Shown in pieces: positions 1-64,000 of a stretch of DNA of 64,000 nt. The position numbers were made by a program, and so were the translations under genes. This DNA comes from Nitrospirota bacterium. Its GTDB lineage: Bacteria > Nitrospirota > Thermodesulfovibrionia > Thermodesulfovibrionales > UBA6898. Every line of letters starts with the position of its first letter. Position 1 is the stretch's first letter. Location: positions 1 to 64,000 of the forward strand of contig JACRMT010000011.1 of assembly GCA_016214855.1 (NCBI GenBank), given 5' to 3'. The notes below the pieces were generated by a model. That model saw only the letters and a list, made by a program, of their open reading frames with translations, was not told the DNA's origin and searched no databases.

Positions 1-398
1 GCAAGAAGATAGTTCGTTACCTTGAGATTTGACAACGCAGCAGCTGTTGCATATGCATTATCCGACGTCAGAGCATTGGCAGGCGTCGCCCATGCATTCG
101 TACCAATAGAAGTATTATTTGCTGCCAAGGTAGGGCTGTTCGGTCCTGAGGTCGCAGCATTTACAGTGGCTGGAACGGCAAGAGCAAAGACAAGGATAAG
201 GGCAATTGCTGCCATGAGCATTATCCCGAGATGAGAAGACTGCCTAAGCTGACGCTGATTATCAGCGCCTTTTCTCTTCTGACCTTCATTTTCATAAAGT
301 CCTCTCATGTCAGCCCTCACCTCTCTTCCGATCATCGAAGTATTTTGTCTCATTTCAGATTTCATCCCGCCATGTATCCTGTATCTGCGCGCGTTCAT
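1..398 (-). CDS. Partial secreted protein (N-terminus only)
   Basis: The reading frame runs off the left edge, so only the N-terminus is visible. ATG at 398 follows a GGTGGGGGG run 13 bases after the giant cytochrome stop; an in-frame ATG at 308 behind GAGGTGAGGG is an alternative. A charged stretch of over 50 residues precedes a hydrophobic core ending in a VNA-A type signal-peptidase site, so export is likely. The mature start (GPNSP, then NAWATPANAL and DNAYATAA) resembles modules of secreted multidomain proteins in Geobacter-like genomes; that resemblance is from memory. No haem motif is seen in this part. It is probably the last visible gene of the cytochrome operon. Function unknown. 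Confidence 0.6.
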   Translation of the reverse strand, partial: MNARRYRIHGGMKSEMRQNTSMIGREVRADMRGLYENEGQKRKGADNQRQLRQSSHLGIMLMAAIALILVFALAVPATVNAATSGPNSPTLAANNTSIGTNAWATPANALTSDNAYATAAALSNLKVTNYLL

Positions 399-411
399 AG
401 TTCCCCCCACC

Positions 412-3400
412 TTATGGCAAACTCGTATGGCACGAGTTACAGGTTATATTTATGGCGCCCCATGTCACCGAGTTTCCGTTATGACATGCCACTGAACTGC
501 ATGACTTGCTTCCCGGATTGTACGATGCTGCAGTCTTGGATCCGTCGGAGGAAGTAATGCCTCCCTTATAACCATTATTTCGGAGCCAACTGTTGTTCAA
601 TTCAGTAACGCTTGTTATGTCATCTCTGATCTGTGCCTTTGAATTAATGGTTCCCGCAGCAAACCCAACATCAGGAGTTCCATTGATATGGGTCGTTGAT
701 AAGGCATCAATGCTCATAGTCCCCTTTGAAGGTGAGGTATGGCAAGAGGAGCATACAGTATTCAGATCGTTACCGACAGTCGACACCGTTGAGTTATGAC
801 AGGTCTGGCAGTTAATTGTGGTTGATGTGGCATCAGTTCCATGGGCATTCTGCCTCAGGCTAGCATCTTTGCTCAAACCGGTTGTTCCGGTAAAAACATT
901 CTTATAATGGATACCGACAAAGTGGCCGCCGACAACGCCCATGCCCATGTAATTTGGATTATAGTGCGAAAGAGACCCGGGCTTTCCGCCGCTGTTCGGT
1001 GAGTTTCCGTGACAGTTGGCACACTTGTCTCCGCTAAAGGCTCCGCCATACCAATCAGGTGTTGTCTGATATCCATATCCTGTGCCGTCGTCATAGCCGT
1101 TGCTATGGCAGTATATGCTTGAGCAGATTACACTGACCCCTGTATTCTGAGTATAAGCCTCTGGCGCTGCATTTTTCGCCTTTACTGTCCCAGATGCAGC
1201 AACATCATACGCATCAAAATTCAGATTCTTAATTCCATTCATATGCGTAGCAACTGTACTGGGGTGGCAATACCCGCAGCCAAACTTGGGATTACCGCTC
1301 ACATAGCTCACCCCGTAGAACCAGACCTCACCGTAATTATTCAGGGACAGCTTCTTGCCTGCAAGTATAGTCGTGACATCAACATGCTTTTGATGCGTTA
1401 AGCTGAGGTTCGCATTCGTATGGCAGTCTGAACAGTTATCTGCCCCACCATCCATTGTTCCATTGATATGTTTTGTCACATCGACAAATCCGGTTCCAGC
1501 GCTATTCACATGGTCGTGGCAGATAATACAGGATGTCGGTCCCGCACCATTATGAGCTGCAATTGCTGCCGGCGGATAGCCATGACATTGCGCACAGTCA
1601 TGTAATGGATCGCCGGTCAGGTAGCTTGTATCATTCCAGGACGGCGTCCTGTTTGCGCCATCGGATGTTCCCTTTGGCATGGCACCGCCATGACAGTAGG
1701 TCGTTGAACACTGACCAGCCGAATATACAGGAGAAATACTCCCTGTCTTTGCAAGACTGCCAAAGGTAAGTTCAGCCGGAAGTGCTGAATCTATATGGCC
1801 GGCCTCAGTCACTGTTGCCGGAACCTTATGACACTCATTACAGGCAACAGGGTTAGCTATATTACTCAGCGCCCGGAGATGCGTCTGATGCGCGCCTACT
1901 ACGCTGCCTGTTGCAAGGGTATTACCAGCAGTATCAGCAGGAGGAGCCTTAGCATAATCAGGAGCAACACCTATCGTCGGTGTTCCGTGACATTTTGTGC
2001 ATGTATCGATTCCCGTCAAATCTGTACCCCACTGCGGAGATATTGTCCCATGACAGAATACTGTCGAACATGTGCCGTATCCATTACCGGGTGCGCCGGC
2101 CTGTGAGTATGAGCCGGCACCGCCGGCCTGCGCTGCATTGAATTCAGTATCAATGCTGCCGTCAGCATGTTTAATAGTGCCAGACCCTGCATTCGTATGA
2201 CAGGTCGCACAGTTATAGCCTGCCACACTCAGATGTTGGGTATGGCTGCCTGATGTCATTGGTGACGCATGACAACTTCCACAGGTAGTTGCTGCTCCAC
2301 CCCATGAAGGCGTTTTATAATCTGAAGTTCCCGCAAGCATCGGCGCTCCACCACTTCTCTGCCCTATACTGTGACAGTACACCGTTGCACAAGTTCCATA
2401 TCCGTTTCCAGGCGTATTTGGCGTCTGGCTATATGATGCGGAATTACTGAAAGGATCAGCGTTAAATGCTACTTCGATAACAGCATTCGCGTGGCTGGCG
2501 GTGCCTTCCCCTGCGTTCTTATGACATTCGGAACAGGTCTTTGAAAGCGGTGCGCCAATATGCGCCGTATGACTACCTGAATCCATGACTGCTTTATGAC
2601 AATCGCCGCAGACAACGCTTCCGGTCCAGGTCGGAGTCTTATAATCTCCTGACGTAAGAGCGCCTCCGTTACTACCTTGACCTGTGCTATGGCAGTATAG
2701 GTTGCCGCATTGCATGGTGCCTGTATTGGAGACTGTGGAGGTTCCAGTATAATTATAATCAACGCCAGACTGGCCATCATAACTGCCGCCCTGAATTGCA
2801 CCACTAAAGAGAGAAAATCCGATTGTAACAGCCTGAATAGTGCCATCATTATGTGTTGGACCTGAGCCCCTGCTGTTATAGTGGCAGTCAGCGCAATCTA
2901 TACCTAACCCATTGAAATGACGATTATGAGCTCCGGCCGTAATCGACCCGGTCGCTGCAGGACTGCTTACCAGCCCATCAGGTCCGCCAGCAGTGGCGTT
3001 AATGGGCGGGAAACCGTGGCAGGTATTACAACCGGCTGCCTGAAATCCTTCTTCGTGCTTATGGCAAGTCACACAATTTGCGCCGTTCTGAGATGCATGC
3101 ACCCCCTGAGCAGATCGCGAGCCATCTGCGCGCCAGTGCTCAGTCAGAGTATGACAGACCTGACATATGCCGTTTGGTGTCGGGTCTGTACCAGTTAAGC
3201 TCTCATCGTAAGCAAATGAATTTTGTCCCGTATTAGAGAAAAATTTTACAACCTTATTAACATTGTCGGCACCCAGCACTGACGTACGAACAAACTGACC
3301 ATAAATAAGGGCAAAGGTATTGCCAACAGAGACTGCACCAGGGTTGCCGGTTACAGTGATCGACGTATCCGTTGCAGAGACAATTTTTCCCGCAACAGGG

Positions 3401-3933
3401 GTCCCTGATATTGGAGTTTTATAAAATATCAGCCCGCGCTCAGTTCCTCCCGCGGCATTAGCCGATTTCTTGCCCCATGTCGCTGCGTCAGTCCAGGCAG
3501 CATTGTTTACAACTTTATTATTATAGCCATAGGTTGTTGAGCCGTCTGGATTTGTCGCAACAGAAGTGACTGTGCCCGTAACCAGATACGTCTGCGTACC
3601 ATAAGAAATTCGCTGCAGCTGACCGTGCGAACCTGCAGCCTGTCGAAAATGGCAGGCAATACAGTCTCTTTCCCAAATGCCATATTTATTGCTCGTATTT
3701 GTACTTGAATGGGTAAGAACCTTTGGAGCGCTATTTTTACTGTACCCGGAGCCCGTATCATTGTTATGACATGATAGACAAACACTATCATTGTAGGGGT
3801 TCGGCATTATATTATGGCAATCAGCACAGATCATAGTGCTCGATACATTGTGCGGTGCATCGAGAACTTGAGCATGCACACTCACCGCCAGTCCGACAAG
3901 GAGAATTCCGATCAGTATCAGTATCTTTTTCAT
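412..3933 (-). CDS. Giant exported multihaem cytochrome c (21 CxxCH + 6 CxxxxCH)
   Basis: This 1173-residue protein starts with a clear signal peptide (MKKILILIGILL to VHAQ) and has no later membrane segment. I count 21 CxxCH motifs, the first near residue 36, and six CxxxxCH motifs (such as CGNLYCH, CATVYCH, CSTVFCH, CSSIYCH). Each CxxxxCH usually precedes a CxxCH, the pattern of the Geobacter CxxxxCH...CxxCH repeat family. Residues about 100-250 lack haem motifs and may form a separate beta domain. The ATG sits in an ATGA overlap with the NHL gene stop and follows AGGGGGG, so translation is probably coupled. Likely role: periplasmic or extracellular electron transfer and storage. Haem attachment at CxxxxCH is not proven. 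Confidence 0.9.
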   Translation of the reverse strand: MKKILILIGILLVGLAVSVHAQVLDAPHNVSSTMICADCHNIMPNPYNDSVCLSCHNNDTGSGYSKNSAPKVLTHSSTNTSNKYGIWERDCIACHFRQAAGSHGQLQRISYGTQTYLVTGTVTSVATNPDGSTTYGYNNKVVNNAAWTDAATWGKKSANAAGGTERGLIFYKTPISGTPVAGKIVSATDTSITVTGNPGAVSVGNTFALIYGQFVRTSVLGADNVNKVVKFFSNTGQNSFAYDESLTGTDPTPNGICQVCHTLTEHWRADGSRSAQGVHASQNGANCVTCHKHEEGFQAAGCNTCHGFPPINATAGGPDGLVSSPAATGSITAGAHNRHFNGLGIDCADCHYNSRGSGPTHNDGTIQAVTIGFSLFSGAIQGGSYDGQSGVDYNYTGTSTVSNTGTMQCGNLYCHSTGQGSNGGALTSGDYKTPTWTGSVVCGDCHKAVMDSGSHTAHIGAPLSKTCSECHKNAGEGTASHANAVIEVAFNADPFSNSASYSQTPNTPGNGYGTCATVYCHSIGQRSGGAPMLAGTSDYKTPSWGGAATTCGSCHASPMTSGSHTQHLSVAGYNCATCHTNAGSGTIKHADGSIDTEFNAAQAGGAGSYSQAGAPGNGYGTCSTVFCHGTISPQWGTDLTGIDTCTKCHGTPTIGVAPDYAKAPPADTAGNTLATGSVVGAHQTHLRALSNIANPVACNECHKVPATVTEAGHIDSALPAELTFGSLAKTGSISPVYSAGQCSTTYCHGGAMPKGTSDGANRTPSWNDTSYLTGDPLHDCAQCHGYPPAAIAAHNGAGPTSCIICHDHVNSAGTGFVDVTKHINGTMDGGADNCSDCHTNANLSLTHQKHVDVTTILAGKKLSLNNYGEVWFYGVSYVSGNPKFGCGYCHPSTVATHMNGIKNLNFDAYDVAASGTVKAKNAAPEAYTQNTGVSVICSSIYCHSNGYDDGTGYGYQTTPDWYGGAFSGDKCANCHGNSPNSGGKPGSLSHYNPNYMGMGVVGGHFVGIHYKNVFTGTTGLSKDASLRQNAHGTDATSTTINCQTCHNSTVSTVGNDLNTVCSSCHTSPSKGTMSIDALSTTHINGTPDVGFAAGTINSKAQIRDDITSVTELNNSWLRNNGYKGGITSSDGSKTAASYNPGSKSCSSVACHNGNSVTWGAINITCNSCHTSLP

Positions 3934-4862
3934 TGCTGACCCCCCTGCTGCACCGCTGCAATTTGCGTTACCTCAAACATCAGGATACTACGAGTTTCAC
4001 TTGCCGCTACATACAGGATGCCATCTGAAGACATTGCAAGAGACACTGCAGTGCGCAGTTCACCGGAATTGCTCTGAATATCTCCCAGCAAGGTTCCTGC
4101 CTCGTCAAAAAGGACAACAGCATTCGTGGCAGCATCCGTTATATACAGTATACCATCAGCAAAGGCTATATCAGTCGGGCGGAACATCTGTGATTTTCCA
4201 TAGTCATGAATTGATCCAATCAGGCTGTAATTCTTATCAAAAATTGATATCCTTGACGCGGTTGTAAATGAATTCTGATCCTTAACAACCGGGGCATCGA
4301 TAATATAAACAGCATCAGCAGTCACCTCTATTGCGATCGGCAGATTTACACCCTCGATCATATTTATATAACGACCGGACTCATCATATATCCTCACCGC
4401 ATTGCCGACATTGTCCACAACAAAAATAAGCCCTGTCGAAGCGTCATGCGAGATGTCACGGATCGAGCGGAATTCATTCTTGCCTGCACCAAGGTACCCA
4501 ACAACCTGCCCATTCTTGACTATTGAGACGGCATAATCCTGATGGGATCCTATATAAAGGGTGCCATTAGGGGCAGCGGCTATAGCTGATACACGGGGGA
4601 ACGAAATATCGCCGATATAGGAGCCGTTTCTGTCAAGCTTCAGGATATGATTCTTATAAGAATCAACAACATACAGCGTTCCGTCAGTTCCAACAGAAAG
4701 CCTGCCGGGAGACCATAAAGCAGACTTGCTCATTGTTATGCCCGCCACCTGCTCAACCGCCGGCAACCCAGTTGCCTGGCCTACGGCCGGCAGTATCATT
4801 GCCAGCGCACAGAAGAGCAGTAGCGCTCCTATCTTTGTCTGTCTCTTAAAGCTGCTTTCCAT
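3930..4862 (-). CDS. Exported NHL-repeat beta-propeller protein
   Basis: A 310-residue protein with an N-terminal signal peptide (hydrophobic LLLFCALAMILP) followed by repeated blades of the type GxLYVVDxxxNxIxxLD, typical of six-bladed NHL propellers. No lipobox cysteine is seen, unlike the other two NHL proteins of this locus. The start at 4862 is chosen because AAGGGGG precedes it; an upstream in-frame ATG at 4910 has no good ribosome site. The stop overlaps the giant cytochrome start by 4 bases. NHL proteins are recurrent neighbours of multihaem cytochromes, where a scaffold or assembly role is usually proposed. A sigma-54-like element lies about 97 bases upstream. Confidence 0.85.
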   Translation of the reverse strand: MESSFKRQTKIGALLLFCALAMILPAVGQATGLPAVEQVAGITMSKSALWSPGRLSVGTDGTLYVVDSYKNHILKLDRNGSYIGDISFPRVSAIAAAPNGTLYIGSHQDYAVSIVKNGQVVGYLGAGKNEFRSIRDISHDASTGLIFVVDNVGNAVRIYDESGRYINMIEGVNLPIAIEVTADAVYIIDAPVVKDQNSFTTASRISIFDKNYSLIGSIHDYGKSQMFRPTDIAFADGILYITDAATNAVVLFDEAGTLLGDIQSNSGELRTAVSLAMSSDGILYVAASETRSILMFEVTQIAAVQQGGQQ

Positions 4863-4958
4863 AATCTCTCGCCCCCTTATTGTAACTGTTTTATCCAATA
4901 TAATTGCCATAGTTTTTCTCTGTTTCAGCTCTCCGAATATTATTTACAAATAAAATAA

Positions 4959-4974
4959 GCAAAAAACATGCCTT
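4959..4974 (-). promoter_or_regulatory. Sigma-54-like -24/-12 element
   Basis: Read on the minus strand: AGGCAT, five bases, TTGC, close to the TGGCAC-N5-TTGC consensus. It lies about 97 bases before the NHL gene start at 4862. A second, weaker copy (GGCAT then TAGC) lies just upstream at 4990-5005. The 240-base gap between octahaem and NHL genes is AT-rich and otherwise holds only inverted repeats. Transcription from here would start a unit covering the NHL gene, the giant cytochrome and the secreted protein. Confidence 0.45.
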
Positions 4975-5064
4975 ATTTACCCAACGAATAGCTAAAAAAA
5001 TGCCTTCTAAACCAATGAGATACAAAACTCACGCAAGAGCGTTGACACGGATAATCCTGTATCA

Positions 5065-5080
5065 TGTGAGTTATTTCACG
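5065..5080. promoter_or_regulatory. CRP/FNR-family-like palindrome
   Basis: TGTGA, six bases, TCACG: nine of ten consensus positions of the TGTGA-N6-TCACA site bound by CRP-type regulators. It lies about 95 bases upstream of the sigma-54-like element. Its AACTCAC arm also pairs with GTGAGTT on the other strand at 5026-5032, making a wider dyad. The operator role is inferred from position and symmetry only. Confidence 0.3.
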
Positions 5081-5102
5081 CACATTGAGACATATCTACC
5101 AG

Positions 5103-6185
5103 CTACCACTGAGACAGGCAACGGTTATTAACACAATACGTCAGTGTCTGATTTAGTTTATGCTCATACTTTTGGCCATTGACATGACACGAAAGATAAC
5201 ACCGCGGGCTCCCGCGCAAGGCAGACAGATAGGTCAGCTCACCGGCAGAGTTCGGAAAAACCATTGTTGCGTCGAACTTAATCAGCGCAGGATTATACCT
5301 GCTGCCATGCGCATCGTGGCATTGACCACAGGAGATCTGATTATAGATTACATGAATCTTGTGGGCCTTAAAGCTCTCATCGCCGAGGATGCTGGATCTC
5401 TCATGACAGGAATAACAAAGCTCATAAGCCTTAGAGCTTTCAGATCCGGTAGTGCGTAAATAGCGATATTTTAAAATAGGCTCATAGATCGAGCCGTGAG
5501 GGCCCTTTGGCCCTGATGGATCATCATTGCCATGACAGTCAGAGCAGGATATGGTGCTTGAGCGCGTATATCCTTTCCGCAGACTTGGAACAAAAGAATT
5601 TTTCCCAAAAGTCTCAACAGGATGAAACGACGCATTCGTCGGGGCAAATGCAAGGGCAATATTACCCTGTTCGATGGAGGGATTTCCCTGGTCAGCGTGG
5701 CAGTTATAACAGACCTCATATTCATTTCTGACCTGCCTGACCGCCGCTCCTCTGCCGGAATACCCTTTCAGCCCCTTGATGGTGTTTCCCTTTTCCGTTT
5801 TATGCATATTGTGGCAGTCATAGCAGGAAACATGCCGCAAAGCTCCCATAGAGCTATCCGGCATGCGCTCACCCGGCACATGTTTATACGAGGTCTGGAT
5901 AACAGGATGGTTTGAATTCTTCATGACAACTGAATAGATGTCCAGGCCCGATTTTTCGCCGTTATTCCGCGAGTCAAACCCGTGGCAGGAAAAGCAGATT
6001 TCATCTTTCGGCTGCTTAAGCATGGAAGTTCCCCGCTTGCCATGCCCCCTGTGGCAGGCACCGCACCCTCCTGGCACCTTAGCTCTATCCAGATGGGTTC
6101 CTTTACCAGCATACCCGATATCTCCAGCAAAGAACATTAGGAAAAAAACAGATGTCAGAAATAGCAATATCGAAAGTTTTCTCAC
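5103..6185 (-). CDS. Exported 7-8-haem cytochrome c (doubled CxxCH type)
   Basis: About 360 residues. A basic start (RKLS) and a hydrophobic segment ending near YAGKG indicate export. Seven CxxCH motifs are visible (CGACH, CFSCH, CYDCH, CYNCH, CSDCH, CYSCH, CGQCH), plus one CxxxCH (CYLSCH) near the C-terminus that could bind an eighth haem. Spacing and phrases such as CHRGH, CHNMH and CHDAHGS fit the paired-CxxCH cytochrome family. GTG at 6185 is preferred: it follows GAAAGAG, places the signal peptide at the very N-terminus and lies 13 bases after the tetrahaem stop. ATG at 6236 would add 17 residues and overlap that gene. Likely a periplasmic electron carrier in the conduit. Confidence 0.85.
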   Translation of the reverse strand: MRKLSILLFLTSVFFLMFFAGDIGYAGKGTHLDRAKVPGGCGACHRGHGKRGTSMLKQPKDEICFSCHGFDSRNNGEKSGLDIYSVVMKNSNHPVIQTSYKHVPGERMPDSSMGALRHVSCYDCHNMHKTEKGNTIKGLKGYSGRGAAVRQVRNEYEVCYNCHADQGNPSIEQGNIALAFAPTNASFHPVETFGKNSFVPSLRKGYTRSSTISCSDCHGNDDPSGPKGPHGSIYEPILKYRYLRTTGSESSKAYELCYSCHERSSILGDESFKAHKIHVIYNQISCGQCHDAHGSRYNPALIKFDATMVFPNSAGELTYLSALRGSPRCYLSCHVNGQKYEHKLNQTLTYCVNNRCLSQW

Positions 6186-6198
6186 AAAGCGCGCTCTT

Positions 6199-6972
6199 TC
6201 ATGGACATGCCAGATCACAGTCCCGATGACAGGCAAGGCAGAGCGGATCTATGCCCAGAACCGGATCACTAATGTCAACTCTGAGAAATTTGTTGCCAGA
6301 GGGCGAGTCCTCATGCGGATCGTGGCAGGATGAGCACTGCACGCCGGTCTTTGTGTGGGAACCGGCTCCATACAAATTATTGGTCGGCCTCATCTTCACC
6401 GCATTACCGGCAGAAGGAAAACATACCCTCCAGCTGATCGGCGAGACCGGGTCATTGCATTGGGTATTCTTGGCGTTTATCAGCGCAGTATTAACCTCAA
6501 GAGAAACAGGGTGATGACCGCTCAGGTCAGTGCCGAGATTTGATGAACCAGGGTCTCCGGCCACTCCCGGCATGACTCCGCCAGTGCCGGTCCCCTCTAC
6601 ATTAATTATGCTTGGAGAGTACCCGGAACGGGCAACTGATCCTATAGCGACTGTCCCGTCGTGACAACTCAGACAGAGTCTTGAGTCTCCATCGGGAGGA
6701 TTCTGGGGCACTGATTTCATGGTCGGTGATGCTGACAATGTATAGACAGCATTCGAAAGGGTATGATTCCAGAGCGGGACATGAAGTCCATCAATGTTGA
6801 CGGTGGCACTATGCGGCGTGTGGCAGAAAACACAGATACGATCTTCAACCCCGGACTTAACAACACCGGGACCAGTCATTGAAAGATTATGCTTCGTGGC
6901 AGCGATGCCGGCAATAGCGATCGATGTGCTGTGCAACACCATTAATATAATAAAATAAATTCTACCGATCAT
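6199..6972 (-). CDS. OmcE-like exported tetrahaem cytochrome c (second copy)
   Basis: 257 residues with a signal peptide (MIGRIYFIILMVL to IAIAG) and four CxxCH motifs: CVFCHTPH, CLSCHDG, CSSCHDPH and CLACH. The order TKHNL, CxFCHxPH, PLW, LCLSCHDG, GTDLSGHHPV, CxSCHDPH, FLR, LCxxCH is shared with the tetrahaem gene at 11125-11898 and with OmcE, a Geobacter cytochrome that polymerises into extracellular filaments (from memory). An insert with two extra cysteines (CNDPV, VCFPS) between haems 2 and 3 sets this copy apart and could form a disulfide. It sits 14 bases after the NHL lipoprotein gene and just before the octahaem gene. Confidence 0.85.
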   Translation of the reverse strand: MIGRIYFIILMVLHSTSIAIAGIAATKHNLSMTGPGVVKSGVEDRICVFCHTPHSATVNIDGLHVPLWNHTLSNAVYTLSASPTMKSVPQNPPDGDSRLCLSCHDGTVAIGSVARSGYSPSIINVEGTGTGGVMPGVAGDPGSSNLGTDLSGHHPVSLEVNTALINAKNTQCNDPVSPISWRVCFPSAGNAVKMRPTNNLYGAGSHTKTGVQCSSCHDPHEDSPSGNKFLRVDISDPVLGIDPLCLACHRDCDLACP

Positions 6973-6986
6973 GTTTTTTTCAATGC

Positions 6987-8021
6987 TTATTTCGCCCCAA
7001 GATATCTAAAAACCTGCACCCTGCTGTTATAGGTATCTGCAACATAGATAAAATCATTCCTGATAAAAATACCAGATGGCAGGTACAATTGTCCATAATC
7101 CTGACCCTGTCCACCAAAAAAAAGGAGCAGCTTACCCTCTCTATTAAACATTTTTACCATATCTTTTATTGCATCGACAACATAAATATTCCCTGCGCTG
7201 TCCGTTGCTATGCCCTTCGGTTTTTCAAGATTCCCGTAGGCATCGCCCAACGAACCGAACATATCGAGAAACTCTTCACGGGGAGAAAATATCTGCACCC
7301 TGAAATTCATCGAGTCCGTAACAAAAAGCTCTCCCTGAGCGCCCACCCAGAGATGGGCAGGAAAATTGAACTCCCCCTTTTCTGAGCCCTGCTTACCAAA
7401 ACTGCCGAGTCGTTTGCCTTCAAGATTGTATTTATAAATCGTATGTGCAACCGTATCAGCAACATACATATACTTTCTTTCAGCGTCAAGGGCAAGCGCT
7501 GTCGGCCGCTCAAACGCACCCTCAAATGTTCCGGCAAGCCTCATTCCCGAATCAAAGATAAACACTTTTTTTAATAAAGAATCACTTATGAATATCCGCC
7601 CCTGATATGAGACCACGCCGATAGGAGATAGAAGATCCTCATTTCCTGCCTTCAGGATATGGCTCAACTCACCTGTCCGCGTATTGATAATCGTGACACG
7701 GAAAGCACCCGTATCAGCAATAATCAGGGAATCCTGATCATCAGCATATATCCCATAGGGTCGTATCAACTGCGTAGCAGACTGCGGATCAGTAATGTCG
7801 CCTCCCACGCCTCCGGCAAAAAAATCGAAAAAACGGCCTGCTTCTGAAGCCCACGAAGATACTGTCCATTGATAGACAATCCGCGGTCTTTCCGGCTGTC
7901 CCGGCCAAAAGATCGTTTCTGCTGCGGTGCGGTCGATAGCTGCTTTTTGTGAAGCACAGGAAGCCATCATCATGCAGCTCAGCAGAAAAAACAGGAGGAT
8001 GCTCTTCTTTTCAGAAAACAC
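6987..8021 (-). CDS. NHL-repeat beta-propeller lipoprotein
   Basis: 344 residues. The signal peptide ends in a lipobox (MASC), so Cys22 is probably lipidated. The mature start has the phrase FWPGQPERPRIVY, matching WPLPPDEPRIRY in the NHL lipoprotein at 12213-13277, so the two are paralogues. Blades contain repeated GIxxDxxGxIYVVDxxxxRVQVF patterns. The gene begins 8 bases after the barrel stop and ends 14 bases before a tetrahaem cytochrome. Role is inferred: a lipid-anchored propeller at a membrane that could dock or assemble the cytochromes. The protein has no haem motif or obvious catalytic site. Confidence 0.87.
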   Translation of the reverse strand: MFSEKKSILLFFLLSCMMMASCASQKAAIDRTAAETIFWPGQPERPRIVYQWTVSSWASEAGRFFDFFAGGVGGDITDPQSATQLIRPYGIYADDQDSLIIADTGAFRVTIINTRTGELSHILKAGNEDLLSPIGVVSYQGRIFISDSLLKKVFIFDSGMRLAGTFEGAFERPTALALDAERKYMYVADTVAHTIYKYNLEGKRLGSFGKQGSEKGEFNFPAHLWVGAQGELFVTDSMNFRVQIFSPREEFLDMFGSLGDAYGNLEKPKGIATDSAGNIYVVDAIKDMVKMFNREGKLLLFFGGQGQDYGQLYLPSGIFIRNDFIYVADTYNSRVQVFRYLGAK

Positions 8022-8029
8022 ACATGTCC

Positions 8030-9901
8030 CTAAAAAAACGGCCTCAGTACCTGATCAAAAGTCCTTCTCAGGGCAAAAGAAAAGCGGTGGTCCATCTGAC
8101 CACTGCCTTCCGTTTTTCTGAGCGTGTAACGCGCGGTCAAATAGGTCTTTCTGAAAGACCAGGACAGAGACGGGTCAAACTCGAGGGTTGACAAACCTGT
8201 GTTGGCCTTCGCATACGATATTCGGGCGTTCACAAAAAGCCTTCTGCCAAGCTGTCTTGACACCCCTAAATAAATCAACGTAGTGTTCGTGTCAGCAGCA
8301 AGCCCGCCCGTCTTTTGTATAGAAAGATAATTCGCGCCAAGATTAAACCTGACTGCCAGCACGTTCCAGTACATGTCGCCGCGGAGACTGAGCAGCTTTT
8401 CTTTTTCCCCTGTCTGCAAACTGTCGGTCTGATAAAAATTCCGCGATGCCAAATAGATGCTGCCCGGCAGAAGCGTACTGAAACTAAATCCAACTCTTTG
8501 GATATCCCGCTCTTCGCCGGCTATACCGGAATGGCTGTATGCATATTCCGTAAGCGTACCGATCCGTGTTCTCGTGGCAAGACCAACGCGTGCGCCATAG
8601 TCCCGCTGCTTATCACTGCCGCCTGCACTCAAGACTCCGGAAAGGGTAAGCCTGTTTGACAGCTGATACCGGATTGAATCAGAAACTGACACAAAGTAAT
8701 CCCCTGCGCTGCCCACAACATTCGTGTCCGACAGGCTGTTCACAACATCACGCTCGGTGTTGCCATACCCAAGGCTGACAGAGACAGTATTACTGAGACG
8801 TTCGGAAAGGTTTCGGGTATATTGGCTTCCAACATTACCTGAGTACCCACTGCTCAGATCAGCCGTAAAGTAGCGAAGACCGCCCAAAATTGAAAGACTG
8901 TCTTTTTGATCCTTACCGAACCTCTTCAGCCAAATGCCCCGGCTGGAAATGTCAAACAGACTGCCGCTGTCTCCGGAGCGGTAAAATATACGGTTAAAGA
9001 CATCTAACGTGGTGGCAGCCTTTGTATCCGGGAAATGATAGTCTGCGCGCAGTTCGAAAAGATGCTCCTTAAAAGAATAGGCGTTATTATCTGAATTATT
9101 GGTGTTATTAATATAGCGATATTCAAAGAAATAATCGCTGTTTTTCATAAAGGTGACTGCCCTGAAATCAAGATTGGTATTCTCTGACCTGAATCCTGAA
9201 CTGCCGTTATCATATATATACCTGTCATAATCGAGCGTAAAAGACGGAAAGGGTATCACAAGCCCACCTCTTTCCTTTCGGTTCGCCATGTTGCTGCTAT
9301 TATTGCTGTCGTTGCTGCTTGTACCATCATTGCCTGCGTTGCCATTATTTTCATTGCCTAAAGCAGAAGAGCCCACAGGCAACTGCCTCACAAGGGAGAT
9401 GACCTTACCGTTTCGGAAAAATGCCAGAGACCTGCCGGGCATATTGTAATAAAGACTCAATCCATAATTGTAGCTTGTGTAACGTCCGGAGGTGCTATAG
9501 TCAAAGCGCAGTTGTATCGGCTGGGGGAAATAGGCCAGAGGACCCCGCAATACCCGGCTATTCAGGAGAAAGATTCTTGTGCCAAAACCATACGTATTTT
9601 CTGTAACGCCGGGATTACGTATATCCTGCATAAAGGAGCCTGAAAGTTCAAACATAACCAGGCGAGGGTCAGATACATACCCGCTGAGTTTAATGTGATA
9701 TTCATGCCTCAGCTTATCCTGTTCGCGACGGTCACCCCATTCCCTCTCATAGTCAACAGAAATATCACCGGTTAAAAGAAAATACCGTGAGTGAAGCCGG
9801 GAACTGTCGGATAATGCATCGGCATTCTTTACAGGAAAAAATAAAAAAATAAAAAAAATAAAGAGAATCTTGATCTCACTGCTTTTTCTATACTTAATCA
9901 T
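8030..9901 (-). CDS. Outer-membrane beta-barrel protein (porin-like)
   Basis: 623 residues with a signal peptide (IKILFIFFIFLFFPV to ADALS). The rest is alternating amphipathic strands rich in Y, R, S and G, many of the form RxxFxLGYxYxNT. It ends in RTFDQVLRPFF, with the terminal Phe typical of barrels inserted by the BAM machinery. Residues about 185-215 form a low-complexity N/S/G-rich stretch, probably a long loop. I recognise no named family. Lying between a prolyl isomerase and cytochrome/NHL genes, it is the best candidate for the outer-membrane channel of a porin-cytochrome conduit. Strand count cannot be judged by eye. Confidence 0.8.
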   Translation of the reverse strand: MIKYRKSSEIKILFIFFIFLFFPVKNADALSDSSRLHSRYFLLTGDISVDYEREWGDRREQDKLRHEYHIKLSGYVSDPRLVMFELSGSFMQDIRNPGVTENTYGFGTRIFLLNSRVLRGPLAYFPQPIQLRFDYSTSGRYTSYNYGLSLYYNMPGRSLAFFRNGKVISLVRQLPVGSSALGNENNGNAGNDGTSSNDSNNSSNMANRKERGGLVIPFPSFTLDYDRYIYDNGSSGFRSENTNLDFRAVTFMKNSDYFFEYRYINNTNNSDNNAYSFKEHLFELRADYHFPDTKAATTLDVFNRIFYRSGDSGSLFDISSRGIWLKRFGKDQKDSLSILGGLRYFTADLSSGYSGNVGSQYTRNLSERLSNTVSVSLGYGNTERDVVNSLSDTNVVGSAGDYFVSVSDSIRYQLSNRLTLSGVLSAGGSDKQRDYGARVGLATRTRIGTLTEYAYSHSGIAGEERDIQRVGFSFSTLLPGSIYLASRNFYQTDSLQTGEKEKLLSLRGDMYWNVLAVRFNLGANYLSIQKTGGLAADTNTTLIYLGVSRQLGRRLFVNARISYAKANTGLSTLEFDPSLSWSFRKTYLTARYTLRKTEGSGQMDHRFSFALRRTFDQVLRPFF

Positions 9902-9927
9902 GCAGTTTCATTATCAGACATAGCATG

Positions 9928-10989
9928 TCAGGGTTTATCGTCAATAGTTATCATAATAGTGACCGGATGCTCGTCTTTCATCCTCTTTAGTATCTCCGCC
10001 TTTTTTTCATCAAATCGCTGCTTCTGAAGTTTTTGTGCCAGGTCATCCTTCACCTTTTCAAATTCGGGCAGCTCGCCCGGCCTCTTTTCGCCGGCCTTTA
10101 GAATATGCAGGCCGTGGATAGTCCTGATCACTCCGCTCAGCTGCCCCGGCTCCAGCGCAAAGGCAGCGGTTTCCAACTCCTCAGGGGTAAGCATTCCCTT
10201 ATGGATAAAGCCAAGATCTCCGCCCTTAACCCGGTAAGGATCATCAGAGTTGTTATAGGCTATCATAAAGAAGTCCTCGCCGGACTGAATTTTCTTCAGC
10301 AGTTCCTCAGCCTTTTCCCTCTTTTTCTGCCAGGCATCTTCCATGGCTGATGGGTCAACCTTTAAAAGAATGCTCTGCATACGAACAGATGCCGGCCGCC
10401 GAAAACTTTCCCTATGTTTCTCATAATACGTTACTAATTCCTCTTCCAGATACGCGCTCTTTTTTAAAAGTTTTATCAGGAATTCATTAGCAGACAGGTA
10501 GGTCTTGATTTTTTCCTTAAAGGCTTCCATCGAGAGCCCTCTTAGTTTCAAGACTTCCTGCAATGCCTGTTCTGATCCCATACTCTGCACATTTTGTGCA
10601 ACAACGCCGGTCACTGCAGCTTCCGAAATTTGTAGACCCTCTTTTAAGGCGGCATAATAAATCAGCTGTGCCTCAATCAATTCGTCCAGGGCCTCGCGCC
10701 GGTACGCCGGCTTCTGCGTAAGATCCTGACCATGAGAATACATATTCTGCACCTTCTTGCTGACAGCCTCCTGAAGGTCCATATCTGTAATAACTGCAGC
10801 TCCGACACGGGCGATAACTGCAGGATTTAGGGGAACCGTCCCGGTGGCTGCTGCTGAGGCTTGAGGAGGTAATACTTTTATTTCATCTGAAAACGCGGGG
10901 GAACAATTCAGGAGGACGAGGGAAATCAGACAACATGAGAAAAAGAATGACCAGAGTTTCTGCAGCCGTATCTTCCAATTTTGTCTCAT
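9928..10989 (-). CDS. Exported parvulin-type peptidyl-prolyl isomerase (SurA/PrsA-like)
   Basis: 353 residues. A signal peptide (hydrophobic to about residue 33) is followed by a SurA-N-like helical region (about 50-180) containing DELIEAQLIYYAALKEG. A PPIC rotamase domain (about 200-305) has SILLKV, GGDLGFIHKGML, FALEPGQLSGVI and GLHILKAGEK. ATG at 10989 with GAGGGG upstream is chosen over an in-frame TTG at 11010. The gene sits just before the barrel gene with a 26-base gap and just after the terminator of the first tetrahaem gene. Such isomerases fold exported or outer-membrane proteins, so it is probably a dedicated chaperone for the barrel or cytochromes. Confidence 0.88.
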   Translation of the reverse strand: MRQNWKIRLQKLWSFFFSCCLISLVLLNCSPAFSDEIKVLPPQASAAATGTVPLNPAVIARVGAAVITDMDLQEAVSKKVQNMYSHGQDLTQKPAYRREALDELIEAQLIYYAALKEGLQISEAAVTGVVAQNVQSMGSEQALQEVLKLRGLSMEAFKEKIKTYLSANEFLIKLLKKSAYLEEELVTYYEKHRESFRRPASVRMQSILLKVDPSAMEDAWQKKREKAEELLKKIQSGEDFFMIAYNNSDDPYRVKGGDLGFIHKGMLTPEELETAAFALEPGQLSGVIRTIHGLHILKAGEKRPGELPEFEKVKDDLAQKLQKQRFDEKKAEILKRMKDEHPVTIMITIDDKP

Positions 10990-11072
10990 GCGCCTTTTCC
11001 CCTCACGCAATAAATTTTAATATTATACTTTTCCATGAGCAAAAGAGGCAACTATAATTGCAATGGATAAAC

Positions 11073-11102
11073 AAAGGGGGCAAGCAGTTGCTTGCCCCCT
11101 TT
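11073..11102 (-). terminator. Rho-independent terminator after OmcE-like gene
   Basis: A perfect 13-base-pair stem (AAAGGGGGCAAGC with its complement) and a 4-base loop. On the minus strand it is followed by a short T-rich stretch (TTTGTTT). It lies 22 bases after the tetrahaem stop and before the prolyl isomerase gene. It would make the tetrahaem transcript mostly single-gene, allowing much higher expression of that cytochrome than of the genes read through downstream. Confidence 0.85.
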
Positions 11103-11124
11103 GCCCACTGATACTTAATACTTC

Positions 11125-11898
11125 TTATTTTAATGAGTGACAATCCACGCAAAGGTCAGCTGCCGGTCTCCTCAGAAACGAACCGTTTGTCTGATCATGA
11201 GGATCATGGCATGTGCCGCACTCAACTCTGTTGTTTGCACCTGGACCATAATTATACAGCCTGAGTGCTGCTGGAACGGCTCCGACAGCTGCCAGGCCTG
11301 CTATGTTAGGCGCAGCATCCGTGTACACGATACCAACAGGGTGGTCATTCGTAAGATCGACGCCAGAAAGACCGCCAATAGCCGGATTATATCCGGGCCG
11401 AGCTCCACCAGCCATGTATGCGGGATTAGTAGCATATCCGGTATAACTAAGATTATTTGCACCGCCGATCAAGGTCCCAGGATTTGCTGTCATGGCAAAA
11501 CCGGAAGTAACAATACCATTTTTATACGTAACACCGAGGCCCTGGACTCCATCATGACATGACAGACAGGTAAGAGAGTTCGCTCCCGGCTGATCCACTA
11601 CGGTGGTAGCAAGGGTAGCACCCTGGTTACCTGGAAGAGTACCGCCATATACCACAAACGCGCCGGCAATCGCACTCAAATCTCTTGCCCAGAGAGGAAC
11701 GCCCGTAATTGTGGTATCCCCACCATGAGGTATGTGGCAGAAACCGCATACCGATGCTGCGATATCAGCAGTCTGGGGAGCATTTGGATCGATCTGAGTA
11801 GAAGTCAGATTATGTCTCGAAGTTGAAACAACAGCAAATGCTGCGGTACTGACTGCAAGAAGTGCAATTACAAACATTAAAATCATTACTTTTTTCAT
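11125..11898 (-). CDS. OmcE-like exported tetrahaem cytochrome c, candidate nanowire subunit
   Basis: 257 residues with a signal peptide (MKKVMILMFVIALLAV to AAFAV) and four CxxCH motifs: CGFCHIPH, CLSCHDG, CGTCHDPH and CVDCH. It shares the RHNL, PLW, CLSCHDG, VDLTNDHPV, CHDPH, FLRRP pattern with OmcE-type tetrahaem cytochromes. The mature chain is rich in Gly, Ala and Asn. ATG at 11898 is set by a perfect AAGGAG six bases upstream. The gene has its own sigma-54-like promoter and a strong terminator, features of a highly expressed single gene. Filament formation is inferred from family resemblance and cannot be shown from sequence alone. Confidence 0.9.
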   Translation of the reverse strand: MKKVMILMFVIALLAVSTAAFAVVSTSRHNLTSTQIDPNAPQTADIAASVCGFCHIPHGGDTTITGVPLWARDLSAIAGAFVVYGGTLPGNQGATLATTVVDQPGANSLTCLSCHDGVQGLGVTYKNGIVTSGFAMTANPGTLIGGANNLSYTGYATNPAYMAGGARPGYNPAIGGLSGVDLTNDHPVGIVYTDAAPNIAGLAAVGAVPAALRLYNYGPGANNRVECGTCHDPHDQTNGSFLRRPAADLCVDCHSLK

Positions 11899-12034
11899 CG
11901 TTGTCTCCTTAATTTCTGTTAATAAATTAATTTCCACAGCATCATCCAAAATCTACTCAATACTACTACTAATATTATTACCTCCTTTATTCTGATTATT
12001 TTCATCAACAGCACATTATTGTCTAATTTAAGCA

Positions 12035-12050
12035 GCAAAATATATGCCAA
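12035..12050 (-). promoter_or_regulatory. Sigma-54-like -24/-12 promoter of tetrahaem gene
   Basis: Minus strand: TTGGCAT, five bases, TTGCT, matching the YTGGCAC-N5-TTGCW consensus at nearly every conserved position. It lies about 137 bases before the tetrahaem ATG, giving a leader of roughly 125 bases. It is within the 314-base gap 11899-12212, the longest gap in the window. The rest of that gap is AT-rich, with no ORF or clear hairpin seen. A sigma-54 promoter needs an NtrC-type activator; binding sites for one cannot be named here. Confidence 0.55.
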
Positions 12051-12212
12051 GTTTCCCGGATAAATTGCAAAAACAAAAATCCTTTATTATTAAACATTAA
12101 AAGTAATAGCAGCACTATTCATTCAAATACTCTTACTGTCTTCAGCGTCATTTAACTCACTTGAAAGCGATTATTCACCCATGATTGACGGGCGGCCCCT
12201 GTCCTATGGCCC

Positions 12213-13277
12213 CTATGGCGACTTCTTTTTCTCACCCGCTTCCTTCGTTTCCCGACTCTTGTCAAATTTCTTGCCAAGATACTGAAATATCTGTACAACT
12301 CCTGGATACTGATCAACAACATAGATCTTATCATCATGATCAATCGCAATGCCAGCCGGAAGCCAGAACTTTCCCGGTGGATCTCCAGGGCCGCCAACAG
12401 AGAGGAGAATATGCCCCTCCTGATCGAATATCTGGAAATTAGAAAATGCTGTATCCACAACATAGATGTGCCCCTCTGAATCAACAGCCACACCCTTCGG
12501 CCGTGCCAAGGTACCAGGCAAATCTCCAAGCTGCCCAATCTTCCTGAGAAACTTGCCTTGGGCATCAAAAACCTGAACCCTGAAATTGCCGGTGTCCACA
12601 ACATACAACTTTCCTTCAGCATCAATCGTTATATTTGAAGGGTAATTAAACTGCCCCTCTGCCGTCCCCCGGCTGCCGATTGTTCTGATCAAGTTACTGT
12701 CTTTCAGGGAATAGACAGCTACATAATGTTTTTTTGAATCAACAACATACAGGACGCCTCTTTTATCATCAACAGCAACTCCGCTGGGGCTCTCAAGCTC
12801 ACCCTTCTGGCCGAAAACGCCGGCATATTTCTTGCCCCTGTATACAAAAACCCTGTCCTGACTAATATCGGTCACGAAAAGTCTGCCGTCTTCCGAGAAA
12901 CTCATGCCAACAGGAAACGATAACTTTCCGATACCGGCTTCTGTGCCGATAAAATCATAAGACTTATTTTTCAGATCAAAGAGAAAAACCTTTCCCGGAT
13001 CAGAAACATAAATCACCCCCTGCTTGTCAACAGCAACACCGTAAGGCTTTGCCATCGCATCGACCTTTTCCTCTCCAAAAAGCGCGTCAGCAACACCGGT
13101 TTTCTTGCCGACATCAAGGGTGCTCCGGATTGTATCAACATATCGTATCCGCGGTTCGTCCGGAGGAAGGGGCCAGACCATATCTATGTTCGGCTTCTGA
13201 TAGGTCGGTGCACAGGAAACAATGAGGGAAAGAGTGAGGAAGAGAACAAAGGTCAACCACTCAGTTTTTCTGCTCAC
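12213..13277 (-). CDS. NHL-repeat beta-propeller lipoprotein
   Basis: About 354 residues. GTG at 13277 is chosen because AAAGGGG precedes it and it puts the signal peptide at the N-terminus, ending in a lipobox (IVSC). ATG at 13325 would add 16 residues. The mature protein starts with WPLPPDEPRIRYV, then six or so blades such as KGVAVDSEGHIYVVDTAFSN and NFRVQVFDAQGK. The last 15 residues are lysine-rich (KEAGEKKKSP), unlike the paralogue at 6987-8021. It follows the 11-haem gene by about 100 bases and is probably cotranscribed with it. Role inferred as scaffold or assembly factor for cytochromes. Confidence 0.86.
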   Translation of the reverse strand: MSRKTEWLTFVLFLTLSLIVSCAPTYQKPNIDMVWPLPPDEPRIRYVDTIRSTLDVGKKTGVADALFGEEKVDAMAKPYGVAVDKQGVIYVSDPGKVFLFDLKNKSYDFIGTEAGIGKLSFPVGMSFSEDGRLFVTDISQDRVFVYRGKKYAGVFGQKGELESPSGVAVDDKRGVLYVVDSKKHYVAVYSLKDSNLIRTIGSRGTAEGQFNYPSNITIDAEGKLYVVDTGNFRVQVFDAQGKFLRKIGQLGDLPGTLARPKGVAVDSEGHIYVVDTAFSNFQIFDQEGHILLSVGGPGDPPGKFWLPAGIAIDHDDKIYVVDQYPGVVQIFQYLGKKFDKSRETKEAGEKKKSP

Positions 13278-13383
13278 TGAGCCCCTTTCTCTAAGGTAAT
13301 CGTATCGTGAATTGGTCATCTGCATTTCCCCGGATAATTTTCGACTTGTAATATATCATTTGATATCAAATATAACAACTGCA

Positions 13384-14310
13384 TCACTTCTTGTGACAAT
13401 TGATACAAAGCTCAAATGAAGAGTTTGCCTTGAATACTATAAGTCGTCTATATTCGGAACTGTGAGGATTATGGCAACTCCCGCAATAAAACTCTTTTTC
13501 CGGCCGCGCAGGATCCTTAATTTCCGTTTTCTTCGTCGTTTTTTTACTATCTCTTTTTTCAATTGATCCAACCGGATGCCTGAATTCTGCTACAACATGC
13601 CGCTTTTTCAGAACATCAGGATGGCAGGTGACACAGACCGCCGCAGGCCTGTCGTTAAGCAATGCCATCTCAGCAGTGGCATGGGGACTATGGCAACTGA
13701 GACACATGCCGCCGGCAACCGGTGCATGCACGTTTTTCTTCGAAAAGATCGCCTTATCATGGCAATTAAAACAGAGGTCAGGGGCTTCAGATAACAGGAG
13801 TTTTGCATTGTCAGCGCTGTGCGGGTTATGACAACTCGTACACATACCGCCCATTACCGGCGCATGGATTGTCTTATTTTCAAATTTGGTCTTGTCATGG
13901 CAGTTGAAGCAGAGCCCCGGCATTTCAGCGATAAGCAGCTTCTGAGCATCTGCGGAATGAGGGTTGTGGCATGTCGTGCAGCCCATCATAAGAGCTGCAT
14001 GCACATTTTTCTTTGAGAAGATGCCTTTATCGTGACAGCCATAACAGATATCAGGCTGAGAAGCAGAGAGGCCCTTTGGTACCTTTCCGGTAACTTTATG
14101 CGGCACGTCCGTAACATTGAGGCTGGTATGGCACGTTACACAGCCCATACCTATAGCGGCATGTACCGTTTTCTTTTTGTCAAGATCAGGATGGCACATA
14201 CTGCAGTCAACCGGTTCAGCAAATACTGGCTGGACACCAAAACAGAATAAAAAGATAAAACATGCTGCCGACCGAATCAAATTTGCCCGAATTGAACTTA
14301 ACTGTTTCAT
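13384..14310 (-). CDS. Exported 11-haem cytochrome c (repeated doubled-CxxCH)
   Basis: 308 residues from ATG 14310 (or 311 from ATG 14319). A signal peptide ending in VFAEP is followed by eleven CxxCH motifs: CSMCH, CVTCH, CYGCH, CTTCH, CFNCH, CTSCH, CFNCH, CLSCH, CVTCH, CGSCH and CINCH. The middle consists of near-identical repeats (KKNVHAP, GGMCxSCHNPHSAD, PxLCFNCHDK), so the protein grew by internal duplication of a two-haem unit. A lysine-rich linker without haems lies between haems 9 and 10. Probably a periplasmic electron carrier that feeds the conduit. A -10 box overlaps the first ATG, favouring the second ATG and a leaderless message. Confidence 0.9.
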   Translation of the reverse strand: MKQLSSIRANLIRSAACFIFLFCFGVQPVFAEPVDCSMCHPDLDKKKTVHAAIGMGCVTCHTSLNVTDVPHKVTGKVPKGLSASQPDICYGCHDKGIFSKKNVHAALMMGCTTCHNPHSADAQKLLIAEMPGLCFNCHDKTKFENKTIHAPVMGGMCTSCHNPHSADNAKLLLSEAPDLCFNCHDKAIFSKKNVHAPVAGGMCLSCHSPHATAEMALLNDRPAAVCVTCHPDVLKKRHVVAEFRHPVGSIEKRDSKKTTKKTEIKDPARPEKEFYCGSCHNPHSSEYRRLIVFKANSSFELCINCHKK

Positions 14311-14317
14311 GCTTTTC

Positions 14318-14347
14318 ATTATATGAGTATAGACCCTATTTTTTCAA
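14318..14347 (-). promoter_or_regulatory. Sigma-70-type promoter of 11-haem cytochrome gene
   Basis: Minus strand: TTGAAA (14342-14347), an 18-base spacer, then TATAAT (14318-14323). The -10 box overlaps the ATG at 14319, and the expected transcription start falls at or next to the ATG at 14310. That would make the message leaderless, consistent with the lack of a Shine-Dalgarno sequence. Confidence 0.5.
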
Positions 14348-14420
14348 TGGAAATATTATTATCGATACACTGCCCAAACTATCACACAATCTCTGAGTCA
14401 TCTGACGATATTGCCACATG

Positions 14421-15446
14421 TCAATACCATATGACTGACCCATCTTTCATTTTTACCGGGACTTTTCGCATTGTCAGGTGTTTTTCCCAAAGCTGCCTGT
14501 TATCGGCATACCACCGGATCGCCTTTGCCAGCCCGTCTTCAAACACAATGCTCGTCCTGAACCCAAGGACCTCCTCGGCTTTTGCGGTAGAAGAGATATG
14601 TTTCTGTACCTGGCCATATCTCTCCTGAATATAATCAAGATGTTCCTTTGACCCGAATTCAGCGGAGATTATCCTTGCGATCTCGAGCACCGAGATGTCT
14701 CTCCCGGTTCCCACGTTAAAAACCTCACCTTTGACCCTTTCAAGCGGCGCATGGATAGCAAGATCTATCGCCCTGGCCGTATCTTCCGCATACACCCAGT
14801 CCCTCGAGGCAGAACCATCCCCATGGATCGTCAGCGGTTCTCCGAGAATACAGCTCGTAATAAACCGCGGCACAACCTTTTCCAGATGCTGCCTCGGGCC
14901 AAAATTATTGAACGGCCGGATGATTACCCCCGGGATATCATGAGTCAGGACATATGAATAGACAAGCCGGTCGGCGCCGGCCTTTGCGGCCGCATAGGGG
15001 CTGGTCGGATTCAGAGGGTGAAGCTCATCCATCGGCTCATATTCTGCTGTGCCATAAACTTCGGAAGTGGATATGTGGATAAACCTCTCGATTCGTTCTG
15101 CATGCTTCAGAACAGCATTGGCCACTGACTGAGTCCCGAGTACATCCGTAACAAAAAAGACCCGCTGGGAATAGAGGGAGCGAGCCACATGGGTCTCTGC
15201 TGCAAAATGCACAACGATATCAGCCCGTGCAACCAGGTCGCTGACCAGATCAAGGTTATTGATATCGCCATACCAGAACTCAAACCGGTCTGCATTGCGA
15301 ATATCAGAAGGGATATTTTCAATGTCACCGGCATAGGTAAGCATATCCAGAACAATGAGATGATAATCAGGATATTTCCTGAAAATGAACTCAACGAAAT
15401 TACTGCCGATAAAACCGGCGCCGCCTGTCACTAACATGGTTTTCAT
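14421..15446 (-). CDS. RmlB-like NAD-dependent nucleotide-sugar 4,6-dehydratase/epimerase
   Basis: 341 residues of the extended short-chain dehydrogenase family. The N-terminus has the NAD-binding [17 protein letters not shown] and YAAAKAGAD give the catalytic Ser/Thr and YxxxK, and GPRQHLEKVVPRF and GDGSASRDWVYAEDTARAI mark the sugar-nucleotide domain of the dTDP-glucose 4,6-dehydratase group. ATG at 15446 follows GAGGATGAGC; a second ATG at 15452 overlaps the upstream stop. It probably makes a 4-keto-6-deoxy sugar nucleotide for the glycan. The substrate (dTDP-, UDP- or GDP-) cannot be fixed from sequence. It is the downstream-most gene of the glycan cluster. Confidence 0.82.
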   Translation of the reverse strand: MKTMLVTGGAGFIGSNFVEFIFRKYPDYHLIVLDMLTYAGDIENIPSDIRNADRFEFWYGDINNLDLVSDLVARADIVVHFAAETHVARSLYSQRVFFVTDVLGTQSVANAVLKHAERIERFIHISTSEVYGTAEYEPMDELHPLNPTSPYAAAKAGADRLVYSYVLTHDIPGVIIRPFNNFGPRQHLEKVVPRFITSCILGEPLTIHGDGSASRDWVYAEDTARAIDLAIHAPLERVKGEVFNVGTGRDISVLEIARIISAEFGSKEHLDYIQERYGQVQKHISSTAKAEEVLGFRTSIVFEDGLAKAIRWYADNRQLWEKHLTMRKVPVKMKDGSVIWY

Positions 15447-15448
15447 GC

Positions 15449-16189
15449 TCATCCTCGTCTCAACATTATGTCATTCTTTTCTGCTATTGCAAGCAGTGAT
15501 GTGCCTATGGGTAAGGATATCATTTGGGAGACACGTCTTTCCATATCAAACCAGCCTTTCAATATCCTGTTTACCGCAGGGTTAATCTCAAATGGTGAAC
15601 GGACATCCACTGGCCTCATCCGGAGAATCTTCATCGGCAGATAGAGCATCATGAATATATATTCGTTACTGTTAAGGACAAAATCTGCATTGTGAAGAGC
15701 ACCGGCCAGCCGCTCTTTGGTATAACGTCTCTTGTGAAATGCACGCTTATCGACAAAACTCCAGAGTTCATCACGTGCGGGAACAGTCACCACTGCTATC
15801 CCTCCCTGCCTTAATACCCTGAAGGCCTCTTTTAATGGCGCAGTATCATCTTCAATATGCTCAATCACATCAAAAAGACCGACAATGTCAAAGCTCCCGT
15901 CCTGAAAAGGGAGACTTGATGCGTCTCCACGCACCTTCGTGAACCCTGGCCACCCTAAAACCAAAGCCTCTTCGTAGTATTCGCAGCCGGTCACATCATA
16001 GCCCTTATGCGCCAAAAAACTGCTCACATTCCCTGTGCCGCAGCCAACTTCTAGGATCTTTGCAGGCGGCGGAATAACCTTACTGATCCTGTCATATATC
16101 CATTTCCGCCGCACCTGGAACCAGAAATAAGTCTCCTCGGCCTCTTTCAGCTGCCTGAAAAATAAGGGGTCAAAGCTCTCTTCCTTCAC
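15449..16189 (-). CDS. Class I SAM-dependent methyltransferase
   Basis: 246 residues. The SAM-binding motif I is LEVGCGTG, followed by the acidic GCEYYEE strand and LPFQDGSFDIVGLFDVIEHI, all typical of type 11 methyltransferases. The C-terminal half is hydrophobic (IFMMLYLPMKILRM) and may contact the membrane. It overlaps the WbqC gene by 4 bases and ends next to the RmlB-like gene. Likely methylates a sugar or lipid-linked glycan intermediate; the acceptor is unknown. Confidence 0.82.
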   Translation of the reverse strand: MKEESFDPLFFRQLKEAEETYFWFQVRRKWIYDRISKVIPPPAKILEVGCGTGNVSSFLAHKGYDVTGCEYYEEALVLGWPGFTKVRGDASSLPFQDGSFDIVGLFDVIEHIEDDTAPLKEAFRVLRQGGIAVVTVPARDELWSFVDKRAFHKRRYTKERLAGALHNADFVLNSNEYIFMMLYLPMKILRMRPVDVRSPFEINPAVNRILKGWFDMERRVSQMISLPIGTSLLAIAEKNDIMLRRG

Positions 16190-17001
16190 CGCTTCTCCCC
16201 CTCTGTTCTTAAGAGCATGTCCGCATGCCTGATCTGAACACCTTCCGGGTGCGGGACAGTCTTGCGTCCGGTGAGAATGCCGGCAGAATCAGACCCGTGG
16301 TTAAAAAGCAGGTCCATTGCGGAAAGATGAGATATAAAACCCTGCTCCTTCATCCAGAGCTGGTCATAGTAGGGATGGTGATAGTCCTGAAATTCGACGG
16401 TTATGTCATGGGAGCGGAAAAGTTCGAGGTCTATATAGGACTGTCCTGACTTGCCCTCATAGAAATGATCACAGCCGGTCGCTTTGCAGAGCTCGATCAG
16501 ACGACGGTTTTTATCCTCGCTCCCGACATGCAGATCAGAAGACCTGAGCACTGTGCTGCGGATGTCGAACCGGTCTTTCAGCAGCAGGCAGAGTTCCAAG
16601 TCAAGATCGACAAGATAGTGCCACGCTTTGGAATAAATCCGCTCAACGTCTGCGGCCATCTCCTCAAAATACCTACTCCTCCCATACCACAGCCTAAAGG
16701 ATTGGAGATGTTTCCGCTGCCAGGATGAACGGCTGTCAATCCTGACTTCCATGATCTTCTGGCCGAACTTGTGAACAACAGGTACGGTAAGCCAGACTAT
16801 GCCTTCCTTGGTCTTGATGCGGTTGCGATTTCTCCAGTCGTTCTTCGTAAACTGGACATCATCGAGAAAGACAAAAATATCACATACAGACAGCTGCTCA
16901 AAGAACCCCAGCCAGGGGATATAGCCGGGCTGAAGTATGGCAATCCTTTTACCCTTGCTGTCAGGAGGCAAAGGGGCCTGTCCAAAACCCGTCAAGTTCA
17001 C
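16186..17001 (-). CDS. WbqC-like family protein
   Basis: 271 residues. The signature AILQPGYIPWLGFFEQLSVC, DDVQFTKNDWRNRNRIK and WLTVPV, then DYHHPYYDQL and DLLFNHGSDS, places it in the WbqC family of surface-polysaccharide clusters, whose chemistry is poorly defined. GTG at 17001 with AAGGTGG upstream gives a 41-base overlap with the creatininase-like gene; TTG at 16971 would shorten it. A second WbqC paralogue lies at 44856-45554, so the cluster holds two. A transferase role in sugar decoration is the usual guess. Confidence 0.8.
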   Translation of the reverse strand: MNLTGFGQAPLPPDSKGKRIAILQPGYIPWLGFFEQLSVCDIFVFLDDVQFTKNDWRNRNRIKTKEGIVWLTVPVVHKFGQKIMEVRIDSRSSWQRKHLQSFRLWYGRSRYFEEMAADVERIYSKAWHYLVDLDLELCLLLKDRFDIRSTVLRSSDLHVGSEDKNRRLIELCKATGCDHFYEGKSGQSYIDLELFRSHDITVEFQDYHHPYYDQLWMKEQGFISHLSAMDLLFNHGSDSAGILTGRKTVPHPEGVQIRHADMLLRTEGEKR

Positions 17002-17773
17002 CTGCCACCTTCTGTGTCAGATTTGCGATCAGAAACTCCCAAAGCACAGATGACGTTTCTTCATATTCGTCGCTGAATGACGGCAACGGCTCACCAAGCA
17101 CCCCCTCTGTAGAACGATATTCCATCGGAACACCATGGATGCGGGATGTGCTGATTTTAAATGTGTTGTCTGCATGAAAGGCCTTCATCTTCTGCAGCTT
17201 CTCCCCGGTAAAATATCCCCTGCCGAGGATATGATAGAGAAGCAGAAATTCTCTCCAGTCAGCATGGCGGCCTGACTTCTGCCCGAACTTCTCTTCTATG
17301 AGAGCCGCGGCCTCCAATATGCTGACAACGAAGACCGGCCTCACCTTTTGTTCTCCTGAACAGTACTGTCCGTTTACCAGCCAGAAGGCTATTTCACGCA
17401 GAGAAGATTCCGTTCCCGCGTGTCCCGCAATCAGGACAAGGGCATCAAACGGCGACTGCATGATCGCAGAGCAGACCTCCTGAGCATAGGCACGGAAACT
17501 GCCATCAGGAACTGAGGCCGTGCCGCAATAATTTGCATTTGCCTGTGAAGGGGTATAATGAAGACTGGGGAAAACATATCCGTAATACCTGTCTTTGAGC
17601 CCTGCAGTAATTGCACGGCTTATCTCCTGCGCTATCAGTGAGTCTGTCTCCAGCGGGAGAAAAGGGCCATGCTGTTCAATACAGCCGACCGGCAGATATG
17701 CGATCGATCGCAGATCCTTTGTGCGGGACAATTCCATTAGTTCCTGCAGCTCTCTACTCGATAGATTTTCCAT
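16961..17773 (-). CDS. Creatininase-family metal-dependent amidohydrolase-like protein
   Basis: 270 residues. LPVGCIEQHGPFLPLETD matches the creatininase signature, with Glu and His metal ligands and the downstream Asp; GHAGTESS stands where the family has GHGGN and a further Glu. SGRHADWRE replaces the usual HAGxxET, so part of the active site is altered. Known members open or close amide rings (creatinine, formamidopyrimidine, a mycofactocin step). In a glycan cluster it may process an amide on a sugar or cofactor. It is flanked by WbqC and an acetyltransferase. Confidence 0.75.
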   Translation of the reverse strand: MENLSSRELQELMELSRTKDLRSIAYLPVGCIEQHGPFLPLETDSLIAQEISRAITAGLKDRYYGYVFPSLHYTPSQANANYCGTASVPDGSFRAYAQEVCSAIMQSPFDALVLIAGHAGTESSLREIAFWLVNGQYCSGEQKVRPVFVVSILEAAALIEEKFGQKSGRHADWREFLLLYHILGRGYFTGEKLQKMKAFHADNTFKISTSRIHGVPMEYRSTEGVLGEPLPSFSDEYEETSSVLWEFLIANLTQKVAGELDGFWTGPFAS

Positions 17774-18293
17774 ATTCTTCTTTTAAAACAGACAGATGAA
17801 CAGTATCGTAGAAACAGCCGCCCATAAAAATATCCTGCCTGAACTTCCCCTCAAGCCGGAACCCGAGCCTTTCATAAAAACGACAGGCATCCTCATTGTA
17901 TGAAATGACATATACTGAGACACGGTTCAGTCCTATTTCTTCAAAGGCATACCAGAGAAGCCCCCGAACAGCGTCGCCGCCATAGCCCTTGCCACGGCTT
18001 TCCCGGTCACCGATAAAGATCCAGAGTTCAGCCTTGCGATTTTTAAGGTCAATATGCTTCAGACCGCATTGTCCGATAAACGCTCCAGTTTCATTCCGTT
18101 CAATTGACAAGACCAGCTGGCTGCTATCAGTGAGAACGCTCTGATACCACGCACGGTGGGAATCCGGAGAGGTCTTTACTGTCCTGTTGATCGACCGGAG
18201 GAGCTCGGCGTCTTGCATCCATTCAAATAAGGTATCAAGGTCTTCCCGGGCAATTCCCCGTAAAATGACTTTCCCGCTATTGACCCTCAACAC
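17754..18293 (-). CDS. GNAT-family N-acetyltransferase (RimJ/RimL-like)
   Basis: 179 residues. The acetyl-CoA loop ESRGKGYGGDAVR and the C-terminal VYVISYNEDACRFYERLGF are typical of RimJ/RimL-type acetyltransferases. GTG at 18293 is preceded by GGAG. It overlaps the creatininase-like gene by 20 bases. With two sugar aminotransferases in the cluster, it may N-acetylate an amino sugar nucleotide, though the substrate is not shown. Confidence 0.82.
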   Translation of the reverse strand: MLRVNSGKVILRGIAREDLDTLFEWMQDAELLRSINRTVKTSPDSHRAWYQSVLTDSSQLVLSIERNETGAFIGQCGLKHIDLKNRKAELWIFIGDRESRGKGYGGDAVRGLLWYAFEEIGLNRVSVYVISYNEDACRFYERLGFRLEGKFRQDIFMGGCFYDTVHLSVLKEEYGKSIE

Positions 18294-18305
18294 GCACTCC
18301 AGCTG

Positions 18306-19136
18306 TCACTTCCGGGCATATACCATCAGATATTTAAAAAGATGCCTGGTCAGCGGCAGCGCATCCCTGAGATACCCTCGCAACGCGTCTGCAGAAGCAG
18401 ACTTTTCTCCGTGGATCACATTTGCCTCTCCCAAAAACCACTCATACTGAATGGTAACTTCGCTGAATCCTGCCTTGTACAGAATGTCCCTGAGGTCTTC
18501 TTCACGGAAACCGCCTTCCTCATGTTTAAGATGTTCCGCTGCCCGCAATACACCCTTGTCAATATGGAAAAGGTCTTCCAGCTCCTGATCCTTATGGATT
18601 ACCGCATCGATTTCACGCCTTACAAAATCAGAATATACCCCATCTTCAGGGAGCTGCGAGACCGCTTTCCAGAAATAGTAATTAGGATCCAGGTCCGAGT
18701 AGAACATGCCGCCTTTTTTAAGGACACGGCAGATCTCCTGAAAGGTGGGCAACAACGCATCGAGATGATGCAGGACCGCATAGGCCGTACAGACATCGAA
18801 AGACTCATCTGCAAATGGAAGATTGTCTGAAGGCGCCAACTGCACCTTCACATCTGCAGTTTCACTGCGTGTGTCGACTTTTTCCAGCATTGCCGGGGTA
18901 ATATCAACCCCCCTGATCACCCTGAAATAAGGTTTGGCGATATCGATTATGAACCCCATTCCGCAGCCTATATCCAGGAGGCTCTCAGCCCCGGTTTTCC
19001 CCTGAAGGTCCTGAAGGATACGGCCCACACGCAGGATATTTTCCTGCCGGTAATGCGGCTCGGTTTCCTTATACTTGTCGACGAGGGCGGAGTGGAGCGA
19101 TATATTGGCGCTTCTTACTTCTTCTTTGTTGTACAT
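18306..19136 (-). CDS. Class I SAM-dependent methyltransferase
   Basis: 276 residues. Motif I reads LLDIGCGMGF, followed by GVDITPAMLEKV and LPFADESFDVCTAYAVLHHL. The C-terminus has HEEGGFREEDLRDILYKAGF, a type-11 methyltransferase pattern. It overlaps the upstream radical-SAM gene by 22 bases and ends 12 bases before the acetyltransferase gene. Acceptor unknown. Confidence 0.82.
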   Translation of the reverse strand: MYNKEEVRSANISLHSALVDKYKETEPHYRQENILRVGRILQDLQGKTGAESLLDIGCGMGFIIDIAKPYFRVIRGVDITPAMLEKVDTRSETADVKVQLAPSDNLPFADESFDVCTAYAVLHHLDALLPTFQEICRVLKKGGMFYSDLDPNYYFWKAVSQLPEDGVYSDFVRREIDAVIHKDQELEDLFHIDKGVLRAAEHLKHEEGGFREEDLRDILYKAGFSEVTIQYEWFLGEANVIHGEKSASADALRGYLRDALPLTRHLFKYLMVYARK

Positions 19137-20068
19137 GCATCTGCCTTTCGGTGCTCTTCAGGATAATAAAACGCAGAACGTCCGGCCTGCCAATCCCTGC
19201 AGTTTTTACAGAGGTCATGGGTGAAATCACCTTCCCAGTGGCGCTTTCTCCTTTTGGCCAGCTCACCAAGCCAGACTTCCTTGATCGTCTGTGTTCGTAT
19301 GTCTCCAGGGCTGTAGTTCCCTTCAAAATCAGCATCGCACTGGGCAAACCTGCCGGACCAATGGATAGATACAGTCCTGTTCAGCCATGGGCAGGGGAAA
19401 TCCCTTGCGCTGTCAGGCAGGTTCAAATTCTTTGCCTCTACCCCTGCGCCCCACCCCAACTTCGGTCTGATCTTCACCACAGCGCCCCTGCCAAGCCAAT
19501 ACTCTCTGAACTGTTTCTCCTCATGTTCATTTTCTTCCATGACGATGAACTGCAGTATAACAACAGGCTTCGCAAGCTTTCTCTCCTTTTTGACCTCAAG
19601 GAGATATTCGATGTTCCTGACAGTTTCGGGGAAATCCCCCCCCACGCGAACCCTGTCATATGTTTCAGGTGTAAAGGCGTCCAGGCCGACGATGATCTCA
19701 TCAACCCCTGACAAGATAAGCTTTTCGGACATGGCAGGGTCCATGAAGCGCGCATTTGTGTTCAGATGCACATTCAGTATCCCCTTGGCTTTTGCATAGC
19801 TTATCATCTCGACAAGCTTGTCTCCTACAAGGAGGGCCTCCCCCATAAGTGCAAGCCAGAGGTTGCTGGAGGGGCTCTCCTGTGCGATTTCATCAGCTAT
19901 CTTTTTGAAAACCTCTATCTGCATCTCTCCGCGCTCCCTGACAAGTGTCGGCTGCGGGCACATGATACAGCGGAGGTTGCAATAGGATATGGTTTCGACC
20001 ACGATATCTATCGGAAACGGGTTGTCTTTCAGGGTTTTTTTGACTGCTTCCAAGTTAGGCTTTTTCAT
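19115..20068 (-). CDS. Radical SAM/SPASM enzyme
   Basis: 317 residues. CNLRCIMC is the CxxxCxxC site for the radical-SAM 4Fe-4S cluster. The C-terminal part has cysteines (CPWLN, CDADFEGNYSPGDI, CKNCRDW) typical of a SPASM domain with an auxiliary cluster. ATG at 20068 is fixed by AAGGAG seven bases upstream. Reaction unknown; in glycan clusters such enzymes are thought to modify sugars or attached groups by radical chemistry. The gene overlaps the GT2 stop by 14 bases. Confidence 0.82.
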   Translation of the reverse strand: MKKPNLEAVKKTLKDNPFPIDIVVETISYCNLRCIMCPQPTLVRERGEMQIEVFKKIADEIAQESPSSNLWLALMGEALLVGDKLVEMISYAKAKGILNVHLNTNARFMDPAMSEKLILSGVDEIIVGLDAFTPETYDRVRVGGDFPETVRNIEYLLEVKKERKLAKPVVILQFIVMEENEHEEKQFREYWLGRGAVVKIRPKLGWGAGVEAKNLNLPDSARDFPCPWLNRTVSIHWSGRFAQCDADFEGNYSPGDIRTQTIKEVWLGELAKRRKRHWEGDFTHDLCKNCRDWQAGRSAFYYPEEHRKADACTTKKK

Positions 20069-21014
20069 CAAATTCTCCTTGCGGGTCATCTATGTTTAAG
20101 GTCTCGTCAATAAGAAACCGCGGTCTGTTCAACACTTCCTGGTATATGCGGAAAATATAATCCCCCACGATTCCCAGCGATAATAAAATCACCCCGCTCA
20201 GGAAAAAAATTGCAATAATAATGCTCGCATATCCTGAAACTGCAATGCCCAATGTTATTTTTTTGACAATGAAATACATCGCGATGGCAAAACTCATGCT
20301 CGCGATAAAAAAACCTGAATATATCATAAATGACAGGGGTACCATCGTATAGGTTGAAAGCGAATCGATCGCCATCTGGAAAAGTTTTAGGAAAGAATAG
20401 TTAGTCACACCTTTTGTCCGTTTGTTCTTTCTGACTTTCAGATAAGTCCTTGAGAACCCGACGAAGGCCATGAGAGGACCAAAAACTATCCTCCTCTCAT
20501 GATATCTGTTAATGCTGCGGAGAACCTTGCGTGTGAACATCCTGAACGTCCCTATATTGGGCGGCGTGTTGGCCCCTGACAACCGGGCAAAAATAAAGTG
20601 AAATATCAGAGAGTTAAATTTCTTAAATAAAGAAGTTTCAGAATTCTCAATCTGGGTGAATACGATATCATATCCTTCCTTGATCTCATCATACAGTTTC
20701 TTGATGTCAGCAGGGTCGTCCTGAAGGTCTGCATCCATAAGTACCATATATTCTCCCGAGGCCTGCAAAAAACCGGCATTAATGGCAGGATGCTGTCCAA
20801 AATTGCGGGAAAATTTCATTAATTTGACACTCCTGTCGTTTCCCGCGATTTCTTTCAATAATGGAAATGAACGGTCAGTGCTTCCATCATCGACAAAAAT
20901 GATCTCATAACTCCCGAGTTCTTTCAGTGCATGCGTAAGCCTGCTATACAGTTCAGGGATATTCTCTTCTTCATTGTAAATTGGAATGACTATCGAAAAT
21001 TTCAGATCAGCCAT
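20055..21014 (-). CDS. Membrane GT2 glycosyltransferase (ArnC/GtrB-like)
   Basis: 319 residues. A GT2 domain (VIPIYNEEENI, VDDGSTDRS, MDADLQDDP) is followed by two transmembrane helices at about 230-300. This is the layout of polyprenyl-phosphate glycosyltransferases such as ArnC and GtrB. It likely loads a sugar onto undecaprenyl phosphate at the inner membrane for later transfer to the glycan. It overlaps the aminotransferase gene by 8 bases. Confidence 0.87.
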   Translation of the reverse strand: MADLKFSIVIPIYNEEENIPELYSRLTHALKELGSYEIIFVDDGSTDRSFPLLKEIAGNDRSVKLMKFSRNFGQHPAINAGFLQASGEYMVLMDADLQDDPADIKKLYDEIKEGYDIVFTQIENSETSLFKKFNSLIFHFIFARLSGANTPPNIGTFRMFTRKVLRSINRYHERRIVFGPLMAFVGFSRTYLKVRKNKRTKGVTNYSFLKLFQMAIDSLSTYTMVPLSFMIYSGFFIASMSFAIAMYFIVKKITLGIAVSGYASIIIAIFFLSGVILLSLGIVGDYIFRIYQEVLNRPRFLIDETLNIDDPQGEFDEKA

Positions 21015-22140
21015 TGACTATTTCCCGAAGGGATTCAACCACGCGCTGTATTTCATCCTCGCGGAGTTTCGGATAAAGCGGCAATGATATTGTCCTTGCC
21101 CCGATATCTTCGGCTACAGGAAAGTCTCCTTCCCTATACCCAAAAGTCTTCCGGTAATAGGAAAGCAGATGTATCGGACGATAATTGACGGCAACACCAA
21201 TACCACGGCCCTGAAGTTTCAGGAGAATGTCATCCCGACTATCCGGTGCTGCGAGAATGGTAAATAGATGACGTGCATGGCGTGAGTCTGGCACTGTTCT
21301 TAGAAGCTCGATGCCGACTGTTCCGGAAAGCCCTTCTTCATACCTGCGCCAGATGCGATCTCTTGACTCCCAGCGTTCGTCTATCCGCCGGATCTGCCCG
21401 ATCAAAAGCGAGGCATGGATATTATCCATATTGTATTTCCATCCGAGCATGGGCATATCCCAGTGCTGGTACTTCTTTGTATAGCGGTCTGCTGCAGACC
21501 GGTCTATGCCATGAGACCTCAGCATGCAAAGTGTTTCAGCCTTCTCCTGGTCAGACACACAGACAGCGCCACCCTCTCCGGACGTGATATTCTTTGTGGC
21601 ATAAAAACTGAAGCAGGAGGCCTCAGCAAGATGACCAACCCTTATATCGCCCCGCTCTGCCTCAATTGCATGCGCCGCATCTTCAATCACGACAAGTTTG
21701 TATTTGTCAGCAATCGATCGGATCTTCTTCATGTCGCACATCTGGCCGTAAAGGTGCACAGGGATTATTGCTTTTGTCCTGTCGGTTAAGGCTTTTTCAA
21801 TAAGTTCCGCATTGATATTGCCCGTATCCCTTTCAACATCAACAAATACCGGCTTAGCACCTGCATGAAGAATTGCATTGGCTGTGGCGCAAAAACTCAT
21901 CGGTGTCGTTATGACTTCATCTCCCATGCCAATATCCAGCGCCAAGAGGCTCAGGTGAAGCGCGGCAGTGCAGCTGGTAAGCCCGACCGTATGATTCAAA
22001 CCGGTATAGAGAGAAAAATCTTTTTCAAATTCCTTGACTTCCTGCCCGGTGGTAAGAAAAACAGAGCGCAGCACTGCGTTGGCACGATCAATATCAGCCT
22101 CTTCAATGTTATGGCGAAAAAACTCAATGGTATTATGCAT
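21007..22140 (-). CDS. DegT/DnrJ/EryC1/StrS sugar aminotransferase
   Basis: 377 residues of the PLP-dependent sugar aminotransferase family. Seen are the substrate loop LTTGQEVKEFE, TSCTAALHLS for PLP phosphate, IEDAAHAIEA and the PLP-binding Lys in SFYATKNITSGEGGA. The family transfers an amino group to a keto sugar nucleotide. With the adjacent ArnC-like transferase the pairing recalls ArnB-ArnC, but no ArnA- or ArnT-like gene is in view. The ATG at 22140 is just downstream of a glycosyltransferase gene remnant. Confidence 0.87.
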   Translation of the reverse strand: MHNTIEFFRHNIEEADIDRANAVLRSVFLTTGQEVKEFEKDFSLYTGLNHTVGLTSCTAALHLSLLALDIGMGDEVITTPMSFCATANAILHAGAKPVFVDVERDTGNINAELIEKALTDRTKAIIPVHLYGQMCDMKKIRSIADKYKLVVIEDAAHAIEAERGDIRVGHLAEASCFSFYATKNITSGEGGAVCVSDQEKAETLCMLRSHGIDRSAADRYTKKYQHWDMPMLGWKYNMDNIHASLLIGQIRRIDERWESRDRIWRRYEEGLSGTVGIELLRTVPDSRHARHLFTILAAPDSRDDILLKLQGRGIGVAVNYRPIHLLSYYRKTFGYREGDFPVAEDIGARTISLPLYPKLREDEIQRVVESLREIVNG

Positions 22141-22159
22141 GGCTGTATTTTAATTCAAT

Positions 22160-22206
22160 ATCAAACGGCATTGTCAAAAAGTTCCCGAAAAGAAAACCGG
22201 TATTAA
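22160..22206 (-). pseudogene. Remnant of a GT2 glycosyltransferase C-terminus
   Basis: About 47 bases match the last codons of the GT2 gene at 23327-24367 with five or six mismatches. Read in the matching frame they encode YRFSFRELFDNAV then stop, against YRLSFQELFDNAG then stop. The copy lies just after the DUF2304 stop and has no gene body, so it is a leftover of a duplication or replacement. Confidence 0.55.
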
Positions 22207-22548
22207 TCAGGGATTCCCCCTGTTTACCCTCATAAGTGCAAGTTCCTGAGAAAGCCTTTTCACCTGATCGGTCAGCGTTGACAATTTAATGGACAGATGA
22301 AGGCAGATGAGTAACAGAGAGAGCAGCCCGAAGAAAAAAAGCAGCGCTGAAGGCAGGATACCGCCGAGAAGCCTGCCAATAAAGACGAGCAGACTGTACC
22401 AAAGCGAAAGGACAACGATCATCAGGCCGGTCAGCATCCAGAACCATGCATACTCCTCTCTCAGCCTTTTCTTTCTCACCAGTTCTATGATGTAGAGAAA
22501 AAGCGTCACGCCGATAACAGCAGCCAGAATCTTCAGTTGTGTTGTCAT
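22207..22548 (-). CDS. DUF2304-family small membrane protein
   Basis: 113 residues with three hydrophobic segments at about 5-23, 34-52 and 62-84, separated by short charged loops (RKKRLREEYAW), then a hydrophilic tail. This matches the DUF2304 family, nearly always next to a GT2 gene as here (4-base overlap with the GT2 start side). Probably a partner of the upstream glycosyltransferase in polyprenyl-linked sugar handling; function undetermined. Confidence 0.78.
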   Translation of the reverse strand: MTTQLKILAAVIGVTLFLYIIELVRKKRLREEYAWFWMLTGLMIVVLSLWYSLLVFIGRLLGGILPSALLFFFGLLSLLLICLHLSIKLSTLTDQVKRLSQELALMRVNRGNP

Positions 22549-23273
22549 GATTCTCTCCTGAACTCATATTTCCTCAATAAGGTCACAACAATGGACAGCA
22601 TCATCTTGAATAAATAATAAACCGGCACGAGGCCGCTGTGCATGGTCTTCTTCTTGGTATTGGGGTTCATCTTTACCGGCACCTCCACAAATCTCAGTCC
22701 CTGCCGGTGCAGCATGATAAGCACATCGGCATCCGGAAAATCGACGGGATAGGCCTCACTGGCATAAAATTCCATGGCTTTTCTGTTTAATGCCTGAAAA
22801 CCTGAGGTGGGATCAGTAACCTTCTGGCGAGTTAAGACCGATGCAAGACTGCTGAAAAACAGCACGCCGGTCTTTCTCGTGAAGGACAGATTATAGACCC
22901 CTTCCCCGAGAAACCGTGATCCTATGGCAACATCAGCCATGCCTGTCTGCACCTTTCTGATGATACCCGGAATGAAAGCAGGGTCATGCTGGCCATCAGC
23001 ATCCATCTGAATCGCAAAATCGTACCCGTGCAGCAAAGCATACTGATAGCCTGTCTGAAGCGCGGCACCATATCCGAGGTTAAAGGGCAGTGCTATAACT
23101 ACGGAACCGGTTTCACTGACTTTCTCCACAGTACTGTCTGAAGAGCCGTCGCTGATGACAACGATCTCCGCCGAACAATGCTCCCTGATTCCTGCAATAG
23201 TATCGGCTATCCTGTCCGCCTCATTGTATGCCGGTATCAAAACAGCAAAATCATTTTTTCTTATTGATTTCAT
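22545..23273 (-). CDS. GT2 glycosyltransferase (dolichyl-phosphate mannosyltransferase-like)
   Basis: 242 residues. LIPAYNEADRI, ISDGSSDSTVE, MDADGQHDP and DPTSGFQALNRKAM are classic for DPM1/GT2 enzymes that transfer a sugar to polyprenyl phosphate. No clear transmembrane helix pair follows; the paired DUF2304 protein may supply the membrane part. The two genes overlap by 4 bases and are probably translated together. Confidence 0.85.
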   Translation of the reverse strand: MKSIRKNDFAVLIPAYNEADRIADTIAGIREHCSAEIVVISDGSSDSTVEKVSETGSVVIALPFNLGYGAALQTGYQYALLHGYDFAIQMDADGQHDPAFIPGIIRKVQTGMADVAIGSRFLGEGVYNLSFTRKTGVLFFSSLASVLTRQKVTDPTSGFQALNRKAMEFYASEAYPVDFPDADVLIMLHRQGLRFVEVPVKMNPNTKKKTMHSGLVPVYYLFKMMLSIVVTLLRKYEFRRES

Positions 23274-23326
23274 ATAAATTAGTCTCTGACCTTAGCATAA
23301 CAGACTCCCTTCGAAATTTATTTTTA

Positions 23327-24367
23327 TCAACCGGCATTGTCAAAAAGTTCCTGAAAAGAGAGCCGGTATTGATTAAAGAGCTCTCGAACCTCAGCTGTAG
23401 AAAGACGACGCATTGCTTGAACCTTGCGCCGCCGTGCGAACATCATGCGGAAGCCGGCAAAAGCCTGCCACATCCCCTGCAACAAAGCAACAACCAGCAC
23501 CCACGAACTCGGTTCCGCATCAGGTTCTCCCGCTTTTTGACGCCAGTTGGCTTGAAAGAACGCCCGACCTTGATGTATATAACGTACCAACGTCATAAAC
23601 GGCACAAGACAAAGGAGCGGGAAAGGAAACGATTTGAGCGCTACCCAGTAGTGGTTTCTCTCGACCAGCCGTAGTTTCAGTGGAGAGATTTCGCCTCCTG
23701 TCCGGGAATACTTGTGACGGACAATAGCATCAGCCGCAAGGACGGCGCTCCACCCGGCCAGACGCCCGCGCAGACCAAGATCCGTGTCCTCACAATAGGC
23801 AAAAAAATCGCTGTCAAAAAAACCGATTTCCCCGATCATAGCCCGCTTGTACAGAGCTGCGCAGGCGCTGGGCAAGAGGATAGGCACTACAGCGCCACAG
23901 CCAAGATCCGCAAACCGTGCTCCGCGCAGCGCCCCCCGTGTCATGCCATCCGGGCAGATTCGGATCCCAAATGAGTCAAGCCGTTGAGGGTCGGCGTAAT
24001 TACAGATGCGGCTACCGACCATGCCAACGGCAGGGTGACTCGCCGCCACGGCAACAAGGATTTGCAACCAACAGGGGTCTACCCAAGTATCATTATTAAG
24101 AGTGACAAGATAATCACCTGCTGCATGGGCGGCGGCGACATTATTCCCTTCGGCAAAGCCGGTATTCTCGGGCAGCGGGACAACTTTCACCCATGGGTAC
24201 CCGGCACGGACAAAATCTGCTGAACTATCTGTCGAGCCGTTGTCGACCAGAATAACCTCGAACTCTTTAAAGAGTTGGGCTGATAGGCTATCGAGACATT
24301 CAGTCAGATGATGTTTTCCGTTCCAGTTGACTATGAGCACTGAAACGAGCGGTTTCTGCCCTGTCAC
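23327..24367 (-). CDS. GT2 glycosyltransferase (rhamnosyltransferase-like)
   Basis: 346 residues. LIVNWNGKHHL, LVDNGSTDSS, LNNDTWVD and CEDTDLGLRGRLAGW are features of the WcaA/RfbF-like group, often annotated rhamnosyltransferase. A C-terminal hydrophobic segment (PFPLLCLVPFMTLV) suggests membrane contact. Its last 47 bases recur in degraded form at 22160-22206. The gene ends 53 bases before the next GT2 gene. Donor sugar not deducible. Confidence 0.85.
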   Translation of the reverse strand: MTGQKPLVSVLIVNWNGKHHLTECLDSLSAQLFKEFEVILVDNGSTDSSADFVRAGYPWVKVVPLPENTGFAEGNNVAAAHAAGDYLVTLNNDTWVDPCWLQILVAVAASHPAVGMVGSRICNYADPQRLDSFGIRICPDGMTRGALRGARFADLGCGAVVPILLPSACAALYKRAMIGEIGFFDSDFFAYCEDTDLGLRGRLAGWSAVLAADAIVRHKYSRTGGEISPLKLRLVERNHYWVALKSFPFPLLCLVPFMTLVRYIHQGRAFFQANWRQKAGEPDAEPSSWVLVVALLQGMWQAFAGFRMMFARRRKVQAMRRLSTAEVRELFNQYRLSFQELFDNAG

Positions 24368-24369
24368 GC

Positions 24370-25776
24370 CTAAATGCTCCTGACAAACGAGCGAAATCCC
24401 TTCAGGAGCCTGTTGAGCATCGCAGGATTATGGAACACTCGACTAATGTAGCTGCCGATAATACGAGGCCTCAGGTAAAAATCCCGAATCATCTTTTTCT
24501 GAGCCTGTAATAGATCGCATTCAGTCAATCCAAAGGGAACAAAGACCGTATTAAGCAAATTCATCTTCTCCCAGTCCGCATCCAGGGTGCCGAATTCTCT
24601 TGCCCTAGCATGGAGCTCCGTCCCCGGAAAAGGCGTTAGCATTGTGACACTAATGTCGTCAAGTGGATTGCCCATGATGAAGTCATAGGTCAATTGCAGG
24701 GTTTTTTTCGTTTCGCCGGGGTGGCCAACGATAAAGAAACCCTTATTAAGCAGGCCGGCGTCGCGACTGATCTGCAAGGCTCGACGGATTTGTTGCAGCG
24801 TCACCTTTTTGTGAATTATATCGAGTATCTCCTGCGACCCGCTCTCGATCCCAAAACTGATCTGCCAGCAGCCGGCGCGTTTCATCAGGCGCAAATTTTC
24901 CTCGGACACCTGATTGACCCGGCCGAGACAAGACCAGGAAATATCCAGTTTCAGATCGATTAGATGATGACAGATCTCCACCAGTCGTGTATGAAAAGTG
25001 ATGAAAGTATCATCCTCGAAACAGAACTCCCGCACCCCAAATTTGTCGTACAGCTCCACCATCATCTCCACGACATAGCTAGCAGAAAACATATGGCAGC
25101 TCGAGCCGAAGACGGAACGATCGCAAAAGATGCAGGTATTAGGGCAGCCGCGCGAGGTAACCAGCAACGCTGCCGGCAGACGCCGGGTCTTAAAGATTGG
25201 AGGGTAAAAGTGCTGAGGGAAACCTTCGAGCATATCCCAAGCGGGACGCGGGAGAATATCGAGAGTCTTCAGAAAGGGACGACGCGGGTTCATCTGCACA
25301 CCTGATCCGTCGCGATATACAATCCCAGAGACAGCAGAAAGCGGTTTTACTTCGGATAGTGCCAGGAGCAGTTCAAGGACCGTCTCCTCCCCCTCGCCAA
25401 TCACTGCAACATCAAAAACCGTAAAACGCTCCATAGTCTCGACCGGCACAGCCGAGATATGCGGTCCGCCAATAATCACTAAAAGCCCTGGCACCATCTT
25501 CTTCGAAGCCTCGGCAATTCTGGCGGCGTGAGATATTGAAAGAGTGGTAACAGAAAGACCGAGAATATCTGGTGCTGTCTCAACAAGTCTCTCAAGAAAA
25601 GAGACCTGGTCCAGATCAAGGGCAGCAGCATCAAGCAAAAATGTCTCGTGCGCATGCTGTCGGGTTACCGCCGCTAACTGCAAGATGCCAAGAGTTGGAG
25701 ACGAGCTGCCGACGCCAGCCAGGGTTCCATAGCGTTTAGCCATACTGAGAGGTGGGGTCGCAAAAAGTATTTTCAT
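24370..25776 (-). CDS. Cobalamin-binding radical SAM enzyme (B12-rSAM)
   Basis: 468 residues. The N-terminus (about 1-140) looks like a B12-binding Rossmann domain (ILFATPPL, ILGLSVTT, VIIGGPHISA, VIGEGEETV). The radical-SAM core follows with CPNTCIFC and SFGIESGSQEILD. Family members perform C-methylation or other radical modifications. It begins a run of glycosyltransferases and lies 2 bases from the GT2 gene. The substrate is unknown, but a sugar or lipid of the same pathway is the natural guess. Confidence 0.85.
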   Translation of the reverse strand: MKILFATPPLSMAKRYGTLAGVGSSSPTLGILQLAAVTRQHAHETFLLDAAALDLDQVSFLERLVETAPDILGLSVTTLSISHAARIAEASKKMVPGLLVIIGGPHISAVPVETMERFTVFDVAVIGEGEETVLELLLALSEVKPLSAVSGIVYRDGSGVQMNPRRPFLKTLDILPRPAWDMLEGFPQHFYPPIFKTRRLPAALLVTSRGCPNTCIFCDRSVFGSSCHMFSASYVVEMMVELYDKFGVREFCFEDDTFITFHTRLVEICHHLIDLKLDISWSCLGRVNQVSEENLRLMKRAGCWQISFGIESGSQEILDIIHKKVTLQQIRRALQISRDAGLLNKGFFIVGHPGETKKTLQLTYDFIMGNPLDDISVTMLTPFPGTELHARAREFGTLDADWEKMNLLNTVFVPFGLTECDLLQAQKKMIRDFYLRPRIIGSYISRVFHNPAMLNRLLKGFRSFVRSI

Positions 25777-25903
25777 TAATGGCCCGGCCGCTTCCTGATC
25801 TCATGTGTAAATACGATTTCTTCTGTCTCAGTCACGCACAATTTTCTCATAATTCAGCCTTATGAGCAATTTCATCGATGCCGCAACAGGAACTGCTCAT
25901 CGT

Positions 25904-26461
25904 TCATTTCCTTAAAACAGCATATACACGCAGTTTATTATGGATAAACAGGTCGTTCGCTGAGGCAGCCGGAATGGGGAAATAGGAAATGCAGATGTCG
26001 CAGAACCCCAGACCAGCGAGATAGGGAACAATGTCGTTTTTCCCCCAGAATCTCACATGCGTTTTGTCATGAGCAAACCCCTTGCTGCCCGGAAGTTCAA
26101 TCACGAGTCTGCCGTTATCCCTGAGCACCCGACGAATCTCGTGAAACAGACTGTCCGCATCATTGAGATGCTCAAGCACATTGTTCAACAGAACTCCTTC
26201 GAACAGATCCGCATCGAACGGAAGGTGAGCAACATCAGCCTGGACACAGGCGAGACCTTTATTTCTGCATTGGGCCACGCAATCAGCGTTTATATCCACG
26301 CCGACAGCCTCCGGATAATATGAAAGAAACTCGCCAATGCCTGATCCGATATCAAGAACCCGTCCTTTGAAAAAACGGACAATCGGCATCATAAAAAGCC
26401 TGCGTAACAGTATCCTGACAAAGCTCCTTTCAGAAAGATAGGCAAAATAGTCATCCGCCAT
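25904..26461 (-). CDS. Class I SAM-dependent methyltransferase
   Basis: 185 residues. LDIGSGIGEFLSYYP is motif I, then GVDINADCVAQC, LPFDADLFEGVLLNNVLEHL and LRDNGRLVIELPG. A short type-11 methyltransferase. It overlaps the GT4 gene by 11 bases. The 127-base gap on its downstream side shows nothing notable. Acceptor unknown. Confidence 0.82.
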   Translation of the reverse strand: MADDYFAYLSERSFVRILLRRLFMMPIVRFFKGRVLDIGSGIGEFLSYYPEAVGVDINADCVAQCRNKGLACVQADVAHLPFDADLFEGVLLNNVLEHLNDADSLFHEIRRVLRDNGRLVIELPGSKGFAHDKTHVRFWGKNDIVPYLAGLGFCDICISYFPIPAASANDLFIHNKLRVYAVLRK

Positions 26462-27653
26462 AGATCATCCTCCGGTAAAGAGCGACATATCGTGAGGCAA
26501 CGCTGTCTATGGAAAAACGCTCACGAATTGTATGGATGGCACTGTCTGCAAGCCGCGCGCAACATGCGTCGTCCTCAAGGAGTCTCAGGATAGCCTTTGC
26601 CAACTCATCATCATCACCTGACGGAACAATAATCCCATTTTCATTATCTTCTAATACGTCGACGGTACCTCCAATCCTGGTCGCTATAACCGGCAGCCTG
26701 CATGCCATGGCCTCGAGAAGGCTATTCGGCATTCCCTCTATATCCGACGTAAAAAGAAAAATGTCCGTTGCATGAAGATAATCAAGAATGTTCCGGACAA
26801 ACCCCTGAAAGCGGACATATTCGCTGAGACCGAGATTGTCCGAAAGCTGCTTGAGGCTCTCCATAAGCTCGCCTTGGCCGAGGATCAGCACCTGAATATC
26901 CTGTCTGCAATTTATTATACGCGCGATTGCCTGAAGCAGCAGATCCACCCTCTTTCTTTGAACAAGCCTGCCTGAAAAGGTAATGACCTTTCTGCCAGGC
27001 TGAAGGGCCAACAGATCCTGAATTCTTTTTTTCTCATTTATGTCGCTCACAGGATAAAAAACAGCTGGCAGAATAAAGTTCGTCGTCTTAAATATCTTCT
27101 TCGAATCAAATCCGTCCTTCAGCAGATCACTCCTGATCTCATCAGTAATGGCAATGAACATGTCAACTTTTTTCAGAATCCGTATAAATACATTGCCTAT
27201 TCCGAAATATTTCCATTTAAACGAACCGGCCTCAATATTCATCTTTGCGCCGGCAACCTTTGCAACAATCTTCTTTCCCATGAGTTTAAGTGGAACCGTA
27301 TTGATAATTAGCGGAAGGCTTGCGCCGTGAAAATGCACGATGTCATAGGAGTTTCTTTCTCTAATCAAAGAACGTAATAGATTCACGCTGAAGCTAAGAG
27401 AAATGAGCAGATTTACAACCGATTTTGCTTCAAGGTCATGTTTTGTATTGTTGAGAGCCTTGATCCGAATGATCTCAATCCCGGCCACAGGCTTCCATGG
27501 AGGCATGCTACTTATTCGTCTACAGATCACCATGGTCTTAACCCCGACACTGTGCAAATACTCAGAAAGAAACACGGCCTGCCTTCCAACCCCACCGAGG
27601 GCAGGGTGGTAGAGAGGCGAGACCATGCAAACCCTAATCTGGCTGAGCATCAA
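26451..27653 (-). CDS. GT4 glycosyltransferase
   Basis: 400 residues with the GT-B fold. The N-terminal domain has PLYHPALGGVGRQAVFLSE, the C-terminal domain has TFSGRLVQRKRVDLLLQA and the acidic EGMPNSLLEAMACRLPVIAT motif of retaining GT4 enzymes. Cytoplasmic; adds a sugar from a nucleotide donor to a growing chain. Start ATG at 27653 or the next codon. Confidence 0.87.
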   Translation of the reverse strand: MMLSQIRVCMVSPLYHPALGGVGRQAVFLSEYLHSVGVKTMVICRRISSMPPWKPVAGIEIIRIKALNNTKHDLEAKSVVNLLISLSFSVNLLRSLIRERNSYDIVHFHGASLPLIINTVPLKLMGKKIVAKVAGAKMNIEAGSFKWKYFGIGNVFIRILKKVDMFIAITDEIRSDLLKDGFDSKKIFKTTNFILPAVFYPVSDINEKKRIQDLLALQPGRKVITFSGRLVQRKRVDLLLQAIARIINCRQDIQVLILGQGELMESLKQLSDNLGLSEYVRFQGFVRNILDYLHATDIFLFTSDIEGMPNSLLEAMACRLPVIATRIGGTVDVLEDNENGIIVPSGDDDELAKAILRLLEDDACCARLADSAIHTIRERFSIDSVASRYVALYRRMIYGG

Positions 27654-27815
27654 TAAATTTCCTGCGCCAGAGTTCGAGCAAGAGCAAGTTGTATATTTGA
27701 AAGTGCCAGTTCCATCCCTGAGCCGAATCCCGGGAGAAAATCCTTACTCACAGGAAATAAATACAGAATCATCGCCGTTATTCCAAAACAAAAATGTTAT
27801 TTTCTCCTTGTTCAT

Positions 27816-28973
27816 TCATAAATCCCTCAACACTTTGCCATACTGCGCTGCTATCGTCTCCGATCTATAACACTCGACCTTCTTCATTGCCTCACTGATA
27901 TAACGTTCTCTTACCTCTGGATTGTTTAAAAGTCTCAGTAAAGCATCGGCAAGGGCTTTCTCCTCGGCTACAGGAACTATCAAACCATTTCTATCGTTTT
28001 CAATAATGTCTTCAATGCTTTCATAAGACCTCGTAGCAACGACAGGAAGACCGCACGCCATGGCCTCAACAATAACATTGCCGAATCCTTCGTAAAAAGA
28101 AGACAGGGCAAATACAGTTGAGCGTTTCATGTACTTAAACGGATTGTCTTTGTAACCCAAAAAAAAGACATTCTTTTCGATCCCAAGATCGCGGCACAAC
28201 TGCTTTAGGTATTGTTCCTCCTCACCCTCGCCTAAAATGACCAATGCAGCTTTCAGATCCGCTTTTAAAAGCGAAAAAGCCTTCACCAGGCAACCAACAT
28301 TTTTTTCACTTGACAGTCTCCCGACCGACAATATTATCGGAATATTCCCTTTAAATATGTTCTCCATCACATGCTCTTCAGAAAGACATCTGATCTTTTT
28401 CAAATCAAAAGGATTACTAATAACCTGTATCAAATTTCTGTCAATACCAAAGTTTTTTTCAAGATCATCAGCGACATCTCTTGATACTGCAACAACAGAG
28501 TCGGCATGGTTATAAAGCCTCTTTATGAGCACTCCAAGTGATCTTTCCCATTTGTCGGACGAATATTGCCGTGTCAGGGCTGTTAGTTTGGTATGAACCG
28601 ATATGACCACACGGGCTCTTTTACCAGAAAGATAGTTGCCAACAATCGACACTATATTTGAGTAATCCATAAAACTCAATATGGCAGATGGACTTTCCTC
28701 CTTGAATATTCTGGCCAATTGGATAATAATCTTGAAAAACTTGAAGACCGTATACAACAGGCTTCCTCGCTCATGAACATGAAGATATCGACACCTGATA
28801 TTGAAACCGGATTCGCCACATACCTCTTCCCCGAAAAGAACCAAAAACAATTCCAGTTCAGGCTCCGATTTGCGAAACGATTCCAGAAGTGTAGTTGCAA
28901 CTCTCTCAGCTCCCCCACCTTTAAGTGAAGGGACAACAAATATAATCTTCTTCTGTTTTAGATGCATTATCAT
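27816..28973 (-). CDS. GT4 glycosyltransferase
   Basis: 385 residues. VVPSLKGGGAERVATTLL opens the first domain; SVGRLSSEKNVGCLVKAF and EGFGNVIVEAMACGLPVVAT complete a typical GT4 (N-acetylgalactosamine transferase-like) layout. The coding DNA appears more AT-rich than the genes around 24-25 kb. It is separated from its neighbours by gaps of 162 and 88 bases, in which I see nothing supported. Confidence 0.87.
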   Translation of the reverse strand: MIMHLKQKKIIFVVPSLKGGGAERVATTLLESFRKSEPELELFLVLFGEEVCGESGFNIRCRYLHVHERGSLLYTVFKFFKIIIQLARIFKEESPSAILSFMDYSNIVSIVGNYLSGKRARVVISVHTKLTALTRQYSSDKWERSLGVLIKRLYNHADSVVAVSRDVADDLEKNFGIDRNLIQVISNPFDLKKIRCLSEEHVMENIFKGNIPIILSVGRLSSEKNVGCLVKAFSLLKADLKAALVILGEGEEEQYLKQLCRDLGIEKNVFFLGYKDNPFKYMKRSTVFALSSFYEGFGNVIVEAMACGLPVVATRSYESIEDIIENDRNGLIVPVAEEKALADALLRLLNNPEVRERYISEAMKKVECYRSETIAAQYGKVLRDL

Positions 28974-29061
28974 CGATTAGACAGGCGATCGAGTCACGGA
29001 ACAAACAGGCACATAGTCCCGGCGAAATTTGCAAATGAACTGTGTTGTCGTATCTGCCGTC

Positions 29062-30057
29062 CTAAGATCTTGATATCAAGCGCTCCCTTAGAGCTACTGC
29101 AATAAGTTTCCAGTATGCGATCATCAGGCGTCTTGGCAGCAGCTTGTAAATCTCAGCAAGCGCTCGGTTATAATAACGGTTGGCAATGCTGGAATCGGCT
29201 GCATGCAGTGTGGACAACATAAAGGCACGATCTGATGCAGGAATCCAGCCCCGAGCTTTAAGACTTTTGGCAAGACTCAAGAAACGGGAAGGCGCTGATT
29301 CCTTTTCAGAAGAAGACAAAGCCACTACAGAAAACAACTCCAGGCACCTGACATAAAAATCATTCGCCTCTGCCTCATGAATTTCACGTGTAATGCGAGA
29401 CCCTTGCCCGGGGTGACACCTCGCCTGCATGAGGGCATGTCGCATATGAACAAATCTGTATTTCTTCGAGAGCCTTACCCACATATCGTAATCCTGGGTC
29501 GTCTTAAGTCTTTCATTGAAGAGGCCGACATCATTAAAGCACAACCTCGGTATAAGCGTAGTGCATCCGTTAACAGGATAGGATGCTATCAGTAAATAAA
29601 GAAACTGCTCCGCAGCAAGATGCCCCAGCTGCCGAAGCCCTATTACTTCAGACTTAGCGTTAATGATGTAGTAATCTCCATAGAGGACTACAGGGTCAGT
29701 CTCTTGCTTCAGAGCAGAGACTTGTACAGCGAGCTTACTCGGAAGATACACATCATCATGACTCAACCAGGAAAAATAATCGCCTCTCATTTCCCTGATT
29801 CCAAGGTTTAAGGCAGTTGCAACTCCGCCATTTTGCTTGAACAAATAACGGATCTTATCGCCATACGATACAGCAATCTCCTCTGTCTTTCCCCCGTCGT
29901 TTGAGCCATCATTTATTACAATAACTTCAATATGTTTATACGTCTGCGCCAAGGCGCTGTCAATAGCCTCGCGGAGGTAAGTCGAGCCGTTATAAACAGG
30001 AATTATTATTGAGACATGAGGGGCGTCTCCGCAACCACTCTCAATATCTTCTTTCAT
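29062..30057 (-). CDS. GT2 glycosyltransferase
   Basis: 331 residues. SIIIPVYNGSTYLREAID, VINDGSNDGG and FSWLSHDDVYLPSKL are typical GT2 features. The N-terminal half is strikingly like the fusion protein at 33047-34702, with SALAQTY, KTEEIAVSYGDKIRY and GDYFSWLSHDD shared, so the two are paralogues. It ends in RERLISRS. Donor sugar unknown. Confidence 0.86.
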   Translation of the reverse strand: MKEDIESGCGDAPHVSIIIPVYNGSTYLREAIDSALAQTYKHIEVIVINDGSNDGGKTEEIAVSYGDKIRYLFKQNGGVATALNLGIREMRGDYFSWLSHDDVYLPSKLAVQVSALKQETDPVVLYGDYYIINAKSEVIGLRQLGHLAAEQFLYLLIASYPVNGCTTLIPRLCFNDVGLFNERLKTTQDYDMWVRLSKKYRFVHMRHALMQARCHPGQGSRITREIHEAEANDFYVRCLELFSVVALSSSEKESAPSRFLSLAKSLKARGWIPASDRAFMLSTLHAADSSIANRYYNRALAEIYKLLPRRLMIAYWKLIAVALRERLISRS

Positions 30058-30073
30058 TTATTGAGAATAACTT

Positions 30074-31138
30074 CTATATAAAGTTAGTATGTTTTGCATC
30101 TTTCTTGATACAGTAATTAATAAAATCATTCTTTTTCTCAAACATACACGGTAATTTGCAATAAACCCGCGGAGAGTGTTTCCGGTAAAATTGAATCTTC
30201 TCGCCGCCATGCCACAGCTCATCGAAACTTTGGTTTTTCAATGACCCTATATATCCAAGATTATTGTATGCAAGCATACAGCAGGTATAAACCTTAAGGT
30301 CGGCACCAATATAAGGGACAAGCTCCTTCATGGGGCAGAAGTCATAGTTCTGAACACCGTCAAAGAGATCGCCGATACGGTCATTGAAAAGGTTAAAAAC
30401 AGTAAATTTTTCGTCTTCAAAATCCCGTTTCGCCTTTTCAGCAATAGTCTTTGCTTCATCAATGAGTCCGTCGAAGTATTTTATCCCCAGCGGGGTGAAA
30501 GCAGCGGATATTCGGAAATTATCAACCCCCAGCTCTTTAAACAGTTTGCACGCATCATATGTCTCCCTGTAATTTTCTCTGCTTATCACAAATCCTATGC
30601 CCAAAATAGTTCTGCATTTCTTCTGTGCAAATTTACTAATGCTTGCTATCACTCTATCAAAGACAGTCGCCTTTGTCCGCCGCAAAATAGAATAAGTTCC
30701 ACTGTTAGCAGCGTCCATGCTGATACGAACCCATGCAACGTCAGAAAGCAGCTCTATAAGCTCATCATCAAGCGCCTGACCGTTGGATACCAACGCAAGA
30801 TCCATTCCGTAAGAAATTGTCTTTTTAAATGCATTCTTAATGGCCGGATGGACAAGAGGCTCACCACCCCCTGTATATTGAATCGCCTTGACGCCAAGGC
30901 TATAGCAAGAGTCTATTATCTCAAGCAGTTTTTCATTCGACATTATGTCTTTTGGATTAAAATTCTGACTACTGGAGGATTCAGCCATCCTGTATGCACA
31001 GAAACTGCAATTTTGGTTGCATCGGTTAGATGGGATAAGGTGCACTTGCACGGGATCAGTCTGCTTCCCCGCAGCAAGCTCCTGAAGTTTTTCCATATGG
31101 TGTACGATCTTGTAAGGGCTATATTCTTCCTTAATCAT
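30074..31138 (-). CDS. Radical SAM/SPASM enzyme
   Basis: 354 residues. IPSNRCNQNCSFCAYRMA holds the CxxxCxxC cluster site, YTGGGEPLVHP is the GGEP motif, and C-terminal cysteines (YDFCPMK, TCCMLAYN, CKLPCMF) suggest an auxiliary cluster of the SPASM type. It sits between a GT2 and a methyltransferase gene. Reaction unknown. It is one of three radical-SAM genes in the glycan cluster. Confidence 0.83.
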   Translation of the reverse strand: MIKEEYSPYKIVHHMEKLQELAAGKQTDPVQVHLIPSNRCNQNCSFCAYRMAESSSSQNFNPKDIMSNEKLLEIIDSCYSLGVKAIQYTGGGEPLVHPAIKNAFKKTISYGMDLALVSNGQALDDELIELLSDVAWVRISMDAANSGTYSILRRTKATVFDRVIASISKFAQKKCRTILGIGFVISRENYRETYDACKLFKELGVDNFRISAAFTPLGIKYFDGLIDEAKTIAEKAKRDFEDEKFTVFNLFNDRIGDLFDGVQNYDFCPMKELVPYIGADLKVYTCCMLAYNNLGYIGSLKNQSFDELWHGGEKIQFYRKHSPRVYCKLPCMFEKKNDFINYCIKKDAKHTNFI

Positions 31139-31195
31139 GAATGCATTGCCTCCGTCCTTTATAGTAATACGGTCAAAATTACCGGCCCTTCCCGA

Positions 31196-31957
31196 TCACC
31201 GCCTCCTTATGAAGCCTATCAGTCTCATGATGATACCAGACAGTCTTCTTGCGAATTTTCTGATGAATTTGCGAGCGGTGACAGCCGGCCACAATCCCTG
31301 ATGGTCTAAGCGCGCGATATGCACCATGTACCAGCAACTGTTATAGAGAGGAAAAAGCCCAATCCGTTTTGCACCAATCACCATACCACCTGCTCTTTCA
31401 ACAATCTGGCAGAACCAGGCCAATGAACGTCCAACACTACCGTGTTTCAGAGACGAAAGGGGAACTATATCGAGATTGTTATTCTTTGGGTCCAGCATGC
31501 AGGCAAACTGCAACGCAAAAATGCCTTTCTGTTTCAACGCCGGAACGATGCGTTTAATCTGATCTTCAAGATCACAGTCACTCATGTGTTGAGCAACAAG
31601 ATTCGAAATAGCGAGATCAAACGTATCGGCCGGCAACAACGATAGGCTTGAGGGCAGCCATACTTCGGCAGCAACATCCTTAACCTTCTGAAGAGCGCTT
31701 TCAGAAATATCAAGGGCATGGACTATGCACTTTCTTCTTGCAAGTTCACGGGTACAGAAGCCAAGCCCAACGCCTATGTTGAGAACAACTGTTCCAGCGA
31801 TTATTCTATCCGCGACCTCAAGATATTCCCAGACTTCCGGTCCCGCACTGCCCGTAAGCCAAAAAAGGAACCTGTCATTTACCCCCTGGTGATTCAGCTC
31901 CCACCATTTTTCTATGGTCACCGAATCGCCCGAATTGTCAGGTATAAATAGACTCAC
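31196..31957 (-). CDS. Class I SAM-dependent methyltransferase
   Basis: 253 residues. Motif I reads VLNIGVGLGFCTREL (an Asn/Val variant of DxGxGxG), followed by HALDISESALQKV and FDLAISNLVAQHM. A basic tail (RKFIRKFARRL, RRR) may bind membrane. Likely acts on a sugar or lipid-linked glycan; acceptor unknown. The 139-base gap upstream (31958-32096) shows nothing supported. Confidence 0.75.
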   Translation of the reverse strand: MSLFIPDNSGDSVTIEKWWELNHQGVNDRFLFWLTGSAGPEVWEYLEVADRIIAGTVVLNIGVGLGFCTRELARRKCIVHALDISESALQKVKDVAAEVWLPSSLSLLPADTFDLAISNLVAQHMSDCDLEDQIKRIVPALKQKGIFALQFACMLDPKNNNLDIVPLSSLKHGSVGRSLAWFCQIVERAGGMVIGAKRIGLFPLYNSCWYMVHIARLDHQGLWPAVTARKFIRKFARRLSGIIMRLIGFIRRR

Positions 31958-32096
31958 TTTAACCTCCCTGTCTTCTGCAGAACCATTTGCCTTATTCCCG
32001 TTGAACGAAGAGCAGACAGTATATGCGCTGACATACCGTCTCCTCTTAGTATCTATACAGTCTCAGATGCCATTCCGACTCCACTTTCTTTCGGTA

Positions 32097-33044
32097 TTAC
32101 AACATCCGCTTAAGTCTCCTGATACATGAATAAATCGTATGCGCAAGAAAATATGGTGGGCAATACCTGAAAGACTGCAAAAAAAATCTTGCGGATTCAG
32201 ATCGATTTAAGCCGTTATTTTCAAAAATCGCTAAGGCATAGTGTAGGTATAATTTTGAAGCGCCAAGATGCTTGAAATAAAATGGAGAGACTCTGTCCTC
32301 CCGGAAGATTTTGGTGACATAGTAATGTATTGACGCATATACGCGATCCGTAGACTCCATTTTATTCCCTGCATGCGTTCTGATGATGCAAAGTGGCTCG
32401 GAAATAGCGCAGATTTTGAACACCTTTGAAATTCTGCGCCACATGTCAGTATCTTCAAAACGGTGCATTTTTTCATCAAAACCACCAACAACAACCATAA
32501 CCTCTTTCCTGACCATGACTGTCGGAAGAACAACTGTACGCGGACAAAAAGCTATATTCGGGTAGAGCCAGCCAGAGTCTGTAGCAAGATAGTATGGTTT
32601 CGTCCCATTCCAATCCCCTGGATTGAAGATTTCGTTACCATTATCATCGATCACCCGCGCCGATGAATAAAGCATCCCAAACTCACTGTTATTGTCGAAA
32701 AATGCAACCTGTTTCTGAAGTTTATTTGGCATAAACATGTCATCAGAATCCAGAAATGCTATAAATTCACCACGCGCCTCACCTAACGCCCAATTACGCG
32801 CCCGAGAACGTCCCTGATTGCAGTGGTAAAAGTAGCGTATTTTGGGTGAGCTGAATTCATCAATAACATCGTGTGTATTGTCTGTCGAACCATCGTCGAC
32901 GATAATTAACTCAAAGTCATCATACGTCTGACATAAAACGCTTGAAATCGCTTCCCTCAAAAGCGGCGCACGGTTATAGGTAGGAATAATGACACTTACC
33001 CTTGGCACATGTTCTTTGAGAGAGCTACTCGTTGATTCAGTCAT
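32097..33044 (-). CDS. GT2 glycosyltransferase
   Basis: 315 residues from the ATG at 33044, which follows the upstream stop by 2 bases; an upstream ATG at 33080 would overlap that gene. SVIIPTYNRAPLLREAI, VDDGSTDNTHD, LDSDDMFMP and HRFEDTDMWRRI are clear GT2 motifs. The C-terminus is amphipathic. Likely cytoplasmic with peripheral membrane contact. Confidence 0.86.
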   Translation of the reverse strand: MTESTSSSLKEHVPRVSVIIPTYNRAPLLREAISSVLCQTYDDFELIIVDDGSTDNTHDVIDEFSSPKIRYFYHCNQGRSRARNWALGEARGEFIAFLDSDDMFMPNKLQKQVAFFDNNSEFGMLYSSARVIDDNGNEIFNPGDWNGTKPYYLATDSGWLYPNIAFCPRTVVLPTVMVRKEVMVVVGGFDEKMHRFEDTDMWRRISKVFKICAISEPLCIIRTHAGNKMESTDRVYASIHYYVTKIFREDRVSPFYFKHLGASKLYLHYALAIFENNGLNRSESARFFLQSFRYCPPYFLAHTIYSCIRRLKRML

Positions 33045-33046
33045 AG

Positions 33047-34702
33047 CTAAATTTCTGATAGTCGCCAGAGACCGAGGCATTTATCACGATAGATACCATT
33101 TCCTTCGGTACAATTCTCATTGATCAACCTGAGTGGAACTGGAAGGTTGAATGGGGGCAGCGTGAGATTTAGGGGCCGCCAGGTCTGCTTCCCTGACAGA
33201 TCACTATTTCTATATCGATCGGTAAAGGTCGTTGTCAACACAAAGGTAGCCCCGCTCATCCTGAAATTCCGGATGGCGGCGAGTGCCTGCGCGTTTGAAA
33301 GATGAACAAGGCAATCGCGAGAAAGGATGAGATCAGCTTGCGGCAATGCATCCGTCACAATATTCATACAAAGAAAATCTCGTTTTATATTAGCGTATTT
33401 TTGCCTGTTCGAATCAATTAATGCATCTACAATATCAATTCCAATGTATTTTTCAATACAAAAGTCAACTTTGCTAAACCAGTGGAAATCACCACAGGGG
33501 GCGTCCAATAGAGACTTTATCTGAAAGTCTTTAAGCAACTTCGGTATTTCACGACGAATGGCCTCTGTCTGGGCAAGGCTCGACCCTTCCCCCGATCTCG
33601 ACTCCACACCCTCCCAAACGTTATTCTGATATATCTCTGTGAATTGATCTTGAAGATTCTTATTTCTGAACAGTCGGCTCCACGCTACTTCGCCAATTCT
33701 TACCAGGCTATTTATTCCGGGTTTGATAGCGATACAGAACCCTGATCGTTCAATCACCATCGAAAGTAACCCTATAGACCTCAACACTCTGAGTTTGGTA
33801 AGAATATTGAAAGCAGACAGAATCGGCCAATGCATCATTCTCTTTGACAGCTGTAGATTGCCGACATGATCAGCTGATTTGGTCAATGCAGCCGCTGCAG
33901 CCGAATGAAAACCTCTTTTGCTGAAATTAGAGGCTATTTGTGCGCATGCCAGCTCAGGTGACTCCCCTGTTGATATCACAATTTCTGCGGGAGATAAAGA
34001 CGAAACAAAATCCGCAAGAAGTAAATTTAATTCTCTCATATGCAGCGGTTTCATCGACAGTGTGCCCTGAGCCGCATGAACGCGAGACTGGATCAGGCAT
34101 TCCTCCATGTGGCTGAAACTAAATTTTGCTGCAAGCCTGAACCACATATCATAATCCTGAGTGGTGAGAAGAGATTCATTAAATAATCCACACGCGCAGA
34201 AGCATTGCCTTGGAATCAGGGCGGTACAGCCGTTAATGGGATGGCTTATCGTCAGAAAATATCTGAACTGTTCCGGTTCGATATGCCGAGTATGCGCCGA
34301 ACCTATTAACTCTCCGTCGGCATCTATCAGATCGTAGTTGCTAAAAAGGATGATGTCATTCCGGTGGGCACGAATACCAAGAAAGCGTATCTGAGTCTCT
34401 ATTTTAAATGGATAGTATATATCGTCATGACTTAACCATGAAAAGTAATCCCCGGTCATCTCCCTGATTCCCATATTGAGCGCCGAGGCAACTCCACCAT
34501 TTTCCTTAAAGAAATAGCGTATTTTCTCGCCATAGCTTACGGCGATGGCTTCTGTTTTACCATCATCACAGGAGCCATCGTTAACAACGATAACTTCAGT
34601 GTTCAGGTAGCTCTGGGCAAGAGCGCTATTTATCGCATCCCGAAGATAATTTGAGCCATTAAAGACTGGGATGATAATGGAAACTTTCGGATTAAATTTC
34701 AT
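33047..34702 (-). CDS. Fusion: GT2 glycosyltransferase + class I methyltransferase
   Basis: 551 residues from the ATG at 34702, directly after the upstream stop. Residues about 5-220 are a GT2 domain (SIIIPVFNGSNYLRDAI, VVNDGSCDDG, SWLSHDDIYYP). About 370-550 is a methyltransferase with SLLDAPCGDFHWFSKV, GIDIVDALIDS and LILSRDCLVHLSN. A low-signal linker joins them. The GT2 half is a paralogue of the gene at 29062-30057. Fusion suggests that sugar addition and methylation (for example chain-end capping) are coupled; which comes first is unknown. Confidence 0.85.
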   Translation of the reverse strand: MKFNPKVSIIIPVFNGSNYLRDAINSALAQSYLNTEVIVVNDGSCDDGKTEAIAVSYGEKIRYFFKENGGVASALNMGIREMTGDYFSWLSHDDIYYPFKIETQIRFLGIRAHRNDIILFSNYDLIDADGELIGSAHTRHIEPEQFRYFLTISHPINGCTALIPRQCFCACGLFNESLLTTQDYDMWFRLAAKFSFSHMEECLIQSRVHAAQGTLSMKPLHMRELNLLLADFVSSLSPAEIVISTGESPELACAQIASNFSKRGFHSAAAAALTKSADHVGNLQLSKRMMHWPILSAFNILTKLRVLRSIGLLSMVIERSGFCIAIKPGINSLVRIGEVAWSRLFRNKNLQDQFTEIYQNNVWEGVESRSGEGSSLAQTEAIRREIPKLLKDFQIKSLLDAPCGDFHWFSKVDFCIEKYIGIDIVDALIDSNRQKYANIKRDFLCMNIVTDALPQADLILSRDCLVHLSNAQALAAIRNFRMSGATFVLTTTFTDRYRNSDLSGKQTWRPLNLTLPPFNLPVPLRLINENCTEGNGIYRDKCLGLWRLSEI

Positions 34703-34703
34703 A

Positions 34704-35969
34704 TTAGCTACATTCCTCTTTACTATGTTTTCCCGCGATATCGTGGACCAACTGCTTGACCAGACATGCATTTTTCCTGCAGTCGACCTCTCGTCTTACC
34801 AAGTCAATGTTATAGCTTACAAACGCCGACGCCTGTGTGCCATCGCTACTAAGCAATGACAACGATGCTTGAGCTATAGCTTTCGGATCGCGTGGCGACA
34901 CAAGAAAACCGTTTACTCCATCTTTAACCCATTCACCAATCTGCGGTATATCTCCCATGACCAGTGGAATACCACACGCCATCGCTTCAAGCATGCAATT
35001 CGGGAGCGAATCATTAGAGGAAATAGAAACAACTACATCAGCTGCCTGATAATAAATCGACATTGCCTCCCAGGGGACTTGTCCGTCATACCGCAGGTTA
35101 TTTGCAATCCCAAGTTCGGTGCCCCGACGCAGATGCTGCTGCCATTCTTCGTCGCCCCCTGTTCCGGAAATAAACAGAAATAATGCATCCTGCATCTCGG
35201 TGATCACCGCTGCGGCTGCCTCAATGATGACATCGCTGTTGAGATATCCACCAAGCCCACGAGGGCAGAGAATGACCTTTCCGGACTCAATGCCAAGGCA
35301 CTGGCGCGCATACTCCCGCGACGCCGGCTTAAAACGTTCCAGATCAACACCAGGATATCGAATCATATGTATCTTTTTCGAAGGAACACCGTATCCCTGA
35401 CAGGCATCAAAAGCGGTCCGGGAGTTCACGGTCATGGCGGATGCACGGTTAACGCCATACTCTACTATTTTCTTTTTCAGGAGGCGATCCAGACCGCTCC
35501 AACGAGCCCACCAGATTACATCTCCATTCCAAAACGTTATCATCAAGGGAATCTTTCGAGAGAGAATAAATGAAAGATAAGAAGGGTAGAGAAGCGTCTG
35601 CAGAAATATAATATCGGGATTAAACTTCTTTGTATAATCCCGTGTCAGTTGCGTGTCCGCAATCCAACGGTAGCACTCATACAATGTGGTTCTCCAATCA
35701 CAGAAACGCATCAGAAAAAAAAGCAGGCCGGTCAGTATACCGCGCACCGTTTTTCGAAAAAGCGACATTTCAGACAAGTGCTGTCTAACGAGTCCGGTAT
35801 CGCTTAAATATAGGTTTTCTGCATTATTAAAATCGTATTTATAGTTAGAAATAACTCCTACTTCAAAAGTAGGATCATTAGTAAAGATCTGTATGCGACG
35901 ACGGGCGTGGATAGAGTCACCCCAGGCAAAAAAGAGAACCCTTGTTTTTTGTGCGGCATTGCGGCTCAT
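34704..35969 (-). CDS. GT4-like glycosyltransferase
   Basis: 421 residues. VLFFAWGDSIHARRRIQIF opens it, and ILCPRGLGGYLNSDVIIEAA and NDSLPNCMLEAMACGIPLVMGD in the C-terminal half are the nucleotide-sugar site of GT4 enzymes. Its start overlaps the upstream gene stop by 4 bases (ATGA). Donor and acceptor unknown. Confidence 0.85.
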   Translation of the reverse strand: MSRNAAQKTRVLFFAWGDSIHARRRIQIFTNDPTFEVGVISNYKYDFNNAENLYLSDTGLVRQHLSEMSLFRKTVRGILTGLLFFLMRFCDWRTTLYECYRWIADTQLTRDYTKKFNPDIIFLQTLLYPSYLSFILSRKIPLMITFWNGDVIWWARWSGLDRLLKKKIVEYGVNRASAMTVNSRTAFDACQGYGVPSKKIHMIRYPGVDLERFKPASREYARQCLGIESGKVILCPRGLGGYLNSDVIIEAAAAVITEMQDALFLFISGTGGDEEWQQHLRRGTELGIANNLRYDGQVPWEAMSIYYQAADVVVSISSNDSLPNCMLEAMACGIPLVMGDIPQIGEWVKDGVNGFLVSPRDPKAIAQASLSLLSSDGTQASAFVSYNIDLVRREVDCRKNACLVKQLVHDIAGKHSKEECS

Positions 35970-37150
35970 GAATTTTTCCCTGCCAAAATTTCATTCACAT
36001 ATTCTTCTGTCTGAGTACACATTTTTTGAAGCCCAAATATATCAGCAATTCTCTTCCTGTTCGCTTCACCTACCACTCGTCTTACCTCTGGATGCGCGGC
36101 AAAAAAAAGGATCCTTTCCGCCAATAAGTCGGCACAGCCCGGAGGAACGAGATACACTTCCCCCTCCTTTCCCAGTGCTTCCCTTATGCCAGAGACGTCA
36201 GTGCCGACGACAGGCAGTCCAGACGCCATGGATTCCAAAACACCATTCGGAAGCCCTTCACTATAAGAGGTTAATATGCTTAAATCAACAGAACCTAATA
36301 GTCCGGAAATGTCTTGTACCTGACCCAGAAATATCACACTATATTCAATGCCTAAATTTCGAGTTAAATCCATCAGGGATTGATAGGTGGAGAAAAATTG
36401 ACCTGCAAGCACTAAGACAGCATTCATCTTCGCTGCCTTCAACTGCCCTACGACAATGCTCCACGCATTCAATAGGGTAACGTGATCTTTACCTTGATGC
36501 AAATTTGCTACCATACAAGCGATAAAATCATTTTCACCAATCTTCAGGTTTTTTCGCCATCTAAGCTTGTCTTCTTTAGGGTCAGCTAACTCAACACCAT
36601 TATGAATTATCCTGATTTTGTCCGCTTTTACGCCAAAGGCATTGCGCAAATAATGAGCTCCCCTCTCTGAGTTTGAAATAAACCATTTGGCGAAGTATTT
36701 TGCCGCAATATAATCAAAGGGCTGCAATTTCTCACTACCGCTTCTTCTCTGACTCCAGATGAATGCCCTTACCCCAGCAAACCGTGATGCAAAACTACAC
36801 ATTATGTTAGGAGGTGTGGTATAACCAAACAGAATCTCAGTACGGTTCCGTTTCAGTATTTTTATAATTGCAAATGTTGATCTGATAATTGATAAAAAAG
36901 AATGCGATACTATCTGTTTTTTATCATCAATCATACCCCAAGGTATACCGTAGTCATCGCACAATACTGACGCCAATCCGGGAGTGTTAAAGGCCAGCAC
37001 CTTGACATCGGCGCCTTTATTGTTTTTGAAATAACGCGCCAAGGCTATTGCCTGCCGCTCAGCCCCCCCAAGTTCCAGAGTCCAGAGAAGAATTACAATC
37101 CGCTTTCCCGCAAGATTATTTTTAGCCGCATCACCCACGTTAAACATCAT
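35966..37150 (-). CDS. GT4 glycosyltransferase
   Basis: 394 residues. ILLWTLELGGAERQAIALA, FIWSQRRSG, MVANLHQGKDHVTLLNAW and EGLPNGVLESMASGLPVVGTD define a GT4 enzyme. It begins just after the asparagine synthetase stop and overlaps the next GT4 gene by 4 bases. Cytoplasmic; donor sugar unknown. Confidence 0.87.
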   Translation of the reverse strand: MMFNVGDAAKNNLAGKRIVILLWTLELGGAERQAIALARYFKNNKGADVKVLAFNTPGLASVLCDDYGIPWGMIDDKKQIVSHSFLSIIRSTFAIIKILKRNRTEILFGYTTPPNIMCSFASRFAGVRAFIWSQRRSGSEKLQPFDYIAAKYFAKWFISNSERGAHYLRNAFGVKADKIRIIHNGVELADPKEDKLRWRKNLKIGENDFIACMVANLHQGKDHVTLLNAWSIVVGQLKAAKMNAVLVLAGQFFSTYQSLMDLTRNLGIEYSVIFLGQVQDISGLLGSVDLSILTSYSEGLPNGVLESMASGLPVVGTDVSGIREALGKEGEVYLVPPGCADLLAERILFFAAHPEVRRVVGEANRKRIADIFGLQKMCTQTEEYVNEILAGKNS

Positions 37151-37153
37151 TAG

Positions 37154-39025
37154 CTAACCCATACAGTTCACTTCAGATCTATGTAACTGTAACCATTCCT
37201 CCAGAAACAACAACAGCCAAATTTGATGGCTCGTGTTCCGATCCAAAAGTTGTTTGACAATTTCGGGCTCAAAGAGCTCAAAGATTATTGAATGAGGATT
37301 AAGCAGTTTTTCATGTAGATATGCGTTCAGTGCACCATTAGTCGTGAACCATTTTATTATCGGAATACCAAATCCCATCTTTGTTCGATGCAAGAGCGCA
37401 TGGGGATAATATTCTTCAAGGGTTTTTTTTAGCAAGAGTTTTCCGCGCCACTCTCCGCAAGCGTCTTTCCCGATATTCCATGACTCAGGTATCGTGGCAG
37501 CAAACTCGACCACTTTTCTGTCGACAAAAGGGGTCCTAACTTCAAGGCTATTCATCATGCTGGCGGCATCAATTTTAGCAAGTATGTCGTAGGGTAAGTA
37601 GGTTCTCATATCCATGTATTGCACCTTATTTGAATTACTATAATCCTTCACCCGCTCGAACTCCTTCTCGAAAAGATCAAGCCGATTCTCCGTCACACAT
37701 TTAAATTCTTTCCTCCACAATCTTCTTCGCACATGAGTCGGCATATAATTAATGCATGACAGCCAGTTTTCCAAGCTTGCTCCAAACGGCGAAGATAGAG
37801 GGTGGCGATTTGGCAATAATCTCCGCATGAGTGCATATATTCCCCCCCACCACCACCGTCTATTATCAACCGGGGGCTGCTCCAGATATTTCATCCAGGT
37901 GAAGTATGAGTGATAGCCTGCAAATGCCTCGTCTCCACCGTCACCCGAAAGAACCATCGGCACGTATTTTCTAGCCATCTTACAGACATGGTAGGTAGGG
38001 ATAGCTGAGCTGTCGCCGAACGGCTCACCATAATGCTTTACCAATTCAGGTAATATCTCTAATGCATTTGGATTCACTATCTCGAAATGATGTTTCGTTC
38101 CCCAGCGTTTTGCCACAAGCTCAGCATATTTCAATTCATTGAACTCATCCTCCTTAAAGCCAATGCTGAAAGTCTTAAATTGATGACCGAGTTCCTGTGC
38201 CATATAGGCAACTATTGCACTTGAGTCCACGCCGCCGGAAAGAAAGGCTCCGAAAGACACATCAGAAACCAGATGGGCCTTAACAGATTCACGCAGCACT
38301 GCTTGCAGTTCCTCCGTCCATTGCACTTCACTCTTTCTGTGATCAGGTCGAAACTCTAACCTCCAGTATTCCTCAGGCTCTGAAACATGGCCATCAAATG
38401 TAATGCTTATGCGGTGTGCCGGAGGAAGTTTCTTTATCTGTTTATAAATGGAGTGCGGCGCGGGTATGTACTGCAGCCACAAATACTGATCAAGTCCCTG
38501 CAGATCCAAATCAAGCCGAATACCCTCGATTTGTCTTAACGCCTGAATCTCCGACGCAAAGGCAACCACATCTCCTCCTACATAATATACAAGCGGTTTA
38601 ATGCCAAAATAGTCACGGGCCAAAAACACCTTTTTCCTTATTATGTCAACAATCCCAAACGCAAACATCCCGCGAAAACGTTTAACGCACTCGTCCCCCC
38701 ATTCCTCATAAGCATGAACGATTACTTCCGTGTCGGACGAACTTTGGAATCTGTGACCCTTCTCACAAAGCAAGGCGCGAAGCTCTCGGTAATTATAGAT
38801 CTCTCCATTAAAGGTAATCCATACAGTCTCGTCTTCGTTACACATCGGCTGCCCGCCCGTTTTCAGGTCAATAATGGATAGTCTGCGGTGCCCAAGAGCT
38901 ACATTATCGTTCAACCAAATTCCCTCACCGTCGGGTCCCCTGTGGGCAAGAGATCGAGTCATGCGCTCAATGTCTTGTCTTCGCACACATTCTTTTAGTC
39001 TAATGATTCCGGCAATACCGCACAT
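37154..39025 (-). CDS. asnB: Asparagine synthetase, glutamine-hydrolysing (AsnB-like)
   Basis: 623 residues. The chain begins MCGIAGI, so Cys2 is the expected glutaminase nucleophile after Met removal, with RGPDGEGIW, GHRRLSIID and NGEIYNYRELR in the N-terminal domain. The synthetase domain has the pyrophosphate loop SGGVDSSAIV at about residue 262 and GDGGDEAFAGY. Paralogues in surface-glycan clusters often amidate uronic acids or similar sugar carboxylates rather than aspartate, so either role is possible here. Full length for the family. Confidence 0.9.
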   Translation of the reverse strand: MCGIAGIIRLKECVRRQDIERMTRSLAHRGPDGEGIWLNDNVALGHRRLSIIDLKTGGQPMCNEDETVWITFNGEIYNYRELRALLCEKGHRFQSSSDTEVIVHAYEEWGDECVKRFRGMFAFGIVDIIRKKVFLARDYFGIKPLVYYVGGDVVAFASEIQALRQIEGIRLDLDLQGLDQYLWLQYIPAPHSIYKQIKKLPPAHRISITFDGHVSEPEEYWRLEFRPDHRKSEVQWTEELQAVLRESVKAHLVSDVSFGAFLSGGVDSSAIVAYMAQELGHQFKTFSIGFKEDEFNELKYAELVAKRWGTKHHFEIVNPNALEILPELVKHYGEPFGDSSAIPTYHVCKMARKYVPMVLSGDGGDEAFAGYHSYFTWMKYLEQPPVDNRRWWWGGIYALMRRLLPNRHPLSSPFGASLENWLSCINYMPTHVRRRLWRKEFKCVTENRLDLFEKEFERVKDYSNSNKVQYMDMRTYLPYDILAKIDAASMMNSLEVRTPFVDRKVVEFAATIPESWNIGKDACGEWRGKLLLKKTLEEYYPHALLHRTKMGFGIPIIKWFTTNGALNAYLHEKLLNPHSIIFELFEPEIVKQLLDRNTSHQIWLLLFLEEWLQLHRSEVNCMG

Positions 39026-39054
39026 GCCTATCTACGATCCTTCCACGAGATCAC

Positions 39055-40029
39055 TCACCAGTAGATATTAATAACCGTTTTAAAGTGACGAATGCTTTTC
39101 TGCACTATCTTGCCCATAAAATATTTAAATATCCAATAGGGAAGAAGAATGAAAAAACTCATATTCCTCGGATAAGAAAACAATAATTTCAAAATAATAC
39201 CGACAATCGTACCGCAGGCTTCCTGCTGATGTTTTAATTCGAGCAAGCAAAGTATTTCATTCTTTATTACTCCGATGATAACAGGCCCGTGATTGCGATA
39301 CATGTGCTCGTCTTGATACAGGGGTTTCAAAAAAAGTAAATCACTCATCAAACGAGTCGAAAGCGGTGCTAATGACCAACTGCCACCGGGGCGAATTCTA
39401 TAAGCACCGAGCTTCTCATTTATGCAGTACAAGATACCGTGCAATGTAATCAAAAGATCGAGCCCGCTATGCCTACTATTTCTGGCAAACCAGTCAGGAG
39501 GGTTAACGAGTATCTCCCTTCTGAATACCAATGAATTGCTTGGCGACATGCCGAAGGGGACAATATCTTCAGTCCTGATTTCAGGTTTAACTTTTTTATT
39601 GTAGAAAGCAAAATAATCAACGGAAATGATCTGCCCATTATCGTCGACGATAATTGCATTTGAGAAGCATCCAGCTAAATCAGTATTATTTTCAAGTGCG
39701 TCCACCTGTCTCTGAAGCTTGCTCGGATCAGTCCAGAAGTCATCGCCTTCAAAATAGGCGATATATTTCCCTGACGGCGCAGCCATCAGATCCATCCAGT
39801 TCTGCGCAGCCCCCACATTCCGTTCCTGGAGAATGAGCTTAATGAATGCTGGATAGTTACGTGCATACTCCAATACTATCTCCCTTGTCCCGTCTGTCGA
39901 AAAATCGTCCGCGACTATCAGTTCCCAAGTAAAATTCACCTTTTGCATCAATACACCATCTATGGCTTCTCTGATGTATTTGGCATGATTATACGTAATT
40001 AAACAGACTGAAAGTAGCGGCTCACTCAT
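39055..40029 (-). CDS. GT2 glycosyltransferase
   Basis: 324 residues. VCLITYNHAKYIREAIDG, ADDFSTDGTREI and FEGDDFWTDPSKLQRQ are GT2 motifs. The C-terminal third is hydrophobic (PRNMSFFILLPYWIFKYFM), probably a membrane anchor. It overlaps the methyltransferase gene by 8 bases. Confidence 0.86.
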   Translation of the reverse strand: MSEPLLSVCLITYNHAKYIREAIDGVLMQKVNFTWELIVADDFSTDGTREIVLEYARNYPAFIKLILQERNVGAAQNWMDLMAAPSGKYIAYFEGDDFWTDPSKLQRQVDALENNTDLAGCFSNAIIVDDNGQIISVDYFAFYNKKVKPEIRTEDIVPFGMSPSNSLVFRREILVNPPDWFARNSRHSGLDLLITLHGILYCINEKLGAYRIRPGGSWSLAPLSTRLMSDLLFLKPLYQDEHMYRNHGPVIIGVIKNEILCLLELKHQQEACGTIVGIILKLLFSYPRNMSFFILLPYWIFKYFMGKIVQKSIRHFKTVINIYW

Positions 40030-40783
40030 TCTTGTGACCCTTTTTACACATCAAGAAAATACTTGAACAGAAATCAGGATATTGCTGTCCCAACTGATAA
40101 CAGCCCTCAAGATATTCTTTAGAGATGATGTCCGTGTGCAGCAATTTATCCCACTGGAAGTTCGCCAAAGCCTTAAAAAAGATACCTGACCGATGCACCA
40201 CCTTCAGCCCAGCCTCTACAGCATCCCTTTCCAAAGTATCCAATGAATAGGTGCGACGATGCCCATGCTCTGCCTCTGCCCGAGTAACGGCAGCATTATG
40301 AGAGATTAATCCCATCTTGACGGCGATCTGCCGGGAAGGAGCGTTCGCATTGGGACAAACTAGAAAAAACCTGCCGTTCTCCGCCAGCCACTCATCGTTG
40401 ACGCGTTTCATTATCATCACAGGATCATCCAAGTGTTCCAACACATGGGTCATTACGATATTGTCATAGTGCATGGGCAGGGTCGCATTTTCGAAAAGTG
40501 AATGCACGAACTTCACCTGTTCACCAAGTTTCTTTTTGGCTTCCACAACGGCGACATCCGATGCTTCAACGCAGGTAATATCATCGAAGTAGGAGAGAAA
40601 TCTTCTGGTGAAGTTGCCCTTATAGCTTCCCAGTTCCAGCAGGCTCCCCTTATTGAAGAAAGGCTCAAACGATTTGATCATATAGGGATGCATCACGTCG
40701 AAATCGAAGTTATAGGCATATTTTTCATTTTCGGAATTATCCGAATCATCCAACTCGTCGTTATAGTTCCTTCCCATGATCAT
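40022..40783 (-). CDS. Class I SAM-dependent methyltransferase
   Basis: 253 residues. SLLELGSYKGNFTRRFL stands for motif I, then CVEASDVAVVEA, DNIVMTHVLEHLDDP and GRFFLVCPNA. The second residue of the glycine-rich loop is atypical (GSYKG) but the rest is a standard type-11 fold. It starts the right-hand decoration module. It resembles the methyltransferase at 44081-44809 in its THVLEHLDDP and ILEHVGDP regions. Confidence 0.8.
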   Translation of the reverse strand: MIMGRNYNDELDDSDNSENEKYAYNFDFDVMHPYMIKSFEPFFNKGSLLELGSYKGNFTRRFLSYFDDITCVEASDVAVVEAKKKLGEQVKFVHSLFENATLPMHYDNIVMTHVLEHLDDPVMIMKRVNDEWLAENGRFFLVCPNANAPSRQIAVKMGLISHNAAVTRAEAEHGHRRTYSLDTLERDAVEAGLKVVHRSGIFFKALANFQWDKLLHTDIISKEYLEGCYQLGQQYPDFCSSIFLMCKKGHKNE

Positions 40784-40847
40784 TCTTTCCCCTCATCGGT
40801 ACCGTCATATAATTCCGCAGCACGTGCCAAGCAGTCAACCGCTTTCA

Positions 40848-41801
40848 CTATTCATCCAAAACGGCAAGACCAAACCCGGATCTGCCGAATTCATTGCCGT
40901 TGTAAAGCATATAAACTATTTCTCCAGACTTGAAAACGTGGGGATAACATTGCATCTGAGAATCCCATCCATCCTCGGAAACATCTATACCAGCATTGCT
41001 ATCATCTCTTTTCCAATTGACTAAATCATCCGAATAGGCATAACCAATCCTATAAGAATTATCGCTTTGCGTTCTGAAGTCGTGCGCTTGCCTATAGCAA
41101 AAATACATATGATATATCTCGTTTCGGTGAAAGACCGTCGGCAGTGCCTGGCACTCGTCTGCATTCAGCCTGTCCGCGATTATCTGCCTGCCCTCTCTCA
41201 GCCAATTCATGCCATCTTCAGACGTTGCATGTGCGATCTTATATACCCGTTCGGGCTGGTCTGAATCCACAAATTTCTTCCACGCTGTGCCATGAATGTA
41301 CCACATGTGATATCGTCCTCCATACACAGCCACACACGCATCACCGATCAAAAAGGGTTCATGAAGCGACGCAGCCATGATCGGGCCGTTCCCGTGCTTC
41401 TGGAACGTATAACCGTTATCATGACTGATCGCCAGCCCGATGGCAGCATCTGCGGGGACTGAGATCTTTCTGTTCCAGCCCGTTGTATAGGCAAGCACCC
41501 TGTCCTCCTCTTGCAGCACATTGATCGGAAATATCCCATGCTCATCAAAACAGCCCAGCCTGCCCAGTTCGATCACTGTATGCTTTGAGATGCCAATAAT
41601 GTTTCGCATATCTGCATCAAAATCGACGAAGGCCACGTGACTTAAGAATTTTCCGGCAGAATCTCTCTGCCTTGTAGAAAAATAGACTCTTACCCGATCG
41701 CACAGGACCAATGCTTGAGGTGCCTGTGCGAATTCGGCACATCCGTGGGGAAGCGAATGCTCCGTCGGATCAAATATCTTTCCTGATTTCACCCAGTGCA
41801 A
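40848..41801 (-). CDS. Five-bladed propeller glycosidase/phosphorylase-like protein, copy 2
   Basis: 317 residues. Repeated phrases AIGLAISHDNGYTF, YHMWYIHGTAWKK, ATSEDGMNWLREGR, YHMYFCYRQAHDF and YAYSDDLVNWKRDD are the blade repeats of GH43/GH32/GH130-like five-bladed proteins. TTG at 41801 follows GGAGTGACAA. It is a tandem paralogue of the gene at 41789-42772. No signal peptide is seen, so it is probably cytoplasmic. Function in glycan assembly or recycling is unknown. Confidence 0.75.
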   Translation of the reverse strand: MHWVKSGKIFDPTEHSLPHGCAEFAQAPQALVLCDRVRVYFSTRQRDSAGKFLSHVAFVDFDADMRNIIGISKHTVIELGRLGCFDEHGIFPINVLQEEDRVLAYTTGWNRKISVPADAAIGLAISHDNGYTFQKHGNGPIMAASLHEPFLIGDACVAVYGGRYHMWYIHGTAWKKFVDSDQPERVYKIAHATSEDGMNWLREGRQIIADRLNADECQALPTVFHRNEIYHMYFCYRQAHDFRTQSDNSYRIGYAYSDDLVNWKRDDSNAGIDVSEDGWDSQMQCYPHVFKSGEIVYMLYNGNEFGRSGFGLAVLDE

Positions 41802-42772
41802 TTGTCACTCCAATGCCAGGCGCCGTCCAATTTCGCCAATCCGATACCGGCCAGCCCCATGCCATTGCCCTGGTACAGCATGTATGTTTCTCCATCGAGC
41901 ATGAACAGATGCGGGTAACTCACCATTTCCGAATCCCATCCTTCTTCAGAGACGTCCAATCCGACGAGCTCATCGCGTCTGCACCAATTGATCATGTCGT
42001 CAGAGCATGAGTACCCGATCCGGTACCCGCCCTCTTTACTCTTGTAGTTATGGCTAGGCCGGTAAGACATGAACATATGGTATTTCCCATCACGATATGT
42101 CACATCAGGACATGCCTGGCACTCATGCGCACCCAACCTGTCCGGGATCAGATCTCTTCCAAGCTTGCTCCAGTTAATGCCGTCATCAGAAGATGCCATG
42201 CGTATCTTATAGACCGGCTCAGGTTTACTGTCTGTCTTCAGCCATTCTTTACCGGATACATACCACAGATACCATTTTTCTCCGTATTTTCTGATCCTGG
42301 GACTGCCAAGCAAGAATGGCTCATCAGGACTGTAGGAGAGGACAGGTCCATCTCCCAGTCTGGCAAATGAGTCGCCGTTATCGTGGCTTATTGCCAGTCC
42401 TATAGCTCCGTTGAACGGCACAGACTCACATCGGGTCCACCCTGCGTAGTACACCCGCACCTGATCCTGATAGCGGATCACAGAGATCGGGTTCGTCCCG
42501 AACTCATCGAATGTCCCATATGCGCCCAAGCTCAAGATCGGGTTACTGCAGATATTGATGACCTTCAGCAGGTCCCAGCGGTCCAGGTCAATGTAGGTCA
42601 GATAACTAAGATACTGGCCAGCCGAAGCAGGCGCAGGCCTCGAACAAAAATAGACCCGGACATGTCTTTCGTATAGGAGCGTTGAAGGGGATTGTGCAAA
42701 CTCCTGCAGCCAGCTTTCATTTACATGTTCTCGCGGATCAAAGATTTTTCCGAGCTTTTCCCAGTGAAACAT
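41789..42772 (-). CDS. Five-bladed propeller glycosidase/phosphorylase-like protein, copy 1
   Basis: 327 residues from the ATG at 42772, fixed by AAGGGAG five bases upstream. Blade phrases match the next gene: AIGLAISHDNGDSF, WYLWYVSGKEWLK, ASSDDGINWSKLGR, YHMFMSYRPSHNY and YSCSDDMINWCRRD. Both copies contain FDEFGTNPI or FDEHGIFPI and conserved DECQA or HECQA. No signal peptide. Overlaps copy 2 by 13 bases. Likely acts on an activated sugar or oligosaccharide in the cytoplasm. Confidence 0.75.
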   Translation of the reverse strand: MFHWEKLGKIFDPREHVNESWLQEFAQSPSTLLYERHVRVYFCSRPAPASAGQYLSYLTYIDLDRWDLLKVINICSNPILSLGAYGTFDEFGTNPISVIRYQDQVRVYYAGWTRCESVPFNGAIGLAISHDNGDSFARLGDGPVLSYSPDEPFLLGSPRIRKYGEKWYLWYVSGKEWLKTDSKPEPVYKIRMASSDDGINWSKLGRDLIPDRLGAHECQACPDVTYRDGKYHMFMSYRPSHNYKSKEGGYRIGYSCSDDMINWCRRDELVGLDVSEEGWDSEMVSYPHLFMLDGETYMLYQGNGMGLAGIGLAKLDGAWHWSDNCTG

Positions 42773-42788
42773 TAAGACTCCCTTGACC

Positions 42789-44081
42789 CTATCGAAGCAG
42801 ACATTCGACACTATCCACATCAAACACCGGGATGTCCCATTTTTCTTTCACTGCGCGCCGGTCGAACCAATAATTGTCGATGAATATAGCCCCTTCAGGA
42901 TCAATAAAGGTCCACTTCTCCTGATGATCGGAAATATGGACTATTTTTTCAAACAGGTACTCAGAAATGCCGCAGGCACGCAGCGTCTCCCCGATGCTCT
43001 GCAGATGTTTCGTAAGCAGCACGACAGCTATCCCCTTATTACGGCATTGATATAAGAAGGCCATAATACGGTCATGGACATGCTTTCCAGCTACCACGGT
43101 CTCATCAAAATCAATATACACGCGCTGGAATTCGAATGAAGCCTTGAACCTGTTATGCAGGCAACGGTCAAGCTGAACAGCATAGTTGTTCTGCAATATC
43201 TCGACCGGCGTCCCCATCGCATTGAAGAGGCTCAAAAGCGCAAAATTCACTCCACAATGCCGATAGAGACCCATGGTGCTCGACTGGCGGGGTGCAAACT
43301 CCATGAGCTTATGGTCTCCCCTGCCGTCCTTCTTAACCTGAAAAAACCAGGCCCCGTTCAGAGAGACCGTTTCATTTATGTCTTGAGCAATGTGCCTTAT
43401 CTCATCGGTTAGTTCCACGGCAGTGGACCGGAACGAAATTCCCATCTGGATCCTCTCGCGTGTTCTGGGACCAATAAACAGAAGTTTACCCCTACCATCG
43501 GTAAAGCAGTCGACGCTAAGCTCTTCCCCGGGAAGGAACTCCGTGACCAGCAGATCGGTTTTCTTCCCTAAATAGAATCTCAAGTCCTCCGCGTTCCCGG
43601 CCACATAAGTCCCTTTACCGCCCTGTCCGTCATTCGGTTTCAGGAAAACCGGGAACGGAAGATCGTCATACGGCTCATCGAACACCGCCGGACAGAAACC
43701 GAAAGACCTGAAACGATCATAGGTCAGCTGTTTGAACCGGGCGATCCGATTTGTCTCGTAACACGATGTTACTATGCAGGCATCTATTTCAGCTTGATGC
43801 TCTGAGAGAAAGCAGGCGACCGTATCGTGCGTCGGATATACGAACCCGATTTGAAACGTCTGAATTAATCGGTTGAAACGTACGATAAAATCGGGCTGGT
43901 CAATATAGAGCGGCTCTTCAATATATCGAGCCTCTTCGTAGACATAGGAAGCATGATCGCTCTTGCCTGACGCACCGAAAACATCGGTGTGATGACTGTA
44001 TTTCAGCGAGTTATATATCTCCAGCCCTATTTCAGAGCCGGCCGGAAAGATCAACACACGATGTTTCGGTCTCATGGACAT
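42789..44081 (-). CDS. ATP-grasp ligase with C-terminal HAD-like domain
   Basis: 430 residues. The first 100 residues look like a pre-ATP-grasp domain (LIFPAGSEIGLEIYNSLK). At about 105-300 the ATP-grasp part has FPVFLKPNDGQGGKGTYV, VTEFLPGEELSVD and KLMEFAPRQSS. At about 325-425 a HAD-like domain has VYIDFDETVV, VLLTKHL and IFIDNYWFDR. ATP-grasp enzymes join a carboxylate to an amine or similar group; the HAD part could remove or check a phosphate. The first HAD Asp has a FDET not DxDxT context, so phosphatase activity is uncertain. ATG at 44081 overlaps the upstream stop. Confidence 0.75.
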   Translation of the reverse strand: MSMRPKHRVLIFPAGSEIGLEIYNSLKYSHHTDVFGASGKSDHASYVYEEARYIEEPLYIDQPDFIVRFNRLIQTFQIGFVYPTHDTVACFLSEHQAEIDACIVTSCYETNRIARFKQLTYDRFRSFGFCPAVFDEPYDDLPFPVFLKPNDGQGGKGTYVAGNAEDLRFYLGKKTDLLVTEFLPGEELSVDCFTDGRGKLLFIGPRTRERIQMGISFRSTAVELTDEIRHIAQDINETVSLNGAWFFQVKKDGRGDHKLMEFAPRQSSTMGLYRHCGVNFALLSLFNAMGTPVEILQNNYAVQLDRCLHNRFKASFEFQRVYIDFDETVVAGKHVHDRIMAFLYQCRNKGIAVVLLTKHLQSIGETLRACGISEYLFEKIVHISDHQEKWTFIDPEGAIFIDNYWFDRRAVKEKWDIPVFDVDSVECLLR

Positions 44082-44809
44082 CAATCAGCCGCCGGCGCGA
44101 CTTCTGCCAGGACACTGCAGCAGAGCTCAGGATAAACGATCCCGGCCATACAGAGCGCCCGGATAATCTTCTCATCGAGATCCAGCGAGATGAGTTGGCG
44201 AGTGGTCAAAGGCTTGAGATATATGCCCTCCAACCGCGTAATCGTACAGCCGGCATCCTCAATGTCCTTCCGGAGCGAATCGATCGTGTAGTAGCGCTTA
44301 TGTCCCAGGAGCAGGTCATGCTCGGAAAGCTGCTTCATATCAGGCAGTAGGCCTGCCAGATGGCCGAGCCTTCGGTTTAATACCTCGGCATTGGGCACGG
44401 TCACGAACATCCTGCCGCCCGACGTCAGGAAGTTTCGGAACCGCTTCAATATTTGTATCGGATCACCGACGTGCTCGAGAATATAACCGAATACGATCAC
44501 ATCAAATCGCTCGGAGGTATCAAATGTTTCAAAGTAGTGTTCAGCAATTTCGACATTCACATCAGGGAACCGTCGGTGAAAATTCCTGATCACAGACGGA
44601 GATGCTTCCACTACGACATGGCGTTTGAACTGCCGGTCGAAAGCGTTCGCGGCTATCCCGTGTCCGAGACCCAGCTCAAGCAGAGAGGATGCACCTTCTG
44701 AGAGCTGCATTACCCGTTCGGGATACCACGTTAACTGGATCTCATTATCAAAATCATAGAGGCTCTCTCCCGAATATGCTCCGATGTGATCATCCAGCTC
44801 ATTTTTCAT
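44081..44809 (-). CDS. Class I SAM-dependent methyltransferase
   Basis: 242 residues from the ATG at 44809; GAGAGGG stands about ten bases upstream. An alternative start at 44869 would overlap the WbqC gene. SLLELGLGHGIAANAF, VVEASPSVIRNF and FDVIVFGYILEHVGDP match type-11 methyltransferases. It lies between WbqC and ATP-grasp genes. Acceptor unknown. Confidence 0.82.
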   Translation of the reverse strand: MKNELDDHIGAYSGESLYDFDNEIQLTWYPERVMQLSEGASSLLELGLGHGIAANAFDRQFKRHVVVEASPSVIRNFHRRFPDVNVEIAEHYFETFDTSERFDVIVFGYILEHVGDPIQILKRFRNFLTSGGRMFVTVPNAEVLNRRLGHLAGLLPDMKQLSEHDLLLGHKRYYTIDSLRKDIEDAGCTITRLEGIYLKPLTTRQLISLDLDEKIIRALCMAGIVYPELCCSVLAEVAPAAD

Positions 44810-44855
44810 AGTGTTGTTTCCCTCTCGGTTCACGGCAGCCGCAACGAACACTGTT

Positions 44856-45554
44856 CTATACAAGGTCATAGTTGCCGGCTATTGCCGCGATAAGTATATC
44901 TCTGGAATTGAACATCATCACATCCATGATAGACAGCCAAGCCACGAACTCATTGCCGAACTGCGGATACTCGAAAGGTTTTGGTCTGATGAACTGCAGA
45001 TCAATGCCCTTCTCGCGGAATGTTTCTTTTGAATACAGATCCAAGCCGCCGATACTGTTCAGATACGTGTCTGCCCCCATTGCTTTGCAAAAGGCAAGGA
45101 CTTTGTCCTGGTTCTTCAGGGAGTGGTCGATCGGAACGGCTGACGAAATTATTGTCTCAGTCCCTATATGCAGGTATTCGCAGATCCTGAGGATCGAGTT
45201 ATAGATGAAGCCGAACAGATTCGCATCGCCATACAGAAATATGTCCTCGATCAACGGGAAGACCTGCTCAAAATACGGGGCACGCCTGTATGCTTCCTTT
45301 GTTTTGTTCAGCAGTCTCACTTTGTTGAAGTCAGCGGATAACCGCCTATCTTTTATGTTCAGGAAGTCAGAGTCTTTCTTAAGGGGAATAGAAAAGGTCA
45401 CATCCCTGCCCTGCTGCAGAAAGCGATTCCTGTTGACCCAGCCTTTTTTTGTGTACTGAATATTATCGTAGACAATGAACGCATCAACCGCCTGAATTAA
45501 CTGATAATAACCGATATAAGGCAGAAAATAAGGCTGCATAATGCCTATTTTCAT
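44856..45554 (-). CDS. WbqC-like family protein
   Basis: 232 residues. KIGIMQPYFLPYIGYYQLI, YDNIQYTKKGWVNRNRFLQQG and FSIPL, then GGLDLYSKETF and SIMDVMMFNS, mark a complete WbqC protein. It is a paralogue of the gene at 16186-17001. It overlaps the aminotransferase stop region by a few bases and lies directly downstream of it, so it may act on the amino sugar that enzyme makes. Confidence 0.83.
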   Translation of the reverse strand: MKIGIMQPYFLPYIGYYQLIQAVDAFIVYDNIQYTKKGWVNRNRFLQQGRDVTFSIPLKKDSDFLNIKDRRLSADFNKVRLLNKTKEAYRRAPYFEQVFPLIEDIFLYGDANLFGFIYNSILRICEYLHIGTETIISSAVPIDHSLKNQDKVLAFCKAMGADTYLNSIGGLDLYSKETFREKGIDLQFIRPKPFEYPQFGNEFVAWLSIMDVMMFNSRDILIAAIAGNYDLV

Positions 45555-45556
45555 GA

Positions 45557-46660
45557 TCACACATCCCGTATGATTGAGGTTATTGTCTCAATTGATGCAC
45601 TGTCCAGTCCGGGATAGATCGGCAGGCAGAGAACGCGTTCTGCCACCTTTCTCGCGACCGGGAGATTAGTATGCGCAGCAGAAGGCAGGTCCTTATACAT
45701 CGGGAACTCGCTGATCAATGGATAGAAATAGCGCCTTGGAAAAATCCCTTGGTTACGAAGCGCATCATTAAGTCCCTCACAGGAAAGCGGATAATCCTCT
45801 TCAATAACGATGGGAAAATACGAATAGTTATAACAGGTGTCTAAAGGTAATGACGGGCAGGTGACCCCCTGGACTGACGACAGCTGCTCCCTGTAATGTG
45901 CGTCAACCTCTCGCCGCAGTGCGATCGCCTTGTCAACGTGTTTGAGCTGCACAAGCCCAAAAGCTGCCTGCAGTTCATTCATTTTTGCGTTTATGCCGGT
46001 ACCAACCACATTTAGTTCGCCAGCGTACCCGAAATTCTTCAGGTCGTCAATCCTCTTTTTTGTCTCTTCGTCGTGACAGATAATGGCTCCGCCTTCAAAC
46101 GTATTGAACACTTTGGTGGCATGGAAACTTAATATCGAGAGGTCTCCATGCGTTAACAGGCTCTGCCCCTTATATGTGACGCCGAATGCATGTGCCGCAT
46201 CATAGATGATCTTGAAACCGTGGGCATCAGCTATTTCCCGAATACGCTCCACGTCGCACGGATGCCCATATACATGCACTGGAAGAATCGCCGTGGTCTG
46301 CGGCGTGATTGCAGCCTCGATCTCCTCAGGGTCGAGATTGAACGTTTTAGAACGCATGTCAACGAAGACCGGCTTAATGCCATTCCAGAGGAGAGCATGC
46401 GCTGTTGCAACAAACGTAAAAGGTGTGGTAATCACCTCTCCCGTGATTTCCAGTGCCTGAAGTGCCGTAAGCAGGGCAAGCGTCCCGTTTGCAAACAGAG
46501 CAAGGTGCTTAACACCCAGATATTCAGCCATCTTTTTTTCAAGCTCTTGATGATATGGACCGTTGTTGGTCAGCCACTTGCTTTCCCAAATATTTTCGAG
46601 ATAGGGCAGGAATTCCTCCAAGGGCGGAAGATATGGCCTTGTTACGTAGATGTTTTTCAT
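45557..46660 (-). CDS. DegT-family sugar aminotransferase (VioA/FdtB-like)
   Basis: 367 residues. TRPYLPPLEEFLPYLENIW, TNNGPYHQELEKKMAEYLG, FANGTLALLTAL and the PLP-lysine segment SFHATKVFNTFEGGA are close to the VioA-type subgroup that makes dTDP-4-amino-4,6-dideoxyglucose, judged from memory. With an RmlB-like dehydratase in the cluster, a viosamine-type sugar is plausible but not shown. It precedes WbqC, a methyltransferase and the ATP-grasp gene, a likely set of decorating enzymes. Confidence 0.87.
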   Translation of the reverse strand: MKNIYVTRPYLPPLEEFLPYLENIWESKWLTNNGPYHQELEKKMAEYLGVKHLALFANGTLALLTALQALEITGEVITTPFTFVATAHALLWNGIKPVFVDMRSKTFNLDPEEIEAAITPQTTAILPVHVYGHPCDVERIREIADAHGFKIIYDAAHAFGVTYKGQSLLTHGDLSILSFHATKVFNTFEGGAIICHDEETKKRIDDLKNFGYAGELNVVGTGINAKMNELQAAFGLVQLKHVDKAIALRREVDAHYREQLSSVQGVTCPSLPLDTCYNYSYFPIVIEEDYPLSCEGLNDALRNQGIFPRRYFYPLISEFPMYKDLPSAAHTNLPVARKVAERVLCLPIYPGLDSASIETITSIIRDV

Positions 46661-46726
46661 TATTCCCTTAGGTACTGTTTATGTTTCTTCCACATCTGTT
46701 CTAACTGTCTGACCTCACGACAGAAG

Positions 46727-47833
46727 TCAGACAGTTGCAAACAGGACGGTTTCTTCTGCATGTATCGTATAGTGGCCAAGATAGTATCTATAACCAAGGG
46801 CCAGGGATTGCAGATATTCTGGAATTTCCCAGAAATCCTCTATGCGGTGGTACAGTGCAATTGCCAATGAGGGGCGGAACGTGCGTATGGTCTGTTCTGC
46901 CCCTTTCAGTGCATGCAGCTCAGCCCCCTCTATATCCATCTTTATAAAATCGACCTTCCTGATCCCATTTTCCTTCGCCCAATCATCGATCGAGAGCGTG
47001 GCGATCTGGCCGCCCGAATCACCGGGATCGTCTAACATAACTTTGCTGCCCGGGCCCTTATCGACACAGAAGAGCTTTTTCCCTGACTCACTCCAGAGCG
47101 GTCTTTCAACGACATTAATAAGGGGTTCAAGCGAATGGTTCAGCGCGATGTTTCTCTTCATGATCTTAAGGTTGCCTGGGATAAACTCAAAGGAGTGAAC
47201 TCTTCCGAGCCTTCCAACAGCGTTCGCAAAATAGAGAGCCGTATCACCCCATCCCCCTCCGGCATCAATGACAACATCACCTTCCCGCACACTGATCACT
47301 TGCTGATCCATGCGGTATTCGTACTGTTTAAGGATAAATTCTATGTATATTCCTAACGCAGTGTAATACAGTTCAATCGGAAAGCCCATGCTTCCCAAGC
47401 GGTACCGATACAGCTTCCAATTGTTAAACCGGCTGTCAACAGCATCTTTCCTATCTCCCAATTGCTCAAGCTGCACCATCTGTTCCCAGAAAGTCGTGCT
47501 GTTAAGCGGTAATTTCACCTTTTTATGGCCAAGGATGCGATAAGCAAGGATCTTCACCAATATATCCTTTGATTGCTGATCATCAAGCAGGTCATATAAA
47601 CATTGAAAGCCTGCCATATGGGGATCATACTCATTAACCCGATGCGCGATATTGAAACAGGAAAGCTCGACGAAATTCCTTTCCTGTAATTTCTTTCTTA
47701 TCAGATGTTTCCAAAAAACCTCTTTGGGCCGGCTCTCCTGCTCCCCGCCAAAACGGTAGAAGTCGTAGTTGTCGGAATGGTCATTACCGAGGCTTTCCAG
47801 AATTGTTGTCATCAGCGCAGTCGTAAATGTCAT
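46727..47833 (-). CDS. FkbM-family methyltransferase
   Basis: 368 residues. The C-terminal half has VVIDAGGGWGDTALYFANA (motif I), VHSFEFIPGNLKIMKRN and KVDFIKMDIEGAELHALKGA, the FkbM signature. The N-terminal 170 residues lack a known motif. FkbM enzymes O-methylate sugars and other small molecules. Its start overlaps the wzt stop by 4 bases (ATGA), tying it to the exporter, as for chain-terminating methyltransferases of ABC-dependent O antigens. Confidence 0.85.
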   Translation of the reverse strand: MTFTTALMTTILESLGNDHSDNYDFYRFGGEQESRPKEVFWKHLIRKKLQERNFVELSCFNIAHRVNEYDPHMAGFQCLYDLLDDQQSKDILVKILAYRILGHKKVKLPLNSTTFWEQMVQLEQLGDRKDAVDSRFNNWKLYRYRLGSMGFPIELYYTALGIYIEFILKQYEYRMDQQVISVREGDVVIDAGGGWGDTALYFANAVGRLGRVHSFEFIPGNLKIMKRNIALNHSLEPLINVVERPLWSESGKKLFCVDKGPGSKVMLDDPGDSGGQIATLSIDDWAKENGIRKVDFIKMDIEGAELHALKGAEQTIRTFRPSLAIALYHRIEDFWEIPEYLQSLALGYRYYLGHYTIHAEETVLFATV

Positions 47834-49125
47834 ATTCTTTTTTCAGGCAGGCTTGTAATATTCCATGCGAACTTGGGTCTGACCACGCCGGGCCATCTGC
47901 CGGTCCACCCCCCCTGCCTTTCAATATCATGAACATCAAATCTCAGCAGATCATGATGCGTGTATATGCTCATCCCGTCCCGTACGACCATGATCATCAC
48001 TCGGTATGAACCTTCGTTCAATAACTTGCCAGGAACACGGCAGGTGCCCTTGAAAAGTTCCTTGCCGATAATCATGCTTTCCGATCCGTCGGCCAGGATG
48101 CACAAACCTTCTTCATTATAAAGATGCATGCTAAAATTCAGTTCAGCCGAAGGCATCAGACTCCAGCATTCGAATTCCAGGGTTAAAGGCGTCATGACCG
48201 TAAGTTCGGACTTGCCTGTCGCTGTTTCCGGCATGATACGTGCCCTGCGCAGGCGGACCTTATCATTCCCCGGGGCTGTTGTTCTGTCGGGCCATAATTG
48301 GTCGTAAACTGATTGGGATCCGCGCAGAAGATAATGTGAAACGACTTCGGCTGCATAACCATCGTCTGCGATCTGACCAGCCTCAAGCCAAATTACCCGT
48401 TCACAGAGAGTCTTTATCGCGGTCATATTATGGCTCACAAATAAAACCGTTCTCCCTTCTTTCGAAACCTCCCCCATCTTCCCCAGGCACTTCTTCTGAA
48501 AAGCTGCATCGCCGACAGCCAGGACTTCGTCTATAATTAGTATTTCCGGTTCCAGGTGGGCGGCTACAGCAAAAGCAAGGCGCACATACATGCCGGACGA
48601 GTAACGTTTCACCGGTGTATCAATGAATTTTTCGATCTCAGCAAAAGCGACGATCTCCTCAAACTTATCAGCAATCTCTTTTTTGGTCATTCCCAATATG
48701 GCGCCGTTCAGATAGATATTCTCGCGGCCGGTCAGCTCAGGATGAAACCCGGTTCCTACTTCCAAAAGACTTGCCACCCTGCCCTTTATTTTCACCTGAC
48801 CCTTTGTGGGGGACGTTACCTCTGAAAGTATCTTCAGCAACGTTGATTTGCCTGCTCCGTTTTTGCCGATGATCCCAAGTACCTCACCACGCTTTACTTC
48901 GAAAGAAACATTATTAAGGGCAAGCATATGGGGATTTTCAGAACTCGTGAAACGTGAAGCGTGAGGAGTAAAAGACTGAGGAGACGCAATGATAGAGTTT
49001 GGGTCCTCTTTGTTGCGCAGCCTGGCCCACCAGCTCTGCAAATCCCGGTACAATGTGCCATGACTGATCGTACCAAGGCGATATTCCTTGAACAGATTTT
49101 CTGCTCTGATCACAACCTCACTCAT
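47830..49125 (-). CDS. wzt: O-antigen ABC exporter ATP-binding protein (Wzt) with C-terminal domain
   Basis: 431 residues. The ATPase domain has Walker A GKNGAGKSTLLKIL, signature YSSGMYVRLAFAVA, Walker B ILIIDEVLAVGDA and switch His in LFVSHNM. The C-terminal 150 residues form a Wzt-C-like beta domain (LTLEFECWSLMPSAELNF) that in known systems recognises the chain terminus. It overlaps both wzm (4 bases) and the FkbM gene (4 bases). It exports a polyprenyl-linked glycan across the inner membrane. Confidence 0.92.
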   Translation of the reverse strand: MSEVVIRAENLFKEYRLGTISHGTLYRDLQSWWARLRNKEDPNSIIASPQSFTPHASRFTSSENPHMLALNNVSFEVKRGEVLGIIGKNGAGKSTLLKILSEVTSPTKGQVKIKGRVASLLEVGTGFHPELTGRENIYLNGAILGMTKKEIADKFEEIVAFAEIEKFIDTPVKRYSSGMYVRLAFAVAAHLEPEILIIDEVLAVGDAAFQKKCLGKMGEVSKEGRTVLFVSHNMTAIKTLCERVIWLEAGQIADDGYAAEVVSHYLLRGSQSVYDQLWPDRTTAPGNDKVRLRRARIMPETATGKSELTVMTPLTLEFECWSLMPSAELNFSMHLYNEEGLCILADGSESMIIGKELFKGTCRVPGKLLNEGSYRVMIMVVRDGMSIYTHHDLLRFDVHDIERQGGWTGRWPGVVRPKFAWNITSLPEKRI

Positions 49126-49988
49126 ACCGTATCCATAAACGTCTTCTCTATCCTGCTGAAAAAAACTAAGCCTGCCAGCAGAATAAACACTGTCACGGCA
49201 AAACTTATACCAAGATTCCCCGGTCGAACTGATCCGGCACCGAGGAAAGCAAAGCGCGCGGTCTCAACTATGGCAGCCATCGGATTCAGCCCATACAGCC
49301 ATTGCCATTTATCCGGTATCTGCGACATCGGATAAACTATGGGCGTTGCGTACATCCAGAGCTGGACACCGAAGCCGACCACAAACTTAAGGTCCCGGTA
49401 TTTGGTGGTCAGGGAAGAAACAAGGATGCCGAGACCAAGGCCGAGGGCTGCCATCTGGATCAGCAGCAAAGGGATCAGCAAGCTCCAGAGAGTTGGTTTA
49501 ATGGCAGCACCACCGACATAAAAATAGATCCAAAATGCCAGAAAAAGGAGAAACTGGATAGCAAATGTTAAGAGGTTTGTTATGACGATCGAGATCGGCA
49601 CGGTGAGTCTCGGAAAATAGACCTTGCCGAAGATGCCTGCGTTGGCAGCAAAGGTATCCGAGGTCTTGTTCAGGCAGTCGCTAAAATAGTTCCAGATCAC
49701 GATTCCGCTCATATAAAAAAGTATCTGCGGCATGCCGTCGGTCGGGATCTTCGCAATTCTTCCGAATATGACAGTAAAAACAACAGCCGTAACCAGCGGT
49801 TGAAGCAGGAACCAGAGCGGCCCAAGAATGGTCTGTTTGTAAAACGTAACAAAATCTCTTTTCACAAAGAGCATGATCAAATCTCTGTAGTTCCAGAGAT
49901 TCATGAGATCAAGATCAAACCAGCCGCTTTTCGGGCCGATCACTTTTGTCCACTGTGTTTCCTGAAAAATCCCGGTGGTATCTTTCAT
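49122..49988 (-). CDS. wzm: O-antigen ABC exporter permease (Wzm)
   Basis: 288 residues with about six transmembrane segments starting at TILGPLWFLLQPLVTAVVF. The RFVK/KRDFVTFYKQTILGPLW region is the ABC-2 type coupling-helix motif of TagG/Wzm permeases. It follows the frameshifted decarboxylase gene by 12 bases and precedes wzt with an ATGA overlap. Together with wzt it marks this as an ABC-dependent surface glycan pathway. Confidence 0.92.
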   Translation of the reverse strand: MKDTTGIFQETQWTKVIGPKSGWFDLDLMNLWNYRDLIMLFVKRDFVTFYKQTILGPLWFLLQPLVTAVVFTVIFGRIAKIPTDGMPQILFYMSGIVIWNYFSDCLNKTSDTFAANAGIFGKVYFPRLTVPISIVITNLLTFAIQFLLFLAFWIYFYVGGAAIKPTLWSLLIPLLLIQMAALGLGLGILVSSLTTKYRDLKFVVGFGVQLWMYATPIVYPMSQIPDKWQWLYGLNPMAAIVETARFAFLGAGSVRPGNLGISFAVTVFILLAGLVFFSRIEKTFMDTV

Positions 49989-50000
49989 AATGTTTCCCTC

Positions 50001-50959
<959 letters not shown>

Positions 50960-51118
50960 CTATCGCCTTGTCGTACCGGCATTTAGACGGGCTACCGCCG
51001 ATCAGGTTGGGAAAACCCGCTTTTTCGTGCTCATTCATCTTCATCCCGATCACAAAATATCCAGCCGAAAGATACTACGCACTGCACTTAATTCACTTGC
51101 CTAAAGCACCTACCGCAA

Positions 51119-51150
51119 CTAAAAAGCCTGCTGTTGGTACTGCAGGCTTT
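51119..51150 (-). terminator. Rho-independent terminator after regulator gene
   Basis: A 9-base-pair stem (GCAGGC core, arms 51123-51131 and 51142-51150) with a 10-base loop, followed on the minus strand by TTTTTAG. It lies 8 bases after the regulator stop. It would separate the regulator transcript from the glycan cluster. Confidence 0.75.
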
Positions 51151-51157
51151 CAAGTAT

Positions 51158-51817
51158 TCAAAAGCGTTGCGCATTCTCCCTGATCATGGTCTCAAGGGGA
51201 TAGATAGAGAATATCCTCTCCTGTGCGATCCCCTGATCGAGAAGCTTTTTATAAACAGTTGCTCTCTTCAAATATGTTGTTAGAATAAAAATATTGCCAT
51301 TCGTGTCAGCAAGATCGAGGTCGTGGAAAGGGGAAACAGCTGTCTTAAAAAAAACTTTTCCTTTTTTGTCATCATCGTACACCCTCCGGAGCTCGATATC
51401 TGCTTCCTGGAGAGAGAGATAGGCGATCTCGGTCACCTCATCCACACCGGCAAAGGAGACCTCACGGATTCCCTGCTTCTGCAGAGTATCGAAAAGCTTT
51501 CTGAAGTCGCGCCGGGCGTTCCGATAGATGCTGGTATAGTCCTGAAGCAGATGATAGGTGAGCCGGGTCTTCTCAGCAAAGCCGGTCGGCGTCAGGTAGT
51601 ACGCATACCTTTTTGCCGGGATCTGACTTATCGTGACATAGCCTTTGGAAACGAGATTCTTAAGGTAAGAATTCACGAGACCCAGGGCAATATTGAGCCG
51701 TTTGCTCAGATCTCTCTGGGACAGCGACTCGCCCTTTGAGATCTCGTCAAGCAGGAGCAGGGACTTGTAACTATCCTGATTATCTGCATTTTTTCCGTTC
51801 ATATTCTGAACGTTCAT
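51158..51817 (-). CDS. Winged-helix transcriptional regulator
   Basis: 219 residues. The N-terminus (about 15-85) is a winged helix (SLSQRDLSKRLNIALGLVNSYLKNLVSKGYV) followed by a wing with RYAYYLTPTGF. The C-terminal 120 residues (REVSFAGVDEVTEIAYLSL) look like a Rossmann-type ligand or nucleotide domain. Similar regulators stand at the start of surface-polysaccharide clusters in delta-proteobacteria. The gene is separated by its own promoter and terminator. Its ligand and target are unknown; the glycan cluster is a natural guess. Confidence 0.8.
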   Translation of the reverse strand: MNVQNMNGKNADNQDSYKSLLLLDEISKGESLSQRDLSKRLNIALGLVNSYLKNLVSKGYVTISQIPAKRYAYYLTPTGFAEKTRLTYHLLQDYTSIYRNARRDFRKLFDTLQKQGIREVSFAGVDEVTEIAYLSLQEADIELRRVYDDDKKGKVFFKTAVSPFHDLDLADTNGNIFILTTYLKRATVYKKLLDQGIAQERIFSIYPLETMIRENAQRF

Positions 51818-51823
51818 GTTTTG

Positions 51824-51852
51824 AACATACCATGAGCAGGGCCTTATGTCAA
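51824..51852 (-). promoter_or_regulatory. Sigma-70-type promoter, probably leaderless
   Basis: Minus strand: TTGACA (51847-51852), 17-base spacer, TATGTT (51824-51829). The expected transcription start falls on the A of the ATG at 51817, so the message would be leaderless; no Shine-Dalgarno is visible. The -10 box overlaps a palindromic run (GTTCAAAACATGAAC, then GTTCAGAA) that could be an autoregulatory operator. Confidence 0.6.
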
Positions 51853-51897
51853 GAAAATATGCAGTAAATTAGTCAGGCTTCAGTTGTTAGTGGTAAT

Positions 51898-51984
51898 CCT
51901 CCTCCCCTTTCCAAGGGGAGGTCGGGGGGGGGTATCGGGAAATGAACAAAAACCTCCCCATACCCCTCCTTGGTAAGGAGGGGA
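51898..51984. repeat. Composite inverted repeat, miniature repeat-like
   Basis: Two short palindromes lie 40 bases apart: CCTCCCCTTtccAAGGGGAGG (51901-51921) and CCCCTCCTTggtAAGGAGGGG (51963-51983). The two halves are also roughly inverted copies of each other, so the whole can fold into a long hairpin. It lies between the glycan cluster regulator and the biotin genes, which diverge from here. Similar GC-rich hairpins are dispersed in many genomes, but only one is present in this window. Confidence 0.6.
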
Positions 51985-52061
51985 TCTTGAATCTGTCCAC
52001 TCTTCACTGAAGTGTTACACAAATGCTTGACTTGAGATAGATGCAGAAAGGATATTAGATT

Positions 52062-52784
52062 GTGGACAGTTCAATAAAAGTTGCCCTGATCACAGGCGGA
52101 GCCAGCGGCCTCGGCAGACATATCAGCCAGGCGTTCCTTGAGCAGGGGTACAAAGTTGCAATCAACTATCTGAGCTCGGAAGAAAATGCATGGGACCTCA
52201 TCGCCCGGGCCGGTGACCGTGCCATCGCAATAAAGGCAGATGTAGGCGACTCAGTGCAGGCCAGGTCGATGATAGAGCGCATTGAGCAGAGATTCGGCAG
52301 GCTCGATCTTCTGATCAATAACGCAGGCATTACAAAAGACAGCCTCCTGATCAGACAGACCGAAGCAGACTGGGATACCGTGATCAGGACAAATCTTACC
52401 GGATGTTTCAACCTTATCCGTGCTGCAGCGCCGCTCATGATCAGGTCAGGCGGCGGTCATGTCATCAACATCTCTTCCTATTCAGGCATAAAAGGAAAGG
52501 CTGGCCAGGCAGCATACAGCGCATCCAAGGCAGGGCTTATCGGCCTGACCATTTCTGCAGCGCATGAGCTCGCCGAACATAATATAAGGGTAAATGCTGT
52601 GGTGCCTGGGTATATGCGTACTGAGATGGGCGCAACAGCAGAAGAGGCAATGGATCGGGCAAAAGAGGAGAGCATCCTCAAGACGCTTTCAGAGCCTTCA
52701 GAGGTCGCCCGCTCCCTTGTCTCAATTGCCGGGATGGACTACATCACAGGTCAGATCCTCAGCCTTGACAGCAGAATCCTTTAG
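52062..52784 (+). CDS. FabG-like short-chain dehydrogenase/reductase
   Basis: 240 residues. LITGGASGLGRHI (cofactor loop), LINNAGITKDS, ISSYSGIKGK and the catalytic YSASKAGLIG are all in place. GTG at 52062 follows AAAGGAT nine bases upstream. It lies 43 bases before bioD, on the same strand, which suggests a role in making the pimeloyl precursor of biotin, though a general 3-oxoacyl-ACP reductase is equally possible. Confidence 0.85.
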   Translation: MDSSIKVALITGGASGLGRHISQAFLEQGYKVAINYLSSEENAWDLIARAGDRAIAIKADVGDSVQARSMIERIEQRFGRLDLLINNAGITKDSLLIRQTEADWDTVIRTNLTGCFNLIRAAAPLMIRSGGGHVINISSYSGIKGKAGQAAYSASKAGLIGLTISAAHELAEHNIRVNAVVPGYMRTEMGATAEEAMDRAKEESILKTLSEPSEVARSLVSIAGMDYITGQILSLDSRIL

Positions 52785-52827
52785 TGCAATACTTCAACTG
52801 AGGCTGCAGCCTTTTTCAGGAGGAACA

Positions 52828-53535
52828 ATGTTCAAGGGCTTCTTTATAACCGGCACTGACACAGGCGTTGGGAAAACAGTCATTGCCGGCGCCGTGATAA
52901 AGGTCATGCAGTCCTTTGGGGTTAAGGCCTGCGCCATGAAGCCTATTGAGTGCGGATGCGGGAAAGAGGGCAACATGCTTATCCCCTATGACGGCACGTT
53001 CCTCAAACAGGCAGCGCATATGGATGAACCGATCAAACAGGTAACACCCTTCTGTTTTGAAAGTCCGCTCTCCCCCCTTGCAGCCGCAGAAATAGAAACT
53101 CGGAAGATCAGCATTGACGAGATCAAAAAGTCATATTACAAGCTCTACAAGTCATATGAAGCGATCGTTGTCGAAGGCGTTGGCGGCCTCATGGTGCCTA
53201 TCAGAAAAGACTACTTCATCCTTGACCTTGCCAAGGAGTTTTCGCTTCCACTGCTGATCGTAGCCAAGCCGGGATTAGGCACAATCAACCACACCATGCT
53301 TACCGTGAACTATGCGATTGAGGCAGGGCTTGAGGTGGCCGGGCTGATCATCAATTACAGCAGGCCGCCGGAAAACAGCCTTGCAGAAAAAACAAATCCA
53401 AAGATACTGGAAGAGGTCTGCCCGGTGCCGGTCATCGGCACATTCCCGTATCTGAAGGGCATGGGTGAGGATGTGCTCGAAAAGACCGCCATGCGAAACC
53501 TCGACCTTGAGGTGCTAAAGAAGTATATCCTATAG
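52828..53535 (+). CDS. bioD: Dethiobiotin synthetase
   Basis: 235 residues. The phosphate loop GTDTGVGKT is at the N-terminus, followed by ACAMKPIECG, VVEGVGGLMVPI and LIVAKPGLGTINH, all BioD signatures. It closes the ureido ring of dethiobiotin from DAPA, CO2 and ATP. ATG at 52828 follows AGGAGG closely. No other bio genes are nearby in the window apart from the preceding reductase. Confidence 0.93.
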   Translation: MFKGFFITGTDTGVGKTVIAGAVIKVMQSFGVKACAMKPIECGCGKEGNMLIPYDGTFLKQAAHMDEPIKQVTPFCFESPLSPLAAAEIETRKISIDEIKKSYYKLYKSYEAIVVEGVGGLMVPIRKDYFILDLAKEFSLPLLIVAKPGLGTINHTMLTVNYAIEAGLEVAGLIINYSRPPENSLAEKTNPKILEEVCPVPVIGTFPYLKGMGEDVLEKTAMRNLDLEVLKKYIL

Positions 53536-53648
53536 GCGAATATGCTGAGCTTCAAAAATGCAGATGAGAAATGCGGCGTCCTTCCAGTATTTTTAGCCCG
53601 TTGGAGCCATCGATTGGCGCTTATTGCACTCTGTAATATTGAATAATT

Positions 53649-54077
53649 ATGATCTATCTTGAAGAGAAACAATTTGATCGGCAATTAGACTTATTGGGTT
53701 CTTTCCTTGCTAAAGGAGAGTTTGATCTGATTATATGGTTTTCTCCAGAATCAAAACGTAGAAGTATCTGTAATCTCGGATTAGCCCCGAAAGATTTAAT
53801 TGAGGGGGAACAAGTGACCACCTATGGAAATGGATTCAAGCCAAACAAAACGAGAAGAACTAAACTAACCGCTGACTTGTTAACCAATATTCGAGAAGCC
53901 TCAAGAGACATTCAAGTAAACTGTGACAGCTTGGCATTATATCCCGCTGACAAAAAGAATTGGATTGCGTGCACTATTGAACATGAGGGCATGTGCTTGG
54001 TAAGTGATGACAGCCTAATTGACACACTGGCATCTAAGGATTTTAACCCTTCATTAGAGAAACCGCAAACATGGTAA
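53649..54077 (+). CDS. Hypothetical protein, 142 residues
   Basis: I do not recognise the family. The chain is soluble, has no signal peptide or membrane segment, and is acidic-basic mixed with phrases such as LDLLGSFLAKGEFDLIIWFSPESKRRS and YPADKKNWIACTIEHEG. The DNA is visibly more AT-rich than bioD and dapA. It has no strong ribosome site, but a terminator hairpin follows on the same strand, which supports expression. Orphan location between biotin and lysine genes suggests recent arrival. Confidence 0.55.
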   Translation: MIYLEEKQFDRQLDLLGSFLAKGEFDLIIWFSPESKRRSICNLGLAPKDLIEGEQVTTYGNGFKPNKTRRTKLTADLLTNIREASRDIQVNCDSLALYPADKKNWIACTIEHEGMCLVSDDSLIDTLASKDFNPSLEKPQTW

Positions 54078-54105
54078 GTGATAACAATCGAATCGACAAA
54101 TGAAA

Positions 54106-54150
54106 CCGGAGGGCGACTCTTATTGAATCGCTCTCCGGCCTTTGTTTTCG
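54106..54150 (+). terminator. Terminator hairpin, possibly bidirectional
   Basis: An 11-base stem with one G-T pair (CCGGAGGGCGA at 54106-54116 and TCGCTCTCCGG at 54128-54138), then CCTTTGTTTT. It lies between the convergent ends of the 142-residue gene and dapA, so it may stop both. Confidence 0.75.
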
Positions 54151-54167
54151 TTGACTATATATTCGTC

Positions 54168-55043
54168 TTACTTGATCAGCTTCATTCCCTTTAACACGCC
54201 CTTCAGCTTGTCACGGTTAGCCTTGGACATCTCACAGAGCGGAAGCCTGAACTCTTCCTTGATCTTGCCCATCATCGCAAGCGCAGTCTTTGCCGGTATC
54301 GGGTTCGTCTCTATGAACATCGCATTATTCAGCGGTTCAAGCTGGAAGTGTATCTTTCTGGCCTCATCGTATCTTCCCTGCTCCCAATGCGCGCACATCT
54401 GCGCAACCAGTTTTGGCGCCACATTGGCAGAGACCGAGATAACGCCCTTGCCGCCCAGAGCCATGAGCGGGATGGTCGTGAAATCATCGCCGGAGATGAC
54501 AGCTATCTTGTCTCCGCAGAGCCTGATCACCTCGCTCACCTGCTTCATGTCGCCGGTCGCTTCCTTGATCGCAACAATATTCTTTATCTCGGCCAGTCGG
54601 GCTACGGTTGTAGGCAGCATGTTCACAGCAGTCCTGCCCGGGACATTGTACAGCACAATCGGGATCTTCACCGCATCAGCCACAGCCTTGTAATGGCGGT
54701 ATAGGCCTTCCTGCGTCGGCTTATTATAGTAAGGGCTCACAAGCAGCGCTCCGTCAGCGCCTGACTTCTTCGCCTCTTTGGTGATCATAATCGTCTCGTC
54801 AGTAGCATTTGCGCCTGTGCCTGCAATGACCGGAACGCGCTTGTTCACAACATCGACCGTGAACTTGATGACGCGGAAATGCTCCTTATAGTCAAGGGTG
54901 GCCGACTCGCCCGTTGTACCGCACGGAACGATGGCATCGGTCCCTTCCTTTATATGCCATTCGATAAGATTGCCAAGGGCCTTTTCATCTACCTTGCCGT
55001 TCCGAAATGGTGTGACGATCGCCACAATTGATCCTCTAAACAT
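54168..55043 (-). CDS. dapA: 4-hydroxy-tetrahydrodipicolinate synthase
   Basis: 291 residues. GTTGESATL, SPYYNKPTQEGLYRHYK with the catalytic Tyr, YNVPGRTAVN and the Schiff-base Lys in NIVAIKEATGD are all present. It condenses pyruvate with aspartate semialdehyde, the first step of DAP/lysine synthesis. GAGGAGGGAATT precedes the ATG. It lies 18 bases after dapF, in the order lysA-dapF-dapA. Confidence 0.95.
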   Translation of the reverse strand: MFRGSIVAIVTPFRNGKVDEKALGNLIEWHIKEGTDAIVPCGTTGESATLDYKEHFRVIKFTVDVVNKRVPVIAGTGANATDETIMITKEAKKSGADGALLVSPYYNKPTQEGLYRHYKAVADAVKIPIVLYNVPGRTAVNMLPTTVARLAEIKNIVAIKEATGDMKQVSEVIRLCGDKIAVISGDDFTTIPLMALGGKGVISVSANVAPKLVAQMCAHWEQGRYDEARKIHFQLEPLNNAMFIETNPIPAKTALAMMGKIKEEFRLPLCEMSKANRDKLKGVLKGMKLIK

Positions 55044-55061
55044 AATTCCCTCCTCGTTATG

Positions 55062-55892
55062 CTACAGATTAATAGTTCCCTGAAATACTTCCTCGGCAGG
55101 ACCGGTCATGTACACATGGCCGTTCTCATGAAGATCAATGGACAGGTCTCCGCCGAGCAGCTTTATTGTAACCTTTTTCTCAGCAATTCCCTTCATATTG
55201 GCTGCAGCCGCAACTGCTGATGCGCCGGTGCCGCAGGCCAGGGTCTCGCCAGAGCCGCGTTCCCATACACGCATTTTGATCGTCTGCCGATCAATCACCT
55301 GAATGAACTCGACATTGGTCTTCTTCGGAAAGAGCTTGTGGGTCTCGATCTGCGGCCCGTATCTATGAACATCAAAGCCTGCCAGATCATCAACCACGAT
55401 CACTGCATGGGGATTGCCCATTGACACACACGTTATATTGAATGTCCTGCCATCTATGGTGAGAGGGTGATCTTTGACCACACCGTCAAGATCGACCGGG
55501 ATCTTCCGTGCCTCAAGCTCAGGCAGGCCCATGTCCACCCTGACCATATCTCCTGCCTTCTCCGGCCTGATAATGCCTGCAGGCGTCTCAATATCAAGCA
55601 CCGGTTTTGTCGACAGGTTTCTGTCCCAGATATATTTTGCAAAACAGCGGATGCCATTGCCGCACATCTCGACCTCGCTGCCGTCAGCGTTAAAAATGCG
55701 CATCGCAAAATCTGCCCTGTCCGAAGTATGCAGAAGCAGGATCTGGTCAGCACCAATGCCGAACCGCCGGTCACAGAGCCGCCTGCTTAATTCGCTGATA
55801 GCTGATAGCTGATGGCTAATAGCTGCATCCCGGCAGTCGATGACAATAAAGTCATTGCCGATGCCATGCATCTTTACGAACGGTAAGTTCAT
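55062..55892 (-). CDS. dapF: Diaminopimelate epimerase
   Basis: 276 residues. KMHGIGNDFIVID at the start, MCGNGIRCFAKY with the first catalytic Cys and ERGSGETLACGTGASAVA with the second are the family signatures. It interconverts LL- and meso-diaminopimelate. Its ATG overlaps the lysA stop by 4 bases, so the two are translationally coupled. Confidence 0.95.
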   Translation of the reverse strand: MNLPFVKMHGIGNDFIVIDCRDAAISHQLSAISELSRRLCDRRFGIGADQILLLHTSDRADFAMRIFNADGSEVEMCGNGIRCFAKYIWDRNLSTKPVLDIETPAGIIRPEKAGDMVRVDMGLPELEARKIPVDLDGVVKDHPLTIDGRTFNITCVSMGNPHAVIVVDDLAGFDVHRYGPQIETHKLFPKKTNVEFIQVIDRQTIKMRVWERGSGETLACGTGASAVAAAANMKGIAEKKVTIKLLGGDLSIDLHENGHVYMTGPAEEVFQGTINL

Positions 55893-57145
55893 TTTATGAA
55901 TCCCGGGATCACTTCATGCCGAACAAGGTCCTCATACGTGCCGCGCCTTGCAACAAGCGCATGCGCCTTGCCGTTCACCATCACCTCTGCAACCCTCGGT
56001 CTGCTGTTATAGTTCGAGCTCATGGACATGCCGTACGCACCTGCACTCATGACAGCGAGGAATTCCCCCCTGTTCACCTTGCCGATCTTTCTGCCCTTTG
56101 CGAGAAAATCACCTGACTCGCAGATCGGTCCGACAACATCTGCCTTGATCTCAGGCCGCCTGCTCTTCCTGACCGGAAGGATATGATGGTACGCGTCATA
56201 AAGAGACGGCCTCATCAGGTCATTCATGCCTGCATCGACAATAACAAACGTCTTGTTGTCGCCTTTTTTCAGGTACAGGGTCTTGGTCACCAGTATACCT
56301 GCATTGCCGACGATCGACCTGCCCGGCTCCATTACAAGCGTAATGTCCCGTCCTTTCAGAAGCGGCAGGAGCCTCTTCGCGATATCATCAGGCATCGGCG
56401 GCTTTTCACACAGATAGGTGATGCCGAGACCTCCGCCGATATCAAGATACCGGATCGGCAGCTTCAGCCGCTTAAGTTCGTCAAGCAGCAGCAGGATGCG
56501 CTTCATTGCATCAACAAACGGGGTTATCTTCGTTATCTGGGAACCGATATGCTTCTGCACGCCCACGACCTCTATATTCCTGAGCTTTGCTGCAAGGCGG
56601 TAATGCTCAACAGCATGGTCAATGGATATGCCGAACTTATGCTCCTTCATGCCGGTCGATATGTAGGGATGCGTCCGGGCATCGATATCCGGGTTGATCC
56701 TGAGAGCAACAGGCGCCTTGGTCCTCATGAGGCCCGCAACCCGGTCGATCTCCCGCAGTTCATCCTCTGATTCAACATTGAACATCAGGACCTTTGCCTT
56801 AAGCGCAGAACGGATCTCTGTTTCTGTCTTCCCTACTCCGGCATACACGATCTTATTCGGCGATATGCCTGCCTTCAGCGCCCGATAAAGCTCTCCGCCT
56901 GAAACAATATCAGCACCGCAGCCCTGCTTTGCCAGCAGCTTCAATATGGCGCCATTGGTATTGGCCTTCAACGCATAACAGATAATATGAGGGAATGCCT
57001 GATACGCGTCTTCATACGCTTTGAAATGTTTGGTCAGTGTGTTGTAACTGTATATATAGAGCGGTGTGCCATACTTCTCCGCAAGCTCTTTGACAGCCAC
57101 ATCCTCTGCATACAGTTCATTGCCGCGGTACTGAAAAAAATGCAT
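55889..57145 (-). CDS. lysA: Diaminopimelate decarboxylase
   Basis: 418 residues. The PLP Lys is in CYALKANTNGAILKLL, with HKFGISI, GGGLGITY, EPGRSIVGNAG and CESGDFLAKGR. It makes lysine from meso-diaminopimelate. ATG at 57145 is chosen for the GGAGAG upstream; the open frame continues upstream to 57238 but lacks a better site. A sigma-70-like promoter stands 40 bases upstream. Confidence 0.95.
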   Translation of the reverse strand: MHFFQYRGNELYAEDVAVKELAEKYGTPLYIYSYNTLTKHFKAYEDAYQAFPHIICYALKANTNGAILKLLAKQGCGADIVSGGELYRALKAGISPNKIVYAGVGKTETEIRSALKAKVLMFNVESEDELREIDRVAGLMRTKAPVALRINPDIDARTHPYISTGMKEHKFGISIDHAVEHYRLAAKLRNIEVVGVQKHIGSQITKITPFVDAMKRILLLLDELKRLKLPIRYLDIGGGLGITYLCEKPPMPDDIAKRLLPLLKGRDITLVMEPGRSIVGNAGILVTKTLYLKKGDNKTFVIVDAGMNDLMRPSLYDAYHHILPVRKSRRPEIKADVVGPICESGDFLAKGRKIGKVNRGEFLAVMSAGAYGMSMSSNYNSRPRVAEVMVNGKAHALVARRGTYEDLVRHEVIPGFIK

Positions 57146-57188
57146 GTTTTCTCTCCGAACGTATATTTCTGCTTGATTTTTCTTAGTA

Positions 57189-57217
57189 TTTTTACATAAT
57201 AAAAAAGGCAAAGTCAA
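57189..57217 (-). promoter_or_regulatory. Sigma-70-type promoter of lysA operon
   Basis: Minus strand: TTGACT (57212-57217), 17-base spacer, TAAAAA (57189-57194). It lies about 45 bases before the lysA ATG, in the divergent lysA/aconitase gap. No lysine riboswitch-like leader fits in the short space. Confidence 0.45.
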
Positions 57218-57268
57218 AATACGTCTTCGACGCATCACGCTAAATTCCCGTCAAAAAAAGAGGTATTC

Positions 57269-59212
57269 ATGGGCAAGAACATTGTCGAAAAGATATTCGA
57301 AGCACATCGTGCATCAGGGGAGCTGAAGGAAGGCTCTCCGATCGGGCTGAAGGTTGATCAGGTCTATACCCAGGATGCGACAGGCACTATGGCATGGCTC
57401 CAGTTTGAAGCAATGGGACTGGACAGGGTCAGGGTCCCCCTTGCTGTTTCGTACGTTGACCACAACATGCTCCAGCAGGACTACATGAACCCTGACGACC
57501 ATCTCTTCCTCCAGACCGCTGCGGCAAAGTACGGTGCATATTTTTCCCGGCCCGGGAACGGCATCTGCCACCAGGTGCACCTTGAGCAGTTCGCTGCGCC
57601 CGGCAAGATCGCCCTCGGCACAGACAGTCATACGCCTACCGGCGGCGGTATGGGCATGATCGCGATCGGTGTCGGCGGCCTTGATGCGGCAACGGTCATG
57701 GGCGGTTCTCCGTTTGAACTGAACATGCCTAAGGTTCTGAATATACAACTGCTCGGCAAACTGAAGCGGCCGCATGTGACCGCCATGGACGTTATTCTCG
57801 ATATCCTGCGAAGGCTCACCGTAAAAGGCGGAGTGGGCAGGATACTTGAGTACGGCGGCCCCGGCGTCAAAGACCTGAATGTTACGGAGCGGGCCACCAT
57901 AACGAATATGGGGGCAGAGCTCGGCGCAACAACCTCTATCTTCCCGAGTGATGAACGGACAAAAGCCTATCTTGAGGCTATAGGCCGGGGCGCGGACTGG
58001 GTTGAGCTGACTGCAGATGAGGACGCCTCTTATGCAGAGGTTATCAAGATAAATCTGAGCAAGATCGAGCCGATGATCGCACAGCCGCACAGTCCTGACA
58101 ATGTCGTCACCGTGAAGAGCCTTGCAGGGACTAGGGTGAACCAGGTCTGCATCGGCAGCTGCACAAACGCGTCATACCAGGCGATGAAGTCTGTTGCTGC
58201 CATTTTGAAAGGCAACATGGTGAACGAAGAGGTAAATCTCCTGATCAATCCCGGCTCAAAGCAGGTGTACGAGATGATCGCAAAAGAAGGCCTTGTCACG
58301 GACATCATCGCTGCGGGAGCGAGACTGCTTGAATCATCCTGCGGCCCCTGCATCGGCATGGGTAGCGCTCCCGGCAGCGGCCAGGTCTCTGTCCGCTCAT
58401 ACAACAGGAACTTCAAGGGCAGGAGCGGCACCAAGGATGCGTTGGTCTATCTCGCAAGCCCGGTCTCCTGCGCTGTCTTTGCACTCAAGGGAGAGATCAT
58501 CGATCCGCGCGAGGCAGGCATCACCATGAAGAAGTTCAAGGAACCTGCAAAATATCTGATCAACAGGAACTTCCTCATTGCGCCCAAGGCCGATGGGTCT
58601 GATGTTAAGGTGATCAAAGGCCCGAACATCAAGGAAGTCTCGGTCAAGGGACCGCTGACCGACAGGATCGAAGCAGAGCTGCTGCTCAAGCTCGGCGATA
58701 ATATTACGACCGATGACATCATGCCGGCAGGCTCTGCAGTCCTTCCGTTCAGATCGAACATCCCCGCCATCTCAAAATTCGTCTTCATCAATCTGGACAA
58801 TACCTTCAGCACAAGGGCAATGGAAGCAAAAGAGCATGGAGGAGGCATCATTGTCGGCGGAGAGAACTATGGTCAGGGCTCATCAAGGGAACATGCGGCC
58901 ATTGCGCCGATGTTCCTCGGCGTTCAGGCAGTGATCACAAAGTCCTTTGCAAGGATACACCGTTCGAACCTGATCAATTTCGGCATTCTGCCGCTGCAGT
59001 TCGAAAATACCGCTGATTATGAGAAGATCGAAAAGGGCGACCGTCTGAACATCAGGGATATCCTGAGCACGATCAGCGGATCACAGACCTATATAGTTGA
59101 AAACGCGACAAAGGGATATACCTTCACGGTCAAGTCTACGCTGAACGATAGGGAGAGGGATGTTGTTATAAAAGGCGGTCTTCTGCCTTATACCAGAGAG
59201 CGCTCGGCATAG
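57269..59212 (+). CDS. acn: Aconitate hydratase, short Aquifex-type
   Basis: 647 residues, shorter than AcnA or AcnB. Cluster cysteines are in CIGSCTNAS and SSCGPCIGMGSAP; other motifs are GTDSHTPTGGG, DSDERTKAY-like FPSDERTKAYL, DDIMPAGSAVLPFRSN and YGQGSSREHAA with the catalytic Ser/Arg. It isomerises citrate to isocitrate in the TCA or reverse TCA cycle. The start follows AGAGGT. Divergent from lysA, it shares a 123-base promoter gap. Confidence 0.93.
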   Translation: MGKNIVEKIFEAHRASGELKEGSPIGLKVDQVYTQDATGTMAWLQFEAMGLDRVRVPLAVSYVDHNMLQQDYMNPDDHLFLQTAAAKYGAYFSRPGNGICHQVHLEQFAAPGKIALGTDSHTPTGGGMGMIAIGVGGLDAATVMGGSPFELNMPKVLNIQLLGKLKRPHVTAMDVILDILRRLTVKGGVGRILEYGGPGVKDLNVTERATITNMGAELGATTSIFPSDERTKAYLEAIGRGADWVELTADEDASYAEVIKINLSKIEPMIAQPHSPDNVVTVKSLAGTRVNQVCIGSCTNASYQAMKSVAAILKGNMVNEEVNLLINPGSKQVYEMIAKEGLVTDIIAAGARLLESSCGPCIGMGSAPGSGQVSVRSYNRNFKGRSGTKDALVYLASPVSCAVFALKGEIIDPREAGITMKKFKEPAKYLINRNFLIAPKADGSDVKVIKGPNIKEVSVKGPLTDRIEAELLLKLGDNITTDDIMPAGSAVLPFRSNIPAISKFVFINLDNTFSTRAMEAKEHGGGIIVGGENYGQGSSREHAAIAPMFLGVQAVITKSFARIHRSNLINFGILPLQFENTADYEKIEKGDRLNIRDILSTISGSQTYIVENATKGYTFTVKSTLNDRERDVVIKGGLLPYTRERSA

Positions 59213-59232
59213 CCCTGAACAGAGCCCCTGAA

Positions 59233-59262
59233 TTGACAACAGGGGTTATTTCAGTGTATTTT
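59233..59262 (+). promoter_or_regulatory. Sigma-70-type promoter of tRNA genes
   Basis: TTGACA (59233-59238), an 18-base spacer and TATTTT (59257-59262), with the expected start about ten bases before tRNA-Lys. Confidence 0.5.
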
Positions 59263-59280
59263 ATTACTTCTTTAGTGCCA

Positions 59281-59356
59281 GGGCCGCTAGCTCAGTTGGT
59301 AGAGCAACGCCCTTTTAAGGCGTGGGTCGTTGGTTCGAGTCCAACGCGGCTCACCA
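59281..59356 (+). tRNA. tRNA-Lys (anticodon TTT)
   Basis: A 76-base cloverleaf with encoded CCA. The acceptor stem GGGCCGC pairs with GCGGCTC (one G-T pair). The anticodon loop CTTTTAA gives anticodon TTT. The D loop has AGTTGGTAGA and the T loop TTCGAGT. Confidence 0.95.
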
Positions 59357-59359
59357 GAT

Positions 59360-59419
59360 GTCCCCATCGTCTAGCCTGGCCTAGGACATCGCCCTTTCAA
59401 GGCGGTAACGCGGGTTCGA
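59360..59419 (+). pseudogene. Truncated tRNA-Glu (anticodon TTC)
   Basis: The 5' acceptor strand, D arm, anticodon arm (loop CTTTCAA) and variable region of tRNA-Glu are intact up to GCGGGTTCGA. The expected 3' half of the T arm, the 3' acceptor strand and CCA are missing; the sequence instead runs into CATCTGTTTTCTC. An 8-base inverted repeat (CAGATGTC at 59355, GACATCTG at 59418) flanks the remnant and is followed by TTTT. Probably a non-functional remnant, or a deletion in the assembly. Confidence 0.7.
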
Positions 59420-59463
59420 CATCTGTTTTCTCATAGTTGAACAGCATAGAAGAGGAGAATTTC

Positions 59464-60564
59464 ATGGCTTTAAGTATCGGTATCGTCGGTCTTCCGAATG
59501 TCGGCAAGTCGACACTTTTTAATGCACTTACAAAAGATCAGAATGCCATGGCTGCAAATTATCCGTTCTGCACCATAGAACCGAACAAGGCAATCGTGCC
59601 GGTTCCGGATAAACGGCTTGATCAGCTCTCTGCCATAGTGAACCCGCAGCGGATACAGAGCGCAATCGTTGAGTTTACCGACATCGCCGGACTCGTCAGG
59701 GGCGCCTCAAAAGGCGAAGGGCTCGGCAATCAGTTCCTTTCCCACATACGAGAGACCTCCGCGATCGTGCATGTTGTCAGATGTTTTGAGGACGACACGA
59801 TCGTGCATGTTGACGACAGCGTGAATCCCCTGCGCGACATCGATGTCATTAACACGGAACTTGTGCTTGCCGATATCCAGACCCTTGAGAACAGAATTAT
59901 GCGTCTTGAGAAACAGGCCAAAGGCGATAAAAAACTGCAGCCGATGCTTGACTCAGCAAGAAAACTTCTCGACCACCTTAATGCAGGGACACCGGCCATC
60001 CTTTTCAGCGGAAAGGATTCGGACGCCTTCATCGACCTTACGAAGGAAACGAGGCTTATCACCCTGAAACCGGTCATATACGCAGCCAATGTTGATGAGG
60101 CCGGACTGGCAGAGGATAACGATCTCGTTAAGGCGGTCCACGCATTTGCAGCGGAACATAATGCCGAATCAGTGAAGATCTGCGCGAAGATCGAGGAAGA
60201 GATGGCCGGAATGAGTGATGAAGAGCGCAATGAATTTCTCATATCCCTCGGCCAGACTGAAAGCGGACTTGATCAGATCATCCATCATGGGTACCATGCA
60301 CTCGGCCTGATAAGTTATTTCACCGCAGGCGTTAAAGAGGTCCGTGCCTGGACCATTGAGCGCGGATGGAAGGCGCCGAAGGCCGCAGCGGTTATCCATG
60401 ATGATTTTGAACGTGGGTTTATCCGGGCAGAGGTGATTGCCTTTGACGACTTTATCGCGAATAAAGGAGAAGCAGGTGCGCGTCTTGCGGGGAAGCTTCG
60501 CACAGAGGGCAAGGAATATGTCGTTAATGACGGCGACGTCATGCATTTCCTTTTCAACGTCTGA
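59464..60564 (+). CDS. ychF: Ribosome-binding ATPase YchF/OLA1 (Obg-related)
   Basis: 366 residues. The P-loop GLPNVGKSTLFN is at the start, with DIAGLVRGASKGEGLGNQFL and a C-terminal TGS domain ending in VVNDGDVMHFLFNV. The expected family length is about 363 residues. The start is fixed by GAGGAG six bases upstream, nine codons into the longer open frame. It sits downstream of the tRNA pair, a common place for conserved translation genes. Confidence 0.95.
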   Translation: MALSIGIVGLPNVGKSTLFNALTKDQNAMAANYPFCTIEPNKAIVPVPDKRLDQLSAIVNPQRIQSAIVEFTDIAGLVRGASKGEGLGNQFLSHIRETSAIVHVVRCFEDDTIVHVDDSVNPLRDIDVINTELVLADIQTLENRIMRLEKQAKGDKKLQPMLDSARKLLDHLNAGTPAILFSGKDSDAFIDLTKETRLITLKPVIYAANVDEAGLAEDNDLVKAVHAFAAEHNAESVKICAKIEEEMAGMSDEERNEFLISLGQTESGLDQIIHHGYHALGLISYFTAGVKEVRAWTIERGWKAPKAAAVIHDDFERGFIRAEVIAFDDFIANKGEAGARLAGKLRTEGKEYVVNDGDVMHFLFNV

Positions 60565-60750
60565 CCGGGCATACCCTGAGTTTCGGCTATTTTTCTAATC
60601 TGCTTGCCAAAACAAAGGTTGATCCCGCTGATCTTTGCAGTCGGCAATGGAATAGCCCCTGCAGTATGATAAAATTGATGATGGTGCGCGCTGACATAAT
60701 AATCTGCGTATATAGTTCTATTTTTTGTTTCGAAGGCAGGCTTGTTTATC

Positions 60751-62817
60751 ATGAAGAGTAATATTCTTATCATCGCTGGGCTGATCGTCGTTATATCCGT
60801 TCTTATTATCCTTAACATCTTCTTTCAGAAGTCTCTTCAGATGGAGATGGCAGAGCAGTTTAATCTGCAGCAGGCCCTTCTGTCTAAAACAATCGCTGAA
60901 AATATAAAGTCATCAATAACGTTCATGAAGGAGGAGGTAGTCGAGATTGCCCATGAGCTGTCAGAGAAGAAGAGAATAACCAAAGATAATTTCGAGTCTC
61001 TTGCGAAAGAGGAATTGAAGCATAAAGCGATGCTAACTGCCAACATGGGTATGGTCTCATCACAAGGCATGCTTCTTTTCCTGACGCAGAATGAAGATCA
61101 AACAAAGCCGATAGTAGATGAAGATCAGATAAAACCGATAGTAGGTGATATGCTCAAAAAAGTAGTAGACATAAAAGAAGGCGAGGGAGGCATAATGGTG
61201 ACACACGATAGAGTTACCGCCTTGACACCTATCTACAAGAATAACCAGTTCGACCAGATAGTCTTTCTATCAGTTTTGATATCCGATATCGGAGAGCGTT
61301 TTTTTACTACAATTAGGTCACATGGCAAGGGATATGCGTGGATGATCGATAAGGGCGGGAATCTCCTTTATCACCCGACACAGCCCGGAATGGTCGGCAG
61401 AAATCTCTATCGGGCTGATACGACATGTTTTAAGTGCCATATGAACTTTGATCTTGAAAAGAGGATTATTGAAGGCAGAGCCGGCAATATCGGGAGATAT
61501 ATCTCGGCATTGGGTGAGGACAAGATAATCGCTTATTCAGATGTCGATATCAGTGATATATCCTGGATAATCGCAGTATCATCGCCCTACTCTGAAGTGA
61601 CCAGCGCTACCAAGAACAGTATGAAGCTCTATTCCTATCTGATCATATCCATTTTTATCGCAACAAGCCTTGTATCTGCTGTTTTGATTGTTTTTAACAG
61701 AAAAAGGATACAGGCGGCAGAGACGGCAAACAGAAAGGAAGAACTCGAAAAATACGCGGGTGAGCTCGAAAAAAAGGTATTAATAAGGACTTCTGAGCTT
61801 GCCAGCGAAAAAGAGAAGTTGAATACCATTGTAAGTGCGATTGGGGGCGGTATTGTCCTTATTGATCAAAGCTGGAAGATACAATGGTCGAACGCCATGA
61901 TAAGAGATATGACCGGCATGGACGTAATTGGCAGATCATGGGAAGACGTATGCCCGGACTGCCCTCTGTCAAAAACATATCCTGGTGAAAGTATCAAGAC
62001 GATAATACTCTCGAATCTGTTCGGACAGAAAGGCAAGTTCTATCAGATAACAACGGCACCCGTCAAAGGAGAAAACGGGGAAATAAATGGACATATCGGG
62101 CTTATCCAGGATGTGACCGAAATGAAAAACATGGAAGATCAGATCATCCATTCAGAAAAATTGGCCTCCATAGGACGGCTCGCCGCAGGAATTGCCCACG
62201 AGATAGGCAATCCGCTCACCTCGATATTCTCATTTGTACAGATACTGAGAGAGATGGAGGAGGAGGCGTTCAAGAAGGAGAGCCTTGATACCATGTATTT
62301 CCATATAAAAAGAATTTCAGACATATTGAAACAACTTTCAGGCTTTTCGAAGATGCCTGCCGGTGAGCACAAGACGGGCAATGTCAATGAATTTATTGAA
62401 GCGTCCCTTAATCTTATTCAGTATGACAAAAAGGCAAAAGATGTTTCGGTCGTGAAGGAGCTTTCTCCTGATCTGCCGGAGGTAATGATGGACGGCAACC
62501 AGCTCGCCCAGGTTATCGTGAACCTCACGCTTAATGCCATAGATGCCATGCCTGACGGTGGAACGATAACGATCAGGAGTTTCACCAGGAACGATGACGT
62601 TATCATTCAGATCGAGGACACGGGAATAGGAATTCCGAAAGAAGATGTGACAAAGATATTTGATCCGTTCTATACCACCAAGGAAAAAGGGACCGGTCTT
62701 GGCCTTGCGGTAAGTTATGATATAATAAAAAAAATGAGGGGAACGCTGAGCGTCGAGAGCGAGACGGACAAAGGGACCGTATTTACGATCACCATGCCTT
62801 TCAAGAATCCCGGATAA
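60751..62817 (+). CDS. Sensor histidine kinase with haem-binding periplasmic domain
   Basis: 688 residues. TM1 (about 5-23) is followed by a periplasmic Cache-like domain with GKGYAWMIDKGGNLLYHP, carrying a CFKCH haem-c motif at 226-230. TM2 is at about 290-312. A coiled linker, a PAS domain (about 355-460, with CPDCPLSK) and the HisKA H box (His483 in GIAHEIGNPLTS) follow, then an HATPase domain (NLTLNAIDAM, DTGIGIP, GTGLGLAVS). It probably senses redox state, oxygen or NO through a covalently bound haem. The paired NtrC-like regulator is the next gene. Confidence 0.9.
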   Translation: MKSNILIIAGLIVVISVLIILNIFFQKSLQMEMAEQFNLQQALLSKTIAENIKSSITFMKEEVVEIAHELSEKKRITKDNFESLAKEELKHKAMLTANMGMVSSQGMLLFLTQNEDQTKPIVDEDQIKPIVGDMLKKVVDIKEGEGGIMVTHDRVTALTPIYKNNQFDQIVFLSVLISDIGERFFTTIRSHGKGYAWMIDKGGNLLYHPTQPGMVGRNLYRADTTCFKCHMNFDLEKRIIEGRAGNIGRYISALGEDKIIAYSDVDISDISWIIAVSSPYSEVTSATKNSMKLYSYLIISIFIATSLVSAVLIVFNRKRIQAAETANRKEELEKYAGELEKKVLIRTSELASEKEKLNTIVSAIGGGIVLIDQSWKIQWSNAMIRDMTGMDVIGRSWEDVCPDCPLSKTYPGESIKTIILSNLFGQKGKFYQITTAPVKGENGEINGHIGLIQDVTEMKNMEDQIIHSEKLASIGRLAAGIAHEIGNPLTSIFSFVQILREMEEEAFKKESLDTMYFHIKRISDILKQLSGFSKMPAGEHKTGNVNEFIEASLNLIQYDKKAKDVSVVKELSPDLPEVMMDGNQLAQVIVNLTLNAIDAMPDGGTITIRSFTRNDDVIIQIEDTGIGIPKEDVTKIFDPFYTTKEKGTGLGLAVSYDIIKKMRGTLSVESETDKGTVFTITMPFKNPG

Positions 62818-62877
62818 CATGATAACTCGGATCATATCTGCTCAATTTATGTCTGGACTGCGAACACATACTAATCT

Positions 62878-64000
62878 ATGAAACCGAAGATACTTGTCGT
62901 TGACGACGAACCTGATATCTGCAGGGCTCTTGAGTTCCTGCTGAAGAGGGAGAATTACGATGTCATTACGGTAAATAGCGGGGAAGATGCTGTCATCAAA
63001 CTTAAAGATGACAGCTTCGATGTCGTTATTTCCGATCTTAAGATGGGAAAGATGGACGGGATGGCTGTTCTTGAAAGGACGAAGGAGCTCAGTCCTGAGA
63101 CTGCAGTAATAATCATGACGGCCTTTGCCTCCATAGAATCTGCTATTGATGCGATGAAAAAAGGCGCAATTGATTATATCGTCAAGCCCTTCCTTAATGA
63201 AGAAGTAAAGATGACGCTGAAAAAGATACTCGAACAAAAGAAGATCATGATCGAGAATGCGGCCCTGAAACAGCAGGTTAGTCAGCATATGGCATGCAGG
63301 GATTTTGTGGCAAACTCAGACTCCATGATGAAGATTATCGAGACCCTCGAAAAAGTGATCCCCACAAAGAGCAATATCTTATTGCTCGGCGAAAGCGGCA
63401 CGGGAAAAGGACTGATGGCGGAACTCATTCATTGCAACAGTCCTCGCCGGGATAAACCTTTCATTTCGATCAATTGTTCCGCCGTTCCGGAAGGGTTACT
63501 CGAATCTGAGCTGTTCGGTTATAAAAAGGGGGCTTTCACCGGAGCGAACTCGGACAAGCTCGGCCTTATTACCCTTGCTCATCAGGGGACATTCTTTCTG
63601 GATGAGATCGGTGATATGCCGCCTAATCTTCAGGCAAAACTTCTGAAGGTGCTTGAAACCGGCGAAGTATTTCCGCTTGGGGATACCAAGCCGAAGATCG
63701 CTGATATCAGGATAGTCTCTGCAACCAATGTGGATATCGAAAACAGGCTTAAGGACGGCAGGTTCAGGGAAGACCTCTACTGGAGGCTTAACGTTATAGA
63801 AATTCAGATACCGCCGCTCAGGGAGAGAAAAGACGATATCGAGATGCTGTCAAAACATTTTGTCAGCAAATATGCGGCAGAACATAAGAAGAAGATCCTG
63901 GGGCTGGACAAGGGGGCTCTCGCACTCCTGATCGATTATCGGTGGCCCGGAAATGTGAGAGAGCTCAGGAACGTACTGGAGAGGGCGGTCGTCCTTGCCG
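62878..64000 (+). CDS. NtrC-family sigma-54-dependent response regulator (partial)
   Basis: The C-terminus lies beyond the right edge. The receiver domain has DD at 9-10, phospho-acceptor Asp53 (VISDLKM), Thr in IMTAFAS and Lys in IVKPF. The AAA+ domain has Walker A GESGTGKG at about 171-178, the sigma-54 contact loop GAFTGA at about 218-223, and Walker B FFLDEIGDM. The visible part stops in the AAA+ domain (PGNVRELRNVLERAVV). It starts 60 bases after the kinase gene and is the partner of the haem-sensing kinase. Confidence 0.92.
   Translation, partial: MKPKILVVDDEPDICRALEFLLKRENYDVITVNSGEDAVIKLKDDSFDVVISDLKMGKMDGMAVLERTKELSPETAVIIMTAFASIESAIDAMKKGAIDYIVKPFLNEEVKMTLKKILEQKKIMIENAALKQQVSQHMACRDFVANSDSMMKIIETLEKVIPTKSNILLLGESGTGKGLMAELIHCNSPRRDKPFISINCSAVPEGLLESELFGYKKGAFTGANSDKLGLITLAHQGTFFLDEIGDMPPNLQAKLLKVLETGEVFPLGDTKPKIADIRIVSATNVDIENRLKDGRFREDLYWRLNVIEIQIPPLRERKDDIEMLSKHFVSKYAAEHKKKILGLDKGALALLIDYRWPGNVRELRNVLERAVVLA

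Follow-up and report, generated by a model that had tools for sequence, protein, structure and literature searches.

We conclude that the minus-strand cytochrome locus near the left end of the window (the whole stretch of DNA analysed, 64,000 nucleotides) corresponds, in rearranged form, to a little-studied but known system, the undecahaem electron transfer (Uet) pathway, judged by the published description given in PMC10734462. The data support the view that the locus serves extracellular electron transfer at the outer membrane: OmcE-like cytochromes are encoded together with a barrel, a dedicated isomerase and propeller lipoproteins. This conserved set of haem proteins, with its outer-membrane pore, probably connects the cell electrically with its surroundings. 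With moderate confidence we favour a Uet-type conduit with a split UetJ (barrel, MHC8 and 4hemB; Table 1), joined to a filament of the OmcE-type tetrahaem 4hemA. The parts, their homologies, the conserved order, the gene fusion, the phylogenetic split and the terminator were all computed directly.

Composition of the locus and its relation to Uet

The ten genes run from 14319 down to 412 in the order MHC11, NHLa, 4hemA, isomerase, barrel, NHLb, 4hemB, MHC8, NHLc and MHC21. A motif count over the window ORFs gave 47 CxxCH in the five multihaem cytochromes (21, 7, 4, 4 and 11 in the minus-strand ORFs 412-3933, 5103-6236, 6199-6972, 11125-11949 and 13384-14319), exactly the total of the initial annotation, and no further window ORF has two or more. 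There are seven extra possible haem sites: six CxxxxCH in MHC21 and one CxxxCH at the C-terminus of MHC8. The latter is invariant in a 15-sequence alignment and present in 78 of 79 homologues, and MHC8 therefore has eight haem sites; the estimate of 11, 4, 4, 7-8 and 21+ motifs thus becomes 11, 4, 4, 7 and 21 CxxCH, the "7-8" protein having seven CxxCH and one CxxxCH. The three NHL propellers, isomerase and barrel that had been placed on one strand are borne out by Pfam (NHL repeats in three proteins, SurA_N and rotamase in the isomerase) and by a confident barrel model. What does not stand is the word "complete". The locus encodes no inner-membrane quinol-oxidising protein, so the electron path here is not complete and the claim of an inner-to-surface path in one place is not supported; moreover, the contig (G000:C11) begins at window position 1, which truncates the left end. 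At window 3-410, on the minus strand, a gene begins with a signal-like segment and is cut off by the contig end. The contig of a relative, G002, breaks at the same place, which suggests a long repetitive surface-protein gene that stops assemblies.

Table 1. Features of the locus, ordered by position in the window
Feature	Position	Strand	Assignment	Evidence
MHC21	412..3933	-	1173-aa secreted cytochrome	21 CxxCH and 6 CxxxxCH; GSu_C4xC__C2xCH domain TIGR01904, 133.7 bits
NHLc	3930..4910	-	third NHL propeller	NHL 39.1 bits; 81% identity in G002
MHC8	5103..6236 (start imprecise, 6236 or further downstream on the minus strand)	-	8-haem MtrA-like cytochrome, C-terminal part of UetJ-type proteins	7 CxxCH and 1 CxxxCH
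4hemB	6199..6972	-	OmcE-fold tetrahaem, N-terminal domain of UetJ-type proteins	OmcE 7TFS, E 1.7e-21; clusters with fused proteins (98/95)
NHLb	6987..8021	-	NHL-propeller lipoprotein, UetH/I-like	NHL 76.2 bits; lipobox MASC
Barrel	8030..9901	-	large outer-membrane beta-barrel, UetC-like/MtrB-like	AF2 pLDDT 85.4, about 28 strands (model without haem)
Isomerase (PPI)	9928..11010	-	SurA/PpiC-type peptidyl-prolyl isomerase, UetB-like	Pfam SurA_N_3 and Rotamase; kept beside barrel
Hairpin	11072..11103	-	terminator-like, directly 3' of 4hemA	14-bp perfect stem, then TTTAT; region z -5.5
4hemA	11125..11898 (ATG at 11898)	-	OmcE/UetA-like tetrahaem, candidate filament subunit	OmcE 7TFS, E 8.6e-18; OmcE side of tree; 8 haem-ligand His invariant
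NHLa	12213..13325	-	NHL-propeller lipoprotein, UetH/I-like	NHL 109.7 bits; lipobox IVSC
MHC11	13384..14319	-	secreted 11-haem MtrA/DmsE-like cytochrome	11 CxxCH; MtrA 6r2q_A, E 6.7e-21

The combination had been thought not to be a named system, a view that the description of Uet in PMC10734462 overturns. Uet is named for the cathode-oxidising Tenderiales and is described there in cathode oxidisers and iron oxidisers, namely Ca. Tenderia electrophaga and Gallionella (Eddie et al. 2022, via PMC10734462). Its parts are given as the undecahaem UetJ (11 or 12 CXXCH), the extracellular tetrahaem UetA, the isomerase UetB, the barrel porin UetC, the periplasmic trihaems UetDEG and the NHL proteins UetHI. 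Compared by that description, both loci bring together a tetrahaem, an isomerase, a barrel porin and NHL proteins: UetA corresponds to the OmcE-type tetrahaem 4hemA (whose extracellular location is predicted), UetB and UetC to the isomerase and barrel, and UetH and UetI to NHLa and NHLb, with NHLc in addition. The window differs from the description in four respects. UetJ is probably represented by two adjacent genes, 4hemB and MHC8; the UetDEG trihaems are missing, the motif count finding no trihaem ORF in the window (such ORFs were found in the related loci L122 and L131); an 11-haem MtrA-like cytochrome, a third NHL protein and a 21-haem cytochrome are added; and the host belongs to the Nitrospirota.

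Among the added or variable parts, MHC11 scores 139.7 bits against the DmsE family TIGR03508, under the family cut-off, and is probably a periplasmic carrier. The cytochrome at the place of MHC21 varies in relatives from 13 to 35 CxxCH. The lipobox recurs in 34 of 43 NHLa and 52 of 70 NHLb homologues, whereas none was seen in NHLc, whose place in other loci is taken by an 800-940-aa propeller protein.

Directly upstream of the cytochromes lies a glycan island (14421-24367, minus strand) with a nucleotide-sugar epimerase, WbqC, an aminotransferase, several GT2 glycosyltransferases and a radical SAM protein. Near 4hemA in several relatives there are members of a multi-membrane family of about 550-605 residues with a D-x-FWHIKTGEW-type motif (L037:13295-15100, L045:14108-15925, L047:11466-13271, L044 and L048-L050), which has two homologues elsewhere in this genome. 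They are perhaps glycosyltransferases, and filament glycosylation is possible. The ORFs of about 600 residues near 4hemA in other loci that we had considered as a second barrel are these multi-membrane proteins.

The tetrahaem proteins and a probable split UetJ

This genome has no full-length OmcE-like genes other than 4hemA and 4hemB. Each aligns with OmcE (7TFS) over nearly its full length and keeps all eight haem-binding histidines, in 4hemA including the four distal ones; full-length homology and four bis-His haems, both read from the alignment, place 4hemA in the OmcE type. The initial annotation spoke of both tetrahaem copies. Two OmcE-like tetrahaems they are, but they are not equivalent: in a tree of 52 tetrahaems they lie on opposite sides of a split with bootstrap 98 and SH-aLRT 95 and one positional exception, 4hemA with tetrahaems from other positions, OmcE, 9YUQ and the Geobacter OmcE orthologues, and 4hemB with the fused proteins discussed below. 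A quick tree of 86 tetrahaems gave the same split. Outside the haem motifs 4hemB has extra cysteines, of which C172 and C252 are invariant in the 4hemB alignment; possibly they form a disulphide absent from 4hemA.

The gene layout separates the two as well. The 4hemA leader is long (median 233.5 bases), and the gap between 4hemB and MHC8 is short (median 6.5 bases). A strong hairpin, mostly with a T-run, follows 4hemA in the window and in 14 of the 14 related loci examined; such hairpins stand after 80% of 4hemA genes, against 9-31% for other families, and a hairpin follows OmcE in five Geobacter loci. OmcE orthologues from Geobacter metagenome-assembled genomes (MAGs), searched for with residues 9-231 of 7TFS and 45-57% identical to it, have the long leader and hairpin too. 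Because 4hemA is a separate gene with a long leader and strong terminator, as in these orthologues, its layout is what one would expect of a subunit made in excess, for example a filament protein. Codon adaptation, taken as a proxy for high expression, showed no difference and supports neither side.

These observations bear on the idea that the locus is an ordinary porin-cytochrome conduit alone, forming no tetrahaem filaments and using 4hemA and 4hemB as surface or periplasmic shuttles. An OmcE-like sequence is no proof of polymerisation, many 4hemB homologues are domains within larger proteins, and a physiological role of the filaments as electron conduits is disputed (PMC11077965). Nevertheless, we regard this idea as improbable in view of the grouping of 4hemA with OmcE and 9YUQ, its full complement of distal histidines and its separate, terminator-bounded gene, as seen for OmcE.

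The relation of 4hemB to MHC8 is clearest where the two are fused. In 16 loci from several phyla they are replaced by one ORF with 11 CxxCH and the CxxxCH, an OmcE-like half plus an octahaem half, which matches both HMMs. It occupies the 4hemB/MHC8 place, following NHLb as 4hemB does: an NHL gene is directly upstream of 52 of 55 4hemB genes and 13 of 15 fused forms, as compared with 1 of 33 for the remaining multihaem genes of these loci. Where the fused form occurs, the ORFs upstream of NHLb mostly have outer-membrane-protein-like ends, and a profile built from them aligns with the full length of the window barrel (E 4e-21); barrels beside fused proteins that are homologous to the window barrel include those of the Pseudomonadota loci L121 and L131. 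On these sequence comparisons (the fusion in 16 loci, the common place after NHLb and the barrel match), 4hemB and MHC8 very probably function as a single unit next to the barrel. Some Nitrospirota genomes (G003, G033 and G045) have the split form and a fused UetJ-type paralogue of about 590-620 residues.

A proposed conduit, a possible export machine and the path of electrons

The barrel sequence found no match in Pfam, NCBIfam or PDB. Its model is structurally closest to MtrB (6r2q_B; Z 18.0, 435 aligned, rmsd 7.9), 2.4 above the next match, the others being ordinary receptors and porins with Z up to 15.6. The AF2 model of MHC8 (pLDDT 87, built without haem) is closest in VIA-align to MtrA (6r2q_A; Z 8.0, 199 aligned, 31% identity), a modest score of a level reached by other unmatched models; Foldseek with this model gave no match, and a HMMER profile comparison of MHC8 with MtrA gave E 1e-9. 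An MtrB-like barrel with MtrA-like MHC8 and MHC11 thus supports, without proving, an Mtr-like conduit. Compared with MtrCAB, the locus has an MtrB-like barrel and MtrA-like cytochromes, the latter two in number, but no MtrC; NHL lipoproteins and tetrahaems of the OmcE type are present instead. Residues 159-212 of the barrel, between strands 6 and 7, form a disordered Asn-rich loop; relatives have in its place a (GN)n repeat that can reach several tens of residues. In one single-contig relative the barrel gene is divided, its halves lying on opposite strands and 105 kb from each other (G014:C1 208057 and 313787; L042, L043), as may result from one inversion, real or an assembly error.

The same genes could be read as machinery that exports and assembles a cytochrome filament, in which the barrel would pass 4hemA and 4hemB, the isomerase would fold them and the propellers would tidy the filament. 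As described for the osc operon of G. sulfurreducens (Shen et al. 2025), OscH acts in OmcS folding, OscEFG in secretion and OscD in morphology, so that proteins for these functions stand beside filament cytochromes there as well; that filament, however, is of the hexahaem OmcS, and the motif count finds no protein with six CxxCH in our locus. True OmcE loci also have a barrel-like ORF after OmcE, and in Geobacter MAGs the NHL-4hemB-MHC8 set adjoins not a barrel but a type II secretion operon (in L115:9243-19469 and L117 this operon follows the set, with no barrel nearby and a secretin that has a cohesin domain). From this arrangement we judge, on gene neighbourhood, that the barrel is not an obligatory partner, and the secretion neighbourhood is unexplained by a pure conduit model. 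On balance we still consider an export machine unlikely, since the best match of the barrel is MtrB and the adjoining MHC8 is MtrA-like, as expected of a conduit, and since a fixed 1:1 fusion of 4hemB to MHC8 suits a structural complex more than a passing substrate.

For the conduit that we favour, we infer as follows where the proteins lie in the cell, how they form a complex and polymerise, what serves as the anchor and which way electrons flow. The barrel would hold the eight haems of MHC8, and 4hemB, one polypeptide with MHC8 in other phyla, would extend them to the cell surface. MHC11 would ferry electrons across the periplasm to MHC8. 4hemA, the bulk subunit, would be made separately and in excess, polymerise outside and touch 4hemB, a protein of the same fold, through its haems. 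Electrons could then pass, in either direction, along MHC11, MHC8 in the barrel, 4hemB at the surface and the 4hemA filament with MHC21, an accessory surface cytochrome. NHLa and NHLb, as lipoproteins at the surface, would have a stabilising or capping role in the complex, the isomerase would aid folding or insertion of the barrel and cytochromes, and the part that takes electrons from the inner membrane would have to be encoded elsewhere in the genome.

Built of the same parts, the cluster might instead draw electrons into the cell from minerals, cathodes or partner cells, the role put forward for Uet in cathode-oxidising Tenderiales and Gallionella. This is compatible with our preferred conduit and is a serious possibility, if short of probable. 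It fits the description of Uet in cathode and iron oxidisers (PMC10734462) and the presence elsewhere in the genome of dsrA and two COX1-type oxidases. The genome also encodes one weak NapC-like protein outside the locus; a search for DsrD gave no match, nor did its controls. On the other hand, direction is unreadable from sequence, and some hosts of MHC8 relatives are Geobacter-like, OmcE being used outwards by Geobacter.

Conservation, distribution and implications

The initial annotation had made conservation of gene order in relatives one of its tests, and up to all ten genes keep their order in Nitrospirota relatives. G002 has the same ten genes in the same order at 47-81% identity, and several further genomes have most of them in the window order; the locus is therefore not a chance assembly. 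In some related loci the order of isomerase and barrel is swapped. Searching a one-genome-per-species collection with the MHC8 profile gave 151 relatives, of which 80 loci were kept. They are mostly from Nitrospirota, with others in Desulfobacterota, Myxococcota, Acidobacteriota, Verrucomicrobiota, Omnitrophota, Sumerlaeota and Pseudomonadota. The core of barrel, isomerase, NHL protein, 4hemB and MHC8 recurs across Nitrospirota and reaches about eight phyla with diverged barrels.

The annotation had also pointed to Geobacter OmcE loci, and the order cytochrome-NHL-OmcE-barrel is indeed common to those of the MAGs, which have an 8-haem cytochrome, an NHL lipoprotein, OmcE with its long leader and terminator, and a barrel-like ORF. 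The fuller ones read ppcA, resB, ccsA, 8-haem cytochrome, NHL lipoprotein, OmcE, barrel-like ORF; relative to the window, ppcA, resB and ccsA are added, the isomerase and 4hemB/MHC8 are absent and the barrel homology is weak. As the last 75 columns alone align, we do not claim homology of the two barrels. One Geobacter MAG (L165:1-6848, minus strand) has a 2282-aa ORF with 41 CxxCH beside an OmcE-like tetrahaem. The Geoalkalibacter ferrihydriticus locus Ga0056053_02426-02431 brings two NHL proteins and an OmcE homologue together with cytochromes, some MtoA-like and some not, with no mtoB barrel reported there (PMC12016550), and clusters of Desulfovibrio ferrophilus have related gene combinations.

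We tentatively suggest that nanowires of the OmcE family have their base at the cell surface in 4hemB-MHC8 (UetJ), an MtrA-like wire that would be held in a barrel and end in an OmcE-like domain on which the filament subunits stack. If so, it would be the missing anchor and electron entry point of cytochrome filaments in about eight phyla, and if 4hemB and 4hemA connect, Uet and OmcE nanowires would be one system. With MHC8 in 58 of 176 sampled genomes of the window's Nitrospirota order, Uet-like genes extend to about one third of these genomes. In one conserved set, the outer end of the conduit may be an OmcE-like domain adjoining a separately expressed OmcE-like subunit, and the relatives of this locus suggest how protein "nanowires" could attach to the cell surface.
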